Source: Rhodamnia argentea
Lineage: Eukaryota; Streptophyta; Magnoliopsida; Myrtales; Myrtaceae
Direction: 5' to 3'
NCBI RefSeq assembly: GCF_020921035.1
Contig: NC_063158.1
Location: forward strand, 23,670,178-23,734,177
Length of the DNA: 64,000 nucleotides
In this document: positions 1 to 64,000 of the stretch, piece by piece
Numbering within the stretch: position 1 is the first letter of the stretch
Layout: the number at the start of each line of letters is the position of its first letter
The notes under the pieces: generated by a model
Told to the model about the DNA's origin: nothing
Databases searched by the model: none
The model's input: the letters and a program-made list of their open reading frames with translations, nothing else
Program-made: the position numbers and the translations under genes

Positions 1-474
1 AAATAATTATTAAGGGCTTTATTTTTTTTGGTCTTTTCTCTTCTTTATGTTTTTAGGTTAAAAGCTATACCTCATATATCGGTTATTAAGAGATTGTAGC
101 CATTAATAGCAGAGAAGAAGATAGAGAACAAAGGAAAAAGGGAAAAAAAAGAGAGGTCGTGATGGCTTTGTGAGTGTTTTCAATCTCTTTGTTCCCTGAT
201 CTTGTGAGAAGATTACCATTATATTCCTACTTTCTTCGAGTCTAAGGGATTCGCAAAGTTATTATACGCAAAGACATAGCTCAAATTTGGGCAAACTTCA
301 ATAACAAATTCACTGTGTTCTTCCAATTATGTTATTTTGTTATCATAATCTACCGTGTGAATTGTTTGCTTCCATTATTTTTCTGAAATCAGGGTGTGAT
401 TCCTAGCGCATCCATCCACCAAGCCAAAGTTGCCCTTTTGTCTCTACCCACCACCACGATTTACGACAACACTA

Positions 475-540
<66 letters not shown>

Positions 541-2248
541 GATGAGAGTGATGAGCCCCAGACCTATGCTGCATTTAAGCTCAAACCCATATTTTGGTAG
601 GCCTGTCAAACAAGTAGGTAAGGTCATAAGTGGTTCGTCCTAAATTGATACATTTAATCCGTTTATGACCTATTTATTTGTAGCGTAAAAATCTCAACCC
701 ATACTCAATCTGACCCAATCTGTCTTGAGATTCACTTTTGGCATTAAAATATGTTTACGGTGTCCTAGTTGTCCCCACCATAATGTTCGTGCTCTTCTTG
801 GTGTTTTACACGAAGAACTTGGATAATGAATTAAATGAGTTAGTGGTAGTGAATAGGGCCGTGAAATTTTGGTCATTCCATTTAGAACCCATTTATGGTT
901 GGCCTGTGAAATTTTAGGCAATACATTTATAATTCATTTCAAAGAACTTGAGCTAATGGATAGATTATAAACCAATTTTGATGTCTAATTCTTGATAGAC
1001 TGACTGAGGTTTCTTGAGTTTGAGAGTCGACCATGGAATCCAATACGTGAAATTCTGTTTGCAAAACTAAGTTTTAAACCATTTGACCGATTAATTATTA
1101 CATGTAGCATACGTACTACACTTGAACATGAGAGATTTTTGTGTTGATCTTACATTAACTTCATTGAATCTAACGGTCCAGGTTCAGTTCAGTATATGTA
1201 CTAGGTTTATCAAGTAATTTATTGCATGACACGGGAAACTGAGAGACTACTGGAGAACTCATTGCCCATATAGCCAATCAATCACACGTTAGGTACGGTC
1301 ACATTCTAGTAATAATAAAAAAAATTGGAGTCCGGCTGGTGCTTAATTTTGTACCTTACTTTCTCCCTTCTCTTGACGCATCATCAGCCTATGAGTTGCA
1401 ACGTGATGCAGCACTTTTGACATCTGCCACTAATTAATGATTAAATCCAATTTCTTCAAATTAAGAGAAGATTTTCTTCTTAATTTACCCTCTTTTGGTC
1501 GGTTTTATGGATTAAGCAATGCTAGTGAGATCTTCAAAAGTTGAGATTCGTTTGGCCACATGTGATGTAAGAAATTTTGTAGACCTACTGCTTCTTACTA
1601 ACTATTTTGGTGTTCTAGGAATATTTTTAAGCCAAATAATTTCCAATTTTTTTAATAATCTTTTGGGAGTTTAGATGACGACGCTTTGGTACAACTTCGT
1701 GCCGGCCATGAATATAGAACATCAGGCGATTAAAATACGCCATAAAATTCATATATTAAAACAGTAGATGACATGGCGATGACTTGGCTATAGTTTATTA
1801 AAATCCACGCAATGAGCTTATAGGTTCTAAACTCCTTGTTTTGATTGACTTTATCTCTTCCACTCGTCTTCACATTTTTCATCTCTCCATCTTTCAATTT
1901 GAATCTTTTTTCTTTTTTTAGTTTGTGGGTTGTTCTTCTACGTCGATTTCAGATCAGCGGATAAAAACTATCTGGATTTCCACATTTAAATGAAAGATTC
2001 TGTTAATAAGTGTCTTTCGAGTACTTGTTAAACATCTAACTAAAGAAATTTTGTCATTTTCAAAGCATTGTTTTTCTCGTGTTATGCGCAATGAATACAT
2101 TGGAAATTATTTTGCCGACAATGATAAGAATACAATTTCCCACAACACAATGTTTAAAATATTGCTACTTGTATAGCTGAAGTCGGGAATCTTAATATTT
2201 CATTGCTAAACGACCTTCGTAGATATCAATCTCCTAATGCCACTTGTG

Positions 2249-2297
<49 letters not shown>

Positions 2298-2439
2298 TTT
2301 TGCACAAGATTTTTGTATGGAGACAACAGTAAAAATTCCAATCTTTCCACTGCAAAACTCTATCGTTCTATGCTCAAAAGTGCTAAATTTTTTCCGTGCT
2401 TGTAAATTTCAATAACTATTGGTAAGTATCAAAGATGCC
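1..2439. other. Intergenic DNA with two microsatellites
   Basis: AT-rich sequence with no recognisable gene. It contains a pure CT repeat at about 481-537 and a pure TA repeat at about 2252-2295. Short open frames here have no coding character; the one across 2203-2415 is mostly translated TA repeat (alternating I and Y). Confidence 0.6.
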
Positions 2440-3990
2440 TGTTAGTAAGCACATGACCAGTGACTTTTTTTCCTGGTAATTTATTAGTGACTTTCATGTT
2501 TATTTGTCAAATTACAATTTTTATATCGATTGCAAATTAAAAATTTTTGTATAGTTTACTAACTTTTATTTGCGTGCTTTGAAATTACAATCTCTCATAT
2601 AAAATCAAAGATCTAAATCAAAGTGATTTACTAATAAGTTTTAGGTTACCAATTTTAGTTTGATTTACTTATTCACGTTTAATTACTTTTTTATTTATAA
2701 ATTTTCTATGGGGTTATTAATCTTTATTTTCCTTGGTTAGCAATCTCTAATATTTACTAACTCTTTTTGAAGATTACCAACCTAAATTAGTGTGACTCGC
2801 CCAATTTTCTTCCAATAGATTGGGTTACATACTGTAACTTCAATTATTTACCGATATTTATATTAATTTTTTGTTTCAATCCTTTTTTAAGAAATTATCA
2901 ACCTTAATTAAAGCAACATTCTGAACTCTCTCTAATTACGTTATCATATAGTTTTGGTTCACCAAACTTTTATTTGAATTACTTATGAAGTTTTTTTGCT
3001 TTAACTTACTAACTTTTCTTATCTTTTACCAATTTTTATTCACCTTTCTTAATTAATCCATAAATTTACATATGAAAATAAGGAATTTGATTTAAGTGAA
3101 TAGTCATGATTACTTAATAAACTAGTGTTTGATTACCAACTCTCACTTGAATTAGTTATCAATGTTTACTTGAACTTTTTAATATATCGACTTTTGTATT
3201 TGGTTAAACGTTGGGAAAAAAATATGGTATGTCACTAAATAAAGGTTGGTAATTCTATATGATAGTAACTAGTAAGTAAATTTATGGTTTTATTCAGAAA
3301 CTTAAATCAAAGTTGACAAATAATCACATAAACGTCTCTTTGTTAGAGATAGAGAAATTGGCTCTTTAGGAAAACCCAAATAAACATTAATGCAACATTG
3401 CTTGATAATTTAATCGTAGACAATGGTTTGTTAATAAGGAAAATACAAGTAGTAATCCAAAATAAAAATTGTTATATTGACCAAAAAAAAAAAAACTTAT
3501 GTACAAGCAACTCAAATAAGAGTTGTTAAATCAAAAGTAGTTGGTCGGAGAAAATTAGGTAATTTCGCATAATAGTTAGTTAATTCTAAGGCGTTACTAA
3601 GATAAATAAATAAAAAGTGATATAACCTTTTATTTGTTGAAAAAAAATTGTTGATATAACTATGAGTATGTTTTTTTTTTAATCGGAATTAAGAGAAGTT
3701 GGTAATTTAAAATAGGACAAAAAAAGTTCGTTGGCAACCAAGTCAATAAGAGTTAGTAAAGCAAATCTAATTGGTAACTTGATCGGAGAAAAGTTAGTAG
3801 TAACTCTCATTAAGGTTGGAAGCTTAAAAAAAGAGTGTTGATATGAAAATCTTGCAAGCAAGTAAAATGAAAAATAGCAACTGAAAAATTAATTAATAAA
3901 TGTAACAAAAAAACATATAGATTTTGGTGGGCAACTCAAATGAGAGTCTAATTGCTAATGCAATCGGAAATGTTTTTGTAAGTGACACAA
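2440..3990. repeat. Large degenerate repeat block with sense and antisense halves
   Basis: A short phrase based on TTACCAA(C/T)TTT followed by TTGAATTA or TTTGATTTACT recurs many times on the plus strand in the left half (about 2530-3190). It recurs as its complement (GGTTGGTAA, GTTGGTAATTT, CAAATAAGAGTTG) in the right half (about 3240-3970). The block therefore resembles a large, decayed inverted repeat built from units of roughly 40-70 bp. I could not define clean terminal repeats or a target duplication. Recurrence and the strand switch are visible by eye; the unit length is approximate. Confidence 0.45.
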
Positions 3991-4804
3991 ATAAAGATAG
4001 GCACGTTGATGTGTAGAGTCCGCCCTCTCGTCCCTTTCCCCTGTAATAAAAACACATGGTCGGCCGTAGAAATCAAGTCCTATGGCCCAACGACACTAAC
4101 AACACACGAGCTGTCGTCTTCTTTCTCTTTTTGTCCAAACTAATATCACCAAATCAAATTTCTGCATTTTGTTGTAGACCGTTTGTAAATCTCTACGATG
4201 AAACAACAAGTTCTAACACGATCTTGATGTTCACTAACGCGTTTTAAGTCATAGAATCATATCAACTGCTTTTGAGAGACTAAATTTAATACGATCCCGA
4301 CGTCTCGGATTTACCATAGCCCCCCGGAATTCGATGAATCAAGTATACACAGTGGGTGGACACGAGTTCTATTTATTGTGAAAGAAATCTAACCATTTAA
4401 ATTTTACCTTACTTTTTTAGTAATGGCCAAGTCAGTATGACCGAGCATATCATGAATCAGAAAAATATCGTAAATTGATTTTGAATCGTCGGATATGAGG
4501 AAACCCATAAAAGATCGGCCGTTCTTAACGATTCAAATTGTATTTAGTATGTGTTTTAGGTTGATGCAATAATTTTGGCCCACAAGAAGAAACAATCTAT
4601 GTGCAATGTCCCTTGCCATGAAAAGAAAAAGTAATTCTTTGCCGTCGTTTTCTTCAACTCTCTCCGAGCATCTTTAGGAGAACCTTCCCTTTGTGGTCGC
4701 ACACTAACACGTTATCTTCATCTCTCTACTCGCCTGGAATCTTATATAACCCTACCTTTTTTCCAGCTTTTATGCCACTCTCACTCCTGTCCAAGAAAGA
4801 AAAT

Positions 4805-6462
4805 ATGGCCACCCACCACCCTCTGGACCTCGACCCCACCGCCACCGCCAACGACTTGCTCGCGTCCTCCCCACGATCCGAGCACCACCACCCCCACGAT
4901 CTCCACCTGCTCGTCCGCTTCATGTGCAGCTTCGGCGGCAAGATCCTCCCCCGCCCGCACGACAATCTGCTTCGCTACGTTGGCGGCGACACCCGGATCA
5001 TCGCCGTCCAGCGCGCCACCACCTTCAACGCTCTCCTCAACAAGCTCTCCAAGCTCTCAGGCACTAATCAAGACCCTATCTATATAGCCATTCTGATCTT
5101 ACGTTCATATGCTTTAGAAATTACATATGTTTTTGATTGATTTCTTGTTATCTGGACTATATCGTATGCTTCAAATTCAAGAATTTTTTTTTTTTTTTCA
5201 ATTATGCAATTTGTAACGATCTGGTTGACATGAGAAAGATCTTGGATTGATCGAACCAGTATCATAGGCCAATTCTGGACTTATGATGACTGTTTAATTT
5301 GTTCGTAATAAATAATATCGCGTTTCATGATAAAAATAAAGTTTTTTTCGGAGGGAATAAGAATAATCGGCCTGCTTTGTCTGTTTTGCTGTCTCCTTCG
5401 TTGTGTCTTTCATTTTTATTGACGAAATACTTGGTTGGAATATATTGTGTAGGTACGACGAACTTCACAGTGAAGTACCAGCTTCCCAATGAAGATCTGG
5501 ACGCCTTGATTTCGGTGACGACGGACGAGGATGTAGAGAACATGATGGAAGAGTACGATCGCGTCGCCCACAATCACAACCCGCGGTCGGCTCGGCTCCG
5601 GCTCTTCCTCTTCAACAAAGGCGACGAGTCTCGAGCCAGCAGCATCGGCTCGCTCCTCGACGGCTCGTCGAACCGCGACCAGTGGTTCCTGGACGCCCTC
5701 AACGGTGGCGGCTCGCCTCCTGGCCTGGGTCTCGAGCGCCTCCGCTCTGAGACCTCTTCGATTCTCTCGGAAGTCCCGGACTACTTGTTTGGGCTGGAAA
5801 CTTCGGAGGACAACCAGCCCCGCGAGCCCAAATGGAAGGCCCGGAGCAGTTTTCCCGATTCCGTCTCAATTTCGGACCCCGGTTCGCCCGCCCCGGTCCC
5901 CAATTCGCCGTATTGCTCGACCTCCTCAGCGTGCGTGCCATCCATGCCGGACCTTCCTCCGGTGAAGACAAAGCCCGAGAATCCGGTTCCCAAATCCGAT
6001 CCGCAGGAGAGTCAGAGTATCGCCGAGACGGGCGAAACCATAGTCGTGCAGCCAGGCGGGTATCCAGGCAATCCCGCGGGTTACTACGCCCCGGTTTCTC
6101 ACTATTCCGGGCCTCCGATGCAGCCTATGCCCTTCTATTACATCCGGAGCCCCATGCCTCCCAGTAACATGTCGGTCCCGCCCATTATGGGCCCAGGACC
6201 TTATGTCCAGCAGTACCCCGCTTCAGCGGGTCAAGTACCCATCGGCTACCATCAGCCCGCCCCGAGCCCGGGTCAGGTGTTCGGCGGAGTGGTGAGGTCC
6301 GTGGTTGCTGATGGCATGAGCCACCAGGTATACTACGGGGTAACCAATGGAGGCATGGTGCCGACGTATCCGCCGGGTACGGTGGTTCCGGGTCCGGGCG
6401 GAGAAGATGTTCAAGCAGTTGCAGCGGAGGCAAAGCCGGGTCGGATCTCCCAGCAATCATGA
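4805..6462 (+). CDS. PB1-domain (octicosapeptide/Phox/Bem1p) protein, two exons
   Basis: The model joins exon 1 (4805-5060) to exon 2 (5453-6462), giving about 421 residues. The PB1 domain covers about residues 35-127: a basic strand (LVRFMCSFGGKILPRP), the GGDTRIIAV turn, then after the intron VKYQLPNEDLDALISV and the acidic TTDEDVENMMEEYDR segment. This is the PB1 fold found in plant octicosapeptide proteins, where it mediates protein-protein contacts. The rest is a low-complexity tail rich in Ser, Pro, Gly and Tyr, usual for this family. The start is the first ATG in frame with the PB1 strand; an ATG-less frame extends upstream from 4691. The intron (5061-5452) has a GC donor (CAG|GC) and an AG acceptor. 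No GT site nearby keeps the conserved junction, whereas the GC site restores LSG-TTNFTVKYQ exactly. Specific function is unknown. Confidence 0.88.
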
Positions 6463-7046
6463 CACGGAATTATTGGGTAGAGAATATTATTAATTTTTTT
6501 TTTTTTTGGAGGAGGGGCTTTTCCTTCTATCTGATTATTGGGTTGCATGTGTTTGTTGATTGCTTTATTGATGATATGAGCTATGGAACGCACTATAATC
6601 GACCCGTTGGAGGGGACAAATGGAAGGAAAGAGAGAGAAATTGTCCATAGCAGTATGCTGTACAACTGTGTTTTCAATTAATTATATATAAAATATATAT
6701 ATGTTTATGTGTATAATATGTGGTTTAACATATGTGATATTAAATTATCCAATACGGGAAAAAGTCACTATAATTTATGATGTAACACTTACGTTTGACC
6801 TATGCTCGGGCCAGCTAGGAGCCATGTAAAGCATCGGAGCTCGCCTTACATCTTCTAACCAAAGATCTTATGTTCGACAACTTGGTTTTGTCAAGTTTTA
6901 TTTAACCTAGTTTCCTGTACCTTTGTTGTTTTAGATTAATCGCTAGCCTATGCAATTTTTTATTTTTTATTTTTTTGGTTTCTTAACATGCCAATTTAAG
7001 TGGTCATGGGCAATCATGCAATCAATAAGATGAATCACTCAACAAC

Positions 7047-7090
<44 letters not shown>

Positions 7091-7297
7091 TAATAATAAT
7101 AAAATTCTACTCATGCATTGGGCAAATTTAACACATGACCTAGTAATAACACTCTCGATTCACAACCGTGTGAGCTATGCACAAAAATTTTTTATAAAAA
7201 AAAAAAGGAAAGTCTTTCAACTCACTTAAGAAACTCTAGATGATATGCATTAAAACTAGAAAACTAATCCTATCATGAAATGCAAGAAGAGTCTAAG
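6463..7297. other. Intergenic DNA with ATA microsatellite
   Basis: Downstream flank of the PB1 gene. It holds a long ATA/AAT trinucleotide repeat at about 7047-7103 and otherwise unremarkable AT-rich sequence. No gene is visible. Confidence 0.6.
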
Positions 7298-7760
7298 AGG
7301 GTGAATGATAACCATTATGTTCCGGAAATAGATTTCTAATTAGAAATAGTTTTTTCTATTTTTGTTTCTGGATGAGTTTACGTGCAAAAAAATGTATTTG
7401 ATAACGATATAAAATTTCTACTTTTGAAAAATGTGTCGGTCAGCCGGCGACCGGCGGCGGAGGGGCGACCAGGCGGCGGCGGGTGGTGCGGAGGCCGGCG
7501 GCCGGCGGCGGCGACCGGCGGCCTGCCGGGGGGGTGGTGGTCGGCGAAGACGGGTGTTTGAAAAAAAATGAGATTTCTATTTCTGTTTCTCGGAAAAGTA
7601 GAAAATTATTATTTCTCATTTCTTCTTCAAATCTATTTATGAAACAACTTTTTGTTTCGGAAATGGAAAAATAGAATTATGTTACCAAACGAGTTTCTGT
7701 TTCGGAAATAGGTTTGCAACAGAAATTTTGTTTCTGGATGGCTTTCATGCACCCCCTAAA
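7298..7760. mobile_element. MITE-like element with a GC-rich CGG core
   Basis: The ends form imperfect terminal inverted repeats of about 20 bp (left GAGGGTGAATGATAACCAT; right end reads GGGGGTGCATGAAAGCCAT on the other strand). Internal arms carry repeated TTTCGGAAATAG-type blocks in both orientations. The middle (about 7440-7555) is abruptly GC-rich and made of CGG/GCC motifs, unlike the flanks. A related end occurs near 55540. The class is probably hAT-like by its TTTGGTAAC-style arm, but no clear target duplication was found. Confidence 0.45.
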
Positions 7761-7859
7761 TCCATCTATTTCCGTTTTTCAATTTTTTTTTCTTAATGAC
7801 ATTATCTAAATAAAAAAAAATCAAATCTACATGCTAAAAAATAAGAAAAAAAATGATAA

Positions 7860-8156
7860 GAAAATGATGTTGCCGAAACCGAGGCTTACGCATCTCCATC
7901 ATCACCTGTCCTGCAAAAAGAGGTTAGGGCAATTCCAAAGGCATATGAACGTGTCTTCACAGAGAAGCCGGTAGAGAATTTATTTGAAGGGACTCAAACG
8001 TTAGCCGCCATTCGAACGCAATTGGCTCTATCCACGGGCCCACGACCTACGTATCCTCGACAACTCGTGTCGGTTTTCATAACAAAACTTGGAAGCGGAT
8101 CCTACAAGAGCGATGCGATTACATCGTACGTGATGCCGAAATGGCCGAATTCATGA
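7860..8156 (+). other. Unrecognised 98-codon stop-free segment
   Basis: The frame starting after a TAA at 7857 stays open to TGA at 8154. It reads with balanced, protein-like composition (for example KEVRAIPKAYERVFTEKPV, then FEGTQTLAAIRTQLALSTG). There is no initiating ATG near its start, so it could be an exon or a gene fragment caught between repeats. I do not recognise the family. It is short enough to be chance, and it sits between a MITE-like element and an LTR. Confidence 0.2.
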
Positions 8157-8333
8157 CGACAAAGACAGAGGGCATCGAGATCGGCCTGGGGGAGGCACCA
8201 ACGGACCGAGAGAGGGCTGAACGCTTCCTGCTTGAACCGAGGGCGGGCTGAACAGCGAGCATTCAACCCACTTCCAAGCTTAGAAAAGACCGAAAAGCAT
8301 GCCTCTGGAGCAGTCCTGCACCAACCGCTAAAT

Positions 8334-8714
8334 TATTGGATTTGACGAGATCCACCCAGGTATGTGACCTATCAAGTTTATTATTTTATTAAATATTTTT
8401 CGCGCATATATTTGTTACATCCAATTGGATTTCTAGAATCCTTACCTTTAAACCTTAATAGATGATTGAGATTTGAAAGGATCTCTTTTTATGAAGAATG
8501 GCTATTGCATTTTTACGCTTCCATTTCTTCCACAAAATCACAAGAGAGAAAAAAATACACGCTCCATCATAATTATTATAGAGGAGAGTGGTGAAAATCC
8601 ATACTCATAAGAAGATATCTGCTCTCTCATCGAATCAACAATGTCTTCTTTTGATTCGGTTATGTTTATTTATCAATTTATTTTCATGTGATTGAAAGAT
8701 CCAATAAACTAACA
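8334..8714 (+). repeat. Left LTR of the copia remnant
   Basis: About 381 bp, aligning along its length with 10959-11370 except for a deletion of roughly 40 bp that includes the segment around the right LTR's CTCTATATAAG box. The expected TG at the 5' end has decayed to TA. It ends in CA just before the primer-binding site. Confidence 0.8.
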
Positions 8715-9949
8715 TGTGGTATCGGAGCAGTGGTTTGTTCAACGCACGGATATAGTTATAATGTTTATTATGATCCTTCATCTCCTTTTATGATTGATTC
8801 ATGGTATTTTATTGATGATGGAATAAACATATGGCGATAATCGATTTTTTGAGAATCGTATGCAATCATGTGTTTTATTCGTTTTGTATCAACGACACAT
8901 CGGAAATTGTTGAATACTGTTGTAAATTTTGGTTATCGTTCATGTGATCCGACCATTAAATGACCTAATTTTGTGTTGTTCCCTTTTCTTTTGATTCGGC
9001 AAGTATTGCTAATGCATAAATCTGTTAGAATAATCGTGATTGTTTCTCAATACTTGCTTATATTCTTTTGGCAATTGGGTTGTGTTAAAACTATAAAGAA
9101 GACTCTAGTATGTCGAATAAAATGTATTCTTTATTGCAGTTCTAAATTGTTTGAATAGTAATTGGCACAACGGAAGATTATTGTTTTAAATAGATTTAGA
9201 TTTTGATAAGACCGTCTTATTTTATGCTCATTATTAAATTTGTAACTAGCCCAACGAAAAGTTAAGATATTTAATTTCGAGTAGAATGATAATCTGATAA
9301 CCGGATAGATTGCAAATATGACATTCAAATTAATTTTACCCAACAGTGATTTTAATTTGATTTTTTATTACCTTATGAAATTTGCTAGTAAATTATGAAA
9401 GAATCTATTTAAAGTGTTTATGGCCGGCCCAACGGAAGGCTATAGATAATTTTTGGATTTCTTTTGGTAAGTATTTGTGTATTTTACCTTTCCATGTAAA
9501 GGACTGTTTATTTTTCAGTTTATTGTGATGATGAATTAAATCATTTATTTGTTTTTGTGGATTTCCTTAAAGATACTAATGTGCACAATTTTACTAATCT
9601 AGCACACAACCCTACTGCTATTACGAGTTATCTTTCCTTCATTGAACCATTGAGTGGTACAAGTTTTACGAGCTGAAAAGAGCAAATAAGCCTCATTTTT
9701 TGGGTCATGGACTTAGACTATGCATTATGTATTAACGCTCCCGCTGAACTCACGAATGAAAGCTCAAATAAGCAGAAATCTGCTAATGAAACGTGGAAGC
9801 GATCCAATAAGATATCTTTAATGATCAGCCCAGTCTTGCCCTTGTTGTTAAGGGTAACAAATTCAACCCGTTGTAATGCCCTAGAAATCAACTCGAGCTT
9901 GTACAAATGGATCATGTTCCCTATGCATCTACAATAGAGAGTCTTATGT

Positions 9950-10560
9950 ATGCTCAAGTATGTACTTGCCCGGACATAGCATATGTGGTTGGGATGCTTG
10001 GTTGTTACCAAATAAACCCAAGAATGGGTTGTTGGAAAGCAGCTAAGAAAGTGATGCGCTACTTATAGGATAAAAAAGATTTTATGCTTACCTACAAGAT
10101 AACAAATAGCCTTGAGGTTATTCATTATTCTAATTTTGATTATGTTGGATGCATTGACACCAAGAAATCCACATCGGATTACATTTTTATGCTCACTGGA
10201 AGACCCATCTCATGGAAGAGTGCAAAGCAATCCATAATTGTATCTTCCACTATGGAGGCAAAGTTCGTGGCATATTAAGAGGTAAGTTTTCATGGTTTAT
10301 GGTTGAAAAACTTCACTATGGGGCTTGAGGTAGTTGATACTATTTCGAAACCATTGAAGATTCACTATAACAACCAAGCTGCTGTTTTCTTTTCGAAAAA
10401 CAACAAGTCCAGTGGTGCATCTAAACATATTGACATTGTGAGAGAAAGAGTTGAAAATCAAATTGTGTTCATTTAGCATATTAGTACGAAAGTCATATTA
10501 GCGGATCCCATGACGAAAGGCTTGCCACCCAATCTCTTTGGAGAACATGTTACTAACATG
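9950..10560 (+). pseudogene. Copia RT/RNase H fragment with internal stops
   Basis: Conceptual plus-strand reading gives the copia signatures MYAQVCTCPDIAYVVGMLG, DYVGCIDTKKSTSDYIFML with RPISWKSAKQ, STMEAKFVAY, and ADPMTKGLP near the end. These match the end of a copia polyprotein in order. At least three in-frame stops interrupt it (for example after KKVMRYL and after STMEAKFVAY), so no functional product is expected. Confidence 0.85.
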
Positions 10561-10958
10561 GGTTTGGTTGATAGCCTTTATTTTATACCATGGTTTTGGA
10601 TATATTTTGTGATCATCTCATGTAATGAATTTTCAATTTATGGTTTGTTGCTTCTTGTTATATGTGCACATTTGAAGCCTTTTAAAACAAACAATTATGT
10701 ATGGACCTCATGAACTTGTTTATACTATAAAACATTATTATTCATGACTATTAATCCATTAGATGTTGTGTTTGATGTTTGTGCTGGGATAGTAACCGGA
10801 GAACGATACTTGTGGCATCGAGCATGGATATTGGCTTCGATTCTTTATGTATAAATGTCAAACATGACCTTACTTGAGGGATGTTTTATATGCCCGATTA
10901 TATTGTGCTAAGCCTCATGAATTAGATAGATAATAGAAACTTTGGCCAAATGGGAGAA

Positions 10959-11370
10959 TGTTCGATTTGACGATATCCACCCAAATATGTGGCTTATTAG
11001 GTATATTATTTAATTAAATATATTACGGGCATATATTTGTTACATCTAATTGGGTTTCTAAAACCCCGATTCTTAAGCCTTGATGGACGGTTGAGATTTG
11101 GCAACTTTAGGATTAGTCCCATTAGTCCCTCTATATAAGATCTCTTTTTTGTGAGAACAGCTATTGCATTCTTAAGCTTATGCTTCTTTCAGAAAATCAC
11201 AAGAGAAAAAAAATACACCCTCCATCATAATTATTATAGAGGAGAGAGGTGAAGATCCATACTCATCGGAAGACATCTTCTCTCATCGGATCAACAATGT
11301 TTTCTTTTGATTCGGGTTTGTTTATTTATCAATTTATGTTCATGTGATTGAAAGATCTAATAAACTAATA
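10959..11370 (+). repeat. Right LTR of the copia remnant
   Basis: About 412 bp, beginning TGTTCGATTTGACG after a purine-rich tract. It contains a TATA-like CTATATAAG at about 11132, which would serve as the element's promoter. It ends AATAAACTAATA. Confidence 0.8.
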
Positions 11371-12799
11371 GTACGAACGAAGGTACAAATTAAGGTGACT
11401 ATGAACTATTTACGTCTTCTAATGATGATGTCAAAATAGAGAGTTCATTCAGACGAAAATGGAAAACCGCCCAATTAAGCATAAATCTTTACTCGACTAG
11501 GTGCTTTTGATAAGTTTTCCGGAAACTTTCGAGGGATGAATGTATCAACGAGTGAAATTGTTATTGAGCTCATATCAAGAGGTAATTCACAATATGAAAA
11601 AACGATGGGATCGAGTTGCTCACCTCAGCACGAAGATGGCAGCGGATGGGAACAACCTCGGAGAGACGTCGAGGACCATGTCAATTGCACGGAATCCTGC
11701 CCCTCCCCTCTCGATTCTTACCTTGCTTCAAGTGGTCTGAAGGGGCGAGCAACCATGAATGCCCATTTCGGTCGAAAGAGATGGAGGGGAAGCAAGGAGT
11801 TGAATTAGTAGAAAGAGAAAGGGAGATGGGCCGGGCTTATAGAGTCTTGCAGGGTTTGAGCTTCAGAACCGAAATGAGCAGAAAATATCCTAGTTTGAAT
11901 GCGGCGCAAGAACGGTTTAGGTCGGGTCGCATGTCGGGCCGGTTCACAAAAATTTGTGAGCTTTGCTAAGTCGATGCTCGGTGAGGCATGCCATGCTTAA
12001 GGAAAAATAAATCCCTAATTTCTCATCGCCAAGAAATTTAGTAAGGAATAAGCATGCAATGCAACTTTGGCATATTTGCTGAGGGAGCAAATTAGACGGA
12101 TTCAATCCCTACTTCTATGAAATGCGAAACAGACCTTTGGGGTGTAAACTTTTAGGTGTACAAACTTATTACATCACATCGACTTTTACAAATTTTGCAT
12201 GAGATTCCCTTTTGAATAAAGGAAAAAATGTCCACACATTTTCGTACCGAACGGAAAAAATCACGAACGACCCAAAACTTCTACTAATCACCAAGAACAG
12301 TAGGATACACAAAGTGTTTCTCTCTAGTCACATACTAGAGGCTCAACATCAAGCTTACGAAAGTATTTCCTCACTATAAAGGTGGAACAATATAAAAAGG
12401 GGCAAGAAAATCCTAATTGCGATTGGAAAATTCAGAGACGAATCTCAACGAACAAAACCTATCAACTCGTAGACCTCGGCCTCACGAGCAACATACTCAA
12501 ATTTGAGCCAATTCCGTCAACGATTGACCTTCGAATCGGGACCACAAAGTTGCGCCCATTTTCTTCTCTTATTTTCTCTCGGTTTCTCTTTCACCAACGC
12601 GATTCTCTCTCCTCCTCTATTTTTCACACTCTCGGCCACTATATGCACGGAGACAGCAGCCCACCTCTTTTCTTTCTTTTTGCTTTTTCCTTGCTTTTGT
12701 CTTTTTTTTTTCTTTTGACTTTTCTTCTCTTTTTGTCTTTTTCTATTTTCTTTTATTTTGCTAGCTGGGCCCCACAAATGAGGCGGGCCCAGCTAACAG
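11371..12799. other. Intergenic DNA upstream of P450 relic, with palindrome
   Basis: Open frames at 11536-11969 and 12382-12828 match no family I know; the second is mostly a pyrimidine tract (12590-12760). A perfect inverted repeat AGCTGGGCCC...GGGCCCAGCT lies at about 12763-12794, immediately before the point where P450 homology begins at 12800. GGGCCC/TGGGCC motifs resemble TCP-type sites, but no promoter can be assigned. Confidence 0.4.
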
Positions 12800-14240
12800 G
12801 ATGCGATATCGAAAACTGCATTTGGTAGCAGCTACATGGAAGGCAAAAGTGTTTTTGAGAACGTGGTCAAGTTGAGATTGATGATAGGAAAAGTTTCTTC
12901 ACAAATAAGATTACCGGGAATCAGGTATCTAATTTTTACTCAAACTTGACGGCAAGAGAAACCAAGAAAAAGGGGAAGCTAAGATGTGCCAGATCATATG
13001 ACATGGAAGCTTCTAAAAACAATCAGACATAGGACTTGGGATGATTTTCATCCTATGTAATGCAATCATTATTCTAGGTGTGTCTGCTGTTTGGTCTTTT
13101 GGACTTGTACAACGGACAGGATGCAATAATATAGAAACTGCCTGGAGTTTTTGCATCTTATACTATGATTCGCAAATGAACGAGTACTTGGGTTTTGTAA
13201 CCCTTGCTTGCATGGCTTGCTATTGTTACAGTAAACTCTGGAAATCGACTTACGAGATTGAGATAGAGAAATCTGAGAAAGGGTTACGGGAAGCTGTGCT
13301 GAAGATCATCAAAAGGAGACAACAGAAGATGAATTCAGGAGAGATGGAGAGCTATGGGAATGATTTTCTAGGGTTACTTTTAAAGGGTATGCAATATGCC
13401 GACGAGAACAGGAAAAGAACGTTCGATAATGTCATTACAGAGTGCAAGACGTTCTATAGTGTCGGACATCAAACCGTAGTCTCATTGCTTGCATGGACAG
13501 TCTTCCTCCTAGCAATTCACACTGATTGGCAACAAGAAGCAAGACGGGAGGTCCTCGATGTACTTGGAGATCGATATCCCGATTTCGATGGGATTACAAA
13601 GCTCAGGAAGGTAATTTTCATTGACGGCAGAGGTGATAAATGTCTACTTCCGAAAGCTCTCTGGTAATGCTTGCAATGAGATTATTTCGCTTGTGCGCAC
13701 ATATTCTTCAACAGCAAAGAAGAACACAAGCTTCTTTACCATCTTGTTTTTCGAAAGCATGTCAATTATTCTTCTCCTCATGAAGGACTCTGGCACTTTT
13801 GTGTGTGCAGATGGGCATGATAATAAATGAATCTCTCTGCTTATATCCTCCCGCAGTCGGTGTCACTAGAAAAGTTCCTTAGGCAGGCAAAACTCGGCGA
13901 TCTCATTCTTCCTGCAGGTACACTGGTACACATACCAATCGTAAAGATTCACCACGACCCTCAAATCTGGGGAGATGATGCACATCTTTTCAAGCCAGAG
14001 AGATTCTCAGAAGGAGTCGCTAAGGCTACAAACAACAATCCCGCCACGCTCCTTCCCTTCGGCCTTGGAGAGTGAAGTTGTGTTGGCATGAATTTTGCGA
14101 CGGTCGAAGCTAAAATTATTCTCGCTATGATTCTGCAGCGATACTCCTTCACTCTCTTCCCTGCTTACATCCACTCCCCTGTCAGACTTCACACTTCTCG
14201 CCCTCAATATGGAGTTCAGGTTATTCTCAACTCGGCATAG
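12800..14240 (+). pseudogene. CYP749-like cytochrome P450 relic, copy A
   Basis: Three exons remain from a five-exon P450: partial exon 3 (12800-12924), exon 4 (13232-13610) and exon 5 (13811-14240), each with splice borders matching copy C at 25202. Exon 4 is open and carries the I-helix region (GHQTVVSLLAWTVFLLA). Exon 5 has the ExxR-to-heme section (IHHDPQIWGDDAHLFKPERF) but is 1 base longer than copy C. The extra base lies in the AGAAAAGTTCCTTAGG stretch and throws the frame into a stop. A second TGA falls inside the heme loop (LPFGLGE-stop where LPFGLGPRSCVG is expected). Exons 1, 2 and part of 3 are absent. P450s of the CYP72 clan are ER-membrane monooxygenases; this copy is dead. Homology to copy C continues past the gene to about 14680. 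Confidence 0.9.
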
Positions 14241-16395
14241 CGTGAATTATGAAGATGTATGTGTGTAAGTGGGCGAAAAAAGGGATGCTGATGTGTATGC
14301 TTTCGCTGTTTTGACACTTCATCAGATCAGGTTCCATCTACCTATTTAATTGGCACAGATCGGTGCCTTTCCAGATTGAGATCACACTATTAGGCCTCTT
14401 GAATGCATTGCCTTTCCAGCTTGAGATTCAAAGAGCTTCATATCGCAGCGCAATGATCGCCCAGAACTGAGATCATAGCATGTTGAAGAGGGAATTCTCT
14501 TATGACCTCAGGAGTGCTCCATGGTAACATATGGAATTTTGGGTGTTTCTCAACCTCACTACAATGTAAACATCAACTTGTATCTTTCATTGACGGATGT
14601 GTGCCTCGGCAGCAAATTGTTCAAGAGCTCATATAAAGCCTTGAAAGAAGAAATTTGTTTTCTTAACGCTCCATTTATTTTGCAAAAAATGAATGATTTT
14701 AAAAAATATTTTATAGAAAATTATCATTTATATCATTTGAAATAATTAGTCCATTAAAAATATTTTTACTATCGAGAACAAATTATGTCTAATCATTTCA
14801 TGTACTCTAGAAATATTCTGCATTCATTCATTTCGTAAGCAGTACAATCATGAGTTATTCCCCAATGTCTATTTTAAATGAAGTCCACATGCTTGAAAGA
14901 TGAGATTAAAAGCTTAAACAACTCAAGTTGGATAAACTTTGGAGCTTGATTGAAATTAAAGTAGGAACTTTGCTTGTTGTTTTGGAAGGGAAAAGAGAAA
15001 TTGCACTTGAAGATAAGAAGATGAAATTGCACTCCGAAAAGGAATAGGGAAAATTGAAATTTTCTTCCTTCTTTACTTAATTTAAAAAATTAATTTCAAC
15101 TCCTGTTAACTAACTAGGGTTATAATTATGACATAAAATAGCTAGAGTTAGAATAATAGATCTGAAATAACATGAGTTAGAACGTCAAGTCATCGGCGAT
15201 GTCATGGATGACGTAATCTCAAGATTTAAATATAACTGATATTAATTAACTAAGGTTAAAAATCATGATGAGATTGGGGTGGAATAACTAAGTGAAGAAT
15301 GAAGAGAAGTGTCAAGCAAAATGGTGACAAGTGGCTTGCTTTGGGTGATTAAAGCGAAGATATTTGCTAATATGTGAAGATGTTTCATATTTCGGCAAAT
15401 AAAACAAGAAAGATGGTATTTGTTCTAAAGTCTGACGAGTCAGAAAAATGTTTCGAACTCGCTAAAATTATCAACAAAAGTTATTGAACGTCAAGAAAAA
15501 TCTCAACTTAGTAAATTTTAACTTTGAAAATTATCCGATACATATTTCAAAATACATCGGTCCTTGCCGACAAGTATTATGCCGATAAATATTTCAGCGT
15601 CACTCTATATAATAAATCCATATATCATTAATTAATTTAAGCATATTAAAATTAACAAACACACATTTTTAATTTATCTCCCTGAATTATAACGCCTTGT
15701 AATTTCATAATCCGATCGAAATCGCATTCTGAAAAATCGCTCATAACAAAAGTATCTTTTGAATTTTCTGCACATCATAAAATTAGTGAACTGATTGAAA
15801 TTTTACAACAACGTCCAAAAATCCAGGTGAATTATTATTATGAACTAATTTAGAAAATTTTGGATGTCGAAGAAAATGATGACGAGCATCCAAGGTGGAG
15901 CAGTCGAGTATGGAGGAGGCTAAGGGCTGGAGGAAGAAAAGAGAGAGAGAAAATTAGAGTTAGGTTCGGTTTGTATTAGATTTGGTGAGGTTTAGAATAG
16001 GCTGGATTGTGATGGGTTTGGGATGGATCTAAGTTGGATCATATATGGATGGTTAAAAGTTTACTACATGAAAAAAGATCTATATAGGTTAAACATATCC
16101 ATTTGGATCGGGCTCATTTATAATATATCTAAATCCAATCCGCATCTCTCATTTAACGGACCTTACGAGCTTAGTCTAGTATGTGTTAATTGTTTGATGG
16201 GTACTTTCTTCTTTATAATTGCCTTTCCCTTTCGAAAGCTTAGAAACCAAACAGAACCGAAATATATATATTACTTTATTTTTTGAGATTCCCATTCACA
16301 TTGTTTAGCAACTCAATGTATCAGGCGACAGGCAAATAAGAAGCAGAATAGTCTTTAAACAACTACACGTATAGATTCTTGTATTTAGTGGAACT
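14241..16395. other. Intergenic DNA, duplicated P450 3' flank then AT-rich
   Basis: 14241-14680 is the same 3' flank as that after copy C (27553-28030), so the duplicated segment exceeds the coding region. The rest is AT-rich, with short foldback-like pieces near 14650-14760 (GAAAATATTTT type) and 15980-16170. No gene is recognised; the open frame at 16023-16286 is low in information. Confidence 0.5.
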
Positions 16396-17391
16396 TCAAA
16401 GCTTCAAACCAGAACCGCGCAACTTCTCTTCCATGACACCGTCAATTCTCTCCCCCATCTCAGCACTCATGTGATTCACCCAATCTCCGACCTCGCCTCT
16501 CCTGAAGTACACCTTGTTCTCTAGTCTAGTCGATGACTTCCCGCTCTTATTCACCTCCAATGCGCTCAAATTGTCAAAGCTGCACATCCTCAGTATCCCC
16601 TCCACGGTCCCGTCTCTCAGTTCTTCCTCGCTGAATGGACACCCCACGAAACCGGCCAACCTCCTCACATGAGCACGCGGGTCTTCTTTCATCTCCTCGT
16701 ACGTCATGAACAACACCTTCTCCGGCATCTCCAAGCTCGCCTTGTGGTAACTCAGCACGTGGTCCCAGTAAGGACCGTAATGGCTCATCCCTCGACAGAA
16801 GTTGTCGAGGCACTCCGGGAGCGGAATCTGGCCTTTCTCGGGATTGACCTTGTTCATGAAGTGCCACAGAGAGACGAAGGTGTCCTTAGGGTTCCTACAC
16901 AGGTAAACCAGCTTGCATTCGGAGTCCCTCACCGACTGTGGAAGCGAGGGATATGGCAAGTGGGTAGCAAGGAGCCTTGGGGACGTGAAAGCAGCAAGAT
17001 TGGGATTTTCTTGCTGGGAAGGGACCTCCAAGTAGGGCACGAGGTCGTGGGGGTTTTGGGTTAGGAGAGGGTGGCATGCTTGCGAGTCGGAGTCGGAGGA
17101 CTTGGCACGGTTCAGGAGAGCGAACAGGATGGCCATTAGCCAGGTGGTGCCAGATTTCGGGTTGCTGGCGAGCAGGATGTCGGAGTTGTGAGCTTGGAAG
17201 TGGTTTTGGCAGGCGAGGGTGCCTCTCAAGGTAGAAGGCAAGAGCCAGAAATCCTGGTACATTTTGAGAGAGGCCGCGACCCAGTCTTCTCCTGGAGGGA
17301 GAGAGGGGAGAACATCTTTGCATGCTTGCGACATGTCATTGCCTGGCAAGTTCTTATCAAGGGAAGGAGGAGGAGTTTGAGAGCCTTGCAT
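16396..17391 (-). CDS. Cytosolic sulfotransferase (SOT family)
   Basis: A single-exon gene encoding 331 residues, the usual length. It transfers the sulfuryl group from PAPS to a small hydroxylated acceptor in the cytosol. The PAPS-binding P-loop PKSGTTW is at 78-84. The catalytic His lies in LATHLPY (His 144). The 3'-phosphate-binding strand YLCRNPKDTFVSLWHF is at 163-178 (Arg 166, Ser 174), and the C-terminal dimer/PAPS motif RRGEVGDWVNHMS is at 297-309 (family form RKGxxGDWK). All key residues are present, so the enzyme is probably active. The acceptor (flavonoid, brassinosteroid, hydroxyjasmonate, desulfoglucosinolate or other) cannot be told from sequence. The ATG at 17391 is directly followed upstream by a GGT/CCA microsatellite (about 17391-17430) in the 5' leader. 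Confidence 0.95.
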   Translation of the reverse strand: MQGSQTPPPSLDKNLPGNDMSQACKDVLPSLPPGEDWVAASLKMYQDFWLLPSTLRGTLACQNHFQAHNSDILLASNPKSGTTWLMAILFALLNRAKSSDSDSQACHPLLTQNPHDLVPYLEVPSQQENPNLAAFTSPRLLATHLPYPSLPQSVRDSECKLVYLCRNPKDTFVSLWHFMNKVNPEKGQIPLPECLDNFCRGMSHYGPYWDHVLSYHKASLEMPEKVLFMTYEEMKEDPRAHVRRLAGFVGCPFSEEELRDGTVEGILRMCSFDNLSALEVNKSGKSSTRLENKVYFRRGEVGDWVNHMSAEMGERIDGVMEEKLRGSGLKL

Positions 17392-17508
17392 GGTGGTGGT
17401 GGTGGTGGTGGCGGTGGTGGTGCAGGAGGAGGAGGAGTTGGAAAGTGGGAGCGGACGATTATTCTCGCTAGCTAGTTATAGGGCTCTGCTGGGGAAGCAT
17501 GCCGCATG

Positions 17509-18134
17509 CCCCACGCAACAAAGTTTGACCTTCTTTTTAAAAGAACTTTCAGGAGAAGTTTAAGCATCTTTCAATGGTGTCATTCGCACTTTACTAGTCG
17601 CATGGAACGTGCTTTATTTTATTTTGACTTTGTCAACGCTTACCTGTCTTGCCCATTGCCAATAATTTCAAATGATAGCCTAAAATGCTTTCATTTTCTC
17701 AAAAAAAATGACTTGAAATAGATCTTATTTCAAATAAGAACTTGTCATGCCCTCATTATTTCAAAGAACGGCATAATTAAAGGGCATTTTTGTCATTTAT
17801 TTTTTTGAATTTTTTTCATTTTTTTTTCATTTTTTCCCTCTCTCCTCCCCGACCATCGTCGAGCATTGGGCGAGGGCGACCCTCGCCCGTCGTCGGCCTC
17901 TAGCGAGGATCACCCACCCTCGCCCTTGCCCGGGCTAGCAGGTCACGCGATGTCTGTAGACAAAAATGTCCTTCGGTCATGTCTTTCTTTGAAACAATGA
18001 GAACACTTCAGGTCCTTATTTGAAATAAGACTCACTGCATGTCCAGATTTGAGAAACTGTGGCTACTTTGGGCTCCTTTTTAGAATTTTCCTTCATAAAT
18101 TTTTTAAAAGAAGGTCAAACGTGGTTGCGTGGGG
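17509..18134. mobile_element. MITE with about 36-bp terminal inverted repeats
   Basis: The left arm (17509-17544) begins CCCCACGCAAC and contains GTTTGACCTTCTTTT. The right arm (about 18100-18134) ends as its complement (GAAGGTCAAACGTGGTTGCG then TGGGG). Inside are a second inverted pair (CTTATTTCAAATAAG near 17727 and CCTTATTTGAAATAAG near 18014) and a GC-rich GCGAGGGCGACCCTCGCC-like core (about 17865-17940). About 630 bp, no coding capacity. It lies about 120 bp upstream of the sulfotransferase start, so it probably overlaps that promoter. Confidence 0.75.
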
Positions 18135-18541
18135 AAGCTTTCTTTCATTTATAATTACTCATGAGTCTATACAAATAATTTCATTTGTTTATAATTACTA
18201 GTCACATGTGGCGTGCTTTATTTAATTAAACGCTTATCGCTCATGTCGCCTTTTGTCAATAATTCTGACCCAATGCACATTCTCTCTTTCTTATTTATGT
18301 GGGGCTGAAAAATGGGGACTTCTTGACGTAGAGCTGAAGTGTATACGGGATTTATAAGGGTTAATACACGGGATAATTACCAGAAACTGTTGTATCCCGC
18401 CGCCGCCTTCGACTGCAAACTAGGATCGATTTGACGCCACCACCTGATTCTTGGTATTCAAAGCCGCCACCATCGCTTGCCGCCGCCATTTTCTTTGCTT
18501 ACTGTCCACCACCCGCATACGGCCACCGCTGACCATCGTTC

Positions 18542-19328
18542 TGTTAACACCTAAGATTACCCCCTGGGTGAGGGCCACGTGACGAGCAAGTGTTTTGATC
18601 GCCTATAGATAAGAACACTGAAGAAAGACTTAGAAAAACCTCGGAAATGCCACGTGTTAGAAAAATTTTGGCGGCATCTTCCTTGAAAGACGAAAGAAGA
18701 ACTGCGTGAAAAGAGCCATGATCGGAGCGATTAATTAAAGATTAGTGGTAATCCCCACGAGGTGAAAAGAAAGAGTGCAGAAACCAAGGAACTGCCAAGG
18801 GACCACCCACATGGCTTACGAAAAAGATTAGAACGTGGAGCCAAAGAAAATAATCGCTCGACGGTTACCGGATTTAGTCTATAAATACCTTGCGGCCACA
18901 ACAGGCGAAAGAACAAACAACACACACAAACACTCGTCTCTATATTTAGTCTTTAGCCCTTAGTTTAGTTATAACTTCCAGATTCTCATCGTCGATTCAA
19001 TTCCGGTGAGGTTCATATTCAGAGTTAGGTGTCGTCGATTAAATTACGGCGTCCGCTCATTAGGTTCAATACCGTCGGTTCAATACCGGTGTTGTTCCCA
19101 TCACCCATCCTATCCAATACCGTTGATTAAATTCCGGTATTGTGTCATACATCCACCGTCCAGTGTCGTCGATTAGATTCGAGCATTGTGTCATACAATT
19201 TTGGTTTGTCCTTGTTGATTAAATTCCGGACCCAAATCCCAAGTCCTAGTGTGTCGAAGTTCGTTTCATTGTCGAATGAGTGGGTTGTCGAATTGATAAG
19301 AGTCTGTATCACGCCTCTCACATTAACA
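18542..19328 (+). mobile_element. Possible solo LTR
   Basis: The segment begins TGTTAACACC and ends CACATTAACA, so the ends are complementary (TGTTAA/TTAACA) with TG...CA borders. A TATA box (TCTATAAATA) lies at about 18878, followed by a CA/pyrimidine-rich leader. The 3' part (about 18980-19230) is built from degenerate repeats of CGTCGATTAAATTCCGG. I found no matching 5-bp target duplication and no second copy, so the class is uncertain. Confidence 0.35.
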
Positions 19329-20672
19329 CAAGTATTTTTTCGCATTTGACACTTTCTCGTCCAAAACCGACCCGAACTCATTATTGGAAAACAAACGGAT
19401 TAAGTTCAATAAAAGATTCCCGTGTGGATAATCCTTTTGGGCCTCAACCTCATTTGGGCCAAAGCTCGAGAACCTGTTTGGGCTTAGTCAAGGGATTTTT
19501 TAACGCGCAACATGTTCACAATCCATAGCCACCACCAACCGCCATAGCAAAGGTCGCGAACCTCTACCGCCACCTGAAAAACGACCCTTTACCTCCATAA
19601 CAAAGGTCGCGGGGCTTTCTAAGATTTCTAGCGTCAATTGAGCAGCCACGAAAAAGAGTAATTCACGGCTAATTGTCAAACCTATTACCACAACTACTTG
19701 TCCCCGTGGTAGCAGGTCTTGATCTCTTTTTTTCTTTTTCTTGGTAATTGATGTTTCGGAAAAATATTTTCTACGAGTCAAATTTCGCGCTAAACAAATG
19801 GAAACCACGTGTAGAAAAGAACAGTTCAAACATCTTTATTTCAAGAGAAAATAAATGTAGGATTACTGGTCGCAATAACAATGGTGGAAAATATTTTACG
19901 CACTTGTAGTCATGAGAGAAAAATATCCATGATCTAATGAAATGAACACGGTGGTAAACAATTAAACCTTGAATACATGTAAGTATCTTAACTCTGCTTA
20001 TGGGGAAACATTTTTTATACCGTCAATGTAAAAATTAAAATCCGTAAATATATAGACATGTGGTTACTAAGATGCAATGAAACACCTACAAGCCACATGA
20101 AGTAGTATAATGGTCAAATACTAGCCGAGGTGGCTTTTACAAGTCACTCTTACCCGAAGTAATTTGCAAGTGGATTGAATGGATGACTTCCAGTTTTTAA
20201 GCTGACAATTCTTCGATGCTCCGACCACCCTAAATGTGAGTAAGAGAGACTAATTCGTGTTACAAAGTCAAAATGAAAGAACTTTTCGTTATTGAGATAC
20301 CAAACCTATTGCACTTTTGTCAATTCAGTCTTGAACCTTTAAATATTATCAATCAGTCTCAAATCTATTCGGATCTCATGTTCTGAAAGGGAACAATTCT
20401 CTTCCCCCTAAAATGTCCTTAATTAGGCAATCTACAAATATTCTATCTATGAATAAATAAGTGAATTAATAATTCTGTTTTATTTCTCATGTATTTTGGT
20501 TCCAAAAGTTGAATCTCCCCAATATTGTCAACGACCTTGTCCCAAAAAAAAAAAAAAAAAACCAAGTCCGACAAAACCGTCCCATTGTTCTCTGTGTATA
20601 TTACTAGCGGTAGACAAAAATTCAATGCACAAAATTGATTTACAAAGGGGTGCTTCACCTTTTTGTGTGCAG
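19329..20672. other. Intergenic DNA
   Basis: No gene is recognised. A stretch at 20285-20390 (CTATTGCACTTTTGTCAATTC) is one arm of a dispersed foldback family; a complementary arm lies at 22165-22265. A poly(A) tract of 18 bp occurs at about 20544. Confidence 0.4.
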
Positions 20673-21092
20673 ATCGGCTTGGACATAAACGAATCCGTAC
20701 GGCTATATCCTTCGGGAACTTTTATCTCTGGAAAAGTTAGTAGGCAAGCAAAACCTGGGAACCTCATTCTTCCTACTTTGCATGTTCCAACTCTAAAGAT
20801 TCACCACGACCCTCAAATTTGGGGAGACGACGCTCATCTTTTCAGGTGGGGGAGATTCTCGGACGAAGTCGCTAAAGCTACGAGCAACAATCTCCGCGAA
20901 GTTCCTTCCTTTCGGCCTCGGACCCAGAATCTACGTTGGCTCGAACTTCACCGTGGTCGAAGCTAAAGTCGTTCTGTCGACGATTCTGCAGTGATACGCT
21001 TTCACTCTCTCTCCGGCATGTGTCCACTCTCCGGCTCAACTTCTCATCGCTTATCCAAGTATGGAGCTCAGGTCCTTTTCAATTCAATATGG
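20673..21092 (+). pseudogene. CYP749-like P450 last-exon relic, copy B
   Basis: Only the final exon is present. It starts after a GTGCAG acceptor-like site, as in copies A and C (DINESVRLYPSGTF, then KIHHDPQIWGDDAHLF). It has a short deletion in the LPAG segment, an inserted base near 20893 that shifts the frame before the heme loop, and a CGA-to-TGA type stop further on. Read in the original frame, the heme loop is LPFGLGPRIYVG, so the cysteine that ligates heme iron is replaced by Tyr. It is therefore inactive on several counts. It shares orientation with copies A and C. Confidence 0.85.
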
Positions 21093-21429
21093 CCTTACAG
21101 ATGCCTCATCAGCAAATTCTTCTGTTCAATGAAAAGTTGTTGCTTTGACGGTTGGCAAAGAGTCATAGTAAGAGGAGACATTTTTGTTAACTTAGGTCAG
21201 TAGGAGATAATTATGTGAGATATCTATTCTGAGTGTTTCTTTGCTAGGGGGATTTCTTTCTACAGGAAAATCGTTCTGTCTTGAGCAGTAATGCAATGCT
21301 GATTCTCTAGGAATTGTTGAGAAGCATGTATGAACCTATGGCTGTTCTGCTAGGAGCTTCATAGTGATAATGTTTGGATTGAACGATTATTACACACATT
21401 ACCAATTGAGTCAATCTGACCAATTTGTG

Positions 21430-21808
21430 TTTCACGGTTTGAAGTTTCTGGACTCATGGAGAGAGAGAGGACAGAAAAGACCTGGGTAGAATCTGACTGT
21501 AGTACTTTGGTAGAGGCGGTCAACGGAACAGGGGTCATTAGTTGGGAAGCCGAAGCCCATATTGTCGAAGTGCAATCCCTTTTAGCCCAGATGCAAAATA
21601 TCTTCATAGCCCATTGTGACAGAAGAGCCAACGTTGTAGCAGACTGGTTAGCAAAACGCCTCCGTACAAATTGCGTTCCTGCTTCTTGGGCTTTTACACC
21701 TCCTCAGTTATGGAATTTAATTTGTGTTGATGCCCCCTAAGCTGGGCTTTCTTGTATGGACACTTGATTTACCTTCTATGCAATATGTTTTCGACCAAAA
21801 AAAAAAAC
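21430..21808 (+). mobile_element. 5'-truncated LINE 3' end with RNase H domain
   Basis: The open frame here reads as the C-terminal RNase H-like domain of plant non-LTR elements (RVT_3 type): TWVESDCSTLVEAVNG carrying the conserved Asp, then LLAQMQNIFIAHCDRRANVVADWLAKR with the His and Asp of the active site, ending WNLICVDAP. A short 3' UTR leads to an 11-base poly(A) tract at about 21798-21808, as expected for a LINE tail. The upstream reverse transcriptase is missing. An alternative is a domesticated RNase H-like gene fragment, but the truncation and tail favour a LINE. Confidence 0.75.
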
Positions 21809-22364
21809 TGACCAATTTTACCCGGAAATCGCAGACGTTAACACTAGACATCGTACGTGCCATAATCGGCGTTGATGTGAACAAATTTTATTTGTTTTTA
21901 AAAAAAATTGATTTTTCGCTTCTTCTCCTTCTCCTCCTCCTCCTTCTTCTTCTTCTTCTTTTTGGTTTTTCTTTTCCTTTTTTCTACCAAGTCTAGCCAG
22001 ATTTGATTAAAAAAAAGGAAAAGAAAAAAAAATAAAGAACTAAAAAAATTCAGATTTTGTTTAAAAAATTCAATTTTTGTTAAAATAATTACAAAAACTG
22101 TCCACATGCTGTCTATTTTATGTGGCATCACCTGCATCTAAGTTAGCGATTTCGTGTTAAACTCGGCCGGATGGACGCAATTGGTAAAGTGTCAAAAAGT
22201 TTAGGATTTTAATTGGCAAAATTGAAAGGTTTGGGACCGAATTAACCAAACCGCAATATGTTTAGACTTCTTCGATGATTTTTCTGGTTATAATGAGTAA
22301 AGTATTATCATTCATCTTGATGGCGGCAACGTGCTTTACACTTGAATCAACAAACTCAAGGGAA
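21809..22364. other. Intergenic DNA with CTT tract and foldback arm
   Basis: A pyrimidine run of CTT/CTC repeats (about 21918-21962) is followed by A-rich sequence. The 22165-22265 segment (GGTAAAGTGTCAAAAAGTTTAGG, then AATTGAAAGGTTTGGGACC) is complementary in style to 20285-20360. No gene is seen. Confidence 0.45.
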
Positions 22365-22725
22365 AATTGTCCAAAAAGTCATAAATTTATTGCATTTTTG
22401 CCAATTCGGTCATAAAACTTTTAATTGTTTCAATTGAGTGTTAAACATTTTCACGTTTTGTCAATTGAGTTCAGCCACATTAAGAAATAATCAAAGAAAA
22501 GAAAAAAATTAATTAATTAAAAAATTAGATGAAATATTCAAATATTATTAAAAATTATTTATGTCACATGGGATAGCTGGCATCCACATAAGTGAATATA
22601 GGCCCAAATTGACTCAATTAGTAAAACGCTAAATGGTTTAGAACTCAATTACCAAAATTAAAAGGTTTAGCACTGAATTTGAGCTAGTAAAATTACTTTA
22701 AAATTTTTCAGACAATGGTCCACCT
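22365..22725. mobile_element. Foldback/MITE-like repeat
   Basis: The left arm (ATTGTCCAAAAAGTCATAAA, then GCCAATTCGGTCATAAAACTTTT) is answered in the right arm by complementary blocks (AATTACCAAAATTAAAAGG, then TTTTTCAGACAATGG). The centre is an A/T-rich stretch. It has no coding capacity and is non-autonomous. The same family supplies the broken arms at 20285 and 22165. Confidence 0.5.
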
Positions 22726-24258
22726 AATAATTTTTTACACTAATGGGATCGGCAAAATGTACACAAACAACTTTCCAGGGGAACAATGCCTGCTACTTTT
22801 GCAATGGATGGATACTTTAGGCTAGTCCCGGAATTGTTGAGAAGCTGAGGTATAGAGAGACCAATTCCATCAGAATTCGAAGTAGATGGACTCAACTGAA
22901 AGAGAATTTCTACATACCGTACAATCTCCCACTTTCACTCTTCTCGTCCGAACCATGCTTATCTTTTCCGCTTTCCAAGGTGCACTTCGTCTGGACTTTC
23001 CAAGTAATCATAAAGGCCCGGTCTGACAAGGGAGAGGAATCATCGCCGAGGCTAAAGGCTCGGACAAGGAATGATTCATAATAGAATTTTAGAATAACGA
23101 TGGGAGCAGGAATGAACTGAATTGCACACCAAACAAGAGAGAGAGTACCTACGTTATATATGGGAAAATTGGAGCTAGCTCATGGAGGCTCCTTTTAACG
23201 CAACGGGAAGTTTGGTTTTGGAACTTCAAAGTTAAACGTGATTATGCTAGAATAGGAAAAAAACAATAGGAAAAAAAATATGTGATTCATTCTCTCCAAC
23301 AATAGGAAAAAAACATGCGTTCCATATTTTTTTTATTGGTAGTTTGGGTTTGGGTCCATGAATAGCTACCGTTATATATACTTTTTTTCATTTATAATTG
23401 AGTAATGTAACGAGAGATATGAGGTGTTAATTTTAGTGAAATCCTCTGCTGGACGTAGCTCTAGTTTAAGGGTAAGCCAGTATAAAATTTCGTGTCTCAA
23501 TTTCTCTTTCTAATTTTACGCTTTCCGTAGTTATGATTGTGCGCCAAATTCTAACAATTAGCACGGGGGACCTCTTAAGAAAGTGTTTGTCTGTACGCTA
23601 AGGGACAAAATCGTGAGTCTCGGGATGAAATGGGCCAAAGGAGACAATACCTCGAGTCTTGTAAACTTCCCATTGCTTATCCCCGAATACAAAGTTCGAG
23701 TATAGTCATTTTGAATTCAATAATCAATAAGTTGTGCCTGTGCCCCTGACACATATTTCTTCTGTTAAATCAGTACATAGAGATGTTGCTGTTAATGAAT
23801 AAAGAGTCAGATTCGATACGAGACCTTTTTTTTTTTTTTTGAATTTAACGATATTTCCGCCAATTTAATAATGTTCTTTTTTCGACCGTGCGAAGTTTCT
23901 TTGCCGACGGTGGAGTGGATCACCAGGAAAAAAGAACCAACTTGTGCTTGATAGGAGGCTCTGCGAGGCTGGCATGAGATGGGGTTGCTTAAATTGACGT
24001 CACGGAATCAATCAAGGTCCATAATTTTTCGTCAATGATCCTGGCCCCTCGATACACATATCGTCTGTCTTATCCAAGTGGGCTGGAAAATGGAACTTTG
24101 GACCTATTTGATTCAGCATTTGGAAGGGGCTTCAGGCTCTAAAGTCTCTCGATCAAAAGCAAACAGCATTTGGTTCGTTTTCTTGCTCAACTTCAGGAAA
24201 TGCAATTGCATTTTCAAGTCCATTGGTGCTGATTGTAAACATCATCAGCATCATCAGC

Positions 24259-24290
<32 letters not shown>

Positions 24291-24480
24291 CACCATCATC
24301 ATCACCATCATCATCATCTGATCTTTAAGCCTGTTAGGGTTTGGTTCGACACAAACATCATCATCATCAGCTGATCTTCAAGTCTGTTAGTGTTGTTTGT
24401 GAACATAACCGATTTGCGATTCCTTTCATTCTGTCTTTGACACATTGTGACGGACATCTGCAACATAACCGATGTTGCTG
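22726..24480. other. Intergenic DNA with CAT microsatellite
   Basis: No gene is recognised. A CAT/CAG/CAC trinucleotide repeat spans about 24238-24325; a shorter recurrence (CATCATCATCAGCTGATC) follows at 24357. The open frame across it encodes a His run and is an artefact of the repeat. Confidence 0.5.
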
Positions 24481-24558
24481 TTAAAGGACGGAGCTTTGTG
24501 TTTTGGGATCATGAAAATTCTTGGAGAGGTTTCTCCAACACAAAGCTCCGTCCTTTAA
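24481..24558. repeat. Perfect 22-bp inverted repeat (hairpin)
   Basis: Arms 24481-24502 and 24537-24558 are exact complements (left arm TTAAAGGACGGAGCTTTGTG plus TT), separated by 34 bp that contain a minor inner pair (GGAGAGG/TTTCTCC). A transcript would fold into a stable stem. No decay is visible in either arm, unlike most surrounding repeats. Confidence 0.85.
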
Positions 24559-24945
24559 TTTTTGCCATGCGTTCATATGCCTTCCATGAGGTCGAGCAGC
24601 CAGGTTCAGCTTGAATGTTAGTCATGAACCCTTGATTAGTCAATCCGAGATCTCTAAAACCAAGGCCACCGCAATTCTGGACAACCTTTTTCAATTGGTT
24701 TATTTTTTATCACACGATCTCTCAATCAATGAGTTCTTTATGCAAAATACAAGATGATAATGTGTGAATCTGAGGTTGAGATTGCACTGTCCTTACAGCA
24801 CTGTCAGGAAAGCACCTCCCTATATTAAAACTCTTGTTCATGAAAAATTCGTCATAGTTTTCCATATTCGCAACAAACCCTTTTGGCAAGAAATTAGATG
24901 CATTTAACAGAAGTCGGGCAACTTGTAAGTTCCATTTCATACCGT
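24559..24945 (-). pseudogene. Probable scrambled LINE reverse-transcriptase remnants
   Basis: On the minus strand, 24590-24690 reads VQNCGGLGFRDLGLTNQG, close to the GGLGFRDLxxFNxALLAKQ signature of plant LINEs. About 24720-24840 reads CFPDSAV...QPQIHTLSSCILHKELI, resembling the KARYFPxSSFL...GRELI segment of the same proteins. The order is the reverse of an intact element, so two pieces are probably joined. A related copy of the second piece occurs on the minus strand at about 48497-48620. Assignment rests on short motif memory only. Confidence 0.35.
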
Positions 24946-25201
24946 GGACGGCTAGACCTTTGACTTTACGATCATTTCATGCCGTGGACGGTTAGACCTT
25001 ATGCATTTATTTGCGGGGGACCTCCATGCATTCAATCTTGTTCCACTTGTAAAGTTTGAAGGCCAGACGTATCGACCTATGGGGCAAGTCTGTATTTGCT
25101 CAATATTGTCGAACACCCCTCATGGAGCCGAAACCAAACGACTATAAGAATCAGTCCCAGGCCACAGCTCTGTAAAACAGCCCTTCACTCCCGAAAGAAA
25201 C

Positions 25202-27552
25202 ATGGATTTCCTCAGCAATGGGGTGTTCCTCTCGTTGTGCTCTCTGGTTCTGTCTCTTCTCTTAGCTCTTGCCGCCAAAATGCTGCACAAACTATGGTGG
25301 AGTCCAATTCGAACGCGAAGGGAAATGGCTGCCCAGGGAATCAGAGGTCCAGCTTACAGGTTCTTCCATGGAAGCATCAAAGAGATGCTTCAGATGAAGA
25401 GAGAAGCTTCCAGCAGACCCATGAGCCTTTCTCATGATATCTTCCCTTACGTCCAGCCTCACTTCCACAAGTGGGCTCAAACTTATGGTAAACAATAGTC
25501 TTGTAGTTGACACAATTTATCGGTGTTACGATCTCAAGATATCGTCTGCCAAGTACTTTCTGATCGCCAATTTGGTTGAGAGGATGCGACGTGCCATTTG
25601 AGAGGATTTGGATTTGTATTTCTTTTTAAGAACAGACTCATTTTTAACTCTTCACTATATGTCACTCATGAGAATTCAAAAATTTCCGCAGGGAGGAATT
25701 TCTTGGTGTGGCATGGCCCTCAAGCTTTCCTAGTTGTCTCGGATCTGGACATGGTCAAAGAGGTGCTTAATGATAAAGACCACGCTTTCTCAAAAATTTT
25801 CCTCCAAGACCAAGTGAAGAAGATTGTAGGCGATGGACTTGTGATATCCGAAGGTGAGCAATGGGCAAAGCACCGAAAGCTGGCGAATGCCGCTTTTCAC
25901 GGGGAAAGTCTGAAGGTACGGTTGAAACAACATATATATGCAAGCCATGTGTGCCTTGCTTCCAAAACTAATGGGACAGGAATCAGAATTAAGGAAGTAA
26001 TTTTGTGGGAGTGCATTGGACACATGAGAATGCCTTTCAAATTGTGCTTATGATGGAAAGCCCTTTCCTGTGGTATATAGAGTATGGTGCCGGCAATGGT
26101 GGACTGCGCTCATATGATGATCCAGAGATGGAGTGGTCGAGAATGCCAAGAGATCGATGTGTATGAAGAAGTTAAACTGTGCACATCGGATGCGATATCG
26201 AAAGCTGCTTTTGGGAGCAGCTACATTGAAGGCAAGAGTGTTTTCGAAACGTAGTCAAGTTGGGATCGACAATGGCAAAAGCTTCTTCACAAATAAGGTT
26301 ACCGGGAATCAGGTAACTGCTCTGTACACACATCTAATGGCAAAAGAGAAACCGAGAGAAAGGGAAAACTAAGATGTGAAGATGGAAGCTAGCAAAAACA
26401 ATCAGACATAGAACTAGGAATGATTTGCATTCTATGTCATGCACCTTTATGCAGAAATAGATTGTAAACCCCTAGAGTTCTTTTATCTCTTACTTACTCT
26501 GGCAGATGAACCAATTAATTTGGTTTTGTAATTCTCGCTTATACAGATTGTTATTGTTTCAGTAAAATCTGGAAACCGGCTTATGAGATTGAGGCAGAGA
26601 AACTTGAGAAAGGGTAACGGGAAGCTGTGTTAAAGATTATCGAAAGGAGACAACAGAAGATGAATTCCGGAGAGATGGAGAGCTATGAGAATGATTTCCT
26701 GGGGTTACTTTTAAAAGCTACGCACGATGTCGACGAGAGCAAGAAAATCACGTTCGATAATGTAATTGCTGAGTGCAAGACGTTCTATTCTGCTGGACAT
26801 GAAACCTTAAGCTCATTACTTGCATGGACAGTCCTCCTCCTAGCAATATACACTGATTGGCAACAAGAAGCAAGAAAGGAGGTGCTCGATGTCCTGGGAG
26901 ATCGAGATCCCGATTTTGATGGAATTACAAAGCTCAAGAAGGTAAGAATGTGATTGTCTAACAAATTCCACAGAAGACAGAGCTTCTAATTGTCTATTTC
27001 TGAAAGCTGTCTTGTAGGATGAACACATATTCTTCTACAGGAAAGAACGACACAAGCTTCTTTATCTTCTTGTTATTTCAGAGCATGTTCTTCTCCTCAT
27101 GAATGTCTGGCACTTGTGCGCAGATGGGCATGATAATAAATGAATCTCTCCGCTTATATCCTCCAGGAGTCGGTGTCCCTAGAAAAGTTACTAGGCAGGT
27201 AAACCTCGGTGATCTCATTCTTCCTGCAGGTATAATGGTGCACATACCAATCCTAAAGATTCACCATGACTCTAAAATTTGGGGAGATGATGCACATCTT
27301 TTCAAGCCAGAGAGATTCTCTGAAGGAGTTGCTAAGGCTACAAACAACAATCCAGCGATGTTCCTTCCCTTCGGTCTTGGACCCAGGAGTTGTGTTGGCC
27401 TGAATTTCGCGACAGTCGAAGCAAAAATTGTTCTTGCTATGATTCTGCGGCGATATACTTGCACTCTCTCCCCTGCTTACATCCACTCCCCTGTCGAGCT
27501 TCACAATTCTCGCCCTCAATATGGAGTTCAGGTTATCCTCAATGCAACATAG
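25202..27552 (+). pseudogene. CYP749-like cytochrome P450, copy C, complete but two lesions
   Basis: Five exons with consistent borders: 25202-25487, 25692-25915, 26081-26312, 26563-26941 and 27124-27552. Lengths and phases fit a P450 of about 516 residues. Visible parts are an N-terminal membrane anchor (FLSLCSLVLSLLLALA), the C-helix region (GEQWAKHRKLANAAF), the I-helix (SAGHETLSSLLAW), ESLRLYPP with ExxR, KPERF, and an intact heme loop LPFGLGPRSCVG. This matches CYP72-clan enzymes, nearest CYP749 in memory, which are ER-bound oxidases. Two lesions break it. One base is missing in exon 3 near 26249 (SVFE then stop; copy A keeps the base and reads VFENVVK). In exon 4, TTA is TAA at about 26614 (EKG-stop-REAV; copy A reads EKGLREAV). 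It could be a recent pseudogene, a null allele or a consensus error. Confidence 0.85.
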
Positions 27553-28530
27553 TGTGAACTGTGAAGATATATATGTGTAAGCGGGCCAAAAAAAGAGGAT
27601 GCATGTATGTCTGCTTTTGCTGTTTTAAGACTTAATAGAACTGGGACCGCCTGCCGATTCAATTGGCACAGATAGGTGCCTTTCCAGATTGAGATCGTGC
27701 AATTGGCCTCCTGATTGCATTCTCCTGTGATTGTTTTTCCCTATTTTTTATCGCATTTTCTCCTGTGATTGTTGAAGGATGTCCCACTTTCTGTTACCCA
27801 CACCATACTTTCGAGATATAAGAAGCATCATATTGTAACAATGCAGTGATTGCACGGAACCGAGATCATAACATTTTGAAGAAGTGATTCTCTTACGATC
27901 TCAGGAGTGCTCGATGGCCACAATACGGAGTCAAGTGATTCTCGACCCACAATGTGTATGCGTGCCTCAGTAGCAAACTCTATAAGAACTCATATAAAGC
28001 CGGCTGAAAGAAGGAATTTGTTTATTTACATGAGCGTCGTTAATCCACCACATGCGCAGACTAAGTACACAATTTTTTTCTCGAAACAATGGTCGAAAAA
28101 GTTCCATGATGTTGCCTACTTCCCATTCAAGAACTCATAACATCCAAATCTGCAACATGGACAAGTTTTGCAGGCTCTTGCATACCGATTTTGCGTACTT
28201 TTAGACATGACCAGACTGTAGGCCCAGGAGCAATCTTCAATTCCAAGATTGGTATTAGGAGACAAAAGCAAACTCAAACCCACAGCGAAAGCCTTTCCCT
28301 ATTTCAGTCTTACCTTTTACTTATCTGGGAGATTGGCAACTGTGACCTCAGGGCCAAAACCTTACTAAAGAAGAACTTCTGATTGCTAGAAGAAAGTTGT
28401 CAAATCAAGAATTACAAAACTTGTAGAGAAGATTTTGCAACATTGCAATTTCAAGATGAAGTTTCTACACAAGAAACATTTCTCAAGGAAGCATTTCTCC
28501 TTATTCTAGGAAAATCGACGCGATGGTGCT
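27553..28530. other. Intergenic DNA between P450 copy C and DUF4220 gene
   Basis: 27553-28030 is homologous to 14241-14680 and is the common 3' flank of the duplicated P450 segment. The remainder, to 28530, is the 3' flank of the minus-strand DUF4220 gene and presumably carries its 3' UTR. No further gene is seen. Confidence 0.5.
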
Positions 28531-30879
28531 TCACTTACCAATGATGAGCTTTGCTCTGGCATGGCCTTCATTGATCTGGAACTGCTCTCCAATACCAAAG
28601 TGAGCCATCAATAGCCAAACAAAAGTTACAAGCTCGCCACCCTTACTAAGTACCTGGGCATGCGTTTCGGCTCTGCAATGACTGGCTGCATATGACAACA
28701 GTTCCACCCATATCTTGCTCATGATCTTCCACTTAACTTCCTTTAGTTCAATCAGCTCTTTGGCCAAGATGCATCCATCGAACAACACGGATTTACTCCG
28801 ATCACCCTTCACATACACTGGTTTGACACTTGTGTCCACATCGTAAATCTCACTGCAAGCGTCCTTGAGTCTATCCTCATTTTCCTCTTCCTTGCGTTTC
28901 ATATTAGGAGCCGTTCCAATCCGCCGTCTGCTGAAGAACTTCGTGGCCTCGGCGCAGGTGTCTCGGAACCTAATCTGGCCGATACCCACAACACCCGACA
29001 TCATCTTGGGTTGCTTCACTAGAAGATACAACATGTAGTCCGATAGGATCTTACTGAATATCCTATACTTTCGGTCATCATTGCTGGGGCCCTCATCTTT
29101 CTGGTAGCAGATCTCTGTAGCAATGTGCCACAATAGAAGACTACGGTCATACTCGACTTCCTCAACATATTGCATTAAATGGGAATAGTCTTGCGTCCAC
29201 TCGCTGTCCTGGAGAACCCATTCACCTCGTGCCTCGCATATCTTTTTGGCCGTCTCAGCGTCGTCTGCGAACGATGCCTTGCCTTTCAACTCCTCGAATA
29301 TAAACTCCCAAAGCTCCTTGATGAAGGCATTCTCGAACACATATTTGATTTCGTCGAAAATGTCTGCTATTCCCAGTTTATTGGTGATAAAACCGAAGAT
29401 AGTTCCCAAAACGTGAGCGATACGATCAAACATGTAGCCCAAACACAAGCAACTAGAAATTGATTCACCAATGGAGCTCAGACAGGACATTACCATTCCC
29501 ACAACATAGCATGGAAAACTTACGATTTTACTGAAACAGCTGCTCAAGCACCCCCGCGGTTTGGGTATTCCTCTTGGACGCTCTTTCAGACAATAGGATA
29601 GCAGGTTGTACGCCGAGATGGTCTCAGACCACCTTCGGAATGGTACTCGTGTTTTGAACACATCATATTCGACACTGCCTATTCGACATTTAGTTATGCC
29701 CAAATCCTTCCTCAGGTCCATTATAGAGAGGAATGGTGCACCAAAGTATCTATCGAACAGGGTCGAAAGTCGGGATCTTTTCTTGATGTTTTTTAGGGTA
29801 GCAACAGTCCAATCAGAGAAAATGGCCATAAAAAGAGCTATTGCATCGAGAGCAATAGCCCCATAGAGCAAGCAGTAGGTAATTCTGACATCAAATCTAT
29901 GGAATCCATTCTTCTTCAGGCAGGTGAACAACACGAGAGCTACCGCAATATTTGCAAAGGCAATGAATCGAAAAATATAACCAATCACAGAATGTACCAC
30001 CCGCACTTTTGTGTAGAGGACCTCATACATGAAGTTGAGCTCGACCGCGATGACTCTTAGAGCATCCTCTGGAGTCCTGTGCTGGAAAAACTGCCGGCTC
30101 TCGTGCCGCTCGCGAAAGCTGAAGATGAGATCGACAATTAGACCCCGGAAGATATTAAAGAAGTAATAAGCATGCATGATGACCTCGCTCTCAGAAAGAG
30201 TCCCTTCTTTTGCGCCCTCATAGCTCATGGTCTTAGATTCTCTGTCGGGTTCTCCGGTGATCGTGATTTTGGCTGGGAGTTTGGCATCCTTCCGTGACGA
30301 GTACTCATCCATAAGCTTTGCATAGTTTGGACCCGGATCAGGTTCTTTGAGCATGGATTCCTTGAAACTCTCCAAGCTTGCAAGATACAATGCTCTAGTC
30401 CTCTCTGCATACTTGATCAACCCAGCAACAAGCATCAGTATGGTCGGGACTAATAGCTTGTTATGGGGCAATGTCTGGAGGAATACATAGCCCGCAGCAA
30501 AAACTTGAAAAAGAAGGCCGAGCAAGTGCCGGAGCCAGAGGGCATTATCTTCTAGGGCAAAGGCAGTAATCGTGTCCGGGCCGCCAAGATGCACCAGAAG
30601 GAAAGGTGCCCAGAATGCCAAGAGATCTCCGTTGTCGGCCAGAGCAGAGTCATTCCCTTGGCTGTTGGAAATGAGTCCCACCGCAAATGCAGCGGCCCAA
30701 TCAGCAAGCAAGTAAGCCGACCAGACTACGAACATCATGAACATGTTGGTCGTCCTCTTCCTGAACGGCGCAAAGAAGATGAGGATGGTCTGAAGAGAGA
30801 GGCTCAAGATGATGAAGCCCCTGAGGTTCCATGTGTCCCAAACCTTCCGGATGCTCTCCGGAATGGGATCAAAAGCCAT
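28531..30879 (-). CDS. DUF4220/DUF594 membrane protein
   Basis: A single open exon of 782 residues from the first ATG (MAFDPIPESI); upstream in-frame codons lack an ATG. N-terminal hydrophobic segments (about residues 21-38 and 47-70) and FWAPFLLVHLGGPDTITAFALEDN (about 89-112) mark DUF4220. Further membrane spans lie near 115-150 and 300-370. DUF594 is at the C-terminus (VLFDGCILAKELIELK, then WVELLSYAASHC and KGGELVTFVWLLMAHFGIGEQF). The family is plant-specific, usually intronless and expanded in clusters, and its molecular function is not established. A Cys-rich hydrophobic stretch (about 465-500) is unusual. The paralogue at 52433 has the same layout but is 95 residues shorter. Regulation cannot be read; the likely 5' leader lies in 30880-31480. 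Confidence 0.92.
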   Translation of the reverse strand: MAFDPIPESIRKVWDTWNLRGFIILSLSLQTILIFFAPFRKRTTNMFMMFVVWSAYLLADWAAAFAVGLISNSQGNDSALADNGDLLAFWAPFLLVHLGGPDTITAFALEDNALWLRHLLGLLFQVFAAGYVFLQTLPHNKLLVPTILMLVAGLIKYAERTRALYLASLESFKESMLKEPDPGPNYAKLMDEYSSRKDAKLPAKITITGEPDRESKTMSYEGAKEGTLSESEVIMHAYYFFNIFRGLIVDLIFSFRERHESRQFFQHRTPEDALRVIAVELNFMYEVLYTKVRVVHSVIGYIFRFIAFANIAVALVLFTCLKKNGFHRFDVRITYCLLYGAIALDAIALFMAIFSDWTVATLKNIKKRSRLSTLFDRYFGAPFLSIMDLRKDLGITKCRIGSVEYDVFKTRVPFRRWSETISAYNLLSYCLKERPRGIPKPRGCLSSCFSKIVSFPCYVVGMVMSCLSSIGESISSCLCLGYMFDRIAHVLGTIFGFITNKLGIADIFDEIKYVFENAFIKELWEFIFEELKGKASFADDAETAKKICEARGEWVLQDSEWTQDYSHLMQYVEEVEYDRSLLLWHIATEICYQKDEGPSNDDRKYRIFSKILSDYMLYLLVKQPKMMSGVVGIGQIRFRDTCAEATKFFSRRRIGTAPNMKRKEEENEDRLKDACSEIYDVDTSVKPVYVKGDRSKSVLFDGCILAKELIELKEVKWKIMSKIWVELLSYAASHCRAETHAQVLSKGGELVTFVWLLMAHFGIGEQFQINEGHARAKLIIGK

Positions 30880-32313
30880 GTTCCCTCTTCTGATTGCTTG
30901 AAGTCGAACCTTTCTAACAACCTCCCTCAAGCAAATCAAGTTTCAATCTTTTTGGAAAAAGAAATCCGGGAAACTCAAAGGCAGGAGAAGAAAAGGTCAG
31001 TAGTCTGAGAATCAAGAAAACAGAGATCTTTTTTCCTGAGGCATTGATCACTCAGCCATACTTGGTGAACACTTGCTTCCCAATTTGCAGGTCAACGCAA
31101 GCATACCCAGCATCTCTTTCTTTTTCCACTAAAGTTAAAAGCTAAAATAATCCATAAAAACAATGACTTCACATGGCAAGTCTCCCAAAAGACACTGCAA
31201 GATAGAAAATAGAAGCTACAAAGAATAACCCATCACTTTGTCTTTCAGGATGAAGCACGCGATGGACTGGAAACCGTCTCAGAATTGGTTGGAACAGTGC
31301 ACAAAACGAGTAAACAATGACTCGACTAACCTTTTTGTTGTGCAGAGGGCAAGTCTCCCAAGATCTGCCGACAAAATGAACAGCTTGCTCAAGAATTTCG
31401 CTGTTCTCTCTCTCTTCTGCTCGACCAGAAAGGCCTCAACTTGTGCTTGTTTTAATAAGGTCGAAGGCCATCGCCGTTCACATTTCTAACTCCTCTTTAC
31501 CTCTCCCTAAAGGGTATGGCACAGATGACAGAACCAGCTAGAAAAGCACGTGAAGTATTTTACATTTGCAGCTGAAGTGATTACAGTGCCAGTGCCGTGA
31601 TTTATTACTATTTTTTATTGGTGGTAGGCAATCATTTTTAAGAAAAATATTTTTTAAATCGATCGTTTTCGTGAAACAGACGAGCAGCGAAAAATATTTT
31701 CGGCTTATTATATATACGGTGAGTTAATCTTTCTTGCTGTGTTGAGGCACGAATCACAAAGTACCTAGTGAACAGGACAACAAACATGTCCCACCCAACA
31801 TTTTCTTTTGCAAGTCGTCATCATCAGAGAGAAAATAAATGTCTTTATATCCAGGATTCAACTCAGGTGAGAAGAAAGAATTCTCCATCTTAAATCTTCT
31901 CAACCTCGGATTAAATGGGCGACCTTCGAGGAAATCTATGAATAGGAAGTTCAGAACCATGGTTTGACCATTCAAAATTGGATGTACCCTACCCATGATC
32001 TCCCTGTTTGTTGTCTGTATGAAGAGCAAATCTCCGCACAAAATACAAATTTGGAGTAATTAATCAGGTCACCACCATTTATCTGATGCGCCAACTCTTA
32101 AATTCTTCATTATCATCGGGCCAACTGCCTTAGCATTTAAAAAAATTTGCTTTCCATGTGAAAAGTTGCAACTTTCAATGGCTTTTTTAAGGTATCTTTC
32201 AAGGCTTTGAAAGAAACGAGCATATTCATTAATCATATCAGAACTCCAGAATTGCTTTTCTGGGTAAGCATCCTTGGAGGCATTTCATCTGACAGCATAC
32301 AGAATCAAGTGCA
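30880..32313. other. Divergent spacer between DUF4220 and NBS-only genes
   Basis: It holds the upstream regions of both flanking genes, which point away from each other. Part of 31240-31490 may be untranslated leader of the minus-strand gene. A short GAAAAATATTTT foldback-like piece lies near 31640-31710. An open minus-strand frame at 31754-32041 matches no family I recognise and is weak as a gene. Confidence 0.45.
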
Positions 32314-33537
32314 ATGCCTCCAGATGGTGATGCCTCTCTCCTTCCACAACCACTTGAAGAAGAAATGAGGAATGATTCAGGAGTCAGTATGGCTCTACAG
32401 ATCGAGCAGTACCTGCTGGAGAAGTTCGAAGCTGGGCTTGAAACTAGAGACAAGAGTGGCTCCAAAAGTGCATTGTACAGCCACTTCCGGGAGCTGAAGG
32501 AACTGCTTGGAGATGAACTCCACTCAGCTTCATGCGAGGGAAAATCCATCAGGGACAATCTCTATTACCTCAATGATGTCCTTACCGACTGCCGGACACT
32601 GTTGAAGAAGCAGATTCTGTCCAAATACAGAATTAAGAGGAGCCTGGACAAGATCAAGGAGGAACTTGTGCGGAATTCAGGTACCGGCTGGAGCAGTGAT
32701 ACTACTCAGGATAGCAATGGTGGAAGCTCAATGAAGAGTCGTGAAGTTTCCGGTCCAATTCCTCTGCAAGCAGATTCCGTGAAGGGATTTGCCAGTGAAA
32801 TGGAGTTACTGGAATCTCTGTGCAAGAAACCAAGCTCCAACGAATTCAAGGCGATTGGCGTGGTGGGGAAAGGAGGGATTGGCAAAACAACTCTATGCCA
32901 ATTGTTCTTCAGCAACGCACAAAAGAGTAGAGAGTTCATTCCTAGAATTTGGGCGAGCTTGTCCAGACAGCCTACTGAGAATTCCGGAAAAAAGGCAGAA
33001 ATTGTCAAGGCAGTGTTGTTCCAGCTAGGTGTTGAAGAGGAAGTCAGCGATATGGAAGCTAATTCTACGTCTGTGGATCATAAACTAAGTGCTCTCGTCG
33101 CTTTACTCCACAAGCATCTGTGGGGGAAGAAGTATCCGATTGTCTTGGATGGCGTTCACAATGCAGACGATGAATGGTATTCTGATTTGGGCTCGAGCTT
33201 AAGCAAGGGGGCTCACTGGGGTCTCCGCCTTGCGCACGGATTGCCGAAAGGGTACGGCGGGAGAGTCATTGTCACATGTAGGAACGAGGAGATGGCCAGG
33301 AAAATGGTTGGAGAGGACAATCTGCACCAGATAATGCCACTTTCGGATCCTAAAATTTGCTGGGCGATATTCGAGAATTCAACCAAGCAACAAGGAAAGC
33401 AAATTGATTCTACCAAAGAGGAAGAGCTGAAGAAGGATATCGAGAATAAATGTGCTGGCCTCCCCGTAGCTGCCAAACTAATGCGTCAAATGTATGAACC
33501 AACAACTTCAGCAGCACCAGCAAACTCAACTCCATGA
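32314..33537 (+). CDS. NBS-only NLR-like P-loop protein ending after GLPL
   Basis: A single-exon protein of 407 residues. Residues 25-120 are helical and charged, possibly a coiled coil. NB-ARC motifs follow in order: P-loop GVVGKGGIGKTTL (182-194), RNBS-A-like FIPRIWASLSRQP (208-220), kinase-2 KYPIVLDGVHN (273-283), RNBS-B GGRVIVTCRNEEMA (315-328) and GLPL CAGLPVAAKLM (380-390). It stops 17 residues after GLPL, so it lacks ARC2, winged helix, MHD and LRRs. This length and ending match a small plant family of P-loop proteins typified, from memory, by Arabidopsis At5g45490 and At4g19060, so it is not simply a truncated NLR. Kinase-2 has LDG where most NLRs, and the paralogue at 44717, have LDD. 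It converges on the winged-helix/LRR gene at 36271. Confidence 0.88.
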   Translation: MPPDGDASLLPQPLEEEMRNDSGVSMALQIEQYLLEKFEAGLETRDKSGSKSALYSHFRELKELLGDELHSASCEGKSIRDNLYYLNDVLTDCRTLLKKQILSKYRIKRSLDKIKEELVRNSGTGWSSDTTQDSNGGSSMKSREVSGPIPLQADSVKGFASEMELLESLCKKPSSNEFKAIGVVGKGGIGKTTLCQLFFSNAQKSREFIPRIWASLSRQPTENSGKKAEIVKAVLFQLGVEEEVSDMEANSTSVDHKLSALVALLHKHLWGKKYPIVLDGVHNADDEWYSDLGSSLSKGAHWGLRLAHGLPKGYGGRVIVTCRNEEMARKMVGEDNLHQIMPLSDPKICWAIFENSTKQQGKQIDSTKEEELKKDIENKCAGLPVAAKLMRQMYEPTTSAAPANSTP

Positions 33538-36270
33538 CAGTAGTGAGACTGAATTGAAATTTTGTGCTCCTTGCAAAGCTTGTTTATTACTGTGTAGAGT
33601 TCGTATAATTTGGGCATTCAATCAATTATTTGCAGCAAGAATATCGATCAGTAAATTACATGTTGGATTCTACCTCGTATTGCATCTAGGGCTCTCCGGT
33701 TATCTTATTCCACAACAAAAATAATGACCACTACCCCGGTGTTTATGCTTCGGTAACACAAGGGCCAAAATCTCTGTACTCTCAAGTAGCAAGTTTTTCA
33801 GCAGTTCTGAATAAGAATCCTACAAGTCTGAATGAATGAACCATGTAACTAAATCTAATCTTCTGCGATCAACATTCTGCTAAAGATTGATGCACATAAG
33901 ACACGCTGAAAGTTTTTGGGTCCTGATGAGGAGTTCCAATGCGCTCACATTATACAGATCTAGTACACATACAACATTGGTTTGCTCTCGTTTAAAAGCT
34001 ACTCGACACTAGACATGTGCCTAAAAAACTTCATTATTCTGTTCTCCATGATCGACTATGGTTGCCAGGGTATGAAGTTATTTATAAACAGCTTGAGATG
34101 CGAACATCTTTTCTCGATTATATAAAGTGGGAAATCTCTTAAAAAAAGAAATTTATGGTTGTGTGGCATTCTGGTAGTAGCAAGAGAAATTGATCACAAC
34201 TTGGCAGGAATCTCCAAAGTCCATACAAAGCGAAGTCATGAGAAACTGTGCACTTTCTGAAGACTTTGTTTCTAACTTCCTCTGCCCTACCTTGATGATC
34301 ATCTGCAGGATTTCTACTCACAGTACCTGAAGAAATTGTCTTATGACATGATGCTCATGGTGGCTTTGACTGGTGAGATGGATCAAATGCGAACATCTTC
34401 AATTGCTTCGAGCACGTGTATTACCCTGCTGCTTGAAACTTTTAACCAACAGATCGACATGGTTGACTCTAGATGGATGATGCTGTAACTTTTTAGCTGA
34501 TGTATCCTCTCAGATGTGCAATACAGCCCTCTGGAAAGTCTGGTTTTAAGAGTGCTCCTCATTTTGAGGAATTTGAACCAGGAGAGTTTCCTTTGTGGTT
34601 CAAAACAGAGCTTATCGAATGAAAAGGTGCAATAAAATATATCATTTGCATTACAATAGGTTCATTTACATGAGCCTGATGTCCTAAGCACGCACCAGAA
34701 AATGGAATGTGGGGTCCGATACGGATGTATATGATTTGGATTATTTCTTTTCAGGGAAAATTTCAATTAGGGTCTGAAGTGGCTACTAATCAATTTTCGG
34801 AAGAGAACATTGCAGTACCTTAACATGGAAGACATCAAGACCGATGTTACACAGGAGGTTTCCTGCTGGAAACAATCAGGAGTATAGTTGTGTACTTCAT
34901 CTTTTCGAAACATACCGACCCATATGGTACTACATTCAAAGGTCAAGGTGAATTGGAAAATGAAATCATCTCAAACAGTGCAAATTGTTTGCATAGCTGT
35001 AACTGTAAGCAAGCCACTAGAACCTGACAACTAATTGCCAATTCTTATCAAATCCCTTACTCTTTCAGTTACTGCTTCCTCTCTATTCTCACGTAGCAGC
35101 ATCCTGCTCCTCCCAACTATATGTTTTGCGAGTCTTTCTCGACAAATTTTGGTTCAAATGAGTCTCCACTTTGGCAGGGTCGTATTGTCCCCCAAAGTGC
35201 AGCTCTGTGCTTTTGACAAACCAAAATTTCTTGACTTTTTAATGAGACCCAGAAGAAGAAATTGCTGAAGTCTGCATACCGTCTCATGTGAGCATTTGCT
35301 GCTCAAAGTAACTTTAGGAACATATAATTAAGAAATTGTGACTAGTGAATGAGCATATGTCCTCAGGACTGATAATGGCCACTGTGAAATCCATATTAGG
35401 GGAGTCCTTGTTCTCACAGTTAACCAGTTATTATCAGGCAGCATATATCTAAGTGTGTAGCTTACAGCATATATCTAAGTGTGTAGCTTACAGATAATCA
35501 CCGAGATTAGCACTCAGAAAGTTAGCAGCTTCACAAAGTGAATGCAAAGTATTCCCTGCAGGAAAACTATGTAAGGTGGACGTGAATACAAAGCCAAACC
35601 ACCCACAGATTTTATCTCATGCAGCATAACTTAGAAACAAGGAATAATCAAAACTGCTTGACTGATCAGACAAATACAAAAATCAATGTGGTCTAGCAGT
35701 TTCTGAATCCTGCAACTGATGATGGCTGATGTCTGAACAAAAGCCAAAGAATTCCCTGACAGGAGAACTATGTAAGGTGGACATGAATACGAAGCCAAAC
35801 CATCCAGAGAGATTTTATCTCATGCAGCAAATTTAGGTGTCAACACTTAGAAACAGGCAGCAATCAAAACTGCTTCATTGATCAGACGATACAACAACCA
35901 ATGTTGTCTAGCAGTAATCCTGCAACTGATGATGACTGATAGCTGAACAAAAGCCTTAGATGCGTCAAGTGCTGCTGCGACAAAGTATGAACTAATCAAT
36001 AAGCATAGTTATCCAGTTTGCTAAAAAAACGATGGGGTCTCCTTTTCACTTGGAGTGATGGAATTCCATGTATCTCCTGAGACCAAGCAAGATTTCTTCT
36101 CTCTCTGAATTTGACTGAAAGTTTCCCATCAACTGTAAAGGTGAAAGACTTTCATTGCATCAACAGAATGTGAACAAAGCAAAATGATACTCAAAATTAC
36201 AAACATAATCCTTGATGGTCATCTGGCAGTCCACATCTACCAGGAATGTGCACAATCGAACCAAGAACTA
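33538..36270. other. Spacer between convergent NBS-only and LRR genes, with tandem duplications
   Basis: No protein gene is recognised. Two tandem duplications are visible: a 26-bp unit (GCATATATCTAAGTGTGTAG and six more bases) repeated at about 35440-35492, and a segment of roughly 200 bp present twice in a row at about 35548-35745 and 35746-35958. The region should contain the 3' UTRs of both genes. Confidence 0.55.
35548..35958. repeat. Tandem duplication, about 200-bp unit x2
   Basis: Both copies share ACTATGTAAGGTGGAC, GCCAAACCA, TTTTATCTCATGCAGCA, CAAAACTGCTT and CCTGCAACTGATGATG in the same order and spacing, with scattered differences and small indels. It lies 3' of the minus-strand winged-helix/LRR gene, perhaps in its 3' UTR. 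Confidence 0.75.
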
Positions 36271-38733
36271 TTATGGTTTAGTGTTGGAAGAAGAAACAGG
36301 GGTAGGACAAATGGTATCCTTATGTTTAAGAAAAGACCAAGACAAACTCAATCCCGATTCTTCCATCCGTTTGGCTTCCATTTCCCCGTTCAACCAAACT
36401 CCACGCTCATCGCAGGGGAAGAAAGAGAGCTTGGGACATTTGACCTTCTCCAAGTAAATTAGATTCGGAAATGACTTCTGCAGATCTCCCCAATCCATCT
36501 TCAGTTCACTTAAGAACTTCAGACACAATATCCTAACTTCCCATGTTATCCTCTCTCTCTGAATAGTACCTAGTTCTTGGAGATTTCCTCCACTTATGTA
36601 AAGACACTTTACCGGCTTCAATTTGCCTTCTATCAACCAAGCAGGAGCGGCAGTCCCTGGGAAGCACTGGAGCTCCAATTTCTCCAAGCCGCTCATATCT
36701 CCTGCATTTGGAGAAGAGGTCTCAGTAGGAAGGCGTCCCTTGAAGGCAAGTGCCCTGCTCAGTTTTCTCCGTGCAGGAGCTGTCTGTGCTGGTTGAGGAG
36801 GTCCTGAAATGTTGTCTTGCTGAGTTTTTGTGCTGTTTGTTTTATCACCCATCTTGACACTGTCTGCAGTGCTTGACTTTGCTGAATAGTTCGGTTGTGT
36901 AGAATTCTCATTTTGTTCATCCTTGGACGGTTTCCCTCCCCAAGCTATTGTTAACTTCTGAAGATACTGAAAACCTTCTAGTACTTTTAGCTCATCGTTT
37001 GTTGGAAAATTTTCCCTCCCTGTATAGATGCTCAATTTTCTTAACTTCATCAATCCTTTCAATTCTTCAAGAGTACATGAGTCGGTGCTGATCGAGTCAC
37101 CAATGACAAACCCCTTGAGAACCTGGAGCTGCGTGAGGGAAGAAAGCTCTTTCGGAATGTGATCCAGCAAGTAGCACTGTGATATATCCAAATGCGTCAG
37201 CTTCTTCAGTGCACCTATGTTCTTAGGAAGCAACTCTAAATTGTGGCATGCATTAAGATCCAGGATTTTCAAGCTGGTGAGCTTGCAAATGGAATCTGGG
37301 AGGTCCGTAATTCTAGAAATGCCTTGAAGACTCAAGAATTGAAGATGCTTCATAAGCTTTAGCCCTTTCAAGAACTCTGTGCCCTCAACTTCTATATGAT
37401 GCTTGGCAAAATCTTGCCAACTACCAAGGTATAGTACATTGAGATTTTTCAGCTTCGAGAACCAATCTAGCTTAAAATCAGGATAAGGATCATTGACGTT
37501 AAATATGGTTCGCAGTTTTTCCAGATCATTCTCCTTTTTTGTCAACCTCTCCCTAGAAGATTCTCCTTCAGTTCTTACCAAGCATGCTCTGTAAGACCAC
37601 GAGAAGTCTTCAGTAGGAACTCCCATCGCATTGAAACCGAAGAACCCAACTTTCTCCGCAATGGCAATTACCGCAAAGCGGACCAAAGGATCCATCTTGA
37701 ATCCGGTGACTTTGCGTTTCTTGAGCACAGGTTCAACAAAGCCTTTCGCGATGAGCTCCTTGAAGATACCATCAACACTTGCACCGTCGGAATCCGCCAA
37801 ACCCTCTCCAATCCACCAGTTCACTAGAAGCCTCTTCCTCAAAACAGCATTCTCAGGGAACACAGAGAAACAAAGCAAGCATAGCTTTGACCTCCGATCG
37901 AGATCCTCAAAAACACACAAGAGATCATTGAAAAACTCATCGAAAGCAGGGGCACCCATGACTTTTTCCTTCATGTCTTGTTTCAGCATTTCGTCGACCA
38001 GGTAGTAGGCGTTGAACACGAACCCCGTGTCCAATTGATGAGCATTAGTATTAGAGGTAGACAGTTTGTGAAGAGAAGGAATCTGGAGTTTCAGATTCGT
38101 CACCATAGCGCTGATAGAGCGAAACTTGTTGTGGACCTGCTGACTGCTGGTCGCGCTGGTGCTTTTCTGAACCTGAGCCATACTACTCAGGATCTGATCC
38201 AGCGCACGGCGTTGCTCCTCAATGTTCTTAAACTGCAAGCCGAAGTCCACCTCCAACTTCCTGAACTTGGACAGCGCGCGCTCGATATAATTGAGGTCTC
38301 TGCGCAACTTCTCCGCCTCATTCCGAAGCGTGCCATTGCTCCCACGAGAGCTCGCGCTCCCGCTCCCGCCTCCGCCTCCCTTGCTGTCGCCGCCGCCTCC
38401 TTTGGCGCCGCTGGTGTTTCTACGGCCGCCATTGGGAACCGCGTCAGCCTTCTTGCTGCCGACGCCCTTCTTGCCGCCGGCGAATCCGCCGCTCCAGCAG
38501 CGGACGGTTTCACCGCCGTCGTCCTCGGCCTCGATCTGCTTCTCCTCGGCGGCGACAGCGCCGCCTGCGCTCTGGATCTCAGGCTCGGGAAGAGAGCCCT
38601 TCACTTTGTTTACGAAATCTAGCAGCGCGGGGATTGTCTTGATGATGGTTTCGACGTTTTGGACATCTCCGTGACTCGGCAGGGGAGGTGGGCCGTCCGG
38701 CGGCAGCGGAGGCATGGTCGATGCGATGGACAT
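36271..38733 (-). CDS. Coiled-coil/winged-helix/LRR protein lacking an NBS (NLR tail)
   Basis: A single exon of 820 residues from the first ATG (MSIASTMPPLPPDG; MPPLPPDG six residues later is an alternative start). Pro- and Gly/Ser-rich low-complexity sequence (to about 135) leads into a predicted coiled coil (about 136-200). A winged-helix domain typical of NLR ARC2/WHD follows (RSKLCLLCFSVFPENAVLRK then RLLVNWWIGEG, about 281-312). The MHD position reads FKMDPLVRFAVIAIA (about 345-359). LRRs run from about 420 to 600 (LKNLNVLYL, LQFLSLQG, LPDSICKLTSLKILDL, LTHLDISQC), then a polar linker and a further LRR-like end. There is no P-loop, kinase-2 or GLPL. It resembles Arabidopsis At5g45510-type LRR proteins, which from memory lie beside NBS-only genes. 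By homology to NLR receptors a role in immunity is likely but unproven. Confidence 0.88.
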   Translation of the reverse strand: MSIASTMPPLPPDGPPPLPSHGDVQNVETIIKTIPALLDFVNKVKGSLPEPEIQSAGGAVAAEEKQIEAEDDGGETVRCWSGGFAGGKKGVGSKKADAVPNGGRRNTSGAKGGGGDSKGGGGGSGSASSRGSNGTLRNEAEKLRRDLNYIERALSKFRKLEVDFGLQFKNIEEQRRALDQILSSMAQVQKSTSATSSQQVHNKFRSISAMVTNLKLQIPSLHKLSTSNTNAHQLDTGFVFNAYYLVDEMLKQDMKEKVMGAPAFDEFFNDLLCVFEDLDRRSKLCLLCFSVFPENAVLRKRLLVNWWIGEGLADSDGASVDGIFKELIAKGFVEPVLKKRKVTGFKMDPLVRFAVIAIAEKVGFFGFNAMGVPTEDFSWSYRACLVRTEGESSRERLTKKENDLEKLRTIFNVNDPYPDFKLDWFSKLKNLNVLYLGSWQDFAKHHIEVEGTEFLKGLKLMKHLQFLSLQGISRITDLPDSICKLTSLKILDLNACHNLELLPKNIGALKKLTHLDISQCYLLDHIPKELSSLTQLQVLKGFVIGDSISTDSCTLEELKGLMKLRKLSIYTGRENFPTNDELKVLEGFQYLQKLTIAWGGKPSKDEQNENSTQPNYSAKSSTADSVKMGDKTNSTKTQQDNISGPPQPAQTAPARRKLSRALAFKGRLPTETSSPNAGDMSGLEKLELQCFPGTAAPAWLIEGKLKPVKCLYISGGNLQELGTIQRERITWEVRILCLKFLSELKMDWGDLQKSFPNLIYLEKVKCPKLSFFPCDERGVWLNGEMEAKRMEESGLSLSWSFLKHKDTICPTPVSSSNTKP

Positions 38734-39085
38734 GAGAGAGGTGAAGAGGTTGGAGCTCTGAGCTGAATCTTTCAAGCATCAACGCAGAAGGAGATGAAGA
38801 TGAAGATGAAGATGAAGAAGAGGAAGGAGTGCCATGCTGCTGGTCTGAAACGAAACGAAGTAAATGCGAAGTCAACGGGCTTCCCCCTCCTCCTTTTGCT
38901 GAGCTGGAAAAGGAGCAGCCCAAGCTGACGTGGCCGAGGAAATTCATGCACGCGCGGATTTAACGTCACGTGCGTTGCACGTCGCTGTGTCCATCCGTAT
39001 TAAAATATGTTTCAGTATAGATCTATATATAGCAGAACTAGAAGTGTTCATCTCATCTTTTTATTTTCCCATTTAGCCCTCATGT
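38734..39085. promoter_or_regulatory. Upstream region of the winged-helix/LRR gene
   Basis: This segment precedes the minus-strand start and should hold its promoter and leader. A GATGAA hexamer repeat lies at about 38791-38818, within the probable 5' UTR. An ATG in another frame opens at about 38784 on the minus strand and could act as an upstream ORF. No clear TATA box was assigned. Confidence 0.4.
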
Positions 39086-39585
39086 AGGATTAATATCACG
39101 AAAAACCTCAAATTAATACACTTATAACAAATCTACTCTAAATTATTTTTTTTATTACGAAAAATTCTAAACTGGTACATTTGCGACAAATTTACCTCAA
39201 ACTATTTTTTTACCACCAAAAACTTAAATTGATACATCTGTGACAAATTCTCCCTAAAATAATTTTTATACCACAAAAAACTCCAATTGATACACTTATG
39301 ACAAATATACCCTTCGTTAAATTGGTTTGATATTTTTCAAAATTGATACATCTATGATAAATAGAGGGTAAAAACTTCAAACTGTCATATGCTATCCAAC
39401 TTAGCAATTCGATGGTTAGATTTAATGAAAATTAACGAAAGGTAAATTTATCGTAAGTGTACCGATTTGGTGTAAATCTGTCACAAGTGTACCGGTTTGA
39501 GATTTTTTGTGGTAAAAAAAAAATAGTTTAGGATAAAAATTTTACAGGTGTACTAGTTCATGGTTTTCTATGACATTAACCCTTA
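39086..39585. mobile_element. Foldback element of about 40-bp repeats, copy 1
   Basis: The left half repeats units of the type ACCTCAAATTAATACACTTA then TAACAAATCTACTCTAAATTA. The right half repeats the complement (AGGTAAATTTATCG, AAGTGTACCGGTTTGAGATT). The ends read GGATTAATATCACGAAAAA and TATGACATTAACCC, which are inverted. About 500 bp and non-coding. A second copy with the same design is at 47881-48333. Confidence 0.7.
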
Positions 39586-42510
39586 TTGTAATGTGTTTTG
39601 ATTTGGAATAGGAAAAAAGGTAAAAATCGACCAAAAAAGAGGATGAAAAGGTGAAAGGAAAAAGTTAACCACTCCCTCTTCCCAATTAAAACTATAATCG
39701 GAGGAAATTCTTATTGTCCTTACAGTTTAGGAAGCACGCACATTCTTTGGGGACTTTCGAGTCGTGTCGAACATGTGTCGGCACTTCAACGACATATGGT
39801 TAGCGCGATTAACATGCAAGCGACACACGAGTCTTGCATCCCGACACGCCTTTTCGACACACACGAGGTCAATTTTAAATATTTTCAACAAATTAGAAGT
39901 CAAAATGTACCTAGCTAATCCCAAAAAAAACCTAATCATGAATTATTAACAGAAAAAGAAAAAAAAACTCAATGCTGATATTTTTTTTTTTTAGTAAGGG
40001 TCAATGCTGATATTTTTATATATACATAATGAATTTATCATGTATATATAAAAATATACATTTAATATACAATATATCCTAACGTGTCGAAATTCTCTAA
40101 TATGCCGGAGTGTCGTGTTGTCGCCTGTCGGTGTCGATGCAACTTAACTTACAGTGCAGCAACCAACTTTATGTCGCTTATTTTCTTTTCCTCAATCTAG
40201 AATGTTTATTCAATATTTTCTCTGAAAGTGGTAAACAAAGGAAATGGTCCTTAGATATTCAACTTCTCCATCTAATTGGAGTTAGCAATCATTTTAATTC
40301 ATCATGATGTTGCATAAGGAATGAAAAACAATGGAGCACGGGCATGAAATCTAGCAGTAAACTAAGCTAAAAGAAACTAATATCTCTATTTTTTCCGAAG
40401 ATTTCGAATGAATTTTTACATAGAAAAGACGTAATCAAAGTTAAGAAGAAAAGCGAAAGCTCCAAAGCAGATCATAATATTTATCAAGCTAATGGAGGGA
40501 TCCAATTTAAAAGAGTTAGATGGCCAAACTACGTGTTAAATTAATGTCTCCAGTTTGAGCCCACGAATAAATGGCTTTCTGCTAACAAAAAAATGAAAGA
40601 AAGAAAAGGTATATTGCTAAAAAGGATTGGAATATTGATTGACATGTGTTCCATTCATGAGAAACTCTAATTTGGCTTTCCTACAGCTGCTTTAGTATTC
40701 TACTTCATGTTTGTTGTACTGTGGACTTCACTTTAGTTTCAAAGTTAAGAATTTGAGCGTCTGCGAGCACATGTTTCTTCAATTCTAGTTCCTAGTTTGT
40801 CTTAATTCCCGTTTCAGAATGTTCGATTCCCCGTGCTTTAATCTCGCAGGTGTTTTCAATTCCTCAACGTTATAAGTTTCCTCTTTCTCAATCACTTTTG
40901 CAATCGCAAAACCTGCTTTTCTCACGAAAAATCCGTGAACTAGATTATGTTTTGGTAAGTTCCAATCAACGAGTGAAAATCAGGATTTCATTAGTTTGCC
41001 TTTCAATGGCGGTATTACCACCCTGCCTCAGTCCGACTTCTTCCCACATTTGAATTTTCATAAGCCAAAATGACTTGAATCTGAATATGATTCGCAATCG
41101 AAAAGATGTGATCAAATCCGACCCGACCCATCATTTGTCGCCTCAACGAGTCATGTTTGGCTTCCTTATGTAAGTCAAGCTGTCTGTTTACCGGCATCAA
41201 TTAGGTGGTGGCTTTTGCTTTCGTATAATCTCAACTAGAACTTAAAATTAAAACAGGAGTATGGAAACAAAAGAAAAAATTTATGGATTCTAATATGAAC
41301 ATGACAAAACCATGCAATAAAATAAAATAAAATAATTCTTCGTCCAGAATAAGATCATGGCAACTTGTGCTCATGAAAAAAGTCGGTCAGATTTAATGTT
41401 GTGTAGTATAATGACAACTTGAACAACCGACACATGCAAGCATCAATCGGGCACAAGAAACTAGGTGCATCTTGCTTCAATATAATCACCACTTGGAACT
41501 TATAAAACACAAACGTGAGTGTCAGATACAGACATAAAAAAAATTGTTGCTGACATACGTTTATTTCTATGTATTTGCTCTTTTCGTTTGGTGGGTACCG
41601 TATGAATTAATATTTTCCTAATGTCGGTGGCCCATGCGGGGCGGACCACCTTCAAGATCGCCGAATGTTCAGTCAATTTCGAAGAACGTGACCGGCTGCA
41701 AAGAAAAAGAAAATATCACGATGTGGGCAACACCTCTCGAATAAATAAATCAAAAAATAATTGATCTAAGTATTATTTAAATGGAATAGCGACAATAACA
41801 GCTTGAACACTAACACAAACACAAACATCAGTTCATTTCAAAGAACGTGAGCTGGCTTAGCTTAGAGAATTAATTTCCTGTTCGTCCGCCGAACCCACCA
41901 ACTGAGCGAGGTATCCACTTGCAAAGCGACGTCGTACAAAACTAGTAAGAGCTTTATGCAAATAAAAAAAAATGGCTATCACATTTGAAATTATGAATCG
42001 GATTAGGTAAAGAGATTAAGCGACATCATTTGAGCGGTTGGTTCTGATAATTAGGCATTTGGGATCTAACATTTCTTTCTAGTTTACCATGTCCTTGACC
42101 TCGTTTACTTCTGCCAATATTAGCTATATTGATTGTTCAACTAAAAGTCGATATTTAGGCTCCATTTGTTTAGCGAAAAAAAAAAAAAGAGTGATTTGAA
42201 AAATATTTTCTCAAAAAATGATGAGTCATTTACAATAATTAGCCAATGCATAATATTTTCATTATTGATAATAATTTTCTGTTTCAGCAATTTTGTGGAC
42301 CACAAAAGTGTTTTTCATTTATTCAATTTTATAAAGTGATTCAAGTGATCATTTAGGGTGCGTATGTCACGCGAGAAACGAGTGATTTGAAAGATATTTT
42401 TCTAAAAATGATCACTTGAGTTGTTTATAAAAAATGAAGCAACGGAAAATGTTTAGACATAAGTTGTTGTTGATAATGAAAACATTATCAAAAACTAATT
42501 ATTTGAAGTG
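39586..42510. other. Intergenic DNA
   Basis: No gene is recognised. A GTGTCG-rich segment at 39755-39865 (GTCGTGTCGAACATGTGTCGG) is partly mirrored at 40080-40140 (AACGTGTCGAAATTC...GTCGTGTTGTCGCC) and may be a decayed MITE. From about 42150 the sequence (GGCTCCATTTGTTTAGCGAA) looks like the edge of another foldback family carrying GAAAAATATTTTCT motifs. Confidence 0.4.
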
Positions 42511-42868
42511 ATATAAACAATCATTTTTTTAGAAAAATGCTTACTTAATCATTCATTTTCGACGAAAGAAACGGAGCGTTATTGGAAAATATTTTTCAAA
42601 ACATTAGTTTTGGTCGGAGCAAACATAATCTTATAAACAATCATTTTTTAGGAAAATGCTTACTTAATCATTCATTTTCGACAAAAGAAACGGAGCGTTA
42701 TTGGACAATGTTTTTCAAAACATTAGTTTTGCTCGGAGCAAACATAATCTTATAAACAATCATTTCTTAGGAAAATGTTTACTTAATTATTCATTTTCGA
42801 CGAAAGAAACGGATCGTTATTGGAAAATATTTTTCAAAACATTAGTTTTGCTCGGAGCAAACATAATC
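42511..42868. repeat. Tandem repeat, three units of about 119 bp
   Basis: Units are at 42511-42630, 42631-42749 and 42750-42868. Each runs ATAAACAATCATTT ... TTCATTTTCGAC(G/A)AAAGAAACGGA ... TCAAAACATTAGTTTTG(G/C)TCGG and AGCAAACATAATC, with few substitutions between units. The unit comes from a MITE-like GAAAATATTTTTC sequence also seen nearby, so the array looks like recent local amplification of a transposon fragment. Confidence 0.85.
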
Positions 42869-43840
42869 TTATACATTCAGTTATATCCAGATTTGTATGA
42901 ATTCTGTGTTGAAAGTAACTTGAGGGCATACAGCCGGGGCGGACGAGAAGACGGGAACAAATTCTATTACTTATGAGTGAAGAATAAGGAAAGTCCACCA
43001 AGCTCGTGACCCATAAAAGAAGACATGGAGAAAGTTTAGGTGAAGCCCAACACTAGTTGTGTTCTCGAATCATGACAAGAAATACGACCAAAGAAAATGA
43101 CCATGTTTTTCGGCGTTTTGCTAAAATGTGAAAGAGACCCGGAAGATATTTTCCGTCGTTTGGTATGGAAAATCATTTGATTTTCCTCCATAGACACCTT
43201 TTTAATAAAATTTTTTATCTTTTCAAGTCAGGTTATCGATTGCCAGAAAGCAGGCCCGTTTAGAATGAAGCAGGCCCAATGCAAATTCCAAGACCACGAA
43301 GAGGACGCTCGTGACCGATAACTTTTCCTACTGAACTTTTCGGGAATGTTTGAATAAGTTGCTTTACTTTACCTAATTAAAAGATTAGTCATGTTGGGCG
43401 CGTGTGTAAAGATTTTCCGAGAAGAACGGAATTAAGCTATCGACCTTTCGAGAGTAATGTCTCGTGATTTTCGGAACCGAAAGGGATGTTTCCTTGTTAA
43501 TCTTAACATCGATAGAGGTACCACAGTTCTTCATCCTTTCTTGAAATTTCAAAGGAAGTAACAAAGATAGGCTTGCTTATATCTTTTTTTTTTTTTTCTA
43601 TGGGCTTGGTAGGATTACGTGTGTGGACAAAATTTTCTTTAGGAAGATAGGAGGGCAAAAAAAAAAAGAAAAAGAAAAAAAAAGACCTACTTGACTTCAT
43701 GAGATGTTATTTATCCTTTTATTTTCCATGAAACAAACAGAACATTAGCGACGGCTCTTTTGCTTGTAATTAACTACCAAGAAGAGATCACCGATCCAAA
43801 CAATCATTATGTTTGCAACTGTTTGGTTGTCCAATCCCTT
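42869..43840. other. Intergenic DNA
   Basis: No gene is recognised. Short foldback-like pieces occur at 43090-43190; poly(T) and poly(A) tracts lie near 43585 and 43656. Confidence 0.45.
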
Positions 43841-44386
43841 TATGCTGCATTTGGTCGTCGGGATTTCTAGTCGGATATGATTGGATAGGATAGGATAAGA
43901 AATCCAAGGATTTGGCCATATCATATCAACTGTTTGGTGAATCATGGATTTAAAGTCGGATATTTTCATATCCTATCATATCTTGCATTTGATAGAAAGC
44001 GTATATCAATATAAATGACATATATGCCCCTACGTGATGCTCATGAAATATTCCAATCTTTTTACTATTAAAATAACGTTCTCATACACAAAAAAAACTT
44101 GCAAATATACATATTTTATTAGATTTTCAAACCTCTTTGCAAAAAAAAAAAAAAAAAATAGAAACAAATGAGACAAAAAAGTTGTCGTTATTCTAAAAGT
44201 TAGCTTTTAGATGACGGATAAGAGAAATCCTATCCGACCTTATCCTACCCCCTCCCCTCGGATGTTTTTATCCGGGTTATATCCCTTCTATATCCGACAT
44301 TATACTATCCGGGACACCTACCAAACACGGGATATGATAAAATATATCATATCCTGAATTTTATACGGACGACCAAACGCAGCCTT
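43841..44386. mobile_element. MITE with GCTGCxTTTGGTCGTC ends
   Basis: The left end GCTGCATTTGGTCGTC and the right end GACGACCAAACGCAGC are inverted with one mismatch. Next to them, TCGGATATGATTGGATAGG-type blocks on the left match complementary blocks on the right (CCTATCC, ATATCATATCC). About 545 bp and non-coding. Flanking CTTTATG and CTTATG could be a decayed target duplication. Confidence 0.75.
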
Positions 44387-44716
44387 ATGGTCTAAATGGT
44401 AACGGGGGAAGCATGCATGGAAGAAAAGCTGAAGGCGAGCACTCGCATATTAAGTAGAGATACACTACAGGGTGAAAGGAACATAAGTTGATGTAAGCTA
44501 TCAAGCGACAAAGGAAAGAAAGACAAAATATGAAACCATCAGAAGCCCATTGATTTACTTCTACCCAAGCCGAAAGGAAACTTGACAGACCCCAGACTTT
44601 TGGTTCAATATGAAACCATCAACCAACCGCGGTGCGATAAATTCGGCCCTGTCTGGCCCAATAAGTTCTTTAGTCGCAGAACCATTGCTGCTACTCACCG
44701 ATTGTGAAGCAGTAAC

Positions 44717-45590
44717 CTAGGCCGATTCTGGCCCAGTTACTTGGGCTGTGGAAGAACTATTGCTACTATCGGTCGGTTGCGGTGCGGTAACCTGGGCAGA
44801 TTCTGGCCCAGTTACTTTGGCTATGGAAGAAGAACCACTGCTACTGTTGACCAGTTGCAGTGTTGTAACTTGGGCCGATTCTGGTCCAATCGGCTGTGGT
44901 TCGGTTATTTGGGTCAATTCTGGCCCAATTACTTGGGCTGTGGAGGAAGAGCCACTGATATTGTTGACCAGCTGCGGTGCTGTAACCTGGGCCGCTTCTG
45001 GCCCAGTAACTTGGGCTGTGGAAGAACAGCTGATACTGTTGACCGGTTGCGGTGGAGTAACCTGGGCCACTGCTGGCCCAGTCACTTGTGCCATGGAAGA
45101 ACCCTGATACTGTTGATCGATTGCTGTGCCTGTTACTTGGGCTATGGGAGAACCAATTGTACTGTCGACCGGCTGCGGTGCTGTAACCTGGGCCAAATCT
45201 GGCTCAGTTACTTGGGCTTTGGAAGAACCAATTGTACTGTCGACCAGCTGCGGTGCTGTAACCTGAGCCGCTTCTTGCACGGTTACTTGGGCTATGGAAG
45301 AACCATTGTTAGTATTAGCCGGCGGGATCTCAGTACCTTGGGCGATGGGAGCTCTCCCTCTATCATCCGGCTGTGGTGCAGGACGACTACGTCCGTCCTG
45401 TCGTGGCTTGCCACCGTAAGACCGGCCCATCAGATCAGCCATAACTGGGTGCCCACCAGCTCCCCGCACCACCGATCTCCGAAGTTCTTCTTCTACCTGA
45501 AGAATCAGAAAGTATGCCATACCACAGATTAATATTGATCTGCTTGTTTATAAAACATGTCCACCGACTTTTACATAAAAGGGGAAATAC

Positions 45591-45631
<41 letters not shown>

Positions 45632-46669
45632 AATTTACATAATTCTCTCTAAATCACTTTGGCTCCTCCCGGTTTGGATGCTTTGAATCCTCGAGAACCA
45701 ATTCTCCATCGTCAATCAGACGAGAGGACCATACAAAGAAGATCTAATCCGTTCGTTTGCTATAAATTCTTTCGGCCAATCATTTGAACATAAAGCTACT
45801 CTATGAAAGCAAACAGGTTCTGCAAAAACATTTTGTGCTCGTCTTCCTACCTCAGGATTAATGTCAGCACCACCGGATGCTTTTTTGAATATGACCCAGC
45901 AATCTTCGTCCGTCAGAGGAAGAAGATGGTGCAGATTTTCCTTACCAACCATCCTCTCCACCACTTTATCGCTCCTCCCGTTGACGATCACAGCTCCTCC
46001 GTATCCTTTCGGCAGCCCCAAGCCCAGGCTTCGACTCCAGTCCATCGAGCCGACCCGGGAGAAACTCTTGCCTTTGTTTGACTTGTGCTGGATCGAGTAA
46101 TCTGAGATGGATCTGGCTGAGTCTGGGGAAGAAATTTCCTTGGCGCAGCCCAAATTATACCATTCATCCGCATCCCATGCGTCGTCTAGCACGATCAGGT
46201 ACCTCTTGCCCGCTAGTTGCCGGTGCAGAAGAGAGACCAACCCCGGAATTATATCCTCGGGCTTCTTCTTGATGATCTTCTCGATGATCTCCTCGTCTTC
46301 TCCGAGGCAAATCAGCATCCTCCGAGCCACGGCGACCTTCGGTTCTGGGTTGTCGCCGGGTTGCTTTGTCATGCAAACCCAGACACGAGGAAGGAAGTGC
46401 TTTTTCACTTGTTCGCTGTTGAACATCCTTTTACAGATGGTAGTCTTTCCACTACCTGCCGTTCCCACGATGCCAAGCGCCGTGAATTGATTGCAGTTAC
46501 TTTTGCTCTTATCAAGCAAGCCATGGAGGAGGAATGATTCTTCGCCTTCACGCCCAACAAACTCAGATTGATCGACCGGCCACCCGTTGGTCGGCTCGAC
46601 GTAGTCAACGTTGTTTTTGTCCGGCCTTCGGCCTCGCAGCCCAAAGGGTATTGTAAACACCATATCCAT
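44717..46669 (-). CDS. NBS-only NLR-like protein with AQVT-repeat tail, two exons
   Basis: Exon 1 (46669-45851) and exon 2 (45496-44717) give 532 residues. NB-ARC motifs: P-loop GIVGTAGSGKTTIC (66-79), FLPRVWVCMTKQP (92-104), kinase-2 RYLIVLDDAWDADEWY (156-171), and an RNBS-B-like GGAVIVNGRSDKV (224-236). The 354-bp GT-AG intron falls exactly where the paralogue at 32314 continues to GLPL. Splicing gives INPE-VEEELRRSVVRGAGGHPVMADLM, so the GLPL motif is degenerate (GAGGHPV for CAGLPVA). The rest of exon 2 is about eight copies of a 25-residue repeat built on AQVTGPE and AQVTAPQ with Ser-rich spacers, not a known NLR part. The stop at 44717 is TAG where repeats have CAG; the frame then stays open for about 52 more codons. 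The intron carries a GA microsatellite (45594-45629). Confidence 0.82.
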
Positions 46670-47671
46670 GAGGGTTATACAGGCTTCACTTTGGTGCTGT
46701 CCGGCAGGATAATTTCACGGTTTTCTTTCGGACGCTTTCCTTGGGTACGGAAATTTTATGAGCAGTTCTCCCGCTGATCAGAGGCAAGAATTTTATCGGA
46801 GATGGAAGAACAGGCTGTCATATCCGAATATTACGTGGGTCGGTTTTGCCACCTATCTAAGTGGTGATTTGCTTTTCAGATTTTTTTTTTTTAGCTGCTA
46901 GCTTAACAATCTAACAGTATTATCTCTTATTTCTAATTACACAATCTTCTAATTAACAAGTATTTTATACAAAGCACGTGATAATATTATGTAATTTTAC
47001 TGTTGAGATTATACCGTTCCTGGGAGTGGAAGCATTTCTGATTTTTCTTCTATCTCTCTCGTTACTCTCTCTGTCCTCTCACTGTCTTCTTGGTTTGCGT
47101 ACTGTTTTCTTGGTTTACTTTTAGCAGGCCATGGACCTCGCTCGTCCATGGCCAGCAAAGAGAACAAGAAAACAGTGAGAGAAGAGAGAATAAACGAGGA
47201 GAGAGGAAAAATCTCAAAAGTGGGCCCGTTATGAACATGTGGCGAGAACATGTGGTGAGCGATTAGTGAAGTGACTCACGTTTTCGGCTTATGTGACAAG
47301 ACAGATTTACTTAATATTTTCTCGAAGCATAAGCAAACTTTCTAGCAAATCTCTAATTCTGATTCATATATTTGTACGTATATTTACGGATCCCATTTTA
47401 ATTCTTATGTATATATAACTCTTACGATATCTATACATAGTGAGAAGAAAAATGTTATATTCCAGTATAAACTATTCTATGATTGCATGGATTTTCGTGA
47501 CAAATGTTTTAATAATATTTGTTATGTATGTGTTTATATATATATATATATATTAAATAGAAGAATCAACTGTCATTAAGGCTTTCACGCATCTGAGTTG
47601 TAAAGAAAAGGAAAAAAATAAGGAGAAAAGTAAAACATTAAACTAAAGAGAAAAAGAAAATGTGTAGAATG

Positions 47672-47716
<45 letters not shown>

Positions 47717-47880
47717 TATTACATTTAGCAACGTCTCTGTATTATTAGATAAAAAAGCTAGAAGATACTAATCTCGCAAAACCTTATAATAATTGCTTAT
47801 GTATACATAGATTCTACGTTGGCATATCTTTTTGAAAACACGGCTGAGAGTTATTAACACATGATTAGTCATATTTTTTT
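46670..47880. other. Upstream region of the second NBS gene, with hairpin and TA/CA repeats
   Basis: It contains the promoter side of the minus-strand gene, a long imperfect hairpin at 47037-47222, and TA or TA-CA microsatellites at about 47536-47551 and 47676-47716. No additional gene is recognised. Confidence 0.45.
47037..47222. repeat. Long imperfect hairpin (foldback)
   Basis: The left arm (about 47037-47136) has TGATTTTTCTTCTATCTCTC, CTCTCACTGTCTTCTTGG and GCAGGCCATGGAC. The right arm (about 47144-47222), read on the other strand, has GAGATTTTTCCTCTCTCC, TCTCTCACTGTTTTCTTG and GCTGGCCATGGAC. The left arm carries an extra block of about 24 bp that looks like a duplicated CTTCTTGGTTTGCGTACTG. 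Non-coding; it lies 370-550 bp upstream of the NBS/AQVT gene start. Confidence 0.7.
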
Positions 47881-48333
47881 CGGTTAATGCCACAAAAAAT
47901 TCTAAACTAGTACATCTATGACAAATTTACCCCAAATTATTTTTTTTACTACAAAAAATCCTAAACCGATACACTTGAGATAAATTTAACCCAAACTCGG
48001 TGTGATTTGACAAATTTACCCTATGTTTGCTTTCCTTAAATTTAAGCATCAAATTGTTGAGTCAGATTAAATTTTTCGTGGTATTAACCCAATTTAACGG
48101 AGGGTAAATTTGTCATAGGCGTATCAATTTGGGGTTTTTCATGATAAAAAAATTTAATTTAAGGTAAATTTATCACAGATGTGTCGGTTTATGGTTTTAG
48201 ATGGTCAAAAAAATAATTTGGGATAAATTTTTCATTGGTGTACCAGTTTGAGATTTTTCGTGGTAAAAAAAATAATTTGATGGTAAATTTGTCGCGGGTG
48301 TACCAATTTGAGATTTTTCGTGGTATTAACCCT
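47881..48333. mobile_element. Foldback element of about 40-bp repeats, copy 2
   Basis: Begins CGGTTAATGCCACAAAAAAT and ends TTTTTCGTGGTATTAACC, so the ends are inverted. The left half repeats ACAAATTTACCCCAAATTA and TACAAAAAATCCTAAACCG; the right half repeats the complement (GGTAAATTTGTCATAGG, TACCAGTTTGAGATTTTTCG). Same family and design as 39086-39585. Confidence 0.75.
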
Positions 48334-48848
48334 ATTTTCTTATATGAACATAAGTTATGAATTATAAATTACTTATTAACACCATTAGTTTATTCAAGAG
48401 AACAATTACTTGAAAAGGTCTTCACGACATGATAATACATATTTCAACATGAAAGTTGCTAGTCCGATAGTGTGACATATTATCAATTATTTCTGATCAC
48501 AAGATCTCCCAGCCAATGAGTACTTTACGCAAAATAAGCGTTGATAGTGTGTGGATTAGCGGTTGATATTGTACCGCCCCCGACACTATCGTCAGGAAAT
48601 CATTTCCCTTTCAATAATATATGATGTTCGAGGGATCATCGGAGAAGTAATATGAGCTGGTATATAAAGATAGGATCAGGTACCGTGCTGCGGTAACAAA
48701 AGTGCAACATGAACCGCAGAAATATGTCCAAAGAGACATGCTTTCGAGCTTTATCAATAAACCCGATATTCGCGATATTTAAAGTGGTAACCCTGGAAAA
48801 ACCAGAAGTTACGAAGGGTACGTAACGTAGCCAATTATAACGCCGAGT
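48334..48848. other. Intergenic DNA with a LINE-like remnant
   Basis: Minus-strand reading of about 48497-48620 (VQYQPLIHTLSTLILRKVLI) matches the LINE-like piece at 24720-24840. Both are short, degenerate and unlinked to an intact element. The rest is the 3' flank of the DC1 gene. Confidence 0.4.
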
Positions 48849-51413
48849 TCAAGGAAGTAGATCAGCGCCGACGGTTTTCCACGAAAGAGCCGAAGCCTCA
48901 TCCAAGAACTGTTCTATGATCGGCCGTGTGGATTTCACTAACGTCCGATGTTTCTCACGTGCTGCTCTGAGTTGCTCCAGCTGCTTTGAGAGTTCGTCGA
49001 TCTTTGTATCCAAATCAGCCATGGTGCCTTCAGCGAATTTCTTCGCTTCACTACCAAAGTAGGCGCCCACTACTCGGGTCAGGTGTTTCTCAACACGGCG
49101 CACGCGGAAGTTGGCACGCCGCACGACCTTCAAGCGGGCCCACCACGTCATAAGCATCCGCTCGGTGACGTCCTCGATTTTAGTCCTGTACATGCTGTAC
49201 ACGACGTCGCACAGCAGAACGAGCACAAACGTCTTCACTCTAGGACTCAAGCTGGATGGTCCAGGAATAAATTCCCCAAGTTTGCGCGTCAGTTTCTCCA
49301 GGATGTTGGCGAAGTCGCGAGTGATCTGGTGCTCCCCGACGTAGACAACCTCGGCGTCCAAGTTGTAGGACTTGATCAATTCTTCCCAGGGTAATGTAGC
49401 AGCGTCAAGCCTTTTTAAGAGCTGTATGAAGGCATCACGTGAGTAGGGGAACCATGCCGGAAAGTCCGATGAAATATCTCCAGGTATTGACAGATTCTTG
49501 AATTCCTTCAACTCATTCTCATTCTTAGTCAAGGAAACGTATATCTCCTTCAAAGTTGGCCTTGATTCCGCCGTCTCCTTTGGCCCCTCATCAGGGTGAT
49601 CAGAGTTCGACCCTTTACTAACCGCCCGGCCGGGTATAAGTTTTCCCAACGTCCTCAACTCGACAACATCCCCTGTCTCTCCCTTGAGCGAACACAATAC
49701 CTAGCAACGAATCATCAGTTTGTTCGGCACGATCAATTGTCGGTTAAAATTCGATAACTCCTAAAAATAAATCGAAAGCATGGAGAGGTAATTTAAACTT
49801 CCTCCTCCTCACTCTTGAGGAGGGGTATCCCAACAGAATTGGATGCACCAGAATGTCATTTTTGCCAGCGATTAAGTCACAAATGGAGCCAATAATGCTA
49901 CATTGGAGGCAAAATACCAGAAGGAAGTGGAGAGCAAATGTCAATAACCAGCATTACTGATGAAAGGAGGGGAACAACGTCCCATCCTTACCAAACTAGT
50001 TACCACTATCGGGGCAGACCATTCATTCAGGGTTGAGTTTCCGTGATACCCGAACCGAACCGAAACATAACAGATATGTGTTAGCTGTGACTCGAACCGA
50101 GATCTGACCCGAAAATGCCCTAATAGAATATTGGGTTCAGGATCCGGCAATGCCATCTGATCATACTTGTGCAGTTATGAAGAAGCAAAAGGACAATTTC
50201 AAGCTCACCATGGTACTTTCTAAGGATGAATCTAACAAGGGAAACAGAACTTAGCCATTCTTGAAGTTGATGGTCTCTCCGTCAGCAAAAGAAGAAACAG
50301 AGAAAAGGAACTTATACTATTTCACAGTATTTCCTCCAGCATTTACAGATTAGGCTAAGAAAGCAGAGCAACGAACGAAAAACAGAGAAAGGAAGCAAAA
50401 AAAAAAAAAAAACAAAGGATAGAGATTTCCGCGGAGGCAACAGATTTATACCAAGAACAAAGATGGGAAGCTCCGACAGCAAAGAAGCTAATAAGACTAT
50501 ATTCATCTCTCTTCTCACATAATCAGAAACTTACCTCTGAGTATTGCAACCAAGAGATTCATTTGATTTTTCATAAACAAAAAGGTAACTAAAATGGACG
50601 AGGTGAAGCTAAGCCCTATCGTTATGATCAATCACGGGCATTGCAAACTATCACGGAAACACCAGAGCAAAACCGATCCTGCAAAATGCACTCGAGATCA
50701 GGACAGAGATGAGTCCAACGCCGGCGAAACCTGGAATCAGAGAAGGAATTGCAAAAGCCTGGAGATCGGATTCGCGAACCAAAAGGAGACCTTACCCGAA
50801 AAGACCCGAAATATACTGTTCAGCTCGGGTTTTTTGTTGCCGACCATGGCCTATCACTTAAAAGAGTGGATATTCACTTTTTTGTGGTCCGGGTTTATTT
50901 GTAAGCATCTCCCAGTTAGCAGAATAACTCATTGGAAGAAAGGACTGTTTTTCTCCAGCCGGATGGAAAATGAAACATGACTGGGGAGGTGAACTGGGCA
51001 AGGATGCAGAGCTTTGAAAGAACCAGGCGTACCTCGGATATCACGCATGTAACGTGCACGACGTAGTAATGATCTTCCGAGTGGTAAACGCAGTCCCTTG
51101 GATCTCTCCTTTCCGGGCAGAAGTCGCAGTAGTACTCGCCGCCATCGTTCTCGGCATATGAATCGGCGAGAATGAGGGGCATATCGAGGAATTGGGGCGG
51201 CTGGATCTTTGTTGGCAAGGGGCCGCAGAGAAGATGGAGGTTGAAGCCGCACCGGGTGCAGTGAAAGACTGGCAAGACCGGCGGCGAGTCACAGGGACGA
51301 CCACACTCGTGACAGGGAGGATTGTGGCTAGGGATATCCTCGAGGACAGTAAGTGGGTGAAGATGACCTTCGTACCACACTGTCGGCTGCTGCATCTCTC
51401 TCTCTTCCGCCAT
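48849..51413 (-). CDS. DC1 zinc-finger protein with an unrecognised helical C-terminal domain
   Basis: Exon 1 (51413-51033) and exon 2 (49700-48849) give about 410 residues; the phase-0 intron is 1,332 bp. Exon 1 encodes a DC1/C1-like zinc-binding region: HLHPL (17-21), C34xxC37, C52xxC55GFNLHLLC63, then YYCDFC (94-99) and HYYVVHVTCVISEV. DC1 domains are plant-expanded Cys/His modules linked to stress signalling and lipid or protein binding. Exon 2 begins VLCSLKG and encodes about 280 helical residues (FPAWFPYSRDAFIQLLKRLD; ITRDFANILEKLTRKLGEF; RMLMTWWARLKVVRRANF), ending in a coiled coil (DLDTKIDELSKQLEQLRAAREKH). I cannot name that domain. Joining the exons is my inference from CVISE|VL and matching phases; extra small exons in the intron are possible, and the two could be separate genes. 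Confidence 0.7.
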
Positions 51414-52432
51414 CGCTTGGTTCAGAGAGGGATGATGAAAATGGTGGTGGTGGTCGTGGTGGTGGTAGGATAGCTGGATTTATTCGGCTTCCTTATAAGT
51501 TTAGCTATAGTAAGATAACAGAAAAATTGTATTTAGATTGTATTTCATGACTATTCGCGAAAACCGCCATGAATTCTATTACGCGCTTGCGATACTACCA
51601 GTGAAAGATTAATGATCAATGGAAAATATATTCATCATCCACAATAAGCATGTCTAAAAATTTTCGTAAACGATAAAAATATTTTTCGTTCATACATCCT
51701 TGAAGTGATATAAGCGATTATTTCTAGAAAAGTATTTTCCGCGAGCCTATAGTAATAAATGGTCAATAGTATAGGAGAGAGATTCCAAGTTCTGTATAGA
51801 TTACACCTGAACTAGAACCTACGTCGAAATAGGTTCCTCGTTTTTTGGAACTTGAAACTTACCCTGTCACAAGTTCCAAGATCGATTCCGGGGCCTGCAC
51901 AAGTTCTACCTGTATTCTTAGTTAAACAATTGCAGTGAATCATTACCTTTTATTACCACCATTTGCTGTTACAAACCACTATGGCAACTCACATTTAGAC
52001 ACATGAATAAATATGAATTATTAACAAAGTAAAAATCTCAGTCATAAATATCGTCAGAAATGAAATTTCAGATTAGTGATTCCAGATTACATACTCATTG
52101 TAGGATACTATAAAACATTGCTAGATCACACAAAGACAAACCAAGAAAAATACAAAAACTTATTACATGGAACTCGCTCGTCGGAAGAGATTCCCTAATT
52201 TTTAGAACCTGAAACCTACCATGCATCCCTTGAAACCTGAAAATGAATCAGTTCCCCAATTGGTCCGGTTTCAGGTTCCCCAACTGGTCTGGTTTTAGGC
52301 TCTAGATTTTACCTTGAAACCATGCTCACTCTTGAGCAATAGTGAACCGTGGGATAGGAGTTATAAGGCCGAAAGAAGAGGAGAAAAAGTAAGCGAGGCG
52401 AGTAAGAGCGAGCAAAGCACTCAAGTCCCACC
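51414..52432. promoter_or_regulatory. Divergent spacer between DC1 and DUF4220 genes
   Basis: The two genes start on opposite strands about 1 kb apart, so this holds both promoters. A GGT/GGTC-rich repeat lies at about 51436-51472 in the DC1 leader. A foldback-like GAAAATATT segment lies at 51640-51745. No TATA box could be assigned to either gene with confidence. Confidence 0.45.
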
Positions 52433-54496
52433 ATGGAGCTACCGGGTTCTGACAAGTTGAAGACGATGTGGGAGTTATGGGATATCCGGGTGTTCATGCT
52501 GGTCAGTCTCTCACTCCAGGTCGTGTTGACGCTGCTGACGCCCTGGAGGAAACGCACCGGAAACGTGGTTGTGATCTCGATGATCTGGTCGGTCTACTTG
52601 CTTGCCGACTGGGTGGCTGCCGCCACGGTGGGCAAGATTTCCACCAAGCAAATCAATCGTTGCCAGCCCTCTGAGAACTCCGTTATAGCGACCTTGTGGG
52701 CACCTTTCCTCCTACTCCACTTGGGAGGCCCTGACACCATCAGTTCCTTCTCTCTCCAGGACAACGAGCTGTGGCCTAGGCACCTTTGCGGGCTTGTTCT
52801 GCAGGATGGCGCCGCCCTTTATGTCTTCCTTAAGTCGCTTCCAGGAGACAAGCTGCTGTCGCTGTCGACCATGCTCGTGCTTATTGCAGGGACCATTAGG
52901 TACGCCGAGCGAATACAAGCCCTGTATGCAGCGAGCTCGGGTGGATTCGGGGATTCGGTGTTCCGGAAGCCAGATCCAGGACCCAAATACGAGAAAGTTG
53001 TGGAGATCTACAATTCCTTGAAACTGAGCGGCCTGCCGACGCAGTTTGTGACGATCCAGCGGCGCGAAAGCAGCTACTTACCTCGTGCTCCCAATGAGCA
53101 GGCAGCCCCGATCCACGAGAAATCACAGAGGGCGGTCCTAGAAACTGGGTACCAGTTTTTTGAGACCTTCAAGGGACTCATAGTCAGCTATGTCTTCACC
53201 GCCAAAGAGCGCCAGCAGAGCCGCAACTTCTTTCTCTACCAGGAAGCCCGACACGCATTTCGGCTGGTAGAGGTGGAGCTCAGCTTCCTGTATGAGGTCC
53301 TCCACACCAAGACATTTGTCTTGCGACACAAATGGGGATGGATCTGGCGCCTCATCAGCTACTGCTCCATCTTGAGTGCCTTCGCCTCATTCTATGCAGT
53401 CGGGAAGGATGGATTCCGCAAGTCAGACGTCATCATCACCTACCTCCTGTTCTCTGCAGCAGTTTCCCTAGATGTGATCTCCCTCTTCACACTGTTGTTG
53501 TCTGATCGAACCGCCATTGCCATAAAAAAGAAATGGTACGATCCCATTTTGCGAATGATGAGCAATAGAAAGAGGTGGTCAGGAAAGGTGTCCCAATGTA
53601 ATCTACTAGAATTCTGTCTGCATAAAGAGAGCGAAACCCTTAACACGATTGCTGAACTCGTGCGTATGAGAGGTCGTCTGGATAAGATTAGGCTAAGCTT
53701 TTGGCTGCGCAATCCTAAGGTGGACAACCATCTAGAGGAGTTCATCTTCAAGGAGTTGAGAAGGAGATCCTTGGTCGCCAAGGATGTCGCAACGGCTTCT
53801 AAGATTTCTTCCCACCGAGGCAATTGGGCTCTTTCGGACGCTGGCATAGATCTGAACAGCGAGTTGTATAGTAGCATTGTTGAAGTTCCCTACGCTCAAA
53901 GCGTCCTACTGTGGCATATAGCCACTACGCTCCTCTGGTGTGAGGACGAAAGAAAGAAAGGCGGCGAAGAAAAAAGAGAAGTTGAGGGCAGCCCATATCG
54001 AGAAATATGCAAGACACTCTCGGACTACGTGTTCTATCTTCTGGTCTTGCAACCCAACATGATGTCCGCCTTGTCGTCCAATTGGCAGTTGATGCTCCAA
54101 GACACCTGCGCGGAGGCCAAGAGATTTTGGAAAAATTTGGACGAGCGCCGCGCTGATCTGGAAACCACATGCGGGAAGATTCTCGAAGTGGATACGCCGG
54201 TTAAGCCAGTTTATGTCAAAGGTTACGCGAGCAAGTCTGTGCTATTTGTTGCTTGTGGCCTCGCGAGATGCTTGAGAGACGAGCTCGATTCGAGTAAATG
54301 GAAGATAATGGGAGGAGTGTGGGTCGAGTTACTGTCCTATGCTGCGAACAACTGCAAGGTGGATGTAAACGCAGAGCGGCCGAGCAAGGGCGGTGAACTT
54401 CTGACCATCGTCTGGTTTCTGTTGAACCATCTGGGCTTGGGAAAGCAATTCGACGCCGATGATGGGGCTAGGGTCCAAATTGTAGTGAAGAAGTAA
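52433..54496 (+). CDS. DUF4220/DUF594 membrane protein, second copy
   Basis: A single exon of 687 residues with the start in good context (CCACCATGG). DUF4220: hydrophobic segments at about 19-37 and 45-66, then LWAPFLLLHLGGPDTISSFS (88-107). More membrane spans lie at about 115-160 and 290-350. A soluble C-terminal half ends in DUF594 (KSVLFVACGLARCLRDEL; WVELLSYAANNC; SKGGELLTIVWFLLNHLG). It aligns throughout with the gene at 28531 but lacks that protein's Cys-rich hydrophobic insert (its residues about 465-540). Function is unknown for the family; the layout suggests a multi-pass membrane protein with a cytosolic C-terminal part. It lies head to head with the DC1 gene. Confidence 0.93.
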   Translation: MELPGSDKLKTMWELWDIRVFMLVSLSLQVVLTLLTPWRKRTGNVVVISMIWSVYLLADWVAAATVGKISTKQINRCQPSENSVIATLWAPFLLLHLGGPDTISSFSLQDNELWPRHLCGLVLQDGAALYVFLKSLPGDKLLSLSTMLVLIAGTIRYAERIQALYAASSGGFGDSVFRKPDPGPKYEKVVEIYNSLKLSGLPTQFVTIQRRESSYLPRAPNEQAAPIHEKSQRAVLETGYQFFETFKGLIVSYVFTAKERQQSRNFFLYQEARHAFRLVEVELSFLYEVLHTKTFVLRHKWGWIWRLISYCSILSAFASFYAVGKDGFRKSDVIITYLLFSAAVSLDVISLFTLLLSDRTAIAIKKKWYDPILRMMSNRKRWSGKVSQCNLLEFCLHKESETLNTIAELVRMRGRLDKIRLSFWLRNPKVDNHLEEFIFKELRRRSLVAKDVATASKISSHRGNWALSDAGIDLNSELYSSIVEVPYAQSVLLWHIATTLLWCEDERKKGGEEKREVEGSPYREICKTLSDYVFYLLVLQPNMMSALSSNWQLMLQDTCAEAKRFWKNLDERRADLETTCGKILEVDTPVKPVYVKGYASKSVLFVACGLARCLRDELDSSKWKIMGGVWVELLSYAANNCKVDVNAERPSKGGELLTIVWFLLNHLGLGKQFDADDGARVQIVVKK

Positions 54497-54499
54497 TGG

Positions 54500-54685
54500 T
54501 AGTATGAGGATCAATGTTTCCTTCCGTACCCGATCATCCGAATAGCAAAAGAAGTGGTAGTATAAGGATTAATGTTTCCTTCTGTTTAATGTTTCCTTCT
54601 GTACCTGATCATCTGAATAGCAAAAGAAGTGCTAGCATAAGGATTAATGTTTCCTTCTGTACCCGATCATCCGAATATCAAGTTG
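54500..54685. repeat. Tandem repeats directly after the DUF4220 stop
   Basis: Three imperfect copies of a unit of about 60-75 bp: TAAGGATTAATGTTTCCTTC, then GTACCCGATCATCCGAATAG and CAAAAGAAGTG. They begin within about 5 bases of the stop codon and so probably lie in the 3' UTR. Confidence 0.8.
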
Positions 54686-55261
54686 CAGTAGCAACACGCT
54701 GAGGCATTTCGTAAGCTTTTTCATTTTAGCGGCAACTTATTAGTTAAGTCCGCATTTCTGTTTACTTTATTAATGGAAGGACCAATTCGAGACGAAGAAT
54801 ATAGTTTGGGGATCCAGTTGGCAAAGAAAAATCAGGGGACTAGATTGCACAAATTCAAAAAGTTTAGGGGCAATCTATGCTCTATCTTTTCTTTTTCTTT
54901 TTTCTTTTTTTTTTGGGTGAGAATATTTGGCTTTATCTGTGACATGGTCTTCCATTCGAGGTTTAAAGACGCTATTGGAAGTCGCTCCTCCACATGGTTG
55001 TATCGAACTTTCTTGAGTCATGGGACTTCGCCTCTAACCATATGTGTTCCCCGGTGTTGTCTGTGATGCCAACTCAGAGCACATCGTCTGTTGGGAGCAT
55101 GTAGAAAAAGCCTCATACCTTTTGTTTGGAAAGATCATTGAGAGGGAGTCTAAGTAATTAGACTTATCTTCACTCAAAAACTTAAGCCAATAAATTATGA
55201 ACCAATTAAGATTAAATTCTTATAGGTGGAATTTCTCTAAAACAACTCACACGTCTATTAT

Positions 55262-55298
<37 letters not shown>

Positions 55299-57528
55299 GG
55301 GGGAAACAAGAATTAATTGTGAGAGAGACGGAAAATTTTCTTGAGGATGATAAGTTTTTGCCGAGACCTAAACTAGTAAGCTAAGTTTACTACCATGGCT
55401 GTTTTCATAGGACATGCGTGAGAAATTGAGGTGAGATCCACAAAATCAACGGTCTTGATTCATTTGGTCCAGTGGATCTAGGTCAACTAATCTGTAGTGT
55501 CGTTCTCTTACACGGTTCAAGCCTTCACAAATGAAGGGTGCATTTGGTAACATTTCTATTCTCGGAAACAATTTCTGTTCAAAAATAATTTTTTTTCCTA
55601 TTTCTATTACTTGGACGAGTTTCTAAGAATAAGACCGCGTTTGTTAATCGCACCAAATATCTATTCTCGGAATAGATAAAAAAAAAAGAAATACGTTTGA
55701 TATGACTCTAAAAATTTATATTTGCAATTATTTCATTTAATTAGGATAAAATTGGACTTTTATAAGGACTTAATTGAGCAAAATATTCTGAGATGGCTTG
55801 AGAAAATCCAACGTAATAGTTAGTTTTAAAAAAAATTTAAAAAATAGTCCGTCTGTCGTGACCCTCCACGAGTTTGCATTGAGGGTTAATAGGTCATCTT
55901 CATCCACACTCGCAATGGTATGGATTTCGGACGCGGGGGTCTCCCGAGGCCCATTACCCAAATCGCGACAGCGAAGTCGTATCATTAAAAAAAAAAGAAA
56001 AAGAGGGTTGATCCCTTTCGTGGAGAGGGGTCAGACCCATGAATCATGACATGTGCGTAGCGTGCATGCCAACGAAGTTGCCAATTATTTTTTAGAGGGT
56101 ATGATTGAAAACTCTATCAAGCGGTCGAGAGAGTCTGTTCGATTCTACAAAAACCAAAGAAAATGGTTTGGGGACTTGGTTACGTTGAGATTATCACCGA
56201 CGCCCTTTCGGTACTTAAGTTGAGTGATTTCCTAAACTAAGAATTCATGCAAATGCATTGAAAGGTGAGATAAGTTCTAACAATCTAAAGGATATCATGC
56301 AAATAGGAATTTTTTAACCTATCAATCACAATCAGTAAATGAAAGTGCGCAAATCAAGGAATCGGAAACATGGGGATAAAGCGCATCAAATCATCAATCA
56401 ATAGGCCACATATCATGCTTAGTATAGCCCTAAAGGCTTAGAGAATGATTCATTTAAGTTTAGGGGTGGTTCGGGAAAAATTTAGGATGAATTGTCCAGA
56501 GGGATAAAATGGTCATTTTCAAAGGCTTGGGAACCCAAAATCGAAAAATTTGGGTTAGGCCAGTTAAATGTGGCCATTTCCCTTTTTTTTTTTGCGATTT
56601 TTGAGAATTTTTAAGAAATTTTCCTATTTTTTAAGAAATTTTTATGAATTTTTTTATTAATTTTATTAATTTTTTTAATTAATTTTTTATTTTTTTTATT
56701 AATTTTTCAAATGGGGTTGACCTGACCCACACAAACCGTACGCCCGACCTAGACCCTATTGGTCTTGGGTTGGCTTAAAACGACATTGTTTATACATTTT
56801 TATTTATTTTCTAATTTTTCTGATTTTTTAAATCTATTTTCAGAGAATTTTAATTTTTGATATTGGATCTTATGGTCTAGGTTCATCCATGTGGCTAATC
56901 CACCGCCCTCAGGTTAGCATACTAAAATCTACGGTCAAGATCGAACGGAGACTAGATCCTAGACCATTCGATCAACATACTAAAACGTAAGGCCGAGATC
57001 GAACGGGGAGATTAACTCTCAATCGTTCGATCTACATACTAAATCCTATAGCTAGGATCAGACGGTGAGACTAATTCTCGACCGTCAGATCGGATTATTA
57101 TTTTTTATTCTGAAAATAGTTTTTTCAAACCGGAAAATCGATTTTTATTTTTGAAAAAATCTCCGATCGCAACACGTGGTCTAATACCGGATGTCCGATC
57201 CGAGTTTTACTTTTTATTTTTGAAAAATGTATCAAAATATTTGCCCAGGTGACGTGGCCACTACGTGTCAAGCCACGTGGCGTCATGTTAGCGCCACGTA
57301 AACATTGACGAAGTCAACATAGTTGATTGGTCTTCGTCTTCCTTACCGAGACGACAACTAACGGACGACCGAGGATTCTCTGGCGTTGATCGACAGTGAA
57401 ATCTTGGCCGATTGGCCTGAAATCGGTGTTGATCAACTCGTCTACTTCTCAAATCAACATATATCAAATCTAGCTAAAAGTATCGAGGAAACCAACATCA
57501 ATCAAGCTCAAACCCGTACGGCCATGGT
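54686..57528. other. Intergenic DNA with repeats
   Basis: No gene is recognised. It holds a GA microsatellite (about 55265-55295), a partial MITE arm related to 7298-7760 (about 55537-55690), a T-rich run (56585-56705), and a degenerate tandem repeat at about 56870-57095 of units like AAGATCGAACGG.GA then GACTAGATCCTAGACCATTC and GATC.ACATACTAAA. Confidence 0.5.
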
Positions 57529-57960
57529 TAGACATGGCCATATAGAACCGTGGGCTCGGAACCGGCCCGTTGACGGGGCCCACGGTTCCATAATTGTGGG
57601 AACCGGCCCGGAACCGCCGACCCTTTTTTTTAAAAAAAAAAGATTTGGGCTGGTGGGGCGGAGAGCCGTTGGGCTCTCCGCCCCACCGTGCCCCCCTCCC
57701 CTCCCCCCCAAACAACGGCTCTTTGGGCCGTTTGGCAATGGCCAATTGGCCTTTTGCACGTAACGGCCAAATTGACTGTTGGTTAAAAAAAATTGAATTG
57801 TTTTTAATTCTTGCCTATAAATACCTATCCTCCCCTTTTCATTTTTCTCACAAATTCTCTCAACAATTCTCTCAAATTTTTTCAAATCCTCTCAATTCGC
57901 TCAATTCTCTCAATTCCCCCTTAATTCTCTCAATTGGATTTCCGATCAATTCTCTCAAAA

Positions 57961-60406
57961 ATGACAAGTGGAAGCGTAAATGCTGGAAAGGGCAAGATGA
58001 CTATGGGAGATTCCGAGTATCCCATTCCCGAATATGATCCTCGTGAATATGCATGTTGGGAAGACAATGACGATAATATCAACATTGTCCCGATTCCGAA
58101 CGTCGAGCACATCCTAACACAAGAAAGTCTTCATCCTCCTATTGGTGTCGAAGAAACGTCAACGGCAAATGAGCCGGAACGGAATGGCCGAGATAGGACA
58201 TCCGACTTATGGTTACATTTCGACAAGGTACGTGATGAAGGCGAAGGTAAGTATAATATAAATTGTAAATATTGTTCGCAAACATATAAATTTACGAAAG
58301 GAGACGGCTACAGAACATTCTGTCGGCATCTCATGAAAAAACATCCAACGCAAGCGGGGATCGACAATACGCAACAACAAATTTTCGGGTACGCCAATTC
58401 TAATCATCATCCTTTATTCCGTTACATCGATGCACTTTATAAACAAACATTAGCTGAATATGTTGCCCTTCATCATGCTCCGTTTACTACTGGTGAAAAT
58501 TTTAATTTGAAATATTTGATAAATACCGTATTAGTTCCGCAAGCACCAACTATTCCAAAAAGTACTCTTAAACGCGAATTTTTTTTTTTTTTTGGGTAAG
58601 GTAAGATATGTATTGACTTTTCAAAAGCGCGATATACAAGGGAAATGGCCGAACACAAAAACCTCGTACCCATGGAAACACCAACATGTGTCCACGGGTG
58701 CAAAGGTGTACAACCAAAGCAAAAAACAACCCGAGTAAGGGCGCAACGGCCAACTAAGACAGTGGCCACAGGAGATACAACAGCAAAGGCCTAGAAGAAG
58801 AGAACAGCCAGCAACAACTCGAAACAAAAGGCCAAAACAGGGGCCAAAACAGAATAAACGCGAAATTTTTCATCTTTATAAAAAAGGAAAAAAATCTTTA
58901 GCAAAATTTTTTGCGGAATTCAATGGACGTGTGCATATAGGTAGCGATATTTGGAGTGATTCTTGGCAAATTCATTCTTATATGGGTGTCACATGTCATT
59001 GGATATGTGACGATTGGACCATTCAAAAAAGACTTATTGCATTTCGAGTTTTTGATGAAAGACATTCGGCTCATAATATTTATAAAATAATTAGGCAAGT
59101 TTTAGAAGAATATAATTTGATAAATAAAGTATTTTCAATTGGTTTTGATAATACCGTTGCAAATACCGATTCTATTTCCGAATTAGAAAATATTTGCAAA
59201 CCCTCTTTTGGCGGACAATTTTTTCATATTAAATGTGTTTGCCATGTTTTAAATTTATGTGTACAAGATGATTTACGAACTCTTGACACTTCTCTTGCCC
59301 TAATAAAAGGTGCAATTAAATTTTTATGGAGTCGTGCCCATTTTATGAAATCATGGGAAAAATTTTGTAAACAACATGGGAGAATGGCAAAAAGATTTCC
59401 AAAAGATATTATGACTTGTTGGAATTCTACCTACGAGTTGCTTCGATAAACTTTTGATTACAAAGATTTATTATGTATGTTTATTTCACAAAATATTCCC
59501 GAAATTACTTTACTTCCGCAATATTAGGACGTTTGCAAAATTTTTTTAGATTTTTTGAAAATTTTTAATGATGCTACTAAAATTTTATCTGATATTTATT
59601 ATCCTACTATGCATTTATTTTTAATAGAATGTGTTAATATTGATAGTTTTTTTAGTGAATATGAAAATGATACTGAATTATCTCGAACTATTTTAGTAAT
59701 GCGAGAAAAATAGTTGCATTATTATTTCCAAATTCCTCTTGTCTATTTAGTTGGTATTTTTTTTTATCCACGTATTAAATTAGACGGTTTACTATATTAT
59801 TTGAATGTGTATTATCATGATTGTTTACATTTGGAAGATTCAATAAATATTTCAAATATACAAGAAGATGTTAAAGAATCTATATTATATGGAGAATTTT
59901 GTAGTAGATATGGTTTAAGTGATTATGGATCTTTACAATCTATTACCTCACGTAGCGAATGTGGTAGTTCACTTAGTAGAAGGTATAATATGCTCAAGAG
60001 TAGGCAAAAAAAAAAGGGGGGGCAACATGTAGTATTTCTGAATTAGAAAAGTATTTAACCACTCAATTTGAGTTTCGTGATGCAGAACATAGTACAAATT
60101 TCAAAATCCTAAAGTGGTGGAAGAGTTACCAAATCGATTACCCGGTTCTCGCCCTCATCGCTCGCCGGATATTAGCAACCCCTTCTTCAACGGTTGCGGT
60201 TGAACGAACATTTAGCGCTGGAGGATCAGTTTTGGACTCTCGCCGTTCAAGATTAAGCCTGGAGTCTGTGGAAGCTCAAGCTTGTGTCGACGATTGGACG
60301 AAGGCGAAATTTCAACACCAAGAGCTGGATCGAGAACACGAATTTTTTAGCGAGGATTGTGGAGATACCACCGCCATGGGTACCACAACGGGTAGCGACG
60401 ATTGAC
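57961..60406 (+). pseudogene. hAT transposase relic (BED finger to dimerisation domain)
   Basis: The start ATG is at 57961. A BED-type zinc finger (CKYC then RHLMKKH; C102, C105, H123, H128) is followed by the catalytic-domain region HIGSDIWSDSWQIHSYMGVT and FFHIKCVCHVLNLCVQD. The hAT C-terminal dimerisation block lies at about 60070-60300 (YPVLALIARRILATPSSTVA, then ERTFSAGGSVLDSRRSRLS). It is broken by the insertion at 58579-58854, stops after YELLR (59447) and at 59525 and 59712, and a homopolymer-linked frame change near 60006. Two of the stops read TAG where TGG would give the family's Trp (QY-stop-DVC, MREK-stop-LHYY). Removing the insertion plus one target repeat (286 bp) restores the frame between its halves, so the insertion came after the frame was formed. 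Not functional. Confidence 0.9.
58579..58854 (-). mobile_element. 5'-truncated LINE 3' tail nested in the hAT element
   Basis: An insertion of about 276 bp flanked by the duplicated target TAAACGCGAA (58569-58578 and 58855-58864). On the minus strand it ends ATATCTTACCTTACCC followed by poly(A) (the poly(T) at 58579 on the plus strand), as LINE/SINE tails do. No internal Pol III boxes were evident, so a truncated LINE is favoured over a SINE. Confidence 0.8.
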
Positions 60407-60790
60407 AATGAGGTAAGTTGGGGTTATTAAAGGTAAAAGAACTACATAGGCTTTGATTCTTCTATCCCCAAGAAGATATGTAGGCGCTTAATTATAATTC
60501 ATTAAGTTCAAATCCATTCCTCCTCTCTCTCTTTTTTTCCCCACATTTTATTACAATATACAATTTGATTATATTTTATAATTTATAATTTATTATGTTT
60601 ACTTTATTATTTATTATTTTAAAAATTAAAATTAAAAAACGGAACCGGCCCGGAACCACCGGTTCTAAACCGAAATCGGAACCGGTATTTCCAAGGGCCA
60701 ATTATGGTTCCAACTTTTCGTGGAACTGGAACCACTGGTTCCCGAACCGGAACCGGCGGTTCCACGGAACCGGCCATGACTAGCCATGGT

Positions 60791-61567
60791 AGATTCAATC
60801 AAACAAACTAGAGCATAACCGAGCTCAAACTCACGAGAATAGCATCCAATGAAGTTCAAGAAACTTACCCGAGGTCCTAATTGGCCTGTGGATTGCCATA
60901 TTTTGATGGCCAAGTTACAATGAATTTGCGACTAGTAGGAGGTTCAACTTAGGGGAATTATGCAAAATCAAAGCGAAAATGAGCTGTGATTGTGCTTAGT
61001 GATGTTCGGCGAGCAAAACGCCTCCATAAATTCAAAGAACAATCGTTGGAATGGCGAGTTACCATAACACACAGAGGAGAAGCTCAAAGTTCAACTCACC
61101 GGTCTCGAGGATGATGAGCTGCGAGGCTAGTCGTGATCGACTCCTTGGAGCTTGGTGAAGCTTCTTGAGGTGGTGGCATGGTCTGATTTGGCCCGGATCG
61201 CCCAAGCTGAAGTTGAGAAGCTCCGGCCTGAAGCTTTGTCAATGGCGAAGTAGGGAGTTTGCGAGAATGCCTCTCTCCTCCTCTCCAATTCTCTCTCTAG
61301 TTTGTTTCGTCGGAGAACAGAAAAATGAGCTCTCCCCCGCCCAAAGCGCGTGAGGCTCCTCTTATGCATTTCGAACAGATTTTTACATGGGAGGTGTTGT
61401 TGCCAACCTTGAATTGCACGTGACCTCACGTGCAATTTGGTCTAAACGGCGCTGGGGATGGAATAGGATTCCGTCTAGACCAATTGGTCCTTCGTCGAAC
61501 TCAAATGGACGGCCAATTTACACGGTTTGTGTTGGGTTGACTTTTTGAATTCTTGCGGCATTGACTA
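60791..61567. other. Flank of hAT insertion, no gene recognised
   Basis: The sequence continues from the left flank (57300-57520) across the hAT insertion. It has CT-rich stretches and a CACGTGA pair near 61420-61430, and open frames without recognisable similarity. It could be part of a larger old retroelement. Confidence 0.35.
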
Positions 61568-62420
61568 TGTCACAACCCGAACCCTACGAGCCGTCGACAT
61601 TCCACCCGGCCACGACGTGTACAGGTTCTCCATGATCCAAAGGGCAACAAAATAAAATTTCGCGGAAGCCACCACAATCTCCGTATAGAAAACCAATAAC
61701 ACTACGATAACTTGGGATGGTAAAAACACACATATATACATATATACATAGTTGTTATAAACTGTCAAACCTAGGGCTTCAAGGGCCACCGTACAAGCCC
61801 GTGACCACCTATAACAGAAAGACACGTGAGCGAAGCCCACTACGCAACCAAAATATAACGCTCTACAAAAGTCGAGAGGCCAACTATCCTAATCCTCGTC
61901 CTCGCTATCCAGCACAAACCCGTATAAGGCTGCCAGCTCGTCCTCACCCAACTCGGGAGACTGCTCGGCATCCGAAGGCTCCACAACTTCGCCATCTTCT
62001 TCTGCATGTACCGTAGCTACGGGGTCGGGCGCCAAAACTTCAGGTGCAGCATCGGGATTCACCACCACTCCATCCGGAGGTGCAGCATTCGCAGGATCGT
62101 ACTCCCCGACTCCATTAAAGGGAACATCGAAACCGCTTAATGGTCCCACGATCAGGTCCCCGTGGCGATAAGTCCATGCCACGTACGTATGGGGCTTTCG
62201 GTAGAGCTCCCCCGTGTCCACCCAAACTGTAGTTGCATACCTATAATAAACTTGGTCCTCCCCGACGGGATACTCTGTCACGTGCATATCCATGTCCCGA
62301 GGAATACCGAACTTCGGGGGCGGAACACTCATGGCAGAGGCGGAGGGTCTGAAAACAACGAACCCACGACGGGGTGAGATAAAATCTCAGTAGGAAAATC
62401 TCTAACCCTAGATTAGGTCG
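61568..62420. other. Possible LTR edge with an acidic minus-strand ORF
   Basis: 61568 begins TGTCACAACCCGAACC, a start commonly seen in plant Ty3/gypsy-type LTRs. A minus-strand frame at 61889-62332 encodes 147 residues (MSVPPPKFGIPRDMDMHVTE start; Tyr/Trp-rich centre; very acidic end ...SPELGEDELAALYGFVLDSEDED). A short foldback (GGGTGAGATAAAATCTCA) lies at about 62376. I do not recognise the ORF; a retroelement accessory ORF is a guess. No matching 3' LTR was found inside the window. Confidence 0.3.
61889..62332 (-). CDS. Hypothetical acidic protein, 147 aa
   Basis: Open from ATG to stop with protein-like composition. Residues 1-80 are rich in Tyr, Pro and Trp (YYRYATTVWVDTGELYRKP, then HTYVAWTYRHGD). 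Residues 85-147 are dominated by Asp, Glu, Ala and Pro and end EDED. No domain or signal sequence is seen. The surroundings are repetitive, so it is more likely transposon-derived than a host gene. Whether it is expressed is unknown. Confidence 0.3.
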   Translation of the reverse strand: MSVPPPKFGIPRDMDMHVTEYPVGEDQVYYRYATTVWVDTGELYRKPHTYVAWTYRHGDLIVGPLSGFDVPFNGVGEYDPANAAPPDGVVVNPDAAPEVLAPDPVATVHAEEDGEVVEPSDAEQSPELGEDELAALYGFVLDSEDED

Positions 62421-62639
62421 CTAGTGCCTCCAGACACATTTTCAGTGAACAATTTCCAATAATTCCTCCGACAACCAAAAATTCCACAATTTAATTCCAA
62501 AAAAAATTCCATTCTTTCTCCGAAAATTCTCACACCTTCTCAAATATTCTACGTTACTCCCGTTTCGGCGTTCCACGCCTCAGGCCGACAATAAAATATT
62601 CTACGTGCTCCGAGGTCGCGTTTAACGCATCGGGCCATA

Positions 62640-62910
62640 ATATAAATATCCACACTACTCTGAAAATTTCCACGTTACTCCAAAAATATTCCACGCTACT
62701 CTAGAATATTCCACGTTACTCTAAAATATTCCACGTCACTCCAGAATATTCCACGTTACTCCAAAAATATGCCACGCTACTCCAGAATATTCCACGTTAC
62801 TCCAAAATATTCCACGTCACTCCAGAATATTTCACGTTACTCCAGAAATATTCCACGTTACTCCAAAAATATTCCATGTTACTCCAGAATATTCCACGTT
62901 ACTCCACCGC
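62640..62910. repeat. Short tandem array of about 20-bp ATATTCCACGTTACTCCA units
   Basis: About a dozen or more consecutive units alternate between ATATTCCACGTTACTCCAAA and ATATTCCACGTCACTCCAG with single-base changes. Related looser copies extend left to about 62530. The array has the look of a minisatellite inside a retroelement. Confidence 0.85.
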
Positions 62911-62984
62911 CATCATATAAGTTCATGAAATTGAGCCTTGGACCTTTATGGAACACGGCTATATATATATCTACCGGGGTCTCG

Positions 62985-63345
62985 GACACAAGGGAATACG
63001 ACCCATAAATCTCGGTCTTGGACACATAGGAACACGACCGGATTAAGTCTCGGACAATTAGTCGAACACGACTCACTTTGGTCTCGGATGATTTAATTGA
63101 ACATGACTTTCATACTTTCTCGGTCTCGGATAATCGGACGAATACGGCTCACTTTGACCTCAAACGACTTGATTGAATACAACCCTCATATTTTCTCGGT
63201 CTCGGACAATCAGACGAATATGGCTCACTTTGGCCTCAAACGACTTGATTGAATACGACCCTCATATTTTCTCGGTCTCGGACAATCATACAAATACGGT
63301 TTACTTTGGCCTCGGATGACTTGATTGAATATGACCCTAATATTT
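62985..63345. repeat. Tandem array of about 75-bp CTCGG-containing units
   Basis: Units follow TCTCGGTCTCGGACAATC, GACGAATACGGCTCACTTTG, GCCTCAAACGACTTGATTG and AATACGACCCTCATATTT. Three good copies lie at about 63115-63345, with shorter degenerate ones from about 62965. It directly follows the 20-bp array. Confidence 0.8.
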
Positions 63346-64000
63346 TCTGAGAATAAATCGGGACCACGTGATTCGTTCACGTTAGAGAATTAATAATTCG
63401 AGACCACCCGATCAATTTATGCTACGATAGAATCCAACCCACACCATGCGACCATATTATGCTAACATAGCAATATATAAATAACGTACGATTAAAATTA
63501 TACTAACGTGGGAATTTATCGGGGCCGAACAATAATAATTTTCTAACGTGCAATTAATTTACGACTATAGTACTAAACTATAGTAATGCCATATTTAATT
63601 AGCACCATGGCATAACAACATTTTGACACATAAAAGTAACTATAGTTAAAGTATAATCTAACAATGGTTCAAAAATTAACTAGAGTCAATAACTAACCTA
63701 ACTATGATTAAATAATAGCATAAAGTAACTATAGTTAGGCATAAAGTAACTATGGTCCAACTTTGACCACACAAATCCTCTTGACTTTACTATTCACTTC
63801 AAGAACATGTTTCTCTCTCCTCCTTCATGCAAATTTTCGGCCACCTCCATTCCAAGCTCAATTCCAACAAATTTCTTCATCAAAATTTCACAAATTCATA
63901 GTCTCTTAGCGACCTAACCGCCTAATTTAGGTTTAGAAATAATCCTACCTCAAAAACTAGCAAAAACCTCCGTTGAATGGTTGAGAAAAGCTTGAATCAA
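63346..64000. other. AT-rich window end, no gene recognised
   Basis: Short degenerate repeats of TAACTATAGTTA(A) type occur at 63560-63760. No coding frame or RNA gene is evident before the window ends. Confidence 0.5.

Follow-up and report, generated by a model that had tools for sequence, protein, structure and literature searches.

The window analysed here, a stretch of 64,000 nucleotides, corresponds to C9:23670178-23734177 of the Rhodamnia argentea genome (346.7 Mb). Genes A (32314-33537, plus strand) and B (44717-46669, minus strand) both encode an NB-ARC domain that ends after the GLPL helix, and between them sits gene C (36271-38733, minus strand), which encodes a winged helix (WHD) and leucine-rich repeats (LRR) and lacks a nucleotide-binding domain (NBD). 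No further NLR pieces were detected in the window by tblastn with seven queries. The features referred to below are:

28531..30939, minus strand: left flanking DUF4220/DUF594 gene in head-to-head orientation to gene A (Pfam scores of 369 and 82.5 bits)
32314..33537, plus strand: gene A, NBS-only protein of 407 aa
32866..32892, plus strand: P-loop of gene A, sequence motif
36271..38733, minus strand: gene C, WHD-LRR protein of 820 aa with a long helical N-terminus, winged helix and LRR
36364..37644, minus strand: LRR region of gene C, about residues 364-790 (Pfam LRR_14, AF2)
37645..37908, minus strand: winged helix of gene C, about residues 276-363 (AF2 secondary structure, WH_DRP)
37687..37695, minus strand: MHD equivalent of gene C, reading MDP
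44717..45496, minus strand: predicted exon 2 of gene B, with the GLPL equivalent GGHPVMADLMG, then an AQVT-rich tail to the stop
45851..46669, minus strand: predicted exon 1 of gene B, from the P-loop GTAGSGKTT up to shortly before GLPL (Pfam NB-ARC 82.6 bits, on the ORF)
52433..54496, plus strand: right flanking DUF4220/DUF594 gene (DUF594 match C9:23724464-23724616; 40.7% identity to the C3 copy)

Gene models and domain content

The NB-ARC match of gene A covers residues 167-391 (83.9 bits, profile positions 6-202 of 248), and its motifs comprise the P-loop GKGGIGKTT, RNBS-B and GLPL (CAGLPV), the last of these 28 residues before the protein end. Helices were predicted in the N-terminus at residues 26-43, 55-70, 76-95 and 101-123, and the AF2 model has a mean pLDDT of 71.8. 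Database proteins identical over the full length exist for gene A (P0121, 407 aa) as well as for gene C (P0001, 820 aa), and a Eucalyptus relative of gene A carries an NCBI name after At4g19060.

In gene B, the ORF 45716-46669 with the NB-ARC match runs through an intron (45850-45497, GT..AG), which was predicted from sequence and by which exons 46669-45851 and 45496-44717 are joined in frame. Because exon 2 holds the GLPL equivalent, the tail and the stop, the gene end at 44717 given in the first-pass annotation is correct. The closest relative of gene B in the tree, P0138, reads GGHPLMAKLMG uninterrupted at this position. The stretch before the P-loop of gene B is too short for an N-terminal bundle. 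Its AQVT-rich repeat tail (window 44720-45460) is absent from the other NBS-only proteins examined.

For gene C, Pfam reported LRR_14 with 77.5 bits and WH_DRP at residues 291-351 with 19.3 bits, the latter under the Pfam cut-off of 27; the winged helix reached 48.4-51.9 bits in four relatives, one each from Phoenix, Musa, Aquilegia and Thalictrum. A search for Pfam NB-ARC at E<=1 gave no match in gene C. Within the LRR region the AF2 model contains a low-confidence insert near residues 601-680. The earlier reading of genes A and B as NB-ARC proteins ending at GLPL, and of gene C as a winged helix with LRRs and no P-loop, was thereby borne out. P-loop and GLPL occur together in genes A and B only (as GGHP in gene B), and the NB-ARC, WHD and LRR that a CNL unites in a single polypeptide are here split over genes A/B and C.

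Position of the cut and relation to ZAR1

A CNL profile, for which 13 CNL frames in the R. argentea genome supplied the NB-ARC and up to 1.5 kb on either side, was run on 151 family proteins, namely 120 listed WHD-LRR proteins (of 442 matches, the window's own included) and all 31 NBS-only proteins. All 151 matched. The matches of NBS-only proteins end at columns 302-407 (median 396; 25 of 31 at 390-407), the six ends below column 390 belonging to short proteins or to matches interrupted by an insertion. Those of WHD-LRR proteins start at columns 405-504 (median 432; 115 of the 120 listed at 419-441), and the extremes of both families meet, with a WHD-LRR start at column 405 against an NBS-only end at 407. 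From these ends and starts it follows that the cut lies in one interval inside ARC1, right after the GLPL helix; at the medians, about 25-35 late-ARC1 columns are recognised in neither piece. The pieces are therefore complementary, as had been proposed, but they do not meet exactly at the ARC1/ARC2 border named earlier.

Overlap with a nucleotide-binding domain was found in 0 of the 120 listed WHD-LRR proteins at E<1, and precomputed PF00931 matches likewise amounted to 0 of 120. A loose Walker-A pattern in five of these 120 was rejected, as there was no profile match at its position. GLPL was recognised in 29 NBS-only proteins, 24 of which end no more than 50 residues beyond it. A single CNL frame from this genome (L026), used in tblastn at E<=1e-3, matched the window in three places only, with residues 235-415 corresponding to gene A, 185-382 to gene B and 427-696 to gene C.

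ZAR1, the Arabidopsis RPP13-like protein 4, binds RLCK pseudokinases through its LRR. Among PDB sequences it ranked first for gene A (ZAR1 138-364, 69.2 bits, followed by NRC1 with 36.5) as well as for gene C (ZAR1 396-716 and 741-838, 122 bits), where the receptor kinase GSO1 (75.9, LRRs), RPP1 (57.5, LRRs) and the CNL MLA13 (56.8) came next; since few CNLs are present in the PDB, this alone does not place the genes. By VIA-align ZAR1 was again on top for gene A, tied with NRC3/NRC4 chains. Gene C superposes on the WHD-LRR part of ZAR1 (PDB 6j5t, 6j6i, 6j5u, 6j5v, 6j5w) over 439 residues at 3.3 A, and NRG1C chains figure among the structural matches. ZAR1 is a single chain, however, whereas the NB and WHD-LRR halves are here encoded separately and the aspartate of the MHD motif is lost.

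In a tree of the WHD-LRR part (35 rows, with few CNL rows to compare, all of one genome) ZAR1 joins 20 WHD-LRR rows with support of 98/91; three alternative placements received AU p values of 0.0105, 0.0466 and 0.0378. Within these rows, date palm, banana, Thalictrum and Aquilegia form a group of their own (93/77), with the other 16 standing separately (81/88). The simplest reading is that the WHD-LRR family is older than the split of monocots and eudicots, with forks that are not fully supported. In the NB tree 18 NBS-only rows stand together at 100/100, and their link to ZAR1 reaches 64/18; placements next to R13L1-like CNLs (AU, p 0.17) or next to an NB-LRR on C3 (p 0.23) were not rejected. 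The WHD-LRR half thus appears related to ZAR1 with good support, whereas the NB half is only compatible with such a relation.

Among the 120 listed of 442 matches, WHD-LRR relatives run from monocots to rosids. They are annotated mostly as 'RPP13-like protein 4', 'R13L4/SHOC-2-like' or uncharacterized, and receptor-type names of this kind hide the missing NB domain. A 19-row NBS-only profile (E<=1e-20, 7993 candidates scored) yielded no named relative beyond rosids, in a search that also missed the Arabidopsis members known from print.

Linked modules, selection and relatives in other plants

On C9 the genes follow each other as NBS A (23.702 Mb), WHD-LRR1 (23.706), NBS B (23.716), WHD-LRR2 (23.749), WHD-LRR3 (23.819), NBS C (23.826) and WHD-LRR4 (23.832), so that NBS-only and WHD-LRR genes are interleaved over about 140 kb in two modules. 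In NBS C one stop was counted inside one of two matches; the frame from its own start is open and encodes 454 aa. A lysine/glutamate-rich insertion lies between P-loop and RNBS-A of NBS C (L021, C9:23824599-23828162) and was also seen in P0127 and P0128 (Corymbia).

Both modules are flanked by DUF594 matches (23.699 and 23.724 Mb; 23.815 and 23.838 Mb), which were found as well beside a further NBS-only gene, NBS D (C3, 30.195 Mb), and, on C8, at a distance of 10 kb from a WHD-LRR fragment. The presence of DUF594 alone carries little weight, because the family is large in this genome (135 matches). On C3, a DUF4220/DUF594 gene stands head-to-head with NBS D in the order seen in the window, and beyond it follows a divergent NB-LRR of 1463 aa (L032 529-4920, C3:30186266-30190657; NB-ARC 63.9 bits). 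The flanks, like the second copy of the module and the ZAR1 relation, had gone unremarked in the first-pass annotation. Elsewhere on C3 (24020724-24036844 and 24066892-24092165) a long tandem array was observed in which a DUF594-containing unit recurs at intervals of about 1 kb and some copies carry stops. The interval that separates gene B from the right DUF594 gene of the window holds PEARLI-4-like and C1-domain proteins (48849-49697 and 50916-51413), the PEARLI-4-like match being weak (24.2 bits, under the cut-off).

The order on C9 invites the suspicion that a single gene was mis-read, with NBS B or NBS C spliced to the downstream WHD-LRR gene of the same strand into a full-length NLR, given that about 6 kb separate NBS B from WHD-LRR1 and about 4.7 kb separate NBS C from WHD-LRR3, the NBS-only gene being upstream in both cases. 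We regard this as very improbable: gene A is on the opposite strand, the database proteins are separate, most NBS-only proteins end shortly past GLPL, and the split is also present in unlinked copies.

Complementary pieces in probable linkage were also found in Rubroshorea leprosula, the one species from which linkage outside R. argentea is drawn, where WHD-LRR SLE2022_013900 and NBS-only SLE2022_013910 are on equally long contigs and have neighbouring locus tags. Of seven paralogue pairs examined for dN/dS (L014 was left out), two gave no ratio owing to saturated synonymous sites. The other five showed 0.26 for gene C against L010, 0.29 for gene C against L011, 0.56 for L010-L011 (WHD 0.35), 0.35 for L012-L013 and 0.35 for NBS A against NBS C; dS exceeds 1 in three of these five (1.6 in gene C-L010, 1.3 in NBS A-C). 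The paralogue pairs are under purifying selection. The existence of a broken NBS-only copy (C3:30.643 Mb) and of a fragmentary WHD-LRR (C9:4.443 Mb) could be taken to mean that all pieces are pseudogene fragments of decayed NLRs. However, the open frames, these ratios, relatives as distant as monocots and a cut that in both families falls mostly within one interval speak against decay, and since the tree joins WHD-LRR to ZAR1 and reaches monocots, this is an old family; decay was rejected as the most strongly disfavoured of the explanations considered. The former suggestion of a conserved split is, by the spread of relatives, the dN/dS values, the linkage and the Rubroshorea tags, well supported.

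Linkage need not mean partnership. A tandem CNL cluster may have undergone complementary losses that left an NB half and a WHD-LRR half with separate roles, their linkage being mere inheritance, or, in a variant, NBS-only proteins may pair with divergent NB-LRRs. The similar dS of the paralogues of both kinds (1.6 vs 1.3, both high) is what duplication of whole modules would give, and copies do occur apart: around the WHD-LRR copies at C9:4.44 Mb no NBS-only match was found, neither there nor in two 10-kb flanks, and NBS D stands beside the C3 NB-LRR. In Dipteronia, an NBS-only protein (P0135) runs on into a segment that resembles the beginning of that NB-LRR with 47.8% identity over 46 aa, from which it follows that NBS-only genes also accompany full divergent NB-LRRs. 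Against such independent loss, the mixture recurs in two modules, each bounded by DUF594 genes at both ends, and C9 and C3 retain the head-to-head order of DUF4220/DUF594 and NBS genes, which neutral linkage explains less well. We judge it a decidedly unlikely account, though not a negligible one.

The NBS-only class is already known by name in Arabidopsis, where a neighbourhood similar to that in the window had been pointed out; At5g45500 and At5g45520 in this neighbourhood may be WHD-LRR proteins. In published classifications, At5g45490 is CN or NBS, At4g19060 is NBS-only, and these two, together with At5g45440, resemble genes A and B in being classed as CN, NBS or NB-only. Their neighbours differ from gene C, for At5g45510 is listed there as 'divergent NL' and At4g19050, of adjacent gene number to At4g19060, as NBS-LRR. 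In Brassica oleracea, Bo2g127270 and Bo2g127290 (At5g45490 type) are reported near Bo2g127320 (At5g45510 type) in PMC7795555, and At5g45510 appears in a membrane proteome (PMC5387099). Other related literature comprises PMC2175511, PMC6312357, PMC4008172, PMC7264425, PMC8116057, PMC11752215, PMC3872036, PMC3782705, PMC10533319 and PMC4100160. No description of a split or NB-less receptor was found in the literature searched, which lacked most subscription journals.

A possible two-protein receptor

As the favoured mechanism we propose, tentatively and at somewhat less than even confidence, that the NBS-only and WHD-LRR products cooperate as a two-component NLR, since this accounts at once for the complementary pieces, their linkage and the repeated module. 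A ZAR1-related CNL lineage would have been divided between two gene kinds that remained linked, one retaining the helical N-terminal bundle, the NBD and the first half of ARC1, the other a helical N-terminus, the WHD and the LRR. The WHD-LRR protein may, like ZAR1, sense a ligand or a guarded partner via its LRR, while with its WHD it may dock on the NBS-only protein and keep it inactive; the latter would contribute nucleotide binding and the oligomerising N-terminal bundle. The two products would then associate physically, exchange nucleotide, give an immune output and, as the first-pass annotation had supposed, assemble in trans. Joint action of two proteins is likewise the rule in paired NLRs, each of which is, however, a full NLR. 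Halves of Rx supplied as separate proteins are said to restore function, a result attributed to Moffett in 2002, and there, too, the two halves reside in separate proteins, but the split is man-made.

NBS-only proteins, fragments included, show the P-loop pattern in 28 of 34, RNBS-B in 30 of 34 and GLPL in 29 of 34. In kinase-2 the first aspartate is present in 17 of 19 rows and the next position is D in 7 of 19, a pattern that suggests nucleotide binding with altered hydrolysis. At the MHD equivalent, 47 aligned WHD-LRR rows have M in 42, H in 28 and P at the third place in 40, while D occurs in none, and in the MDP of gene C the histidine is absent as well. Sensing of ADP by this WHD in the manner of ZAR1 is therefore unlikely. 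In a profile comparison of N-termini with the CNL coiled coil, for which 53 of 120 WHD-LRR N-termini were located by pattern, the best probability was 26.6%, against 0.24% for a C-terminal control.

Several of these points count against a two-component NLR, among them the altered MHD, the infrequent second acidic residue of kinase-2, the lack of room for a bundle in gene B and N-termini that are not clearly homologous to the CNL coiled coil. The same may be said of the unsupported position of NBS-only proteins next to ZAR1 (64/18), the C9:4.44 Mb copies without NBS-only genes, NBS D near an NB-LRR and the fusion in Dipteronia. In addition, the named NBS-only relatives are all rosids, although the search could miss some, whereas WHD-LRR proteins reach monocots; should this restriction be genuine, not all WHD-LRR proteins would have an NB partner dedicated to them. 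A bolder form of the proposal, which we consider unlikely, is a natural split STAND switch, in which an obligate two-gene ZAR1-like receptor, predating the split of monocots and eudicots, would form a resistosome-like complex in trans, with a protein-protein interface in place of autoinhibition in cis and MHP in place of MHD.

The WHD-LRR protein may instead act without an NB partner as a regulator like NRG1C, while the linked NBS-only genes act separately; its LRR would bind a cofactor or guarded protein of a full-length receptor and so damp or tune that receptor. NRG1C is a truncated helper NLR that lacks most of the NBD and was kept in evolution (PMC12315475), and gene C, too, has a WHD-LRR part without an NBD. 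The taxonomic reach of the two families, the altered MHD and the NRG1C chains among the structural matches fit this regulator. NRG1C differs, however, in being an RNL conserved in Brassicaceae, with an NBS-only partner gene going unmentioned in the available text (PMC12315475), and the WHD-LRR family is not restricted to one plant family. Left unexplained are the repeated linkage with NBS-only genes in the C9 modules and the Rubroshorea tags, and no ZAR1 orthologue to be tuned was recognised in the R. argentea genome with ZAR1 138-364 as query, the best match (143 bits, 40% identity) lying within the CNL plateau. A regulator of this kind is rather doubtful, but it is the main rival of the two-component NLR.

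Regulation of NLRs is explained through contacts within one chain. If the two-component NLR is real, the linked WHD-LRR-only and NB-only families show such a contact kept between two proteins and offer a natural system in which sensing can be separated from nucleotide switching, and NLR catalogues based on NB-ARC miss receptor components. Even without pairing, a widespread ZAR1-related protein that lacks an NB domain is an uncharacterised family beside a well-studied receptor.

Apart from these genes, similar cytochrome P450-like gene pieces were noticed by eye from the ORF letters at window positions 25598-27552 and 13041-13667, and ORFs resembling a BED-finger/hAT-type transposase, also recognised by eye, at 57934-60046.
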